Shown here: piece after piece, positions 1 to 35,605 of the stretch | How the letters are laid out: each line of letters opens with the position of its first letter | How positions within the stretch are numbered: position 1 is the first letter of the stretch | Source: Nocardioides sp. | Lineage (GTDB): Bacteria > Actinomycetota > Actinomycetes > Propionibacteriales > Nocardioidaceae | DNA length: 35,605 bases | Assembly: GCA_025965275.1 (NCBI GenBank) | Contig: JAOPXG010000099.1 | Span: forward strand, 1 to 35,605 | Direction: 5' to 3' | The notes under the pieces: generated by a model | What the model was told of the DNA's origin: nothing | The model's database searches: none | What the model saw: only the letters and a program-made list of their open reading frames with translations | Translations under genes and position numbers: made by a program

Positions 1-126
1 GTCACCGCCGCCCATCCGGGCCGCGACCTCGATGTTCTTGATCAGCTTGGCGAACATCTTGCCGCGCTTGGCGTCGACGATCGCCTTCTTGTGCTTCGTG
101 GTCGCCCACTTGGAGTGGCCAGACAT
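1..126 (-). CDS. yebC: YebC/PmpR family regulator, N-terminal part
   Basis: This is the first 42 codons of a gene cut by the window edge. It begins [20 protein letters not shown] and continues through a lysine-rich stretch to AARMGGG, which is the signature N-terminus of the YebC/PmpR family. Members are about 250 residues long. Some act as DNA-binding transcriptional regulators, and others (TACO1-like) help ribosomes at proline stretches. It lies 19 bp downstream of pdxT on the same strand, and the pdxS-pdxT-yebC order is conserved in actinobacteria, so co-transcription is likely. The family is certain from the N-terminus; the regulatory target cannot be inferred here. Confidence 0.93.
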
Positions 127-145
127 CAGTCCCTCTTCTACTCGC

Positions 146-742
146 TCAGCTCTGCTTCACCAGGTCCACGAACAGGCCGTGGATCCGGGCGTCGCCACCC
201 ACCTCGGGGTGGAACGACGTCGCCATCAGCGGACCCTGTCGGACCGCGACGATCCTACCCGCGGCCTCCCCCTGCTCCACGCGGGCGAGCACGTCGACGC
301 CCGGGCCGACGGACTCGACCCAGGGCGCGCGGATGAAGACCGCGTGCACCGGGGCGTCCAGGCCGGCGAAGTCGACGTCGCCCTCGAAGGAGTGGACCTG
401 GCGGCCGAAGGCGTTGCGCCGGACGGTGATGTCGAGCCCCCCGAGGGTCTCCTGGTCACGCGTGCCGTCCTCGATGTGGTCGGCGAGCATGATCATCCCG
501 GCGCAGGTGCCGAACGCCGGCATCCCGTCCTTGATCCGCTGCCGGATCGGCTCGAAGAGGTCGAACGTGCGGGCCAGCTTGGCCATCGTCGTCGACTCGC
601 CACCCGGGACCACCAGCCCGTCGCAGGCGTCGAGCTCGGACACCCGTCGTACGGCGAGCGTCTCGACGCCCAGGTCACCGAGCACCCGCAGGTGCTCGCG
701 GACGTCGCCCTGGAGGGCGAAGACGCCGATGGTCGTGGTCAC
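146..742 (-). CDS. pdxT: Pyridoxal 5'-phosphate synthase glutaminase subunit PdxT
   Basis: Class I glutamine amidotransferase of 198 residues. It releases ammonia from glutamine and channels it to PdxS for vitamin B6 (PLP) synthesis. Visible signatures are the start [14 protein letters not shown], the [10 protein letters not shown] oxyanion-type segment, the nucleophile in [10 protein letters not shown] and the His-Glu pair in [10 protein letters not shown], so the Cys-His-Glu triad is intact. A longer frame begins at 787, but homology starts at the GTG at 742, which has AGGA upstream. It follows pdxS after 106 bp on the same strand, with yebC 19 bp beyond. Length matches the family. Confidence 0.96.
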
Positions 743-848
743 GATCGGAAATCCTAGGCCGACCGCACGACCTACGACCGACCGCATGCCCGTCCGGCGG
801 CCGATCGTGCTCGTGGCGACCGGGTGCTCAGACGGGGCGCGGCGCTGA

Positions 849-1754
849 CTACCAGCCGCGTTCGGCGAGCCGGTGCGGCTGCGGGATGTCCTCGACGTTG
901 ATGCCGACCATCGCCTCGCCGAGACCGCGCGAGACCTTCGCGACCACGTCGGGGTCGTCGTGGAACGTCGTGGCCTTGACGATCGCCTCGGCCCGCTGGA
1001 CCGGGTTGCCGGACTTGAAGATGCCCGAGCCCACGAACACGCCCTCGGCGCCGAGCTGCATCATCATCGCCGCGTCGGCCGGGGTCGCGATGCCACCCGC
1101 GGTGAAGAGCACCACCGGGAGCTTGCCCTTCTCGGCGACCTCCTTGACCAGCTCGTAGGGCGCCTGCAGCTTCTTCGCCGCCACGAACAGCTCGTCACCC
1201 TCCAGCGACGCGATCCGGCGGATCTGCCGGCGGATGGTGCGCATGTGGGTGACCGCGTTGGACACGTCACCGGTGCCGGCCTCGCCCTTGGAGCGGATCA
1301 TCGCCGCGCCCTCGGTGATCCGCCGCAGCGCCTCGCCCAGGTTGGTCGCACCGCACACGAACGGCACCGTGAACGCCCACTTGTCGATGTGGTTCTCGTA
1401 GTCGGCCGGGGTCAGCACCTCGGACTCGTCGACGTAGTCGACACCCAGCGACTGCAGGACCTGCGCCTCGGCGAAGTGGCCGATGCGGGCCTTGGCCATC
1501 ACCGGGATCGACACCTGCTCGATGATCGAGTCGATCATGTCGGGGTCGCTCATCCGGGAGACCCCGCCCTGGGCGCGGATGTCGGCGGGCACGCGCTCGA
1601 GGGCCATCACGGCCACCGCTCCGGCGTCCTCCGCGATCTTCGCCTGCTCGGCGGTGACCACGTCCATGATCACGCCGCCCTTGAGCATCTCGGCCATGCC
1701 GCGCTTGACTCGGGTGGTGCCGGTGCTGGTGTCGCTGGGGGTGCTGTCAGTCAT
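849..1754 (-). CDS. pdxS: Pyridoxal 5'-phosphate synthase lyase subunit PdxS
   Basis: 301-residue (beta/alpha)8-barrel enzyme that condenses ribose 5-phosphate, glyceraldehyde 3-phosphate and PdxT-derived ammonia into PLP in the cytoplasm. The sequence shows [17 protein letters not shown], the lysine in [15 protein letters not shown], and the phosphate-binding end [16 protein letters not shown] followed by [14 protein letters not shown]. These are near-invariant PdxS segments. The ATG at 1754 overlaps the end of the phosphatidyltransferase gene by 8 nt, which indicates translational coupling. The first 17 residues are Ser/Thr-rich and variable. Identity is unambiguous. Confidence 0.98.
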
Positions 1755-2376
1755 GGGGAAAGAGTAGTGCGGCCTCGGCCAGCGCCTGCTTCCGGACCAC
1801 CCACACCCGCTGCACGACGGTGACCGTCGAGGCGATCGCGAGCGCCCAGAGCGCGATGTACATGAGGACAGGGAGGTCGAAGATCGCCCCGAGGCCGGTC
1901 ATCACCAAGATCGCCACCAGCCGGTCGGCACGCTCGGCGATGCCGACCTTGGCCTCGAAGCCCATCCCCTCGGCCTTGGCCCGGGCGTACGACGTCACCG
2001 CGCCCATCACGAGGCAGATCAGGCAGAGCACCAGGTAGAGCCGGCTGTCGCCCGACCAGGCGAAGTAGAGCGCGAGCCCGCTGAAGATCGCGGCGTCGCC
2101 GATCCGGTCGAGCGTGGAGTCGAGGAAGGCGCCGAACCTGCTCGTCTTGCCCGTGGTCCGGGCCATGTAGCCGTCGAGCAGGTCGCTGAAGACGAAGGCG
2201 GTGATCACCAGCACGCCGGTGAGCAGCTTGCCCTGCGGGAAGAACACGAGGGCGCCCGCGCTCACCCCGATCGTGCCGACGAGGGTCACGACGTCGGCGC
2301 TGACACCCATCCGGATGAGGAGGTGGGCTACGGGAGAGATGACCTTCGTCCAGAAGGCTCGGAAACGTTCCATCAT
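1747..2376 (-). CDS. pgsA: CDP-alcohol phosphatidyltransferase (phosphatidylinositol phosphate synthase type)
   Basis: Membrane enzyme of 209 residues with several hydrophobic helices. It carries the complete CDP-alcohol phosphotransferase motif: DLLDGYMAR at about residues 65-73, then G and AFLDSTLDR, giving D-x2-DG-x2-AR-x8-G-x3-D-x3-D. In mycobacteria the gene next to pdxS and the HIT/thrS pair is the enzyme that joins CDP-diacylglycerol to inositol 3-phosphate for phosphatidylinositol and PIM synthesis. That role is inferred from position, and a phosphatidylglycerophosphate synthase role is not excluded. Tandem ATG codons at 2376 and 2373 are both possible starts. The PIM acyltransferase and pimA that follow pgsA in mycobacteria are absent, since pgsA runs straight into pdxS. 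Confidence 0.92.
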
Positions 2377-2405
2377 GGCGGCAGCAGGCTACCGGTGATC
2401 GCGCC

Positions 2406-3593
2406 TCAGACCGCCTGCGGCACCATCTGCGGGTGTTCGAGGATCGGCGCGAAGGCGAGCTCGGCCGCACCGATGAGCGGCGAGTCGTCCTCGAGACCGG
2501 CCGAGCGGATCTCGACATCGTTGCGCGGAGAGATCAGCGTGCTGCGGCTCATCGCCTCGTCGACCCGGCTCCCCGCGGCGCTCCACACCTGTGACAGCAC
2601 TCCCCCGAGCACGACGATCTCCGGGTTGAAGATGTTGACGATGGCGCGCAGGCCGACCCCACACCACTCCGCCACCTCGTCGACGGCAGCGGCCGCGCGG
2701 GCCTCGCCGTCACGCGCGGCGGCGATGACCTCGGCGATCGCGGGCGGGCCGCCGCCCGGGAGGCGGCCGGCGCGGCGGAGCAGGACGTTCTCGCCCACCT
2801 TCATCTCCCAGCAGCCGACCGAGCCGCACCGGCAGTTCGGGCCGAGGCTGTCGATCTGCATGTGGCCGACCTCGCCGGCGTACCCGGTCGCGCCCATCAG
2901 CGGGACCCCGCCGACCAGGAAACCACCACCGATGCCGACGCTGGCGCTGAGGTAGGCCACGTCGGAGTACCCGACGGCGGCCCCGCGGATGTGCTCGGCG
3001 AGCACCCCGAGGTTGGCGTCGTTGCCGGTCGAGACCGGGCGGCCGAGACGGTTGGCGAGGAGCTCGGTGAACGGCTCCTCGACCCAGCCCAGGTTGGGTG
3101 CGAAGCGGACCAGGCCGTCGCCGGTGCGCACGGCACCGGGCACCGCTACGCCCACGCCGAGGCAGCGCTTGGTCGGGACGGCGGCGAGGCTGTCCTCGAT
3201 CATCTGGGCCACCGACTCGACCACGTGGGCGACGTCGTGCTCGCCGCGCTGGTGGCCCCGGTTGCGACGGTCCAGAACGTCGCCACCGAGACCCACCAGC
3301 GCCACGGCGACCCGGTCGACCCCGACGTCGACGGCCACCACCACGTTGTCCGGAGCAGGCACCACCAGGTGCGACGGGCGCCCCGATCGCCCACCCACCG
3401 CCGACGTCTCCTCCGTCACCAGACCCAGGCTCTGCAGCTCGAACGTCAGGGCACCGATGGTGCTCCGGTTGAGCCCGAGCTGGCGGGTCAGGACGGCCCG
3501 GGTCGTGGGACCGCGGGTGTGCACCGTCTGGAGGATCGCGCGCAGGTTCGCGCGTCGAAGCTCTTCGGTGCTGACGCCGGTGGGGGTGGGCAC
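2406..3593 (-). CDS. ROK family transcriptional regulator (XylR-like)
   Basis: 395-residue repressor-type ROK protein. The N-terminus (about residues 1-80) is a winged helix-turn-helix (TEELRRANLRAILQTVH, then TRQLGLNRSTIGALTFEL). The rest is a sugar-kinase-like domain with VVAVDVGVDRVAVALV and the ROK zinc motif CRCGSVGCWE. The GTG at 3593 is preferred because GGAG lies 4 nt upstream and because the longer frame to 3713 runs into the permease gene. It is 25 bp downstream of the XylH-type permease, so it probably belongs to the same transcript. By analogy with XylR it should repress the xylose genes and release DNA on sugar binding. The paired inverted repeats at 6945-6991 are its likely operators. 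Confidence 0.9.
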   Translation of the reverse strand: MPTPTGVSTEELRRANLRAILQTVHTRGPTTRAVLTRQLGLNRSTIGALTFELQSLGLVTEETSAVGGRSGRPSHLVVPAPDNVVVAVDVGVDRVAVALVGLGGDVLDRRNRGHQRGEHDVAHVVESVAQMIEDSLAAVPTKRCLGVGVAVPGAVRTGDGLVRFAPNLGWVEEPFTELLANRLGRPVSTGNDANLGVLAEHIRGAAVGYSDVAYLSASVGIGGGFLVGGVPLMGATGYAGEVGHMQIDSLGPNCRCGSVGCWEMKVGENVLLRRAGRLPGGGPPAIAEVIAAARDGEARAAAAVDEVAEWCGVGLRAIVNIFNPEIVVLGGVLSQVWSAAGSRVDEAMSRSTLISPRNDVEIRSAGLEDDSPLIGAAELAFAPILEHPQMVPQAV

Positions 3594-3618
3594 AGTGCTC
3601 CTCTGCCTGCCGGTCCTG

Positions 3619-4887
3619 TCAGCCGCGACCGGACGCGGCGGCTCGCCGGCGACTGATCGCGTCGACGCTCGCGGCGACGAGGAGCACGAGACCGGTGACG
3701 ATGAAGACGACACCCGGCTCCTGGTTCAGCAGCCCCATGCCGTTGGCGATGACCGCGATCACGGTGCCACCGATGACTGCGTCGGCCACCTTCCCCTTGC
3801 CGCCGAAGAGGCTGGTGCCGCCGATGACGGCCGCGCCGACGGCGTACAGCAGCGTCTCGCCACCACCGGTCGCGTTCGACACCGAGTGGTTGCGAGCGGC
3901 CAGCAGCAGGCCACCGATCGCGGCGATCGACGAGCACAGGATGAAGCAGCTGAGCTTGATCCACAGGACGTTGATGCCGGCCCGGCGCGCTGCCTCCGTG
4001 TTGCCGCCGACGGCGTAGACGTGCCGCCCCCAGGCGGTCCGGCCGAGCACGAAGGACAGCACCAGCAGCAGCACCAGGATCACCACAAGGGAGTTCGGGA
4101 CACCCTTGAGCGACTTGAAGTTCGGGTTCAGGCTCCGCTCACGCGACAGGTACGCGACAAGCAGCACCACGACCACGGCCAGAGCGCCGCTCTTGATCGC
4201 CCAGAGCAGCCGCGGCTCGTTCGTCAGCCCGGCCCTCCGGCGACGGGCGTTGCGCACGTACGTCACGACGGCGTAGCCGACCACGACGACCGCGGCGAGC
4301 GTCCACCCGAGCCAGATCGGCAGGTTCTTGTCGGTGATGGACCGGATCGTCTCGTTCTCGAACGGGATGGTGCCGCCGGCGCCGATGATCTCGAGCGTCA
4401 CGCCCTGCAGGCCGAGGAACGCCGCCAGAGTGACCACGAACGACGGGATGCCGAGCCGGGACACCAGGAGGCCGATGCCGGTGCCGATGACGGCGCCGGC
4501 GGCCACGCAGGCCAGCACGGAGATGAACCAGCCCTGGTGGTGGTTGGTCATCACCACACCCATGACGGCGGCCGCCGTGCCGCCGGCGACACCGGCCGAC
4601 AGGTCGATCTCACCGAGCAGGAGCACGAAGACCAGGCCCATGGCGATCACCGTGATCGCGGCCGACTGGTTGATCAGGTTGGCGACGTTCAGCTCGGAGG
4701 TGAACGTGTTCGGACGCAGCACGGAGAACGCGATCACCAGGACGACGAGGCCGAGAACGGCCGGCAGCGCGCCGACGTCTCCGCCACGGACCTTGGCGAG
4801 ATAGGCGCGGACGATGCCGCCCAGACCCTCGGCCTGCGACGGCTCCGGCGCGACGACCGGCGTCTCTTCGGGCTTGGTGGCGCTCAT
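3619..4887 (-). CDS. xylH: Xylose/monosaccharide ABC transporter permease (XylH-like)
   Basis: Integral membrane protein of 422 residues with about ten hydrophobic segments, resembling the BPD_transp_2 permease family. The C-terminal stretch AVGAAVIGGTSLFGGKGKV is typical of XylH/RbsC proteins, and the early segment AITVIAMGLVFVLLLGEIDL also matches. It forms the membrane channel for the XylF-bound sugar, powered by XylG. Its ATG at 4887 overlaps the ATPase stop as ATGA, so the two are translationally coupled. The frame stays open to 5160, but that part is antisense-type readthrough of the ATPase. The central region has a charged loop (about residues 190-250) longer than in RbsC, as in XylH. 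Confidence 0.92.
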   Translation of the reverse strand: MSATKPEETPVVAPEPSQAEGLGGIVRAYLAKVRGGDVGALPAVLGLVVLVIAFSVLRPNTFTSELNVANLINQSAAITVIAMGLVFVLLLGEIDLSAGVAGGTAAAVMGVVMTNHHQGWFISVLACVAAGAVIGTGIGLLVSRLGIPSFVVTLAAFLGLQGVTLEIIGAGGTIPFENETIRSITDKNLPIWLGWTLAAVVVVGYAVVTYVRNARRRRAGLTNEPRLLWAIKSGALAVVVVLLVAYLSRERSLNPNFKSLKGVPNSLVVILVLLLVLSFVLGRTAWGRHVYAVGGNTEAARRAGINVLWIKLSCFILCSSIAAIGGLLLAARNHSVSNATGGGETLLYAVGAAVIGGTSLFGGKGKVADAVIGGTVIAVIANGMGLLNQEPGVVFIVTGLVLLVAASVDAISRRRAAASGRG

Positions 4888-5675
4888 GCGGACGCTCCTT
4901 CGCCGGTGCTGCCGGTCGTGATCAGCTGCACGACCTGGTTCGAGGTGACGTCTGCCTTGCGCACCTGGGCGACCATCGCGCCGAGGTAGAGGACCGCGAT
5001 GGTGTCGGCCACCCGGAAGACGTCGTTGAGGTTGTGGCTGATCAGGATCACGCCGAGGCCGCTGTCGGCCAGCCGGCGGACCAGCAGAAGGACCTGCTCG
5101 GTCTGCGCGACACCGAGAGCGGCGGTCGGCTCGTCGAGGATCACGACGCGCGAGTTCCACAGCACCGACCGGGCGATCGCCACGGTCTGGCGCTGACCGC
5201 CGGAAAGGGAGGCGACCTTGGTGCGCACCGATCGCAGCGTGCGGACGGACAGGCCGTCGAGGGTCTCGCGGGCGCGCTTCTCCATGCTGTCCTCGTCGAG
5301 GAGCCCGGACTTCGTCAGCTCGCGACCGAGGAACATGTTGTGGACGACGTCGAGGTTGTCGCAGAGCGCGAGGTCCTGGTAGACCACCTCGATCCCGAGC
5401 GCGCCTGCGTCCTTCGGGCCGTGCACGGTGACGGGCTTGCCGTCGTAGATGTACTCGCCATCGTCGAACGAGTGGATCCCGGCGATGCCCTTGATCAGGG
5501 TGCTCTTGCCGGCGCCGTTGTCACCGACGAGAGCGGTGACCTCGCCGGCCCTGACGTCGAGGTCGACGCCTCGAAGCACGTGCACCGCGCCGAAGCTCTT
5601 CTGGATGCCGCGCAGCTGCAGCAACGGCTCACCGGAGCCGGCAGCAGCTGGTCGCACGGAAGCGGTCGCAGTCAC
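4884..5675 (-). CDS. xylG: Sugar ABC transporter ATP-binding protein (XylG-like)
   Basis: 263-residue single-cassette ATPase. It has Walker A GDNGAGKSTLIKG, the signature LSGGQRQTVAIARSV, Walker B VVILDEPTAALG and the switch histidine in VILISHNLNDV. E. coli XylG and RbsA have two fused cassettes; this one has one, the form common in actinobacterial xylose/multiple-sugar systems. The GTG start at 5675 is chosen because AGGAGGA lies 5 nt upstream and the cassette homology begins about 25 residues in. It sits between xylF and xylH on one transcript, and its stop overlaps the permease start. Confidence 0.92.
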   Translation of the reverse strand: MTATASVRPAAAGSGEPLLQLRGIQKSFGAVHVLRGVDLDVRAGEVTALVGDNGAGKSTLIKGIAGIHSFDDGEYIYDGKPVTVHGPKDAGALGIEVVYQDLALCDNLDVVHNMFLGRELTKSGLLDEDSMEKRARETLDGLSVRTLRSVRTKVASLSGGQRQTVAIARSVLWNSRVVILDEPTAALGVAQTEQVLLLVRRLADSGLGVILISHNLNDVFRVADTIAVLYLGAMVAQVRKADVTSNQVVQLITTGSTGEGASA

Positions 5676-5739
5676 TGTTCCTCCTGAGGTCTGGTTGGTT
5701 GCGAAACGGGCGTGCCCGCTCCGCTCGGTCACCATGCCA

Positions 5740-5772
5740 GAGGCGGGGGCGACGAAATGCCGCCCCCGCCTC
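5740..5772 (-). terminator. Hairpin between xylF and xylG (attenuator or mRNA stabiliser)
   Basis: A perfect 12-bp inverted repeat, GAGGCGGGGGCG and its complement, surrounds a 9-nt loop. It lies in the 122-bp gap between xylF and xylG and has no T-run. In binding-protein transporters such hairpins commonly protect or partly terminate the upstream message so that more binding protein than ATPase or permease is made. That role is inferred here. Confidence 0.7.
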
Positions 5773-5797
5773 CGACAGTGCTGGCGCAATCAGTGGA

Positions 5798-6919
5798 TCA
5801 GCTGATCCCGGCCGCGGTGCACTTCGCCGCCACCTTGCCGGTGCAGACGTCGGCCGCCTTGGCGAAGCCGTCATCGAACGGCTGCTTGATGTTGTCCAGC
5901 GTGATCCACACCGGGGTGGCCAGGGCGGACGGGACGTCCTTGCCGGTCTTGGTGTCCGGGACGCTCCCGGTGATCATGCTGCTGGTGTCTTCACCCTTGA
6001 TCAGGGCGATGGCCAGGTCGGACGCGGCCTTGGCCTCGAGGTCGGTGTTCTTGTACACCGAGCCGCACTGGTAGCCCAGCAGGATGTTCTGCAGGCCCTC
6101 GACCGACGCGTCCTGACCGGTCACCGGGATCTGGCCGGCGACTCCCTGCGCCTGCATACGGGCGATGATGCCGCCGGCCATCGTGTCGTTGGCCGACACG
6201 ACGCCGTCGATCTTGCCGCCGTTCTGCGTGTAGAGCTGCTCGAAGGCCGTACCGGCCTTGGTCGCGTCCCAGAAGCCGCTCTGGTCACCGACGAGGGTGT
6301 AGGCGCCCGAGTCGATCTTCGGCTTGAGGGCCTCTTCGTAGCCCTGCTTGAACAGCGCTGCGTTGTTGTCGTTCGGGTCGCCATCGATGTAGATGATGTT
6401 GGCCTTGGTCTTGTTCTCGGCGTCCAGGCAGGCCTGGAGGCCGCTGCCCATCAGCTTGCCGACCCCGACGTTGTCGAAGGAGACGTAGAACGACGCGCCG
6501 CCGCCCAGGGTCAGGCGGTCGTAGTCGATGCTCTGCACACCGGCGTCGGCGGCCTTGGACAGGCACGCCGAGCCGGAGTCGGAGTCCAGGTTGACGATCA
6601 TCAAGACGGTGACGCCCTCGGTGATCATGTTGTCGCAGATCGTCCCGAACTTGTCGACGTCGCCGTTGGCGTTCTGAATGTCGTAGTCCACGCCGGCGGC
6701 CTTGAAGGCGGCCTCGAGGCTGGGACGGTCGTTCGCCTCCCACCGCGGCGAGGTGGTCGTGTCGGGCAGGATCACCCCGACCTTGCCCGTGGCGGCGCCG
6801 CTGCTGCTGCCGCTCGGTCCACCAGCACTGTCGCTACCGCCGCACGCGGCGAGTGCTCCGAACGCGAGCACTCCCACTGCGACGAGGGACGCGTAGCGCG
6901 CACCCTTGTTCCTGACCAT
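5798..6919 (-). CDS. xylF: Sugar ABC transporter substrate-binding lipoprotein (XylF-like)
   Basis: 373-residue periplasmic-binding-type lipoprotein. After MVRNKGARYAS there is a hydrophobic helix ending in the lipobox LAAC, followed by a Gly/Ser-rich linker. The mature part is a type I sugar-binding fold (VGVILPDTTTSPRWEANDRP, then VDYDIQNANGD and DGVVSANDTMAGGI), as in XylF/RbsB. It captures xylose or a related monosaccharide outside the membrane and delivers it to the permease. The ATG at 6919 has GGAGG 8 nt upstream; an ATG five codons earlier overlaps that site and is less likely. It is the first gene of the transporter operon and diverges from xylA. Confidence 0.93.
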   Translation of the reverse strand: MVRNKGARYASLVAVGVLAFGALAACGGSDSAGGPSGSSSGAATGKVGVILPDTTTSPRWEANDRPSLEAAFKAAGVDYDIQNANGDVDKFGTICDNMITEGVTVLMIVNLDSDSGSACLSKAADAGVQSIDYDRLTLGGGASFYVSFDNVGVGKLMGSGLQACLDAENKTKANIIYIDGDPNDNNAALFKQGYEEALKPKIDSGAYTLVGDQSGFWDATKAGTAFEQLYTQNGGKIDGVVSANDTMAGGIIARMQAQGVAGQIPVTGQDASVEGLQNILLGYQCGSVYKNTDLEAKAASDLAIALIKGEDTSSMITGSVPDTKTGKDVPSALATPVWITLDNIKQPFDDGFAKAADVCTGKVAAKCTAAGIS

Positions 6920-6944
6920 TTCCTCGACCTCCATGGCTTGGACA

Positions 6945-6967
6945 CCGTGATGTGACGACCATCACGG
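6945..6967. promoter_or_regulatory. Inverted repeat 1 in the xylF-xylA divergent region
   Basis: CCGTGATG and CATCACGG form a perfect 8-bp inverted repeat around a 7-bp spacer, 23 bp in total. It lies 25 bp upstream of the xylF start codon and one base from a second 23-bp repeat. Its sequence differs from its neighbour, so it may bind a different factor. A sugar-responsive repressor such as the nearby ROK protein, or a global regulator, is the plausible ligand. Confidence 0.6.
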
Positions 6968-6968
6968 G

Positions 6969-6991
6969 GTATGTTGTGCCGCACAACATAC
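6969..6991. promoter_or_regulatory. Inverted repeat 2, probable ROK operator
   Basis: GTATGTTGTG, then CCG, then CACAACATAC: a perfect 10-bp inverted repeat with a 3-bp spacer. It is AT-rich against a very GC-rich background and is centred between the divergent xylF and xylA genes. This is the form expected for a repressor operator. The ROK protein encoded in the same operon is the obvious candidate to bind it. Confidence 0.72.
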
Positions 6992-7059
6992 TCACGGTTG
7001 CCCAAGCCCGGCAAGTGCATCTGAGAGCGTGTTTTGTTGCACGTTCAAACCAAGTGTGT

Positions 7060-7069
7060 TCACGCGTGA
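7060..7069. promoter_or_regulatory. Short palindrome upstream of xylA
   Basis: TCACGCGTGA is a perfect 10-bp palindrome 33 bp upstream of the xylA start. It may be part of the xylA control region, but a palindrome this short can arise by chance in GC-rich DNA. Confidence 0.3.
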
Positions 7070-7102
7070 GCGTGACCGAATCGTGATGGAAACGAGGACC
7101 TG

Positions 7103-8284
7103 ATGAGCCAGAGCAGCACCGATCCGGCACCCTTCACCCCCACCCGCGAGGACCGGTTCTCGTTCGGTCTGTGGACCGTGGGCTGGCAGGGCGTCGACGT
7201 CTTCGGTGGCGCGGTACGCCCCGTACTCGACCCGGCGGAGGCGATCCACCGACTGAGCGACCTCGGCGCCTACGGGATCACGTTCCACGACAACGACGTG
7301 TTCCCGTTCGACGCCGACGCGGCGACCAAGGAGAAGCACCTCGCACCGTTCCGCAAGGCACTGGAGGAGACGGGCCTGGTGGTGCCGATGGTGACGACCA
7401 ACCTGTTCTCCCACCCGGTCTTCCGGGACGGCGGATTCACCAACAACGACCGCGACGTACGCCGGTTCGCGATCCGCAAGGCGGCCGATCAGATCGACCT
7501 GGCTGCCGAGCTGGGCGCCAAGCTCTTCGTCGCCTGGGGTGGCCGTGAGGGGGCCGAGTCCGGTGCCGCCAAGGACGTCAAGAGCGCCCTCGACCGCTAC
7601 GCCGAGGCGTTCAACACTCTGGGCGCCTACGTGCTCGAGCAGGGCTACGACATCCGCTTCGCGATCGAACCCAAGCCCAACGAGCCCCGCGGCGACATCC
7701 TGCTTCCGACCATCGGCCACGCCCTCGCGTTCATCAACGAGCTCGACCACCCCGAGCTGGTGGGCCTCAATCCCGAGGTCGGCCACGAGGAGATGGCCTC
7801 GCTCAACTACGCGCACGGTCTCGCCCAGGCGCTGTGGCACGGCAAGCTCTTCCACATCGACCTCAACGGCCAGCACGGTCCCCGCTACGACCAGGACCTG
7901 CGCTTCGGCGCCGGCAACGCCCGTGGCGCCTTCTGGACCGTCGACATCGTGGAGAACGGCGGCTACGACGGCCCCCGCCACTTCGACTACAAGCCGCCGC
8001 GGACCGAGGACATGGACGGCGTCTGGGTCTCGGCGGAGGCGTGCATGCGCAACTACCTGATCCTGCGGGAGAAGGTCCGCGCGTTCCGGGCCGACCCCGA
8101 GGTGCAGCAGGCGCTCGAGGACGCCCGGGTCGACCAGCTCGGTGTCACCACCATGGCCGCGGGCGAGTCGCTCGCCGACCTCCGCGCCGAGGCGTTCGAC
8201 CCCGAGGCCGCCGCCCAACGGGGCATGGGCTTCGAGAAGCTCGACCAGCTGGCGCTCGAGCACCTGTACGGCGTCCGGGGCTGA
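7103..8284 (+). CDS. xylA: Xylose isomerase
   Basis: 393-residue metal-dependent isomerase that converts D-xylose to D-xylulose in the cytoplasm. The active-site set is complete: His62 and Asp65 in FHDND, Glu189 and Lys191 in [11 protein letters not shown], Glu225 and His228 in LNPEVGHEE, Asp253, Asp263 and Asp265 in [19 protein letters not shown], and Asp295 in HFDYKPPR. Length matches actinobacterial (class I) enzymes. GAGGA lies 4 nt before the ATG. It is transcribed away from the transporter operon from a shared control region, and a strong terminator follows. Xylulokinase (xylB) is not in this window. Confidence 0.98.
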
Positions 8285-8290
8285 CCAGAC

Positions 8291-8328
8291 CGCCCCCGTG
8301 CGGCGACCGACGTCGCCGCACGGGGGCG
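8291..8328 (+). terminator. Strong hairpin terminator after xylA
   Basis: A perfect 17-bp inverted repeat (from CGCCCCCGTGCGGCGAC) closes a 4-nt loop and begins 6 nt after the xylA stop codon. There is no T-run, as is usual for actinobacterial terminators. It separates xylA from the following small ORF. Confidence 0.85.
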
Positions 8329-8377
8329 TACTGTCGAGACATGGAGCCGTTCAGGCTTCCTCTCAGAGAGATCCCCC

Positions 8378-8512
8378 ATGAGCGACAAGTCGCCGCGGCA
8401 AGGCATGACCAAGAAGACCAGCAAGTCCATCAAGGAGAAGCGCGCGGAGAAGCGCGACAAGGGATCGACGGACACCTTCTCGGACAAGATCCACCCGACG
8501 AAGAAGAAGTGA
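8378..8512 (+). CDS. Small lysine-rich protein, unknown function
   Basis: A 44-residue ORF, MSDKSPRQGMTKKTSKSIKE and so on to PTKKK. It is strongly basic (mostly Lys with some Arg) with no hydrophobic segment or Cys, so it is likely an unstructured nucleic-acid- or ribosome-binding peptide. AGAGAG lies 7 nt before the ATG. The TGA overlaps the GTG of the next gene as GTGA, so the two are translationally coupled. Its size keeps it out of many annotations. I believe similar short basic ORFs occur in other actinobacteria, but I cannot name a family. Confidence 0.65.
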   Translation: MSDKSPRQGMTKKTSKSIKEKRAEKRDKGSTDTFSDKIHPTKKK

Positions 8513-9651
8513 CGCTCCTGGAGCTCGGTGTCGTGGGGACCTCCGCCAAGGAGAACGAGCACCGGCTCCCGATCCACCCGGAGCACATCGCGGGCCTGGA
8601 CGCGGACCTGCGTGCCCGGATCACCCTGGAGCACGGGTACGGCGAGCGCTTCGGCGCCTCGGACGACTCGCTGGCGCCGTACGTCGCCGGGTTCGCCAAG
8701 CGCGAGGAGATCCTGGCCGACTCCGCCGTGGTGCTGCTCCCCAAGCCCCAGCACTCCGACATCGCCGCGCTCGGGCCCGGCCAGGTGCTCTGGGGCTGGC
8801 CGCACTGCGTCCAGGACACCGAGCTCACCCAGATGGCGATCGACCAGGGGCTGACCCTGATCGCCTTCGAGGCGATGAACCACTGGACCCACGACGGCGC
8901 CGTCGGGCTGCACGTCTTTCACAAGAACAACGAGATCGCGGGCTACTGCTCGGTGCTGCAGGCGATGGAGCTGGCGGGGATCACCGGTGACTACGGCCGC
9001 CGGCTGACAGCGATCGTGATCGGCTTCGGCGCCACGGCGCGGGGCGCGGTCACGGCCCTCAACGCGCACGGCGTGCACGAGGTCGCGGTGCTCACCAACC
9101 GGGGCGTGGCCGCTGTCGGCTCGCCGATCCACTCGGTGCGGATCCGCCAGTTCGACCACGAGCCGGACGGCGATCACCAGAGCCACGTCATCACCGAGCG
9201 GGGTCGCGAGCCGTTGGCCGCCTACCTCGCCGAGAACGACATCATCGTCAACTGCACGCTCCAGGACACCGCCAAGCCGCTCACCTACCTGCAGACCGAG
9301 GACCTCGCGGCGTTCCGGCCCGGCAGCGTGATCGTCGACGTGTCGTGCGACCTCGGCATGGGCTTCAGCTGGGCGCGACCGACGACGTTCGACGACCCGA
9401 CGTTCGAGGTCGGCAACCACGTCCTCTACTACGCGGTCGACCACAGCCCGTCGTACCTCTGGAACTCCGCGACCTGGGACAACAGCAACGCGCTGATCCC
9501 GTTCATCCGTCCGGTGCTCGAAGGCCCGGACTCCTGGGACGCCGACGAGACCCTCACGCACGCCATCGAGATCCGCGAGGGCCGCGTCATCAACCCGAGC
9601 ATCCTCGCCTTCCAGGGACGGTCGGCCGAGCCGCCCTACGCGCTGCTCTGA
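8509..9651 (+). CDS. N5-(carboxyethyl)ornithine synthase-like enzyme (AlaDH/PNT fold)
   Basis: 380-residue protein beginning VTLLELGVVGTSAKENEHRL. It has an alanine dehydrogenase/transhydrogenase N-terminal domain (KENEHRLPIHP is the typical opening) and a Rossmann segment VVIGFGATARGAVTALNAHG near residue 165. Family members reductively condense pyruvate with the side-chain amine of ornithine (or lysine) using NADPH. The GTG at 8509 overlaps the stop of the upstream basic ORF; the frame is open further upstream but only as xylA shadow. The last 16 nt overlap the convergent phosphatase gene. Saccharopine- or alanine-dehydrogenase-like activity cannot be excluded. Confidence 0.8.
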   Translation: MTLLELGVVGTSAKENEHRLPIHPEHIAGLDADLRARITLEHGYGERFGASDDSLAPYVAGFAKREEILADSAVVLLPKPQHSDIAALGPGQVLWGWPHCVQDTELTQMAIDQGLTLIAFEAMNHWTHDGAVGLHVFHKNNEIAGYCSVLQAMELAGITGDYGRRLTAIVIGFGATARGAVTALNAHGVHEVAVLTNRGVAAVGSPIHSVRIRQFDHEPDGDHQSHVITERGREPLAAYLAENDIIVNCTLQDTAKPLTYLQTEDLAAFRPGSVIVDVSCDLGMGFSWARPTTFDDPTFEVGNHVLYYAVDHSPSYLWNSATWDNSNALIPFIRPVLEGPDSWDADETLTHAIEIREGRVINPSILAFQGRSAEPPYALL

Positions 9652-10400
9652 CCGGCGAGCGCCGCGCAGACCTCGGCGACGGCGGTCGGCGCGCCCGCGA
9701 CGTACCAGTCCTTGCCCGCGGCCTCGACGTGCCGCGTCACTCCACCGGCCCCACGGATGATCGCGGCGCCGGGCAGCTCGTCCCAGGGCGGCACGGTGTG
9801 CTGGAACAGCACGTGCAGCCGTCCCTCGGCGACGGCCATGGCGTCCATCGACCCGGAGCCGAGCGTCCGCAGCGTCGCCGCTCCCCCGATCGCCCGGACG
9901 AAGGCGGCCCCGACCTCGCCGGCGTAGAAGGGCGGATGGAGGTACGTCGCCACGCACGACTCGGCCAGCGGCCGGTCCACGATCTGCGGCAGCCGCCGGC
10001 CGTCGACGGTCGAGGGCACTCCGGGCCCGCCCACGAAGGTCCGGCCGGTGGCCGGGTGGTGGACCGCGCCGAGCACCAGCTCGTCGCCGTCGGTGAGCGC
10101 GATGGCGGAGCACCACCAGTCCAGGCCGGCGACGAAGTTGTAGGTGCCGTCGACCGGGTCGATCACCCAGGTGCGGCCGCTCGGGCCGGTCCGGCTCGCA
10201 CCCTCCTCGCCGAGGATGCCGTCGTCGGGACGCTCGGCGGTGAGCACGTCGGCGACCAGCTGCTCGGCGGCGTGGTCGGCGGCCGTCACGACGTCGGAGA
10301 TCGAGGTCTTCGTGCCGACGTCGAGGTCACCGTCGCGCATCCTCCGGGCGAGCGTCCCGGCCACTCGCACGAGGCGGGCGGCGAGCTCGGCGTCGCTCAC
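9636..10400 (-). CDS. Inositol monophosphatase family protein
   Basis: 254-residue Mg-dependent phosphatase of the IMPase/SuhB/HisN superfamily. It carries the metal-site motifs GEEG (about residue 65) and WVIDPVDGTYNF (about residues 80-91), with a C-terminal stretch PGAAIIRGAGG that matches the third family motif. The substrate could be inositol phosphate or histidinol phosphate; the sequence alone does not decide. The GTG at 10400 overlaps the HIT gene stop as GTGA, and another GTG lies at 10412. The two genes are probably one transcript starting at thrS or the HIT gene. Confidence 0.87.
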   Translation of the reverse strand: MSDAELAARLVRVAGTLARRMRDGDLDVGTKTSISDVVTAADHAAEQLVADVLTAERPDDGILGEEGASRTGPSGRTWVIDPVDGTYNFVAGLDWWCSAIALTDGDELVLGAVHHPATGRTFVGGPGVPSTVDGRRLPQIVDRPLAESCVATYLHPPFYAGEVGAAFVRAIGGAATLRTLGSGSMDAMAVAEGRLHVLFQHTVPPWDELPGAAIIRGAGGVTRHVEAAGKDWYVAGAPTAVAEVCAALAGQSSA

Positions 10401-10927
10401 GCCGTCGGCCACGCGTCGGCCAGCAGCGCGCGGGTGTCGGACAGGAGCTGCGGCAGGGTCTTGGTGGCGCCGAGGACGGTGATGAAGTTCGCGTCGCCGG
10501 ACCAGCGCGGCACGACGTGCTGGTGCAGGTGCTGCGACAGCGAGCCACCAGCGACTCCCCCGAGGTTGATCCCGACGTTGAAGGCGTGCGGGCCGCTGAC
10601 GTCACGGAGCACCCGCACCGCCTCCTGGGTGGTCGTCATCAGCTCGGTGACCTCCTCCTCGGACAGGTCCTCGAGCTCGGCGACGTGGCGGTGCGGGAGC
10701 ACCATCAGGTGGCCCGGGTTGTAGGGGTGCAGGTTGAGCACCGCGAAGCAGGTGGCGCCACGGTGGACCACCAGGCTCTCGTCGACGGGCAGGTCCTCCA
10801 TCGCACAGAAGGGGCAGCCCCCGTCGGGCTCCGGACAGCTCGGCACGACGTAGGCCATCCGGTGCGGGGTCCAGAGCCGGTCGAAGCCCTCGAACCCGTC
10901 ACGCACGTGTCCGGCCGGATCGCTCAT
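10397..10927 (-). CDS. HIT domain protein, Ap4A phosphorylase type
   Basis: 176-residue histidine-triad protein. A zinc-type CPFCAMEDLP segment near residue 39 precedes the HIT fold, and the catalytic triad is SQHLHQHVVPRW. Mycobacterial homologues next to thrS phosphorolyse diadenosine tetraphosphate, a by-product of aminoacyl-tRNA synthetases, which explains the conserved thrS neighbourhood. The phosphatidyltransferase that normally follows lies 8 kb away here (1747-2376), and the inositol phosphatase now follows instead. A GNAT gene reads in the opposite direction between this gene and thrS. Confidence 0.93.
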   Translation of the reverse strand: MSDPAGHVRDGFEGFDRLWTPHRMAYVVPSCPEPDGGCPFCAMEDLPVDESLVVHRGATCFAVLNLHPYNPGHLMVLPHRHVAELEDLSEEEVTELMTTTQEAVRVLRDVSGPHAFNVGINLGGVAGGSLSQHLHQHVVPRWSGDANFITVLGATKTLPQLLSDTRALLADAWPTA

Positions 10928-10949
10928 GGGCCAACCCTAGGGTGAGCAG

Positions 10950-11432
10950 GTGACCGATCCGACCCTGCGTCCCGCAACCCCGGACGACATGGCACGCGTG
11001 GCCGACATCTGGCACGCCGCCTGGCACACCTCGCACCCGGGCCACGTCCCCAACGGGCTCACCGCGGCCCGCACGCTCGAGGCCTTCCACGAGCGCACCC
11101 CGGCCCGGGTCGACGACACGACGGTGGCCGTGCTCGACGACGAGGTGGTCGGCTTCATCATGATCGACCGGGACGAGGTCGAGCAGGTCTTCGTCGACCC
11201 GGCCCGGCACGGCGGCGGCGTCGCGTCGTTGCTGCTCGACGAGGCCGAGCGGCAGGTCGCGGCCGCCGGGTACGACGTGGCCTGGCTCGCGGTCGCGATC
11301 GGGAACGCCCGGGCCCGGGCGTTCTACGAGAAGCGCGGCTGGCGCGACGACGACGACCTGCCCTACGAGGTCACCGCGGACGGCGCGACGTACGTCTCGC
11401 CGTGCCGCCGCTATGTGAAGGACCTGAACTGA
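10950..11432 (+). CDS. GNAT family N-acetyltransferase
   Basis: 160-residue acetyltransferase with the order expected for the fold: N-terminal LRPATPDDMARVADIWHAAW, strand VVGFIMIDRDEVEQVFVDP, the acetyl-CoA loop ARHGGGVASLLLDEAE, and a C-terminal GNARARAFYEKRGW. The substrate is unknown. The start is GTG at 10950, 22 bp from the divergent HIT gene, so the promoters must overlap. It is on the opposite strand to its neighbours and so is inserted between thrS and the HIT gene. Confidence 0.9.
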   Translation: MTDPTLRPATPDDMARVADIWHAAWHTSHPGHVPNGLTAARTLEAFHERTPARVDDTTVAVLDDEVVGFIMIDRDEVEQVFVDPARHGGGVASLLLDEAERQVAAAGYDVAWLAVAIGNARARAFYEKRGWRDDDDLPYEVTADGATYVSPCRRYVKDLN

Positions 11433-11541
11433 GTCTCGTCAGCGGACTGGGTCTCGACACGCCGGTCGCGACCTCGTGCCTCGGCCGCGCGGCTTGCTCG
11501 ACCACCATCAGCGGTCGTCCAGCGCTTCGCTCGGACTACCG
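11433..11541. repeat. Probable dispersed intergenic repeat
   Basis: The 109-bp gap between the GNAT gene and the end of thrS contains GGTCTCGACACGCC, GCGGCTTGCTCGACCACC and GCGCTTCGCTCGGACTACCG. Segments of this kind recur between genes in Nocardioides genomes, often as convergent-gene terminators. This is from memory of the genus; there is only one copy in the window. Confidence 0.35.
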
Positions 11542-13530
11542 CTAGACCTGCTCGCGGGACGCGACCGCGTCAAGGACCCGCTGGATCGCCTCGTCGATCG
11601 GCACGCCGTTGTCCTGGCGGCCGTCGCGGTAGCGGAAGGACACCGCGCCCGCCTCGACGTCGTCGTTGCCGGCGATCATCATGAACGGCACCTTCTGCAG
11701 CTGTGCGTTGCGGATCTTCTTCTGCATCCGGTCGTCGGAGTCGTCGACCTCGACCCGCAGGCCCTGGGTGCGCATCCTCTTCGCCACCTCGTGGAGGTAG
11801 TCGGAGAACGCGTCCGCGACCGGGATCGCCTGCACCTGCACGGGCGCGAGCCAGGGCGGGAAGGCGCCGGCGTAGTGCTCGACGAGCACCCCGAAGAACC
11901 GCTCGAGGGACCCGAACTTGGCGGAGTGGATCATCACCGGCTGCTGGCGACTGCCGTCGGCTGCCTGGTAGGTGAGCTCGAACCCCTTGGGCTGGTTGAA
12001 GTCGTACTGGATCGTCGACATCTGCCAGGTGCGACCGATCGCGTCGCGGGCCTGGACGGAGATCTTCGGGCCGTAGAACGCCGCGCCGCCCGGGTCGGGC
12101 ACCAGCTCGAGCCCGGAGGCGATCGCGACGTCCTCGAGGACCTTGGTCGCGGTCGCCCAGTCGTCCTCGGTGCCGACGAACTTGTCGGGCTTCGAGTCGT
12201 CGCGGGTGGACAGCTCCAGGTAGAAGTCGTCGATGCCGAAGTCGCGCAGCAGGCCGAGCACGAAGTCGAGCAGGTGCTGGACCTCAGCGGGCGCCTGCTC
12301 CGGGGTGACGTAGGAGTGGGAGTCGTCCTGGGTCAGGCCGCGCACGCGGGTGAGGCCGTGCACGACCCCGGACTTCTCGTAGCGGTAGACCGACCCGAAC
12401 TCGAAGAGCCGCAACGGGAGCTCACGGTAGGAGCGCCCGCGCGACTTGAAGATCAGGTTGTGCATCGGGCAGTTCATGGCCTTGAGGTAGTAGTTCGCGC
12501 CCTCGAACTCCATCGGCGGGAACATCGTGTCGGCGTAGTACGGCAGGTGCCCGGAGGTGTGGAACAGCCCCTCCTTGCTGATGTGCGGAGTCCCGACGTA
12601 CTGGAAGCCCTCCTCGATGTGCCGCTGGCGGACGTAGTCCTCCATCTCGCGCTTGATCACGCCACCCTTGGGGTGGAAGACCGCGAGGCCGGAGCCGATC
12701 TCGTCGGGGAAGCTGAAGAGGTCGAGGTCGCGGCCGAGCTTGCGGTGGTCGCGGCGCTCGGCCTCCTCGATCCGGTGGAGGTGCTCCTCGAGCGCCTCCT
12801 TGGACTCCCAGGCGGTGCCGTAGATGCGCTGGAGCTGCTTGTTCTTCTCGTCGCCGCGCCAGTACGCCGCCGCGCTGCGCATCAGCTTGAACGCCGGGAT
12901 CCGCTTCGTGGTCGGCAGGTGCGGGCCGCGGCACAGGTCGCTCCACGCGACGTCGCCGTTGCGGCGGACGTTGTCGTAGATGGTGAGCTCACCGGCGCCG
13001 ACCTCGACGTTCGCGCCCTCGGCCGCGTCGTCGGACTTGCCCGCGCCCTTGAGCCCGATCAGCTCGATCTTGTACGGCTCGTCCTTCAGCTCGGCGATCG
13101 CGTCGTGGTCGGAGGTGACCCGGCGCTCGAAGCGCTGGCCCTCCTTGATGATCTTGCGCATCGCGGTCTCGATCTTCGCGAGGTCCTCGGGCACGAACGG
13201 GGTCTCGACGTCGAAGTCGTAGTAGAAGCCGTTCTCCACCGGCGGGCCGATGCCGAGCTTCGCCTCCGGGAAGAGCTGCTGCACCGCCTGCGCCATCACG
13301 TGCGCGGTCGAGTGCCGCAGGATGTCGTGGCCGTCCTTGCTGTCGATCGCCACTCCCCCGACCTCGTCGCCGTCGCCGAGCTCGTAGGCCAGGTCCTTCA
13401 GGTCGCCGTTCACGCGCGCCGCGATCACGGCGGTGTCGTCGGCGAAGAGCTCCCAGGCCTTGGTGCCCGTCGTGACCGTCCGGTCCTCACGCGCGTCGGC
13501 GTGGACGAGGACGATCTTGAGGTCGGACAC
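11542..13530 (-). CDS. thrS: Threonyl-tRNA synthetase
   Basis: 662-residue class II synthetase that charges tRNA-Thr. It has an N-terminal TGS-like domain (about 1-65), the editing domain with [20 protein letters not shown], a catalytic core containing [20 protein letters not shown] (zinc Cys and motif 2 region) and an anticodon-binding C-terminus ([20 protein letters not shown]). The GTG start at 13530 has AAGGAG 7 nt upstream. In actinobacteria thrS heads an operon with the HIT protein; here the GNAT gene on the other strand interrupts it. Confidence 0.97.
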
Positions 13531-13554
13531 GAGGTACTCCTTCGCTGGGCGGCT

Positions 13555-13573
13555 TCCCGGTCGCTCACCGGGA
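13555..13573 (-). promoter_or_regulatory. Hairpin in the thrS leader
   Basis: TCCCGGT and ACCGGGA form a 7-bp stem around CGCTC, 24 nt upstream of the thrS start. It could influence initiation or be chance. I see no T-box specifier or T-box sequence here. Confidence 0.3.
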
Positions 13574-13765
13574 GGTTCGATCGTAACGACCGACCCGGCG
13601 CCACCGCGCGGCAGATTCAGCTCGGGTCGATCCGGACCGTCCCGATCCTGCCGATCGGCGACGCACAGGCGTCACCCCGGGTCCGCCGGGAGCGCCCGGC
13701 TGAGCGCCCTCCCTCACCCCTCGGGACCGATGACAGCGGGGTGACCGGCGAGTAGGTTGACGAGC

Positions 13766-14746
13766 GTGACGATCCGCCGACACGGCGTACGGTGCGCCGC
13801 AATCCTGGCCCTGGCCTTGTTGTCGGCTTGCGGCGATGGCTCGTCCGGGGGATCGGGTGCCAAGTCGATCACCCTCTACACCTGCGTCGACGACACCACC
13901 ATCGGCCCGGTCATCGACGCGTTCAAGAAGGCCAACCCGGGCACCGACGTCGAGCTCTTCCGAGCCCCGACCGGCGACCTCAACGCCCGGATCGCCGGCG
14001 ACGTCCGCTCCGGTGGGCTCAAGGCCGACGTCGTGTGGGCGTGCGACCCGCTGACGATGGCGGACTACACCGCGCAGGACCTCGTGGGCGGCTGGACGCC
14101 CAAGACCTCCATCCCGGCCGACTACCGCACCGACGACTACGTCGGCGTCGCAATGCTGTACCTCGTCGCGGTCACCCATGACGGCGTCCCGGTGCCGAAG
14201 GCCTGGTCGGACCTCACCGGTCCGGAGTACGCCGCCGGGGTGGCGATCCCCGATCCGTCGGTGGCCGCATCGGCGCTCGGCGGCCTCGGCTACTTCGCCA
14301 GCAGTCCCGACTACGGGATCGACTTCTACTCGACGCTCAAGGACAACGGCGCGACCCAGGTCAGCACGCCCGACGACGTGGTCACCGGCGTCGCCGAGGG
14401 CACGTACGACGCCGGCATCACCATCGCCAGCTCCGCGTACGCCGCCCAGACGGCCGGGTCGCCGATCGAGGTCTCCTGGCCGAGCCCGGGAGCGATCGGC
14501 ATCTACGGGCCGATCGCACTCTCGAAGAACGCGTCGAACGCCACGACCGCGAAGGACTTCATCTCCTACGTCGCCAGCAAGGAGGGGCAGACCGTCCTGG
14601 CCGACTCCGGCTCCTACCCGACCCTCGAGGGCGTGAGCGGGCCCACCAAGCCAGCGCACGCGCGGGTCGTCTTTCCCGACTGGACCGCGCTGTCCACCAG
14701 CAAGGACGACCTCCTGGCGGCGTACCAGAACCTCTTCGGTGGCTGA
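13766..14746 (+). CDS. ABC transporter substrate-binding lipoprotein, ferric-iron type
   Basis: 326-residue extracellular solute-binding protein. After VTIRRHGVRC a hydrophobic helix ends in the lipobox LLSAC, followed by a Gly/Ser linker. The mature start KSITLYTCVDDTTIGPVIDA, then RIAGDVRSGGLKADVVW, resembles AfuA/FbpA-type proteins. Phosphonate or thiamine binding is an alternative, because the iron-binding tyrosine pair cannot be placed with certainty. The GTG at 13766 is preferred to the TTG at 13757, which leaves AGG 9 nt upstream. Its end overlaps the permease start by 8 nt. Confidence 0.85.
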   Translation: MTIRRHGVRCAAILALALLSACGDGSSGGSGAKSITLYTCVDDTTIGPVIDAFKKANPGTDVELFRAPTGDLNARIAGDVRSGGLKADVVWACDPLTMADYTAQDLVGGWTPKTSIPADYRTDDYVGVAMLYLVAVTHDGVPVPKAWSDLTGPEYAAGVAIPDPSVAASALGGLGYFASSPDYGIDFYSTLKDNGATQVSTPDDVVTGVAEGTYDAGITIASSAYAAQTAGSPIEVSWPSPGAIGIYGPIALSKNASNATTAKDFISYVASKEGQTVLADSGSYPTLEGVSGPTKPAHARVVFPDWTALSTSKDDLLAAYQNLFGG

Positions 14747-16415
14747 CCGCCCTCTCGGCACCCGGGGACTACGCGACCCGACGCCCTTCGCGGCGCTCCT
14801 CGTGGGCGTCGCAGCACTGCTCGTCGTGGTGCTCCCGCTCGTCAAGATGATCCGCACCGCCTGGCTCGAGGGCTCCGGCAACCTCGGCGACGTCGTGTCA
14901 CGTCCGGGACTCGGCGCCGCGGTCACCCACTCGATCCTGCTCGCGATCGCGGTCACCGCGCTCGCCGTGCCGGGTGGGGCGCTGCTCGCGATCGCACTGC
15001 GCCGGTCGGACCTGCCCGGCCGTCGGCTGCTGCTGCTCGGGGTGCTGCTCCCGGTGCTGGTCCCGGACTTCGTGCTGGGCTACAGCTGGTTGCGCGCGTA
15101 CGGCGGGGCCGGGTTCACCGACGACCTGCTCGGCGTGGCCTGGGACGGCATCCAGGGACCCCTCGGGGTGACGGTCGTGGTCGCCGTCAACGCGGTGCCG
15201 TTGGCGTACGTCGTCGCGGCCGTGGGGCTCGCCGCCCGCGCCGAGCCCAGCCTCGAACGAGCGGCCCGCGCGGCCGGCGCCGGCCCGGTCACGGTGCTGC
15301 GCACGATCACCGTGCCGCTGCTCGGTCCCGCCTTGGCCGCAGCCAGCATCCTCGTCTTCGTGCTCACCCTGGGGACGTTCGCCATCCCGCAGGTGATGGG
15401 GGCACCCACGGGGTTCGCGACCGTCACCACCCGCATCTACGCCAACCTCTCGCGCAGCAGCGACCCGGCCGCGTTCATCGAGGCGATCCTGCTGGCGCTG
15501 CTCCTGGTCGTGATCGCCGTCGTCGTGGTGGCCCCGGCCGACCAGCTGCTCGGGCCCCGGCTCCGGGCGACCCGCACCGCGGCCACGGACCCGGCAGCGA
15601 CCGCCGGCGGGACGCGGAAGCCCGGTCGTTGGATCACCGCGACGATCTCCGGCTACCTGCTGCTCACCGTCGGGCTGCCGCTGGTCGCCCTCGTCGCGAC
15701 CGCGCTGACCCAGGCCGTCGGGCTGTCCCCCACCCCGTCGAACTGGACCCTGGACAACTTCCGCGCGGTGATCACGGTCCGCAACCAGGAGGCCCTCGGC
15801 CGCAGCGCCTTGCTGGCGCTGGCCGCCGCGTCGATCCTGGTGGTGCTGGGCGGCTGTGTCGCCGCGCTCGAACGCACCCGCTTCGGGCGCAGCACGGGCA
15901 CGCTGGTGATGCTCACGTTCGTGCTGCCGGGTTCGACGCTCGCCGTCGGACTGCTCATCACCTACGGCCGCTGGCTCGGCGACACGGCACTGATCATCCT
16001 GCTGGCCTACCTCGCCAAGCTGTGGGCCTTCGCGCACCGGCCGATCTCCGGGGCCGTCGATCGGCTCCCACCCGACGAGCTGTCCGCGTCCCGGGTCAGT
16101 GGCGCCTCCCCGCTGGTCGCCCTGCGCACGGTGGTGCTGCGGCCGCTGGCCCCCGCGCTGGTCGCGGCCTGGCTGGTCTGCTTTCTCACCGCGTTGCACG
16201 AGGTCACCATGTCCAGCCTCCTCTACGGGCCCGGCAGCGAGACGTTCGCGGTCGTGGTGCTGAACAGCGCGGAGCTCGGCCAGGTCGGGCGGACGTCCGC
16301 GCTGTCCGTGCTGCTGACGCTGCTGATCCTGGCCCCCGCCGGCCTGTGCTGGTGGGCGGTCCGGCGCCTGGACCTGCGACCGGCACCGAGCAGCGAGAGC
16401 GTCGATGTCGACTGA
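14739..16415 (+). CDS. ABC transporter permease with two fused transmembrane domains
   Basis: 558-residue membrane protein built of two BPD_transp_1 domains, as in FbpB/AfuB iron permeases. Each half has the cytoplasmic EAA-type loop that contacts the ATPase: ERAARAAGAGPVTVLRTITV at about residue 172 and SASRVSGASPLVALRTVVL at about residue 450. About twelve hydrophobic segments are visible. The GTG start overlaps the binding-protein gene, and the last 11 nt overlap the ATPase start, so all three are co-translated. Confidence 0.9.
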   Translation: MADRPLGTRGLRDPTPFAALLVGVAALLVVVLPLVKMIRTAWLEGSGNLGDVVSRPGLGAAVTHSILLAIAVTALAVPGGALLAIALRRSDLPGRRLLLLGVLLPVLVPDFVLGYSWLRAYGGAGFTDDLLGVAWDGIQGPLGVTVVVAVNAVPLAYVVAAVGLAARAEPSLERAARAAGAGPVTVLRTITVPLLGPALAAASILVFVLTLGTFAIPQVMGAPTGFATVTTRIYANLSRSSDPAAFIEAILLALLLVVIAVVVVAPADQLLGPRLRATRTAATDPAATAGGTRKPGRWITATISGYLLLTVGLPLVALVATALTQAVGLSPTPSNWTLDNFRAVITVRNQEALGRSALLALAAASILVVLGGCVAALERTRFGRSTGTLVMLTFVLPGSTLAVGLLITYGRWLGDTALIILLAYLAKLWAFAHRPISGAVDRLPPDELSASRVSGASPLVALRTVVLRPLAPALVAAWLVCFLTALHEVTMSSLLYGPGSETFAVVVLNSAELGQVGRTSALSVLLTLLILAPAGLCWWAVRRLDLRPAPSSESVDVD

Positions 16416-17412
16416 CGCCCTGGAGCTGCGCGGCCTGTCCGTGTCGTACGGCGGCGCGCCGGCCCTGACCGACGTACACCTCACGGTGGCCGCCGGGGAG
16501 ATGGTCGCGCTGCTCGGGCCGTCCGGGTCAGGCAAGTCCACCCTGCTGCACACCGTGGCCGGGTTCCACGCGCCGCGGGCCGGCGAGGTCTGGCTGGGTG
16601 GCCAGCGGGTCGCGGCACCGGAAGGCGGCGAGCCCCCGGAGCGTCGCGGGGTCGCGATGGTCTTCCAGAACTACGCGCTGTGGCCGCACCTGACCGCGCT
16701 GGACACCGTCGCCTACCCGGCGCGCCGGCGAGGACTGCGCCGCTCCCAGGCCCGGGCGGAGGCGATGGCGATCCTGGAGCGGCTCCAGGTCGCCCACCTG
16801 GCGCACCGGCGGCCCTCGGAGCTCTCCGGCGGCGAGCAGCAGCGGGTGGGGCTCGGACGGGCCCTGGCCCGGCAGGCCGCGCTCTACCTCTTCGACGAGC
16901 CGACCGCCCACCTCGACACCCACGTCCGCGGGGTCTTCCTCGAGGAGCTGCTCACCCGACGCCGCGAGACTGGCGCCGCCGCCCTGTACGCCACCCACGA
17001 CGCGGAGGAGGCGCTCGGCGTGGCGGACCGGGTCGTGCTGCTCGCCGCCGGGCGCGTGGTGCAGGTCGGCACCCCCGAGGAGGTCTACCGCCGGCCCGTA
17101 GACGTGTGGGCGGCCCGGCTGACCGGTTCGGCCTCGGTGCTCACCGGGCCGGCGGGCGAGGTGCTGGTGCGACCGGAGTGGGCCCGGCTCGGCGGCGACC
17201 GGACCGCGCAGATCGCCGACGTGTGGTTCCGCGGACCGCACTCCGATTACCTCCTGAACACCCCGGACGGCCGGCTGCTGGTCCGCGAGCCGGGCTCACC
17301 CCGGCATCGCGCCGGGGACACCGTGGCCTGGACGCTGCTCGAGTCCTGGGCACTCGACGGCGCCCCTGGTCGCCGGGGTCAGGAGTCGAGCAACCTCGCG
17401 GGACCCGAGTGA
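16405..17412 (+). CDS. ABC transporter ATP-binding protein, FbpC type
   Basis: 335-residue ATPase with Walker A GPSGSGKSTLLH, the Q-loop in VFQNYALWPHL, signature LSGGEQQRVGLGRAL, Walker B LYLFDEPTAHLD and switch ATHDAEEALGV. Residues after about 240 form a TOBE-like regulatory tail, as in FbpC/PotA-type ATPases. It completes the importer begun at 13766. Its 3' end overlaps the convergent DUF6390 hydrogenase gene by 34 nt. If the importer carries iron, it would supply the adjacent hydrogenase, but no shared regulation is visible. Confidence 0.9.
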   Translation: MSTDALELRGLSVSYGGAPALTDVHLTVAAGEMVALLGPSGSGKSTLLHTVAGFHAPRAGEVWLGGQRVAAPEGGEPPERRGVAMVFQNYALWPHLTALDTVAYPARRRGLRRSQARAEAMAILERLQVAHLAHRRPSELSGGEQQRVGLGRALARQAALYLFDEPTAHLDTHVRGVFLEELLTRRRETGAAALYATHDAEEALGVADRVVLLAAGRVVQVGTPEEVYRRPVDVWAARLTGSASVLTGPAGEVLVRPEWARLGGDRTAQIADVWFRGPHSDYLLNTPDGRLLVREPGSPRHRAGDTVAWTLLESWALDGAPGRRGQESSNLAGPE

Positions 17413-18188
17413 AGGTTGCCTTCGTTGACGATCCTGAGGTGTCGCAGCGTGTAGCCCCGCAGGAAGCCCACCTGGCGCTCGGTCAGCCGGTCGCAGACCC
17501 ACTCCCAGTGCAGCGAGACCCAGTCACCGGGGGCGAGGTCGTCCATCATGCTCACGCCGTCGAGCGAGCGGACGGCGGTCTCGGGCTCCGGCTCGCCGAG
17601 GGACAGCAGGTGACCGTCCCACAGCAGCCGGCGGGACTCGACCACGACCTGGTCGCCCTGCACCGCGGTCACCCTGCCCCAGCGGATCCGGCACCGGTCG
17701 AGCACGGTGAGGGCGTGGTCGGCCTTGCGCCGCTCGCTGAGCAGACCGGTCCAGGGATAGATGCAGAAGACCGCGAAGCTGTGGTGGGGTACGCCGCCGG
17801 CGACCACGCTCTCGCTCAGCCTCGGGAACTGCGCCCGGGTCAGGCTCTGGAACCGCTCCTCCATCGAGTGGCCGACCGCGCCCGCGTCGACGTGGTCGAG
17901 CCGGGGGCTGCCCACCCAGTAGGCCTCCACCACCCGGCGGTCGAGCGGGTCGGTCAAGCCGGTGGCCGACGCGATCAGCTCGAGGTAGGGCCAGGCTCCC
18001 GCGAACTGCTGCGACAGGTGGCGCAGGCCGCGATCGTCGACGGCCGCCACGCCGTGCTCGAAGAAGGACTCGTGGTCGAGCGGACCGCAGAAGCCGTGGG
18101 AGTTCGGTGGGTAGGCGTAGCGCGCGAACAGCACCGGCCCGGGCACGGCCCGGCCGCGCCTGCGCGGGTCAACGTCGACCTCGGTCAT
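17379..18188 (-). CDS. DUF6390 family protein, hydrogenase-associated
   Basis: 269-residue soluble protein of unknown function, the last gene of the hydrogenase locus. It opens with the conserved-looking VLFARYAYPPNSHGFCGPLD and contains FAVFCIYPWTGLL and an SLHWEWVCDRLTERQVGFL segment near the C-terminus. I recognise it as the DUF6390 type that accompanies hydrogenase clusters in actinobacteria. HWEWVCDRL resembles the HypC-style W-x-L-I/V-H strand, so a maturation role is possible but unproven. Its ATG at 18188 overlaps the hypC stop as ATGA, so the longer frame to 18437 is rejected. Confidence 0.85.
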   Translation of the reverse strand: MTEVDVDPRRRGRAVPGPVLFARYAYPPNSHGFCGPLDHESFFEHGVAAVDDRGLRHLSQQFAGAWPYLELIASATGLTDPLDRRVVEAYWVGSPRLDHVDAGAVGHSMEERFQSLTRAQFPRLSESVVAGGVPHHSFAVFCIYPWTGLLSERRKADHALTVLDRCRIRWGRVTAVQGDQVVVESRRLLWDGHLLSLGEPEPETAVRSLDGVSMMDDLAPGDWVSLHWEWVCDRLTERQVGFLRGYTLRHLRIVNEGNLHSGPARLLDS

Positions 18189-18439
18189 GCCGGTGTTTCC
18201 GTGTCGCGCGCCTGGCCCATCATCTCGAGCCCCGCGAGGACCTCCTCGGCCTTCGCCTCGTCGATGACCTCCAGGGCGAAGCCCATGTGGATCAGCACCC
18301 ACTGACCGGGCGCCAGGTCCAGGTCGTCGAGCATGCCGAGGTTGATCGGCCGTTCCGCGCCGAGCACGTCGACGAGGGCAAGCATGCCGCCGTTGCCCTC
18401 CATGACCTGCACGACCCTGCCGGGGATGCCGAGGCACAT
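18185..18439 (-). CDS. hypC: Hydrogenase maturation chaperone HypC
   Basis: 84-residue HypC/HupF protein. The N-terminus MCLGIPGRV supplies the essential Cys2, and the family strand GQWVLIHMGFALEVIDE follows at about residue 45. HypC carries the Fe(CN)2CO unit with HypD and hands it to the hydrogenase large subunit. hypD, hypE and hypF are not in the window, so they must be elsewhere. It lies 1 nt after the endopeptidase gene and is coupled to the DUF6390 gene. Confidence 0.97.
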   Translation of the reverse strand: MCLGIPGRVVQVMEGNGGMLALVDVLGAERPINLGMLDDLDLAPGQWVLIHMGFALEVIDEAKAEEVLAGLEMMGQARDTETPA

Positions 18440-18440
18440 G

Positions 18441-18926
18441 TCAACGGGCCCCGTTCCGGGCGGGGGCCGGGATCTGGTCCCGGAGCACCCGGCGAACCAC
18501 GTCCATCGCCTCGGGGATCGCTGCCTCGACCTCGTCGGACAGGCCGATGCGCTCCCCGACGTCCCGGGGCCGGCAGCCGACGACGTACGTCGGGGGCAGG
18601 CAGCCGCCGAGGTCGGAGAGGCTCGCCAGGACGGCGACCGGTGCCATCCCGTGCGGGTCGAACTCGCCGGGGCCGAGATCGTCCTCGCCCACCTCCAGGA
18701 CGCTGACCGAGCCCGGTGGCCCGTCCCCGGGCATCGCGTCCACGATCACCAGCGCGTCGTACCCGTCGAGCAGGTCGTAGGCCAGGTGCATCCCGCGGAT
18801 CCCGTAGTCGACGACCCGGACGTCCGCTGGCAGGTCGCCGGCAGCAGCGATCCTGCGGACGACCTCGGGACCGAACCCGTCGTCGCCGCAGAAGAGGTTG
18901 CCGATGCCGGCCACCAGCACTCGCAT
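18441..18926 (-). CDS. [NiFe]-hydrogenase maturation endopeptidase
   Basis: 161-residue HyaD/HybD/HycI-type protease. The opening VLVAGIGNLFCGDDGFGPEV contains the family Asp that senses nickel, VIVDAMPGDGPPG gives the second acidic site, and DPHGMAP the third ligand region. After nickel insertion it removes the C-terminal tail of the large subunit. The matching substrate is at 23208-24998, whose tail follows DPCLPCGVH. The start ATG at 18926 overlaps nothing but lies 2 nt from the upstream small ORF stop. Confidence 0.94.
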   Translation of the reverse strand: MRVLVAGIGNLFCGDDGFGPEVVRRIAAAGDLPADVRVVDYGIRGMHLAYDLLDGYDALVIVDAMPGDGPPGSVSVLEVGEDDLGPGEFDPHGMAPVAVLASLSDLGGCLPPTYVVGCRPRDVGERIGLSDEVEAAIPEAMDVVRRVLRDQIPAPARNGAR

Positions 18927-18928
18927 GG

Positions 18929-19228
18929 TCAGGACTGATCCTCCGCTCGCCCGGTGCCGGCCTGGTGTGCAGGCCCGGTCAGGTCCGGATCCCGGTCGGT
19001 CTCGCTGGACTCCGCACCCGGCTGCTCGTCGGCAGGTGAGGCGTCCCCGCCGGTGCCCGGGTCGGCGTCGTCAACGCCTTCCACCGGGCCGGTCGCTCCT
19101 CCGGTCCTGGCACCGTCCTTGGTGCTCTCCTCGGAGCCGTCGATGTCGGCGGACTCCCGGCGACCCTCGTAGGGCGGGACGGCCTTGCCTTCGGTGTCCG
19201 GGTCGTCAGGGTTGGGGCTGGTGGTCAT
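18929..19228 (-). CDS. Acidic, low-complexity small protein of the hydrogenase locus
   Basis: 99-residue protein rich in Asp, Glu, Gly, Pro and Ser, with no hydrophobic core and no Cys; it is predicted to be disordered. It starts MTTSPNPDDPDTEGKAVPPY. The gene is credible because GAGAGGAG lies 6 nt before the ATG and it sits tightly between other hydrogenase genes. Function unknown; a flexible adaptor or chaperone-like tether is conceivable. It resembles the next small protein in composition rather than in alignable sequence. Confidence 0.7.
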   Translation of the reverse strand: MTTSPNPDDPDTEGKAVPPYEGRRESADIDGSEESTKDGARTGGATGPVEGVDDADPGTGGDASPADEQPGAESSETDRDPDLTGPAHQAGTGRAEDQS

Positions 19229-19252
19229 GTCGGTCTCCTCTCCAAGGGGCTG

Positions 19253-19459
19253 CTAGCCGCCGCCGGACTGCAGGTCCGGAGCGCCGGGATCCCGGGCTCC
19301 CTGCGGGTTGACGGACGTGTCCGACTCCTCGTCCGCCGTGCCCGCGGGACGGTCGACCGGGCCTCCGCCCGGCTCGTCGGAGCCCGTGTCGCGGGACCCC
19401 TCGGAGCCGCGCTCCTCCTGCGGTTCCTCCTCCAGGTGTTCGCCTGGCGTCTCACTCAT
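19253..19459 (-). CDS. Second acidic, disordered small protein
   Basis: 68-residue protein, MSETPGEHLEEEPQEERGSE and so on, ending in LQSGGG. It is strongly acidic, Gly/Pro-rich and Cys-free. The ATG at 19459 is chosen over an upstream in-frame codon because GAGAGGAG lies 6 nt before it. It is separated by 24 nt from the 99-residue ORF and by 26 nt from the membrane peptide gene. I do not recognise a family. Confidence 0.68.
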   Translation of the reverse strand: MSETPGEHLEEEPQEERGSEGSRDTGSDEPGGGPVDRPAGTADEESDTSVNPQGARDPGAPDLQSGGG

Positions 19460-19485
19460 GACGATCTCCTCTCGCTTTCTCGCCC

Positions 19486-19605
19486 TCACATCTGGCGGAT
19501 CTTGAGGTACCTCTTGATGTCGGGGATGGACATGACGGCCACGGCGACGACGACCAGCGCCACCGCGGCGATGACAAGGGCGGTCAGCATTCCCAGTGCT
19601 CTCAT
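19486..19605 (-). CDS. DUF6893-type 39-residue membrane peptide
   Basis: A single-span membrane peptide. MRALGMLTALVIAAVALVVV forms the start of one helix, followed by SIPDIKRYLKIRQM, a basic cytoplasmic tail. I recognise this as the DUF6893 type of small protein that occurs next to actinobacterial hydrogenase genes. Its ATG overlaps the stop of the 459-residue gene as ATGA, and GAGAGGAG lies 8 nt upstream, so it is both coupled and independently initiated. A membrane anchor for an otherwise soluble hydrogenase is a plausible role, but it is inferred. Confidence 0.78.
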   Translation of the reverse strand: MRALGMLTALVIAAVALVVVAVAVMSIPDIKRYLKIRQM

Positions 19606-20981
19606 GAGCGACTCTCCTCTCGTGCTTGGTCCAGCGGTTCGAGCTCTTCCGGTCCGAAGTAGAAGTAGCGGCCGTACCAGTCGTGCAGGTCGGCCGCGGG
19701 GTCGTCGACCAGGACGACAGCGACGTGCGTCTCCCCCTCGACGTCGGAGAGGACGGCCGTCACCCGGGCCACCTGGTCGGCGAAGAACAGGTCCTGGGCG
19801 TCGGCGCGCCGGGACGGGTGCACCCGGACCAGACTCCCCTTCGCGACGCGCACGCCGTTGATCACGACGCTGTCCGTGTCGGGCTGGACGCTCTCGTCCG
19901 CGGCCGGGTCCCACCAGGGGACGTCGCCCGGGCCCCGGACGGCCTCGGACAACGCCTGCACGCCGTGGGGATCGCGCAGCACACCGTGCAGGTCCCGCAG
20001 GGTGTCCGGAGACATCTGGTCGCACCGGTCGATGATCTCGGCCGCGCGGGGATCCGTGGCCCGGGCCTCTGCCTTCTCGGCGTCCGTCATGGTCATCACC
20101 CGCAGGGTCAGGATCTCGTCGATCTCTGTCGAGTCGAACAGTGCCCCCGCGCTCTGCTCGGCAATCTCCGGGTAGTCGTAGAGAATGATCGGCGAACCCA
20201 GCACGACGTCGGAGGACACGGTCGGCCCGACCAGCACGGGGTAGCACCGCCGCTGCCGACACCGCTCGGCCGCGGCCGCGGCGGCCTCTGGCGGCTCCAG
20301 CAGGGACACGAAGCCGGCGCCGTCGGCCACGACCAGCACGTGGGTCCCGATCAGGGAGAGCCGGATGGCCGCGTCCTTGCCGTCGGCCCGGTCGGGATGG
20401 GTGTTCGCCACCTCGACGCTGAGCCGGACCAGCCCGTCGTCCGGCTCGGCCGCGATGCTCACCTCGGCGTGCAGCGGGGACCGGCGGCGTACGATCCGGC
20501 CGACCTCGGTGCCGGAGGCGTCGACGACCGCCTCGACGTCCTCGCCGCCCGGCACGTCGACCGGGGTCCGCACCGGCGACGCCGCGGCCTGCAGCGCGCC
20601 GGAGAGGTCGTACGCCGGCAGCTCGACCTCGCACTCGCAGGCCTCGTCCCAGCTCAGCACCGTCCGGTCGTCGACGGTCAGCTCGCCCACGGGCCGGTAC
20701 CCGTCGTCCGTCAGCTCCTCGACCGACCGGATCTGCAGCTGGAGGAACCGCAGCAGCACCGTCACGGCGCTCGCGCCCGGCTCGAGCAGGCACTGCAGGG
20801 ACATCGCCGGGTCCTCGGCGAAGCTCGCCGCGGACGCGCTCGGCGGGCCCAGGACCCCGAACTGCCAACGGGACTGGTTCTTCGAGGAGCTCGCCCGGTA
20901 GGGGTAGAGCAGGTAGCCCTCGTAGAGGACGGCGTCGGCGATGGCCCGCACCTGCTCCAGCTCCCGGTGATCGAGATTCAT
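19602..20981 (-). CDS. Hydrogenase-cluster conserved protein, 459 residues, unknown function
   Basis: Soluble protein without signal peptide or membrane helix. The opening includes VLYEGYLLYPYRASSSKNQS followed by RWQFG, a segment I associate with actinobacterial hydrogenase operons. The middle is rich in beta-type sequence (RTVLSWDEACECEVELPAYD), with RCRQRRCYPVLVGP later, and it ends near LHDWYGRYFYFGPEELEPLD. No catalytic motif is evident. The ATG at 20981 overlaps the DUF6084 gene by 4 nt; the longer frame to 21407 lies inside DUF6084 and is rejected. Position among the maturation genes argues for a role in assembly or electron transfer. Confidence 0.85.
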   Translation of the reverse strand: MNLDHRELEQVRAIADAVLYEGYLLYPYRASSSKNQSRWQFGVLGPPSASAASFAEDPAMSLQCLLEPGASAVTVLLRFLQLQIRSVEELTDDGYRPVGELTVDDRTVLSWDEACECEVELPAYDLSGALQAAASPVRTPVDVPGGEDVEAVVDASGTEVGRIVRRRSPLHAEVSIAAEPDDGLVRLSVEVANTHPDRADGKDAAIRLSLIGTHVLVVADGAGFVSLLEPPEAAAAAAERCRQRRCYPVLVGPTVSSDVVLGSPIILYDYPEIAEQSAGALFDSTEIDEILTLRVMTMTDAEKAEARATDPRAAEIIDRCDQMSPDTLRDLHGVLRDPHGVQALSEAVRGPGDVPWWDPAADESVQPDTDSVVINGVRVAKGSLVRVHPSRRADAQDLFFADQVARVTAVLSDVEGETHVAVVLVDDPAADLHDWYGRYFYFGPEELEPLDQAREESRS

Positions 20982-21619
20982 GACGGGGCACCGTCTCGGG
21001 CACCCAGCAGCGCCTGCACGGTCTCTTCCCAGCTGGTCAGCCCGTGCCGGGACTTGAAGTCGGCCAGGTCCGCGAGCACCTCGTGGTCGAGACGGATCCA
21101 GCCCGTGTTGGGGAAGTGGGACCGAATCATCTGCTGCCACACCTCGACCGGCAGCTGGTAGGAGGCCTCGCAGTCCCAGGGCACCTGCTCGACGCCGAAC
21201 CCGTTCGCGCCCTTCGTGAACACGGTGCCGGAGAACAGCAGCGCCAGCGGGATGGTGCCCTCCCCCACGGCGTGCAGGAACCGCGAGCCCGTGACCTCGA
21301 AGTCGTATGTGCACGGCAACGCGAGATCGACCTCGGTGATGCCGGTGAAGCCCTGCACCATCGCGTTGCACTGCATCCACAGGAACGGCCTGAGCGTGTC
21401 GGCCCACCGGTCCCGATCACCGAACAGGGCACGCAACCCGGTCTCGTCGGCCGCGTCGTAGTGCCGACGCTGCGGCTCGATCCGCACCTGGCAGCGCAAC
21501 GCGATCGCGTGGACCGTCTCACCGGTGGACTCCAGGATGCGCAGCCGGGCGGTCAGCTGTGGGTCGGCGGCGTACGGCTCCGCGAAGATGTCGACGACCG
21601 AGAACGAGTAGGTGCCCAT
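20978..21619 (-). CDS. DUF6084 family protein
   Basis: 213-residue protein beginning MGTYSFSVVDIFAEPYAADP. It contains LRCQVRIEPQRRHY and ends in a segment with PNTGWIRLDHEVLADLADFK. I recognise it as DUF6084, found in the same position of other actinobacterial group 1h hydrogenase clusters. No metal-binding motif is visible. The ATG at 21619 follows the stop of DUF5947 as TGATG; a GTG one codon earlier is the alternative. Function unknown. Confidence 0.82.
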   Translation of the reverse strand: MGTYSFSVVDIFAEPYAADPQLTARLRILESTGETVHAIALRCQVRIEPQRRHYDAADETGLRALFGDRDRWADTLRPFLWMQCNAMVQGFTGITEVDLALPCTYDFEVTGSRFLHAVGEGTIPLALLFSGTVFTKGANGFGVEQVPWDCEASYQLPVEVWQQMIRSHFPNTGWIRLDHEVLADLADFKSRHGLTSWEETVQALLGARDGAPS

Positions 21620-22281
21620 CACGCCGACCCGGGGTCACTCATCGGAGGAGCCGGCCGGCTGCGCTCGTCGACGGTCGCGAAGAACTCCTGCATCGCGGTG
21701 TGTGCCTCCTGCCCCCCGTCGAAGCCACGCCACAGCGACCGCAGGCGGCCGACCAACTCGTAACAGGTGTCGATCGGGACCACGTGCGCGCTGAAGCCGG
21801 AGTGCTCGCGGTCCGGGCCGCGGAGCAGCAGCGCCTCGACGTCGGCCCGCAGGTGTCCGAGCTCCGGGTTGGCGCGGACGATGCGCTCCCAGGCGTCGAG
21901 TGGCAGCTCGGACTCCGTGGCCCCGGCAGGACCCGGGTAGAAGGCGATGACGCGCTTCTGCACCGAGTTGTGGAACAGGAACGCCAGCCCGACGGGGATC
22001 TGGAGGTCGTCCCACTCCGCCGCGCCGAACGCGAAGTCGGGGAACGAGAGATAGCGGTCGGGGACGGCGCGATAGCGGAGCTCGGCGTGCTCGGCGGTGA
22101 AGAGCAGGTAGCACCCGCGACAGGTGCACATCAGCACCCGGCTCTCCAGGTTCACCACGTGCGGGTGGTCGTCGACGATCGGCGCCGCGCACATCTCGCA
22201 ACGCTCCCCGACCGGGGGCTCCGGCCGGGTGCTGGCGATCCGCCGCAGCGACGACAGCGGGGTGCGACCGGTCGCCGTCAT
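21619..22281 (-). CDS. DUF5947 family protein with Cys clusters
   Basis: 220-residue protein. Cys28 and Cys31 (GERCEMCAAPI) and Cys52, Cys54 and Cys57 (MCTCRGCYLLF) give a zinc-ribbon or rubredoxin-like pattern in the N-terminal third. The rest is a mixed fold with YLSFPDFAFGAAEWDDLQIP. I recognise it as DUF5947, which lies between NifU-like and DUF6084 genes in actinobacterial hydrogenase operons. It might bind Fe or Zn and act in cluster assembly or electron transfer, but this is inference. The ATG at 22281 is 7 nt after the NifU/Rieske gene stop. Confidence 0.84.
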   Translation of the reverse strand: MTATGRTPLSSLRRIASTRPEPPVGERCEMCAAPIVDDHPHVVNLESRVLMCTCRGCYLLFTAEHAELRYRAVPDRYLSFPDFAFGAAEWDDLQIPVGLAFLFHNSVQKRVIAFYPGPAGATESELPLDAWERIVRANPELGHLRADVEALLLRGPDREHSGFSAHVVPIDTCYELVGRLRSLWRGFDGGQEAHTAMQEFFATVDERSRPAPPMSDPGSA

Positions 22282-22288
22282 CGCGTGC

Positions 22289-23203
22289 TCATGCTGGTAC
22301 GGCGATCGCGACCGACGTGATGCCGCCCTCGGTCAGCAGGGGTACGGGGGTCAGGTGCAGGGCGTCGTCGTCGAGGCAGGCACCGGCTCGACGGACGTCG
22401 TAGTGGGCCTGGCAACGCGGGCAGCGCAGCACGGCTTCGCCGACGGCGGCGCCCAGCCGGCGGGACAGCACGACTCCCTGCATCGAGGCCTCGCAACGAG
22501 CGCAGCGGTCGAGGTAGGCGAACAGGTCGGTGCCCAGCCGGCAGACCAGCACCGCGGCGTGCCCCACCTCCACGGTCGCCACCTCGCCCGGACCCAGGTC
22601 GGGCAGACCCGGGAGCGGCTCCCAGGACGCCTGGTCACCCGCCTGCGCGTCGAGCCGCGTGCGCAGCGACGCGACCGGAATCAGCGTCTCGGCCCCGCCC
22701 TCGGCCGGTGCGTCCTCCACGTCGATGGCCACGATCTCCGGAGCGGCGGCCTCGATGGCCCCCTCGACGGCGAGCTTGAGGGTGACGGACGAGGACGGGC
22801 AGCCGTCACAGCTGCCGAGGAGCCGCAGCCGGACCGTGCCTTCCTCGCTCACGCCGAGCAGCTCGACGTCCCCACCGTGGGAGCCGAGGTAGGGCCGGAC
22901 GCTCTCCAGGGCACGCTCGACGCGCTGCTCCACGCCGTAGGGGTGCAGCCCGTGCACCAGGAGCAGGCTGGCCACCAGGTCGTCGCCGGCGAGCGCGCCC
23001 AGGACGTCGTCGTCGAGCCGCCCCGCGTCGTAGAGGATCTCGAGGATCCGCTCGATGCCCGCGCCGTAGAGATCCGCGACCAGTCGGACGAGCTCCTCGG
23101 CCCGCTCGCGGGCCACCACCCCGCCGGCCCCGCTGGCGTCGAGCAGGACGTCGATCCGCTCACCAGTGGCCCGGAGGCCGTCTGCTGCGTCGGGCTCCGC
23201 CAT
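22289..23203 (-). CDS. NifU-like / Rieske-like fusion protein
   Basis: 304-residue protein of two parts. A helical N-terminus (1-90) leads to a NifU C-terminal-like domain (about 92-160) with the scaffold motif Cys132 and Cys135 in SCDGCPSSSVTLKL. A Rieske-like domain follows at about 195-302. In the latter, the usual C-x-H and C-x2-H ligands are instead C234-A-R-C237 and C261-P-R-C264, with His267 beyond. It probably carries or delivers an Fe or Fe-S centre to the hydrogenase or its electron acceptor. The start is 4 nt after hhyL, so it is co-translated. The mechanism is unproven. Confidence 0.87.
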   Translation of the reverse strand: MAEPDAADGLRATGERIDVLLDASGAGGVVARERAEELVRLVADLYGAGIERILEILYDAGRLDDDVLGALAGDDLVASLLLVHGLHPYGVEQRVERALESVRPYLGSHGGDVELLGVSEEGTVRLRLLGSCDGCPSSSVTLKLAVEGAIEAAAPEIVAIDVEDAPAEGGAETLIPVASLRTRLDAQAGDQASWEPLPGLPDLGPGEVATVEVGHAAVLVCRLGTDLFAYLDRCARCEASMQGVVLSRRLGAAVGEAVLRCPRCQAHYDVRRAGACLDDDALHLTPVPLLTEGGITSVAIAVPA

Positions 23204-23207
23204 GCGG

Positions 23208-24998
23208 CTAGCCGCTGACGGACTGGGTCGGCGAGTGCATCAGCTCGAGCTCGTGGCCCTCGCCGAGGTACATGTGCACGCCGCACGGCAGACAGGGGTC
23301 GAAGCTGCGCACGGTGCGCATGATGTCGATGCCCTTGAAGTGCTCGCGGTCGTTCTCCTCGAAGATCGGTTGACCCTGCACGGCGTCCTCGTAGGGACCC
23401 GGCGTGCCGAACGAGTCACGCGGGTTGGCGTTCCAGGGGGTCGGCGGGTAGGGGTGGTAGTTGGCGATCTTGCGGTCGCGGATCACCAGGTGGTGGCTGA
23501 GCACCCCGCGGACCGCCTCGGTGAAGCCGCAGCCGATGCTCTCGTCCGGCACGGTGAACTTCTCCCACGTCTTTGTGCGGCCGGCGCGGATCTCCACGAG
23601 GGCCTTCTCGGCGAAGTGCAACGCGCACGCCGCGGCGTACGCCTGGAAGTAAGTGCGCGCCCGGTTGCGCTCGATGGTGTTGCTCCACTGCGGGATCTTC
23701 CACTCCAGCTCGACCGGCCCCTTGAGCACGGTCTTGGGCAGGTTGATCTTCACCGAGCTGCCGGTGGACTGGACGTAGCCGATGTCGACGAGGCCGGCGA
23801 GGGCGGTCGACCACAGCCGGGCGAGCGGCCCGCCACCGGTGTCGAGCGCGAGGTAGTCCTTGCCGTCGAACCAGCGCGGTGACATCACCCAGCTGTACTT
23901 GCCGTCGAGGTCGCGCTTCTGCGGCTTCGGGTTGGTGTGCTGGTTCCAGGGGTGCCGCCGGTCGACGGGGTTGCCGAGCGGGTCGTTCCTCACGAACACC
24001 TCCTGGTCCTCCCAGTCGTCGTAGTACGACGAGCCGAGGAGGATCCGGATGCCGAGATTGATCTCGACCAGGTCGGTGGTGACCAGCTTGCCGTCGACGA
24101 CCACGCCGGGGGTGACGTACATCTTCCGGCCCCAGTTGGTCATGTCCTTGTACTCGAAGTTGCAGTGCTCCGGGTCCTGGAAAGACCCCCAGCAGGCCAG
24201 CAGGATGCGGCGGTTGCCGACCTGCTCGTAGCCGGGGAGTGCCTGGTAGAAGAAGTCGAAGAGGTCGTCGTGCATCGGGACGACCTTCTTCATGAACTCC
24301 ACGTAGCGCATCAGCCGGGTGATGTAGTCGGTCATCAGCTGGATGGTGGCCACGGTTCCCACGCCGCCGGGGTACAGCGTGGACGGGTGGACGTGGCGTC
24401 CCTCCATCAGGCAGAACATCTCGCGGGTCCAGCGGCTGACCTGCAGCGCCTCGCGGTAGAACTCGCCGGTGAACGGGTTCAGCGACCGCATGATGTCGCC
24501 GATCGTCCGGTAGCCGTGGGCGTCCGCGTGCGGCGCCTCGGTGGTGTTGGCCAACTCGAGCACCCCCGGGTTGGTCTCCGCGACCATCTTCTCGCAGAAG
24601 TCCACCCCGACCAGGTTCTCCTGGAAGATGTTGTGGTCGAACATGTACTCCGCGGCCTCGCCCAGGTTGACGATCCACTCACCGAGGTGCGGGGGCTTCA
24701 CGCCGTACGCCATGTTCTGGGCGTAGCAGGAGCAGGTGGCGTGGTTGTCGCCGCAGATGCCGCAGATGCGGCTGGTGATGAAATGCGCGTCCCGCGGGTC
24801 CTTGCCCTTCATGAAGATCGAGTAGCCGCGGAAGATCGAGCTGGTGCTCTTGCACTCGGCGACGACCTTCTGGTTGAAGTCGATCTTCGTGTAGATCCCC
24901 AGGCTCCCGACGATGCGGGTGATCGGGTCCCACGCCATCTCGGTCAGGCCGGTGGAATCTTCCTTCGTGCTGCTCGGGGAGGGGATCGTCGACGTCAT
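23208..24998 (-). CDS. hhyL: [NiFe]-hydrogenase large subunit, actinobacterial group 1h type
   Basis: 596-residue catalytic subunit. Nickel ligands are Cys79 and Cys82 in RICGICGDNHATCS and Cys569 and Cys572 in DPCLPCGVH. The 21-residue tail after His575 is what the endopeptidase (18441-18926) would remove. Length and the CGDNH variant fit the actinobacterial high-affinity, oxygen-tolerant enzymes that oxidise atmospheric H2. No Tat signal is present on either subunit, but the small subunit is also leaderless, so the enzyme would be cytoplasmic or peripherally membrane-bound. The 70-bp gap to hhyS contains a hairpin. Confidence 0.95.
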   Translation of the reverse strand: MTSTIPSPSSTKEDSTGLTEMAWDPITRIVGSLGIYTKIDFNQKVVAECKSTSSIFRGYSIFMKGKDPRDAHFITSRICGICGDNHATCSCYAQNMAYGVKPPHLGEWIVNLGEAAEYMFDHNIFQENLVGVDFCEKMVAETNPGVLELANTTEAPHADAHGYRTIGDIMRSLNPFTGEFYREALQVSRWTREMFCLMEGRHVHPSTLYPGGVGTVATIQLMTDYITRLMRYVEFMKKVVPMHDDLFDFFYQALPGYEQVGNRRILLACWGSFQDPEHCNFEYKDMTNWGRKMYVTPGVVVDGKLVTTDLVEINLGIRILLGSSYYDDWEDQEVFVRNDPLGNPVDRRHPWNQHTNPKPQKRDLDGKYSWVMSPRWFDGKDYLALDTGGGPLARLWSTALAGLVDIGYVQSTGSSVKINLPKTVLKGPVELEWKIPQWSNTIERNRARTYFQAYAAACALHFAEKALVEIRAGRTKTWEKFTVPDESIGCGFTEAVRGVLSHHLVIRDRKIANYHPYPPTPWNANPRDSFGTPGPYEDAVQGQPIFEENDREHFKGIDIMRTVRSFDPCLPCGVHMYLGEGHELELMHSPTQSVSG

Positions 24999-25039
24999 CC
25001 CGCCGCCTCTCTGCTAGTGCACTGGCGAACTTCGGCTTG

Positions 25040-25068
25040 TGCGGTGGGGCGCGTTGCGCGCCCCCGCA
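25040..25068 (-). promoter_or_regulatory. Hairpin between hhyS and hhyL
   Basis: GGGGCGCG and CGCGCCCC close a 3-nt loop (8 bp), with a further TGCG/CGCA pairing across a 2-nt bulge. It starts directly after the hhyS stop codon. No T-run follows, so it is more likely an RNA-processing or stability element than a full terminator, since hhyL has no other obvious promoter. Confidence 0.5.
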
Positions 25069-26124
25069 TTACCAGGTGCGGTTGGCTCCGGTCCTCAGCT
25101 GCTTGCCTGGCTTGCGCCACTTGGGTTCCTTGTCCAGCGTGCGCGTCGTCATGTGGCGCAGGCTTCGCATCGTGTTGCCGTAGAGGCCGACCGCGGTGGT
25201 CGAGATCTTGCCGCCCGGGGGCTCGTCCATGAACGGCATGAACTTGTCGGGGAAGCCGGGCATCGTGCACCCGATGCAGATCCCACCCACGTTGGGGCAG
25301 CCGCCCACGCCGTTCATCCAGCCCCGTTTGGGGACGTTGCACTTCACGACCGGACCCCAGCAGCCGAGCTTGACGATGCACTTCGGCGAGCCGTACTCGG
25401 TGGCGAAGTCGCCCTGCTCGTAGTAGCCGGCCCGGTCACACCCCTCGTGCACGGTCTGGCCGAACAGCCACGTGGGTCGCAGCGCCTCGTCGAGCGGGAT
25501 CATCGGCGCCTGACCGGTGGCCATGTAGAGCAAGTACGTCAGCGTCTCCGACATGTTGTCGGGCTGGGCGGGGCAGCCCGGGACGCACACGATCGGAATG
25601 CCGGCCTTCGACTTCCATTCCCAGCCCAGGTAGTCGGGAACGCCCATGGCAACGGTCGGGGTGCCGGCCATCGCGTGGATGCCGCCGTACGTCGCGCAGG
25701 TGCCGACCGCGACGACGGCCGTGGCCTTCGGAGCGAGCCGGTCCAGCCATTCACTCGTCGTCATGGGCTGGCCGGTCATCGGGTCGTTGCCGAACCCGCA
25801 CCAGTAGCCCTCCTCGTGCAGCTGTTCGTTGGGGATGGAGCCCTCCACAACCAGCACGAACGGCTCGAGCTCGCCGCGGTCGGCCTTGAAGAACCACTCC
25901 AGGAAGTCGTCTGCGCCGCCGTTGGGCCCGCACTCGAAGTCGATCAGCGGCCAATGGACCGCGATCTGGGGCAGCCCGGGGAGGGCGCCGAGCGCGATCT
26001 CCTCGATGCTGGGCTGCGTGGCTGCGGTCAGGGCGACGGAGTCTCCGTCGCAGCTGAGGCCTGCGTTGATCCACAAGACGTGGATGAGTGTCTCTTCAGC
26101 CTTGACTGCTTCGGCTGTGGGCAT
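25069..26124 (-). CDS. hhyS: [NiFe]-hydrogenase small subunit, actinobacterial group 1h type
   Basis: 351-residue Fe-S subunit without a Tat leader. The proximal cluster site reads Cys25-Asp-Gly-Asp28 (LSCDGDSVAL), with Cys143 (GTCATYGG) and Cys184 (PGCPAQPDN). The usual C-x2-C is thus C-x2-D, giving 3Cys1Asp ligation as in the Ralstonia actinobacterial-type enzyme. Later Cys clusters (HEGCDRAGYY, LGCWGPVVKCN, GGICIGCTMPGFPDKF) carry the medial and distal centres. It passes electrons from the large subunit to the respiratory chain. The ATG at 26124 has only a weak ribosome site (GGAG about 11 nt upstream). Confidence 0.95.
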   Translation of the reverse strand: MPTAEAVKAEETLIHVLWINAGLSCDGDSVALTAATQPSIEEIALGALPGLPQIAVHWPLIDFECGPNGGADDFLEWFFKADRGELEPFVLVVEGSIPNEQLHEEGYWCGFGNDPMTGQPMTTSEWLDRLAPKATAVVAVGTCATYGGIHAMAGTPTVAMGVPDYLGWEWKSKAGIPIVCVPGCPAQPDNMSETLTYLLYMATGQAPMIPLDEALRPTWLFGQTVHEGCDRAGYYEQGDFATEYGSPKCIVKLGCWGPVVKCNVPKRGWMNGVGGCPNVGGICIGCTMPGFPDKFMPFMDEPPGGKISTTAVGLYGNTMRSLRHMTTRTLDKEPKWRKPGKQLRTGANRTW

Positions 26125-26179
26125 AGATGCCGGCTCTCCGGGGCCCCACGTGGTCCCAATCGGAAGGCGGAGGCCATCG

Positions 26180-26195
26180 TGTGACCTCTGTCACT
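26180..26195. promoter_or_regulatory. CRP/GlxR-like palindrome upstream of hhyS
   Basis: The 16-bp site is TGTGA, six bases (CCTCTG), then TCACT, one mismatch from the TGTGA-N6-TCACA consensus of actinobacterial CRP/GlxR proteins. Its centre is about 64 nt upstream of the hhyS start, in the 137-bp hypB-hhyS gap. It suggests energy- or carbon-status control of the structural genes. Binding is not shown. Confidence 0.5.
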
Positions 26196-26261
26196 TGTCT
26201 CCCAGTCATGAGAGTCCCGAGCAAACCGTCTGTCAAGGGATTCACCCAAATAGGTGAGAAG

Positions 26262-27044
26262 TCAGCCGAGCCACTCGAGCCAGGCCTCGAAGTTCTCGCC
26301 GGTCCGGGCCGACACGGGGCGCACCTGGACGTCCGGGTTGATCATCCGGGCGTCGCGGATGAGCCGGTCGGCGTCGAAGTCGACGTAGGGCAGCAGATCC
26401 GTCTTGTTGAGGACCACGAGGTCGGCCGCGGCGAACATGTGTGGGTACTTGAGGGGCTTGTCGTCCCCCTCGGTCACCGAGATCACCACGACCCTCCGCT
26501 TCTCGCCGAGGTCGAACAACGCCGGGCAGACCAGGTTGCCCACGTTCTCGATGAACACGATGCTGTCGCGTTCCGGCTGCAGCTGCTCCAGCGCCCGCGA
26601 CACCATCGCCGCGTCGAGGTGGCACCCGGCGCCGGTGTTCACCTGCACGGCTCGGGCCCCGGCTCGCCGGATGCGTTCGGCGTCGAACAGCGTCTCCTGG
26701 TCGCCCTCGATCACCGTGACCGGGCGACCGGCCGCGGCGATGGTGCGCTCGAGCAACGTGGTCTTGCCGGCGCCCGGAGAGCTCATCAGGTTCAGGGCGG
26801 TGATGCCGCGCTCGCACAACCAGTCCCGGTTGCGCGCCGCCAGCCCGTCGTTCTTCGCGAGCACGGCCACCTCGAGCTCGAGGGTGTGGGTGCGCAGCTC
26901 CGCGTCCTGCTCGACGTGGACGTGGTCGTGACCGTGCTCGTCACCGTGGTCGTGGGTGTGGCCGTGCCCGTGCCCGGTCGACCCGTCCGCGCCCAGGGTG
27001 GTCAGCCGTACGTCGGCCTCCCCGCAGCCGCAGGTGCTGCACAT
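26262..27044 (-). CDS. hypB: Hydrogenase nickel incorporation GTPase HypB
   Basis: 260-residue GTPase. The N-terminus has the CSTCGC nickel motif (Cys2, Cys5, Cys7), and nine histidines at alternating positions lie between residues 25 and 43, a nickel-storage stretch. The P-loop is SSPGAGKTTLLE at about 88-99, the metal-linked Cys141-His142 lies in GAGCHLDA, Cys173 follows in GNLVCP, and NKTD gives base specificity. It loads nickel with HypA into the large subunit. The start is 1 nt from hypA. Expected lengths and motifs are all present. Confidence 0.97.
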   Translation of the reverse strand: MCSTCGCGEADVRLTTLGADGSTGHGHGHTHDHGDEHGHDHVHVEQDAELRTHTLELEVAVLAKNDGLAARNRDWLCERGITALNLMSSPGAGKTTLLERTIAAAGRPVTVIEGDQETLFDAERIRRAGARAVQVNTGAGCHLDAAMVSRALEQLQPERDSIVFIENVGNLVCPALFDLGEKRRVVVISVTEGDDKPLKYPHMFAAADLVVLNKTDLLPYVDFDADRLIRDARMINPDVQVRPVSARTGENFEAWLEWLG

Positions 27045-27045
27045 C

Positions 27046-27372
27046 TCAGGCCACCTCCACCGACGTCACCGAGAGGTCGCGGCCGGCCAGCAGCTCGACG
27101 TCCGCACTGCCGCAGGGGCAGAGCAGGAACGCGTCGTCGAGCAGGATCTCCTGGCCGCACGACCGGCAGCGCGCACGCCCCCGCTGCTCCTCGATCTCAA
27201 GCAGGGCTCCTTCGAGGGGGGTGCCCTGGGTGGCGATCTCGAAGCAGAACGTGAGGGCGTCGGGGACCACACCGGACAGCTGCCCGACCCGCAGGCGTAC
27301 GACGTTCACGTGAGCGTCGGTGCGTTCGAGCACCGAGGTCACCACGCTCTCCGCGATCGCCAGCTCATGCAT
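27046..27372 (-). CDS. hypA: Hydrogenase maturation nickel metallochaperone HypA
   Basis: 108-residue HypA. MHELAIAESVV fixes the start at the ATG at 27372, since the Ni-binding His2 must follow Met1; a GTG two codons upstream would break this. Zinc ligands are Cys69 and Cys72 (CRSCGQE) and Cys85 and Cys87 (CPCGS). The second pair is C-x-C rather than the usual C-x2-C, apparently one residue short. It is the first hydrogenase gene on this strand, so the promoter for hypAB should lie at 27373-27507. Confidence 0.95.
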   Translation of the reverse strand: MHELAIAESVVTSVLERTDAHVNVVRLRVGQLSGVVPDALTFCFEIATQGTPLEGALLEIEEQRGRARCRSCGQEILLDDAFLLCPCGSADVELLAGRDLSVTSVEVA

Positions 27373-27380
27373 GGGCACGT

Positions 27381-27409
27381 CCCGCCTGTCCGTTTCACCG
27401 TAAGGCGGG
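27381..27409. promoter_or_regulatory. Inverted repeat upstream of hypA
   Basis: CCCGCCT and AGGCGGG flank a 15-bp spacer, 9 bp upstream of the hypA start. It could be an operator or form a 5'-UTR hairpin on the hypA transcript. GC-rich repeats of this length are not rare, so the support is modest. Confidence 0.35.
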
Positions 27410-27507
27410 CAGGGGAACCTGGCAACGGCCGACTGCGGCGCAGGCCGCGCACCTATCTCCTGAACGCGGTCTCATATGTGGAGGCTGCACCGAATCAGGA
27501 GCAGAAC

Positions 27508-28839
27508 ATGTCCATCCCCACTCAGATGAGCCTGGTCGGCTTTGCCGCATCCGCGCCGGAGCTTCACTTCACCAAGAAGGGCGACGAGTGCTGCCGCCTT
27601 CGCGTCGGTGTCGAGCAGTGGCGCAAGGAGGTAGCTGGGACCTCCACGAAGCTCGATCCGACCGTCCACGACATGGTTGTCTTCGAGAGCACCGCCCGGG
27701 AGACCTACGCGCGGTTCCGCCCGGGTGACTCCTTCGTTGCCAGCGGCTACATCCACGAGTTCGAGGTCGAGCACCGCGACGGGGCGAGTGTCATCAAGGA
27801 GGAGTTCGTCGCCAAGAAGATTGGACATGACGCGAACAGGACCGACTACCTCGTCCAGCCCGGACGACACACCACCCCCGAGGACGGCCACGACCGGGGC
27901 GTGACGGACCTACTTGGGCGCCCGCCGGCACCGATCAACTGGAACCTGCTCGACGCGAACGAGGCTGACCTCGAGTGGCACGACCTCGACCTGTGGGTGA
28001 CCTGGCTGAAGTTCACCTTCGGGCTCCCGCCCTCGATCGTTCCGCCCCACTGGCACCGCCACGACGAGCTCGGCTGGGAACTGTCCGCGCTCCACACCCA
28101 CTGGTTGAGCTGCCACCATGAGAGCGCGAACGCCTCAGCACCGATCGCCTGGCTCCGCGACTTCGCCGACGCACGCAATCGGCTGCGGGACTGGGTGGCG
28201 ATCTGCGGCACGCGGCTCGATCGTGACCGCCCGACCCGGCAGGCGGTCTGGCCCGGCGAACGAGCCGTCGATGCCGGTGTCGAGGTCCCCATCGGGGACA
28301 GGCGACGGGATTTCGAGGAGTTTGTCCGCGCCGGCGACGGATCAGCGACGGCACGATCCTGGCCTACCAGTGCGGTCGGAGGCCCATCCGAATCCGCCTG
28401 GAAGAACTGTAGATTTGAACGTCGCACGGTGGATCCATCGCGCACCGAGGCGCAGACTGTGGCTGACCGCCCCTTGTTGGAAGACAAGCTCTCGGAGATG
28501 TCATGCGCATACTCGGACCCGTCGTCGCCGCAGTTCTGGGCCTCACCCTGGCGGCAACGAACCCAGCGATTGCTTCGCATCAGTCCCTGTCCAACCAAGA
28601 GCCTCAGGGCGATGCCGTCCCGGCGATCGCCGGCACGGCAGCGGCTGTCGACCTTCCTGACGACGGTGACGGCACGCAGGCTGCTGTCCTCTACGACTGG
28701 GGTGCTCCCGACGCGGGCGACGAGTTCAACTACACCGGAGCGCCCGATCCGGCGAAGTGGTCGGTCTACAACAGCGCCGGGCATGCCGGTAACGGGCTCC
28801 GCCGCCCGGCGGCGTGGAGCGGCAACGGCTCGGTCATGA
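27508..28839 (+). CDS. ICE-type single-stranded DNA-binding protein fused to an unknown domain; 3' end decayed
   Basis: Residues 1-115 (MSIPTQMSLVGFAASAPELH, later EEFVAKKIGHDANRT) match SSB proteins of actinobacterial conjugative elements. From about residue 135 a tryptophan-rich domain follows (EWHDLDLWVTWLKFTFGLPP, HWHRHDELGWELSALHTHWL), of a kind seen beside plasmid or ICE genes, perhaps DUF4913-like. AGGAG lies 6 nt before the ATG at 27508. Recognisable sequence stops near DFEEFV (28323). After that the frame runs on without homology through an excisionase remnant and 337 nt into the next gene, so the natural stop appears lost. The first 270 residues may still be expressed. Confidence 0.6.
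   Translation: MSIPTQMSLVGFAASAPELHFTKKGDECCRLRVGVEQWRKEVAGTSTKLDPTVHDMVVFESTARETYARFRPGDSFVASGYIHEFEVEHRDGASVIKEEFVAKKIGHDANRTDYLVQPGRHTTPEDGHDRGVTDLLGRPPAPINWNLLDANEADLEWHDLDLWVTWLKFTFGLPPSIVPPHWHRHDELGWELSALHTHWLSCHHESANASAPIAWLRDFADARNRLRDWVAICGTRLDRDRPTRQAVWPGERAVDAGVEVPIGDRRRDFEEFVRAGDGSATARSWPTSAVGGPSESAWKNCRFERRTVDPSRTEAQTVADRPLLEDKLSEMSCAYSDPSSPQFWASPWRQRTQRLLRISPCPTKSLRAMPSRRSPARQRLSTFLTTVTARRLLSSTTGVLPTRATSSTTPERPIRRSGRSTTAPGMPVTGSAARRRGAATARS
28338..28412 (+). pseudogene. C-terminal remnant of an excisionase-type DNA-binding protein
   Basis: In the +2 frame relative to the SSB gene, the sequence reads RRISDGTILAYQCGRRPIRI and then RLEEL before a TAG at 28410. This matches the end of the small MerR-like/HTH_17 excisionases of actinobacterial integrative elements (pattern ISDGT-x-AYR-x-G-x3-IRI). 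The helix-turn-helix start is missing, so this is a tail fused by deletion to the SSB-type gene. It marks the region as former mobile DNA. Confidence 0.55.
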
Positions 28840-30275
28840 GGGTCACGGGGAACTCTGCGGGGACGACCGGTGGCATGGCCGCGTTGTTCGACCGGCGCAA
28901 GTACGGGCGCTGGGAGACCCGAATGAGGACCAGCGACCGCGACTCCAAGTACCACCCGGTGCTGCTCCTGTGGCCGGACTCCGAGAACCGGACGTGCGAC
29001 GGCGAGATCGACTACGCCGAGGGCGTTGCCGACACGACACGCATTCACACGTACCTGCGCTACGGATGCGCGGACAGCCAGACCCGCGCCGTGCAGGTCG
29101 TCGACACCACCCAGTGGCACAACTACGCGGTCGAGTGGACGCCCTCCGGCGTCAGGTCGTGGATCGACGGCGTGCTGTTGTTCAGTGACACCGACACCAG
29201 CCACCTGCCACCCGGCCCCATGCACTCCACGATGCAACTGGACTGGTTCCCGGACGGCACCGCCACGACCCCCTCGTGGATGGAGGTCGACTGGACCCGC
29301 GTCTACGACATCACCACGACGCCCACGCCCACCCCCACCCCGACGCCCACGCCCACACCGACGCCCACACCAACTCCCCCGCCGCCGCCGCCCGGCGACG
29401 TGGTTCACCTCGCCGCCGTCGGTGACATGAACCCGGCCGGCAACACGTCCTCCACCAGCCCGTCCGGCAGGAACGCCGCGGACATCAAGGCGGCTCTCGA
29501 CGCCGGGCAGGTCTCCGCCTTCCTCGGGCTCGGGGACTTTCAGTACGACGTCGGCAACTGCTCGTCCTTCGTGAACGCCTGGGACCGGGCGGGGTGGGCC
29601 GGGGTCAAGCCGAAAACATATTGGATCAGCGCCCCGAACCACGACTGGGATCCCGGTCGTAACGAGGACCTCGACAACTTCATGGACGGCGAGTGTGCGG
29701 GGGACACCACCAAGTCGCTGACCAACCAGCAGAAGGGTTTCGTCGGCAACGGGAAGCCCTACTCGGTGGACATCGGCAACTGGCACTTCGCCTTCCTGTC
29801 GACGGCGCTCTGGCGGTTCGACGTGGCGAAGGCGAATCAGGTCACCACCTGGCTTGACAACGACCTGGCCGCAGCGAAGGCGGCGGGCAAGCACCTTGCC
29901 GTCGCTTACCACGACCCCTACTTCACGTCGAACACGTCCACCCACACGCGGGAGGCCGCGGTGAAGCCGTGGATCGACGTGATGTGGAAGTACCGGGTCC
30001 GGCTCACCCTGTCCGGCTCGCAGCACAACTACGAACGGTCCTGCCCGGTGAACAACGCCGACCAGTGCGTGGCCGACGGGATGACCGCCTTCCAGGTGTC
30101 GACCGGCGGAATCGGTCTCCGGTCCTTCACCAGCAGCCCGGCCTACATCGTGCGGCGGTTCTCCGACACGTATGGCTGGCTCGGGCTCGACCTCAACCCT
30201 GACGGGTCGTTCGACTGGCAGTTCAACCCCGTCTCCGGTGCCAGCACCGACAGCGGGAGTCGGGCGGCTCCGTGA
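28503..30275 (+). CDS. Secreted GH16 domain - PT linker - metallophosphatase chimera
   Basis: 590 residues with a signal peptide (MRILGPVVAAVLGLTLAATN, ending near IASH). Residues about 63-268 are a GH16 glycanase fold with the catalytic pattern Glu168-Ile-Asp170-x2-Glu173 in CDGEIDYAEG. A Thr-Pro linker (271-297) leads to a calcineurin-type metallophosphatase (298-575) with Asp308, Asp345 (GLGDFQYD), Asn379-His380, His470 and His508 (GSQHNYER). In the last motif the usual G-H-x-H lacks the first His (Ser506). GGAG lies 6 nt before the ATG. It may cleave beta-glucan-type polymers and phosphoesters outside the cell. The 5' end overlaps the run-on SSB frame. Confidence 0.85.
   Translation: MRILGPVVAAVLGLTLAATNPAIASHQSLSNQEPQGDAVPAIAGTAAAVDLPDDGDGTQAAVLYDWGAPDAGDEFNYTGAPDPAKWSVYNSAGHAGNGLRRPAAWSGNGSVMRVTGNSAGTTGGMAALFDRRKYGRWETRMRTSDRDSKYHPVLLLWPDSENRTCDGEIDYAEGVADTTRIHTYLRYGCADSQTRAVQVVDTTQWHNYAVEWTPSGVRSWIDGVLLFSDTDTSHLPPGPMHSTMQLDWFPDGTATTPSWMEVDWTRVYDITTTPTPTPTPTPTPTPTPTPTPPPPPPGDVVHLAAVGDMNPAGNTSSTSPSGRNAADIKAALDAGQVSAFLGLGDFQYDVGNCSSFVNAWDRAGWAGVKPKTYWISAPNHDWDPGRNEDLDNFMDGECAGDTTKSLTNQQKGFVGNGKPYSVDIGNWHFAFLSTALWRFDVAKANQVTTWLDNDLAAAKAAGKHLAVAYHDPYFTSNTSTHTREAAVKPWIDVMWKYRVRLTLSGSQHNYERSCPVNNADQCVADGMTAFQVSTGGIGLRSFTSSPAYIVRRFSDTYGWLGLDLNPDGSFDWQFNPVSGASTDSGSRAAP
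29313..29393 (+). repeat. Thr-Pro/Pro microsatellite linker
   Basis: About 80 bp of imperfect CCNACN hexamers encode (Thr-Pro)n followed by six prolines, joining the GH16 and phosphatase domains. Such tracts vary in length by slippage and are typical of actinobacterial secreted multidomain enzymes. Confidence 0.9.
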
Positions 30276-30320
30276 CCTCCTCGTCGGTCGCAATCTGTCG
30301 TGTCTGCAGTTCGGAGCCGG

Positions 30321-30461
30321 CTATCGGCCCGGGAGCGATCGCGTGAGGACGTAGAGGCCGATCCCGTTGCTGATGCCGTTGGGGGCGCGCGGGTAGGCGC
30401 CGAACGCCGGCTGACCCTTGGCACGCGTCGGGACCAGGTCGAACCTCCGACCTACGCGGAA
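30321..30461 (-). pseudogene. C-terminal fragment of a SigX-type (TIGR02960-like) sigma-70 factor
   Basis: The minus strand reads VGRRFDLVPTRAKGQPAFGA and then YPRAPNGISNGIGLYVLT before a premature stop. RFxLVPTRANGQPAF-x-Y-x-R-x-P with GLxVLT is the SnoaL-like tail of one ECF sigma factor group. Neither the sigma domains nor the normal C-terminus is present, so it is a relic. Identification is by remembered family pattern. Confidence 0.55.
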
Positions 30462-30811
30462 GATCAGTGTCGCGTCAGCCAGACACAGGGCGCCGCGGCG
30501 CAAGGTTGTGCGGAACGGCTTGGCACGAGCGCCGCTCGCCGATGGTCGCGCGGGACGCACTCCGGGCGAGACTCCCCTCGCGGCACCGCAGCGAGGAGCC
30601 CGACCGCGGGCACCGCCATGACTCCGCCAACGAACACCATCGCGAACACTGCCACCGACAGCCTCGCGAAGACCACGAACCCGAACTGTGCCGTCGGGGA
30701 CGTCGTGAGCGTTCCTTGGGCACCCAACCGAACGAAGGGGTGGAAATACCGGTGCCATGAGGGCGGGGAGCAGGTTGTCCGGAACGGCCTCCAGAGACAA
30801 GTGACCCTCCG
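30462..30811. other. 350 bp without a convincing gene
   Basis: Several frames are open on both strands but none has a recognisable family, ribosome site or sensible amino-acid composition. One minus-strand frame has a hydrophobic stretch (VVFARLSVAVFAMVFVGGVM), which could be a trace of a membrane protein, but it lacks support. Confidence 0.5.
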
Positions 30812-31018
30812 GTGGCGCACCCCGGTGACTTCCACTTCGTGCCGGCGGGCTGGGTGCACGGCTTCCGCGGCTCCGGCCGCGCCTCGATGCTGCTGATGTT
30901 CGCGCCGGGCGGACCGCGCGAGGACGACTTCGAGACCCTCGCGCGGCTCGCCGAGCACCCCATGACCGAGGAGGAGCGGGCCGGGTTCATGCTCCGGCAC
31001 GACACCTACTGGGTGTGA
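30812..31018 (+). pseudogene. C-terminal fragment of a cupin-domain protein
   Basis: 68 residues: AHPGDFHFVPAGWVHGFRGS then MLLMFAPGGPREDDF and a typical tail ending RHDTYWV. GDFxFVPAGxxHGFR is the second cupin motif, but the first motif and N-terminus are missing. Upstream in frame there is only non-homologous sequence to a stop at 30758. The fragment is intact in frame and might be called as a gene, but it cannot form a full cupin. Confidence 0.6.
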
Positions 31019-31043
31019 GGCCCGGGGCGTGAGGCGGAGCGGG

Positions 31044-32309
31044 TCAGCGGTAGACGCGGACCCAGTCGACCTCCATCCAGGACGGGGTGGTGGTGGTGCC
31101 GTCGGGGAACCAGTCGAGCTGGATCGTCTGGTGCGCCGGGTCGTCGGGGATCTGCGAGGCGTCGGTGGACTCGAAGTACTTCACCCCGTCGATGTAGCCG
31201 CGCACCGTCCCAGCGCGCCACTCGATGGCGTAATTGTGCCACCGGGTCATGTCGAGGGTCTGGGAGGCGTAGGCCTGCGCACCCGAGCACGAGTGGTGGA
31301 GGAAGAAGCTGACATTGTCGACGGTCTTGGTCGACTCGGCGTAGTCCATCTCGGCGCAGTTGTTGGCCGTCCCGCTGCCCTGCTGAGGCCAGAGGATCAG
31401 CACCGGGTGGTACTCGGTGTCGCGTCCGGGGCTGACCCGCATCCGGGCCTCCCACTTGCCGTAGGTCTGGTTGAACCGCTGCGACATCCCGCCCGTGGTG
31501 CCGTGGGCGTCGCCGGTGATCCGCAGCGCCGAGCCGTTGACCGTCACCTGGCTGCGTGACCGCAGGCCGTTGCCGGCGTGACCGGCGGAGTTGTAGACCG
31601 ACCACTTCGTCGAGTCGGGGGCCCCGGTGTAGTTGAACTCGTCGCCGGCGACCGGGGCGCCCCAGCCGTTCACCACGGCGGCCTCCGTCGAAGCCGTGCC
31701 GCTCGTCGACCCGCCTGTCGACGTGGCTCCGTCGTCGAGGCTCAGCGAGAGCCGCGGCGGCGTCGTCGTCTCACGGGAGGCGAGGACGAGGTTGTCCGAC
31801 ACCTTCTGGGTGATGACCAGCGACAACGTGCCGCCGACGGCGCTCTGCAGCGCGCTGATGCTCAGTGGGACCCGGTAGGTCGTTCCGGACGAGCTGGGCC
31901 CGGCCAGAGTGCCGACGCTGGTCCCGGACGCCGGGGCGTTCCGGTAGGTGAGCGTCGACTCCGACCACGAGCCCGACGTCACCGACACGGTCTGCGACCC
32001 GGCCGACCCCGAGCCGGAGCCCAGGGTGTGCAGGCGCAGGCTGGCCGCCGTAAGCGTGCCCGTCCGGTCGGTGAGGTCGAACTTGACGTACGTCTTGTAG
32101 GTCGTCGCGCCGGCGCCCACGTACAGCTTGGTGCTGGTGGCGTGGACGGCCGCCGGGTCCGATGACGAGACGTAGGTGTCGCCCACGGCAGTCTCGGTGA
32201 CGGTGCTCACCGTGGCCCGTGCGCTGTCGGGAGCGACCGAGACGCCCGCCAGGAGCAGGCCGCCGCTCGCCGCGAGCGCGGCCAGGGCGCGATGCATCGT
32301 GTTCTTCAT
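31044..32309 (-). CDS. Secreted DNRLRE - GH16 glycoside hydrolase
   Basis: 421 residues. A signal peptide (MKNTMHRALAALAASGGLLL, cleaved near ARA) is followed by a DNRLRE/CBM-type domain (about 35-195; VGDTYVSSSDPAAVHATSTK, KLYVGAGATTYKTYVKFDL) and a Ser/Thr-Gly linker. A GH16 domain (about 215-421) comes last, with catalytic Glu-Met-Asp-x2-Glu in CAEMDYAEST. It probably binds and cuts beta-1,3- or mixed-linkage glucans or galactans outside the cell. Its GH16 part is closely related to that at 28503-30275 (shared EFNYTGAPD, KWSVYNSAGHAGNGLR, PSWMEVDW). AAGGA lies 5 nt before the ATG. The two genes converge with about 770 bp of relics between them. Confidence 0.9.
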   Translation of the reverse strand: MKNTMHRALAALAASGGLLLAGVSVAPDSARATVSTVTETAVGDTYVSSSDPAAVHATSTKLYVGAGATTYKTYVKFDLTDRTGTLTAASLRLHTLGSGSGSAGSQTVSVTSGSWSESTLTYRNAPASGTSVGTLAGPSSSGTTYRVPLSISALQSAVGGTLSLVITQKVSDNLVLASRETTTPPRLSLSLDDGATSTGGSTSGTASTEAAVVNGWGAPVAGDEFNYTGAPDSTKWSVYNSAGHAGNGLRSRSQVTVNGSALRITGDAHGTTGGMSQRFNQTYGKWEARMRVSPGRDTEYHPVLILWPQQGSGTANNCAEMDYAESTKTVDNVSFFLHHSCSGAQAYASQTLDMTRWHNYAIEWRAGTVRGYIDGVKYFESTDASQIPDDPAHQTIQLDWFPDGTTTTPSWMEVDWVRVYR

Positions 32310-33009
32310 GTGGTTCCTTCTCCGCCCCGCCGCGTGCGGGACCTCGAGTGCTGAGGCGCGCGACGTCCTGACGGCGGGCAGCGCGGGAGCGCACCGGCAC
32401 GCGCGACGTCGGGGCGAGCGGACCTGCGACCGACACGGCCGAGCACAGCCAGCGCTCACCTGCCGCAGGGCACCTCTCGACCTGCGACCGCCCCAGTGTG
32501 CACGCCGCCGGGCGGCGCCGCAAAACCGTCGCGTTCGATACCAGGTCGATGGGGATCATGGCGCCGTGACGGCCGCGGGCAACAGCCGGATGTGCCGCGA
32601 TCCGCGCGCTCATCAAGCGAATCGAAGGTCCCGTCATCGTCCTCGGTCTGCGACCACCTGAACGCCGGTTGCTAGGGCTGCACCGTGCAGCGGTGTGGAG
32701 CACATCACCTTCGTCCTCACCCACGACCGCCGCATGCCGCAGCGCGCATCGACCTTCTGGGCATACTGGCGGCGGATCGGTGGATGCCGACGAACGACAT
32801 CGGAGTTGTACGATGTTTCCTCCGACTGTATTTCCGATCCCCGCCTCCGTTGCGGGTAGGAAATCCAATTCTGACCAGCGAGAACACGTCAACTCACCTG
32901 GACTGCCGTTCGCGTTTGAGAACGAAATTGGCGCCCGTTGGGCACGTGCCGCGTCGTTCTGTGTGGCTTGGTCACTGCTCGACTCAACGGTTAGCGCGGC
33001 CTCCCCGGC
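32310..33009. other. 700 bp without a gene, decayed DNA
   Basis: No frame has a recognisable family or ribosome site. From about 32780 to 32940 base composition drops below that of the neighbours (ATTTCC, AAATCCAATT, GAGAACGAAATTGG), in line with foreign DNA. A perfect 15-bp palindrome, GCTGCAC-C-GTGCAGC, lies at 32677-32691; its role is unknown. The 5' part should contain the promoter of the DNRLRE-GH16 gene. Confidence 0.55.
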
Positions 33010-33326
33010 AACCAGCGGCGCGAAGAAGGCGTCCAGGTCCCCCTTGGAGACCCGGTGGGAGGGGTCGTAGAACTTGCACTGGATCGCGGCGTACCCCTCG
33101 CCATCCTTCAGCTTGGCGACCAGGTCGACTCCGGTGTCCCGGCGCCCCCTCCCGCTCGGCGCTCCGACCCCAGCCACACGTCGGAGAACCTGTTCACCCA
33201 CTCCGGCTCCGTGCGCAGCAGGTTCAGCACCAGCCGCTCAAACTTGTCCCCCTTGTCCCGCTCGTCCAGAGCGGTCCCACGGAGTCCCTCGAGAACATCA
33301 TGGATCGAGACAGACACGGGCGTCAC
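33010..33326 (-). pseudogene. Frameshifted N-terminal remnant of a restriction/helicase protein (type ISP-like)
   Basis: A GTG at 33326 opens the frame with SIHDVLEGLRGTALDERDKG, then DKFERLVLNLLRTEPEW and RFSDVWL. Homology then jumps frame near 33160-33180 to RRDTGVDLVAKLKDGEGYAA and IQCKFYDPSHRVSKGDLDAF. This is the Mrr-like nuclease start of DEAD-box/type ISP restriction enzymes, with D-G/T-D and Q-x-K type residues. One indel breaks the frame and everything after DAFF is lost, where the full protein would run to over 1,000 residues. It is a dead relic of a defence system. Confidence 0.72.
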
Positions 33327-33465
33327 CCTGCCCCAAAGCCGACCGATCCGCGTGGGTAACCGGGCTGCCCGGGAGCAGCCTGTCCGGATGACCGCACGGA
33401 GGCGACGGTCTAGATCAGTTCCGGCGGGTCATCACCTACGTAGTGCCCACGCCGCGCAGCGAAGA

Positions 33466-33501
33466 GGCCCCTGACTCACGCGTCTGCGCAGGTCAGGGGC
33501 C
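33466..33501 (-). terminator. Terminator downstream of tRNA-Val(CAC)
   Basis: GGCCCCTGAC and GTCAGGGGCC form a perfect 10-bp stem around 16 nt. It lies 12 nt past the tRNA 3' end in the minus direction and is followed by TCTTC. An inner CTGCGCAG could pair further. Confidence 0.75.
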
Positions 33502-33513
33502 ACATGCTTGAGG

Positions 33514-33585
33514 TGGGCGATACTGGGTTCGAACCAGTGACCTCTTCGGTGTGAACGAAGCGCGCTACCACTGCGCCAATCGCCC
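33514..33585 (-). tRNA. tRNA-Val (anticodon CAC)
   Basis: 72-nt cloverleaf on the minus strand. The acceptor arms are GGGCGAT and ATCGCCC with discriminator A; the anticodon arm CTTCG-TTCACAC-CGAAG gives anticodon CAC. The T-loop is GTTCGAAC. The 3' CCA is not encoded. It differs from the tRNA-Val(GAC) at 35289 mainly in the anticodon arm. Its 3' end faces the decayed region to the left, the usual geometry for an integrative-element attachment site. Confidence 0.97.
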
Positions 33586-33712
33586 GAGACGTGCTCCGTC
33601 CCGTGAGGGGCGGTGCGGTCGGAGACTCTAGCCTACCGACGCGGGCCGATCACATTCGGCGCTTTCACGTCCGGATCGCGTCACGAATCCGCCGTCCGGA
33701 CGTCTCCCCACC

Positions 33713-34144
33713 GTGACCCAGCAGCCCATGTCGCGCGCTCTCTCGCAGGAGCTCGTCCTCCAGTGCCTCGACGCGTACGGGCGCAGCCTCGACCTCCCCG
33801 CGTCCTTCGGCTACGACCCGTCCGACCCCTGGGCCGTCTGGATCACCTTCCGGGGTCCGCGGGACGAGGTGCGCTGGGCCGTCGGCCGCGACCTCCTGCT
33901 CCAGGGCATGACCGACCCCGCCGGCGAGGGCGACATCCAGCTCTGGCCGAGCATCGACGAGAACGGCCGCGCCGCGGTCGTGATGGAGCTCAGCTCCCCC
34001 GACGGCCGGCTGGTCACGCAGCTGCTCACCAACGAGCTCTACCGCTTCCTCACCCGTACGCTCGCCGCCGTCCCGCTCGGCACCGAGTGGATCGACCTCG
34101 ACCAGATGGTCGCGGCGATCACGGGCGACTCACAGACCCAATAG
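33713..34144 (+). CDS. SsgA family sporulation/cell division regulator
   Basis: 143-residue protein (VTQQPMSRALSQELVLQCLD, GYDPSDPWAVWITFRGP, VRWAVGRDLLLQGM). This is the SsgA-like (SALP) pattern known from Streptomyces, where the proteins guide septum placement and peptidoglycan synthesis. Here, outside Streptomyces, it is best described as SsgB/SsgA-like. The GTG at 33713 is used; a Met six codons in is a possible start because no clear ribosome site precedes either. Its 3' end overlaps the convergent aminotransferase gene by 15 nt. Confidence 0.92.
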   Translation: MTQQPMSRALSQELVLQCLDAYGRSLDLPASFGYDPSDPWAVWITFRGPRDEVRWAVGRDLLLQGMTDPAGEGDIQLWPSIDENGRAAVVMELSSPDGRLVTQLLTNELYRFLTRTLAAVPLGTEWIDLDQMVAAITGDSQTQ

Positions 34145-34951
34145 CTCCGGCTCCCGCTTCCGCCACATCTCCTGCACGTCCGCGGTGACCGGGCCTGGCG
34201 CAGGGAGCTCGACGTCGTTCCACCGGGACACGGCCTGCACGTCGCGGGTCGTGGAGGCCAGGAACACCTCGCTCGCCTGCACGACGACCTCGACCGGCTC
34301 GTCGACCTCGCGACCGCCGTACCACTCCAGGATCAGCGCGCGGGTGACCCCGGCCAGGCAGCCGCTCGCCAGCGTGGGCGTGCGCAGCTCGCCGTCGACC
34401 ACGTAGAAGACGTTGGAGCCGGTGCCCTCGCAGAGGTGGCCGGCGAGGTTGGCGAAGATCGCCTCGCTCGCCCCGCGGTCCCGGACGGCGGCCAGGGCGA
34501 CGACGTTCTCGGCGTACGACGTGGTCTTGAGGCCGGCCAGCGCACCGCGCTCGTTGCGCGGCCAGGGCACGGTCGCGACCGTCGTCGCGGGCGGCCAGGC
34601 CTGCATCGCGTCAGCCACCACGACCAGGGTCGGCGGGGCGTCGCCGCGGGCCGACCCCAGGGGCGCCGGGCCTCCGGTGTAGGTGATGCGGATCCGGCCG
34701 AGCGGCAGGTCCGCACCGTCGAGCACGGCCGCTACCCCGCGCCGTACCGCGTCCTCGTCGACCTCCGGCAGCGCCAACCCGCGCGCCGACCTGTGGAGCC
34801 GGTCGAGGTGCCGCCTGAAGGCGAACGGCTGCCCATCGACGACCTTGATCGCCTCGAAGACACCGTCCCCCACAGTCAGCCCGTGGTCGGTCACGGAGAC
34901 CGCCGCAGCGGTCGCATCGGACAGGAGTTCCCCGTTGACCCAGGCGCGCAT
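34130..34951 (-). CDS. Class IV aminotransferase (aminodeoxychorismate lyase type)
   Basis: 273-residue PLP enzyme of fold type IV. It begins MRAWVNGELLSDATAAAVSV with DHGLTVGDGVFEAIKVVDG. The PLP lysine is in GLKTTSYAENVVAL, and EGTGSNVFYVVDGEL and EVFLASTTRDVQAV complete the cofactor and phosphate-binding set. The fold is shared by 4-amino-4-deoxychorismate lyase (folate/PABA), D-amino-acid transaminase and BCAT. The length and start best fit the lyase group, but substrate is uncertain. It is transcribed alone, divergent from the tRNA cluster. Confidence 0.9.
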   Translation of the reverse strand: MRAWVNGELLSDATAAAVSVTDHGLTVGDGVFEAIKVVDGQPFAFRRHLDRLHRSARGLALPEVDEDAVRRGVAAVLDGADLPLGRIRITYTGGPAPLGSARGDAPPTLVVVADAMQAWPPATTVATVPWPRNERGALAGLKTTSYAENVVALAAVRDRGASEAIFANLAGHLCEGTGSNVFYVVDGELRTPTLASGCLAGVTRALILEWYGGREVDEPVEVVVQASEVFLASTTRDVQAVSRWNDVELPAPGPVTADVQEMWRKREPELLGL

Positions 34952-35016
34952 GCGGCCACTCTAGGAGGGCTTCGCGAGGTCCCGGCGACCGGCAACGCGC
35001 GGGCCCGGGGCGGATT

Positions 35017-35044
35017 TTGCATGGTCTGGGGCATCGGCTACTGT
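35017..35044 (+). promoter_or_regulatory. Promoter of the tRNA-Gly/Cys/Val cluster
   Basis: TTGCAT, 16 bp, then TACTGT: a plausible sigma-70 promoter. It would start transcription about 30 nt before the tRNA-Gly gene. Confidence 0.6.
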
Positions 35045-35081
35045 TCTCACGCAGCCGACCGGGAGACCGGTCGGAGCGCAG

Positions 35082-35154
35082 GCGGACATAGCTCAGTTGG
35101 TAGAGCGCAACCTTGCCAAGGTTGAGGTCGCGAGTTCGAGTCTCGTTGTCCGCT
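35082..35154 (+). tRNA. tRNA-Gly (anticodon GCC)
   Basis: 73-nt cloverleaf with acceptor arms GCGGACA and TGTCCGC. The anticodon arm AACCT-TGCCA-AGGTT has anticodon GCC, and the T-loop is GTTCGAGTC. The CCA end is not encoded. First gene of the cluster. Confidence 0.97.
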
Positions 35155-35187
35155 CGGAGAGGTCTCTCTCACGGTTTGGCCTCCAAC

Positions 35188-35258
35188 GGTGGAGTGGCCG
35201 AGAGGCGAGGCAACGGACTGCAAATCCGTCTACACGGGTTCAAATCCCGTCTCCACCT
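35188..35258 (+). tRNA. tRNA-Cys (anticodon GCA)
   Basis: 71-nt cloverleaf with acceptor arms GGTGGAG and CTCCACC. The anticodon arm CGGA-CTGCAAA-TCCG gives GCA, and the T-arm is GGGTTCAAATCCC. The CCA end is not encoded. Spaced 33 nt from tRNA-Gly. Confidence 0.97.
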
Positions 35259-35288
35259 CGATCGCCCGGCATATATTGCGGGCGGCAC

Positions 35289-35363
35289 GGGCGATTGGCG
35301 CAGTGGTAGCGCGCTTCCTTGACACGGAAGAGGTCACTGGTTCAAACCCAGTATCGCCCACCA
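35289..35363 (+). tRNA. tRNA-Val (anticodon GAC), CCA encoded
   Basis: Acceptor arms GGGCGAT and ATCGCCC; the anticodon arm CTTCC-TTGACAC-GGAAG gives anticodon GAC. T-arm GGTTCAAACC. The discriminator A is followed by an encoded CCA (35361-35363), unlike the other three tRNAs in the window. Last of the cluster. Confidence 0.97.
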
Positions 35364-35372
35364 GCAAGACAC

Positions 35373-35412
35373 AGCCCTTGACCTGCGAAACGCAGTTTGG
35401 GGGCTTCTCTAT
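35373..35412 (+). terminator. Terminator after the tRNA cluster
   Basis: AGCCC and GGGCT bracket an inner stem CTGCG-AAA-CGCAG with mostly wobble or A-T pairs between. TCTCTATTT follows, a T-rich tail unusual for this GC-rich DNA. Confidence 0.7.
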
Positions 35413-35470
35413 TTGGGACGCGCCGAAAGCGTCAGGCTGGCTCGAGGCGCAGGCCACGGACTGGGCGCTG

Positions 35471-35605
35471 TCAGCTCGCCGCCTCGATCGGGTCATCAGC
35501 CGCCACCGTCCAGCCGTTCCGATGAGCCATCGCCACGGCCGCGATCTGGCAGCTGACATCGAGCTTCGACAAGATCGACTTGATCTGGCTGCGTACCGTC
35601 GCCTC
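35471..35605 (-). CDS. LuxR-type regulator, C-terminal end only
   Basis: The last 44 codons of a gene cut by the window end. It reads EATVRSQIKSILSKLDVSCQ and then IAAVAMAHRNGW, the recognition helix and tail of a LuxR/GerE DNA-binding domain. The N-terminal part, and so whether it is a response regulator or a stand-alone factor, is outside the window. It converges with the tRNA cluster. Confidence 0.85.
   Translation of the reverse strand, partial: EATVRSQIKSILSKLDVSCQIAAVAMAHRNGWTVAADDPIEAAS

What the first reader, a model, noticed from the sequence alone, without database searches (positions are those of the whole stretch)
28503..30275. GH16 glycanase joined to a metallophosphatase with an altered metal site
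One secreted chain combines a GH16 domain with an intact ExDxxE, a Thr-Pro linker and a calcineurin-type phosphatase lacking the first His of GHxH (Ser506). The combination suggests attack on a phosphate-bearing polysaccharide such as teichoic-acid-type polymers. I do not know a described protein with this arrangement.
Basis: partly seen in the sequence, partly recalled or inferred. Interest (0 to 1): 0.6.

Follow-up and report, generated by a model that had tools for sequence, protein, structure and literature searches.

The report
Sugar-cutting enzyme fused to phosphatase
A secreted protein from an actinobacterium joins a polysaccharide-cutting domain to an unusual phosphatase domain; the same pairing recurs in Arthrobacter genomes and in some phages, which suggests a two-step attack on a phosphate-bearing glycan that still has to be tested.

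Summary
Window 28503-30275 (+) is one open frame of 590 aa: signal-like N-terminus, GH16 domain with EIDYAE, Thr-Pro linker, and a purple-acid-phosphatase-like (PAP) metallophosphoesterase with Ser506 where PAPs have His. It is not a sequencing join: 25 other non-redundant bacterial ORFs carry both domains, 23 of them close relatives from the Arthrobacter genus and one more genus of its family. Ser506 is Ser in 74 of 74 close proteins, the window's included. Of four second-metal (M2) ligands, one is always changed and another (Asn379) varies in 7 of 74; the tyrosinate-iron (M1) site is intact.

Beyond the finding: phage contigs carry the same CBM96-GH16-phosphoesterase fusion followed by a shared repeat protein; this pair is far more alike between the phages (71-86%) than anything else found shared. 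Three more viral contigs fuse a related GH16 to another phosphoesterase family, PF04185. One GH16 type joined to two phosphoesterase families argues for a substrate with both glycosidic bonds and phosphate.

Ten open-access full-text searches listed no description. Verdict: new variant of known kinds, probably catalytic, substrate unknown.

The parts
28494..28497 (+). GGAG, ribosome-binding-site-like, 5 bases before the ATG
   Evidence: read from the sequence
28503..30275 (+). whole gene, 590 aa, GH16 plus PAP-like metallophosphoesterase
   Evidence: open frame; 25 other non-redundant bacterial ORFs with both domains
28503..28577 (+). signal-peptide-like N-terminus (MRILGPVVAAVLGLTLAATNPAIAS)
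   Evidence: by eye; no signal predictor was run; 13 of 25 fused relatives show a lipobox-like pattern under a loose test
28680..29306 (+). GH16 domain, residues 60-268
   Evidence: Pfam 1.2e-9 on residues 127-265; confident model and laminarinase fold
29004..29021 (+). GH16 motif E168-I-D-Y-A-E173
   Evidence: E168 and E173 invariant in 14 of 14 aligned fusions; the middle D is N in 5 of the 25 fused relatives; catalytic role of the motif is recalled knowledge
29316..29393 (+). Thr-Pro/Pro linker, residues 272-297
   Evidence: model pLDDT below 50 over 274-297
29394..30272 (+). PAP-like metallophosphoesterase domain, residues 298-590
   Evidence: homologues; profile to PDB PAPs
29424..29426 (+). 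Asp308, M1 ligand by alignment
   Evidence: D in 74 of 75 close proteins with a letter
29535..29546 (+). Asp345 (bridging) to Tyr348 (tyrosinate ligand) of GDFQY
   Evidence: each 74 of 74; ligand roles from passages of PMC2267794
29637..29639 (+). Asn379, M2 ligand position, relaxed in the subfamily
   Evidence: N 67, G 3, S 3, T 1 of 74
29910..29912 (+). His470, M2 ligand position
   Evidence: 74 of 74
30018..30020 (+). Ser506 in place of the first His of GHxH (M2 ligand)
   Evidence: S in 74 of 74 close proteins, window included; in 32 other PAP-like proteins H 30, D 1, S 1
30024..30026 (+). His508, second His of GHxH, M1 ligand
   Evidence: 75 of 75
31044..32309 (-). neighbouring paralogue: CBM96 plus GH16, no phosphoesterase found
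   Evidence: Pfam CBM96 2.5e-22 and GH16 5.5e-11; DNA inverted repeats of 74-91% with the GH16 part of the fusion

Best explanation
A secreted (in about half of the fused relatives lipoprotein-like) bifunctional depolymerase. The GH16 domain cuts beta-glycosidic bonds inside a surface or matrix polysaccharide (inferred from fold and motif). The C-terminal domain is a PAP-like phosphoesterase with an intact tyrosinate-iron (M1) site and a remodelled second site in which Ser replaces a His ligand (shown in sequence); it most likely binds a different or weaker second metal, as PhoD does with calcium, and removes or cleaves phosphate on the same polymer (inferred). The gene is mobile: actinobacteria keep it as a wall or exopolysaccharide remodelling or scavenging enzyme, and phages carry it near lysis and structural genes (location shown; use inferred).
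For: Fusion and catalytic residues conserved across genera. Profile link to PAPs and ligand mapping. GH16 fold nearest laminarinases. A related GH16 fused to PF04185 phosphoesterase in 3 viral contigs: a second recruitment of a phosphoesterase. 3 unfused GH16 genes of the fused clade lie beside stand-alone phosphoesterases. PHROG hits show real phages (terminase, portal, capsid, tape measure, endolysin). CBM96, a named carbohydrate-binding module, matches 14 of 25 fused bacterial ORFs and both fused phage proteins. Sugar-nucleotide-type genes beside one fusion and a GT2 gene near another. PhoD precedent: PAP-related, altered second metal site, proposed to act on teichoic acids (passages of PMC4223295).
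Against: No activity, metal or substrate data. The metallophosphoesterase model is partly below pLDDT 50, so the second-site geometry is not seen. Most stand-alone homologues have no GH16 gene within the fetched flanks: 3 of the 25 non-fused loci of 7 kb or more did. Bacterial neighbourhoods are diverse; the polysaccharide-gene link rests on few, partly syntenic loci. Two domains on one chain can also share a location rather than a substrate.
Confidence: 0.5

Rival explanations
1. The phosphoesterase domain has lost catalysis and serves as a glycan- or phosphate-binding module; only GH16 works.
For: One M2 ligand is always Ser and a second (Asn379) varies. Pfam's Metallophos model does not see the window domain.
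Against: Asp345, Tyr348, His380 and His470 are invariant in 74 of 74, His508 in 75 of 75 and Asp308 in 74 of 75, unusual for a dead enzyme. Stand-alone copies without GH16 exist. PhoD works with a rebuilt second site.
Confidence: 0.2
2. Nutrient scavenging: a general secreted glucanase and a general phosphatase in one package, releasing sugar and phosphate from dead biomass, with no shared substrate.
For: Laminarinase-like GH16 fold; a PhoD-like gene (named from recall, not scanned) about 1 kb and about 9 kb from stand-alone copies in 2 loci.
Against: Fusion of this GH16 type with two phosphoesterase families and carriage in phages beside lysis or structural genes fit a shared target better.
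Confidence: 0.25
3. Phage-derived moron or auxiliary gene, later domesticated by bacteria, used to strip the host surface polymer (receptor exclusion or spread through biofilm).
For: A two-gene cassette, fusion (or CBM96-phosphoesterase) plus repeat protein, is shared at 63-86% by phages that otherwise share little: L251's contig shares with the other two only this pair and a lysin region at 32-40%; the other two share tail and lysin proteins at 24-54%.
Against: Many more bacterial than phage copies seen; the repeat protein was not found in the bacterial loci held apart from one weak 42% match over 98 aa; direction of transfer not tested; no hit in 50,697 named phages.
Confidence: 0.2
4. Chimeric assembly or annotation join of two genes.
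For: The source is a 416-contig assembly.
Against: Same domain order in single-contig genomes and in phages; continuous frame.
Confidence: 0.01

Closest known systems
GH16 laminarinases and related endo-beta-glucanases (e.g. 3iln, 4bq1, 4crq; ExoK and BglS models)
   Same: fold, ExDxxE motif
   Different: 15-26% identity to the best 50 structures; far below the ExoK and BglS cut-offs (22 bits against 350 and 300); fused to a phosphoesterase; substrate unknown
Purple acid phosphatases (plant PAPs, PPD1 3zk4, 1kbp)
   Same: M1 site Asp, Asp, Tyr, His; His470; YER after GHxH
   Different: first His of GHxH is Ser; Asn ligand relaxed; fused to GH16, often with CBM96
PhoD phosphodiesterase (Bacillus subtilis)
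   Same: works-like candidate: PAP-related, tyrosinate iron, rebuilt second site, proposed teichoic acid turnover (passages of PMC4223295)
   Different: no PhoD Pfam match; window has Asp308 where PhoD has Cys; not a member
Phage enzymes that cut phosphodiester polymers (phi29 gp12, Ld17 baseplate glycerophosphodiesterase; only titles seen, in the reference list of PMC6116005)
   Same: phage-borne attack on phosphate-bearing surface polymers
   Different: those are named as appendage or baseplate proteins; these have signal-like N-termini and carry GH16

Membership tests
GH16 | GH16 profile match and fold | tested here: met
   Pfam 1.2e-9, cut-off passed; Foldseek laminarinases
GH16 | two catalytic Glu (ExDxxE, recalled) | tested here: met
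   E168 and E173 invariant in 14 of 14
GH16 | beta-glycan hydrolysis | not testable with these tools
   needs an assay
Purple acid phosphatase | M1 ligands Asp, Asp, Tyr, His | tested here: met
   D308, D345, Y348, H508 conserved (roles)
Purple acid phosphatase | M2 ligands Asp, Asn, His, His | tested here: not met
   Ser506 in 74 of 74; Asn379 varies in 7 of 74
Purple acid phosphatase | Pfam Metallophos match | tested here: not met
   none at E<=1; 5 of 16 members of the alignment match, the window not among them
PhoD | PhoD family match | tested here: not met
   no PhoD model among Pfam matches at E<=1
PhoD | Cys at the iron site | tested here: not met
   Asp308; Cys-180 from PMC4223295
PhoD | all-Asp calcium site | tested here: inconclusive
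   model too weak there
Phage depolymerase | carried in phage genomes | tested here: met
   relatives on the L250, L251 and L240/L241 contigs with head and tail genes; the window copy itself is not shown to be phage-borne
Phage depolymerase | part of the virion | not testable with these tools
   signal-like N-termini, by eye, argue for secretion

The most novel reading that the evidence does not exclude
A mobile, phage- and bacterium-borne class of two-headed depolymerases in which one GH16 type has repeatedly recruited phosphoesterases of different families to dismantle a phosphate-substituted surface glycan of actinobacteria, using a PAP domain with a new second-metal site (Ser for His, possibly calcium or mononuclear). 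The polymer would be an undescribed phage receptor or barrier.
Probability: 0.3. Interest if true: 0.8.

Novelty: new variant of a known kind. Interest (0 to 1): 0.62.

Why it matters
If true, it names a specific testable target: a phosphate-bearing surface glycan in Arthrobacter and relatives that phages cut with paired enzymes. It also gives a natural series (74 proteins, all with Ser506) for asking how a purple-acid-phosphatase site works after losing a histidine ligand, and a possible reagent for dissecting actinobacterial envelopes and biofilms.

Tried and rejected
Independent fusion of the window copy: the phosphoesterase half is nearest stand-alone homologues (up to 70%) and the GH16 half nearest unfused Arthrobacter GH16 (63%), so I expected a separate fusion. 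Not established. A first AU test was spoiled by my own labels (duplicate loci of fused proteins counted as unfused); the group counts printed suffer from the same fault. Repeated with right labels: one clade of the 23 fused GH16 rows is rejected (p 0.004), but the clade with the three unfused neighbours added fits better than the free quick tree (p 0.83). The careful 45-row tree leaves the window row unresolved. One ancient fusion with losses and two fusions both remain open for the GSQH proteins. L109 and L218, with GHxH intact and distant GH16 (33% and 31%), are further fused proteins; whether they share that origin is not settled either.

Looked for and not found: a match to the whole protein in 50,697 named phages (tblastn, E<=1e-5); a fused copy among 14 plasmid records with a match (none covers 80%; halves only); a row spanning both halves of PF04185-GH16 in 296 class genomes (E<=1e-40, 35 genomes with a match to one half); PF04185 in 76 cellular GH16 ORFs (0 of 76); a tyrosine-type phage integrase on the four GSQH viral contigs (0 of 4; 1 of the 7 records searched has one, the PF04185 contig of L254; records may be fragments). 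Island ends around the window gene: no clear direct repeats at the tRNA-Val.

Papers: ten searches, listings with starts of abstracts only; none listed a description of GH16 joined to a metallophosphoesterase. One search's three hits were not opened. Passages seen: PMC2267794, PMC6116005, PMC4223295; no paper was read whole. A search for MPPED2 (Gly in GHxH, recalled) listed no structure paper, so I do not rest on it.

Counts and rows dropped: the 74-of-74 count is over 76 rows (window included, others at least 55% identical), less two fragments without letters at the position; rows with the same last 150 residues were counted once; the phage copies are not among them but also read GSQH. The GH16 trees left out most Pseudonocardia rows, and one search also the very distant fused rows. 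The motif pattern missed L218, whose motif reads EIDWPE.

Full report
WHAT IS THERE. The gene at 28503-30275 (+) encodes 590 aa in one frame. GH16 is the only Pfam domain over its cut-off (1.2e-9). The C-terminal 293 aa escape Pfam but are metallophosphoesterase: 5 of 16 members of an alignment match PF00149, and its profile finds plant purple acid phosphatases in the PDB (3zk4 5e-18; 1kbp 2e-15), aligning GDFQY with GDLSY of 1kbp and GSQHNYER with GHVHAYER. An upstream SSB-like frame (Pfam 3.2e-8, start near 27508) runs on some 335 bases into the gene, but from 28501 its GC3 falls below its GC2, so the overlap is probably not coding in that frame.

FUSION IS REAL AND COMMON IN ONE GROUP. Searching 394 genomes of the class with the phosphoesterase domain found copies above 60% identity only in the own genome and in G040, plus more distant PAP-like proteins (102 genomes with any match at 0.001). 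In 150 genomes of G040's genus, 43 had a match at E<=1e-20. Two genomes of that genus have contigs of exactly the length of named Arthrobacter records (AP014718.1 and NZ_JAAOXD010000001.1), so the genus is Arthrobacter by inference. A family-wide search gave 13 of 295 genomes, and the window's own order 3 of 342, the window's genome included. After fetching loci and removing duplicates, 25 ORFs held both GH16 and phosphoesterase: 23 with at least 55% identity to the window phosphoesterase (in 19 of the 150 genomes, plus three genomes of another genus of the family), and two distant ones with GHxH intact (L109, L218). In all 25, GH16 comes before the phosphoesterase. CBM96 matches 14 of the 25, before or after. 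Another 50 close homologues lack GH16 on the same ORF (two further rows are fragments).

THE METAL SITE. In kidney bean PAP, Fe(III) is held by Asp135, Asp164, Tyr167 and His325, and Zn(II) by Asp164, Asn201, His286 and His323 (PMC2267794, passages). By alignment these are D308, D345, Y348, H508 and D345, N379, H470, S506. Among close proteins with a letter there, window included, D345, Y348, H380, H470 and S506 are constant in 74 of 74, H508 in 75 of 75, D308 in 74 of 75; N379 is N 67, G 3, S 3, T 1. In 32 other PAP-like proteins the 506 position is H 30, D 1, S 1. So the change is fixed in the subfamily and falls on one metal site only, while the rest of the active site is under strong constraint. 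That fits a remodelled enzyme better than a dead one. B. subtilis PhoD is a precedent: PAP-related, tyrosinate iron, second site rebuilt for calcium, proposed to release phosphate from teichoic acids (PMC4223295, passages). The window protein is not a PhoD (no PhoD model match, Asp not Cys at the iron site).

PHAGES. A scan of IMG/VR with the phosphoesterase alignment returned ten loci, four of them at 56-57%. L242 and L243 encode a signal-like start, CBM96, GH16 and GSQH phosphoesterase; L240 and L241, with the same protein, encode CBM96-phosphoesterase. PHROG hits make these phages: on the L250/L264 contig (that of L242) terminase large subunit, portal, head protease, major head, tape measure, major tail; on L251 (that of L243) portal, major tail, an endolysin (GH25 plus M23), head-tail adaptor; on L267 (that of L241) major head, tape measure, major tail. 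Between the L250 and L251 contigs the only shared genes found are this one (76%) and the next, a repeat protein (72% over 222 aa), besides a lysin region at 40%. The L240/L241 contigs carry the same pair (81-86% over about 305 aa of the phosphoesterase protein; 63-71% for the repeat protein) and share with L251 otherwise a lysin region at 32%. Against full independence: the L250/L264 and L240/L266 contigs also share several tail and lysin proteins at 24-54%, so those two phages are distant kin; the pair is still much more alike than their other genes. This looks like a two-gene cassette that moves between phages. A scan with the whole fusion gave nine loci. In three (L252, L253, L254) the GH16 lies behind a PF04185 phosphoesterase (4.2e-27, 1.5e-34, 2.2e-25). 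L252 and L254 have phage genes by PHROG; L253 was not scanned, but four of its proteins match L266's at 57-79%, yet it carries PF04185-GH16 where L266 carries CBM96-phosphoesterase. Cellular relatives of L253's protein match in halves only (35 of 296 genomes). No match was found among 50,697 named phages (window protein).

CONTEXT IN BACTERIA. Of the 50 loci of 7 kb or more listed, 25 are fused and 25 are not (one place is held twice among the latter, L184 and L190). Of the 25 non-fused, three have a separate GH16 within about 2 kb (L186 at 39 bases, L194 at 128 bases, L227 at about 2 kb), and these GH16 belong to the fused GH16 clade (L194 is the place of L147). One fusion (L169) is followed by PglD-like, DegT aminotransferase, epimerase and Gfo/Idh genes; one (L174) has a GT2 gene some 4 kb away, and similar gene orders recur in L172, L180 and L183. 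Elsewhere the neighbours vary. The evidence for a polysaccharide locus is suggestive only.

MECHANISM. Shown: domains, conserved residues, recurrence, phage carriage. Inferred: endo-cleavage of a beta-glycan by GH16; phosphate removal or phosphodiester cleavage by the second domain on the same polymer; secretion. The strongest argument for one shared substrate is that one GH16 type is joined to two phosphoesterase families that Pfam keeps apart. Teichoic acid is one candidate among phosphate-bearing glycans; nothing here selects it.

NOVELTY. Both parents are known families. The pairing, the fixed Ser and the phage cassette were not found described in ten full-text searches of an open-access library (named under Tried and rejected), which misses most subscription papers.

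Noticed in passing
window 18444-27378 (-): Looks like a [NiFe]-hydrogenase cluster (large subunit 23211-24998, small subunit 25072-26124, HypB- and HypA-like genes after it); names recalled from sequence, not scanned.
   Followed up: no
window 27508-28500 (+): SSB-like gene (Pfam 3.2e-8) with a sub-threshold DUF4913 stretch, running into the fusion gene; hints at an integrated element between the hydrogenase genes and tRNA-Val at 33512-33585.
   Followed up: partly
window 33111-33326 (-) and 30812-31015 (+): Short frames that look like a broken restriction-type gene and a cupin; recalled, not scanned.
   Followed up: no
L101:4416-7034 (own genome, contig 233): A second phosphoesterase paralogue in the same genome, CBM96 plus phosphoesterase with intact GHQH, 43% identical.
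   Followed up: partly
L061, L062, L066, L069, L076, L078, L081, L085, L091, L098: Pseudonocardia loci carry two GH16 frames of this type side by side; related GH16 also sit on Pseudonocardia plasmids (8 of 14 records).
   Followed up: no
L187:14350-15930 and L188:6566-8161: PhoD-like genes (named from recall, not scanned) about 9 kb and about 1 kb from stand-alone phosphoesterases in two Arthrobacter loci.
   Followed up: no
L250:4125-5918, L251:11636-13354, L240:3967-6363: The repeat protein that follows the enzyme in phages (GIASAQAFGTP-like repeats) has no role known to me; a candidate adhesin or fibre.
   Followed up: partly
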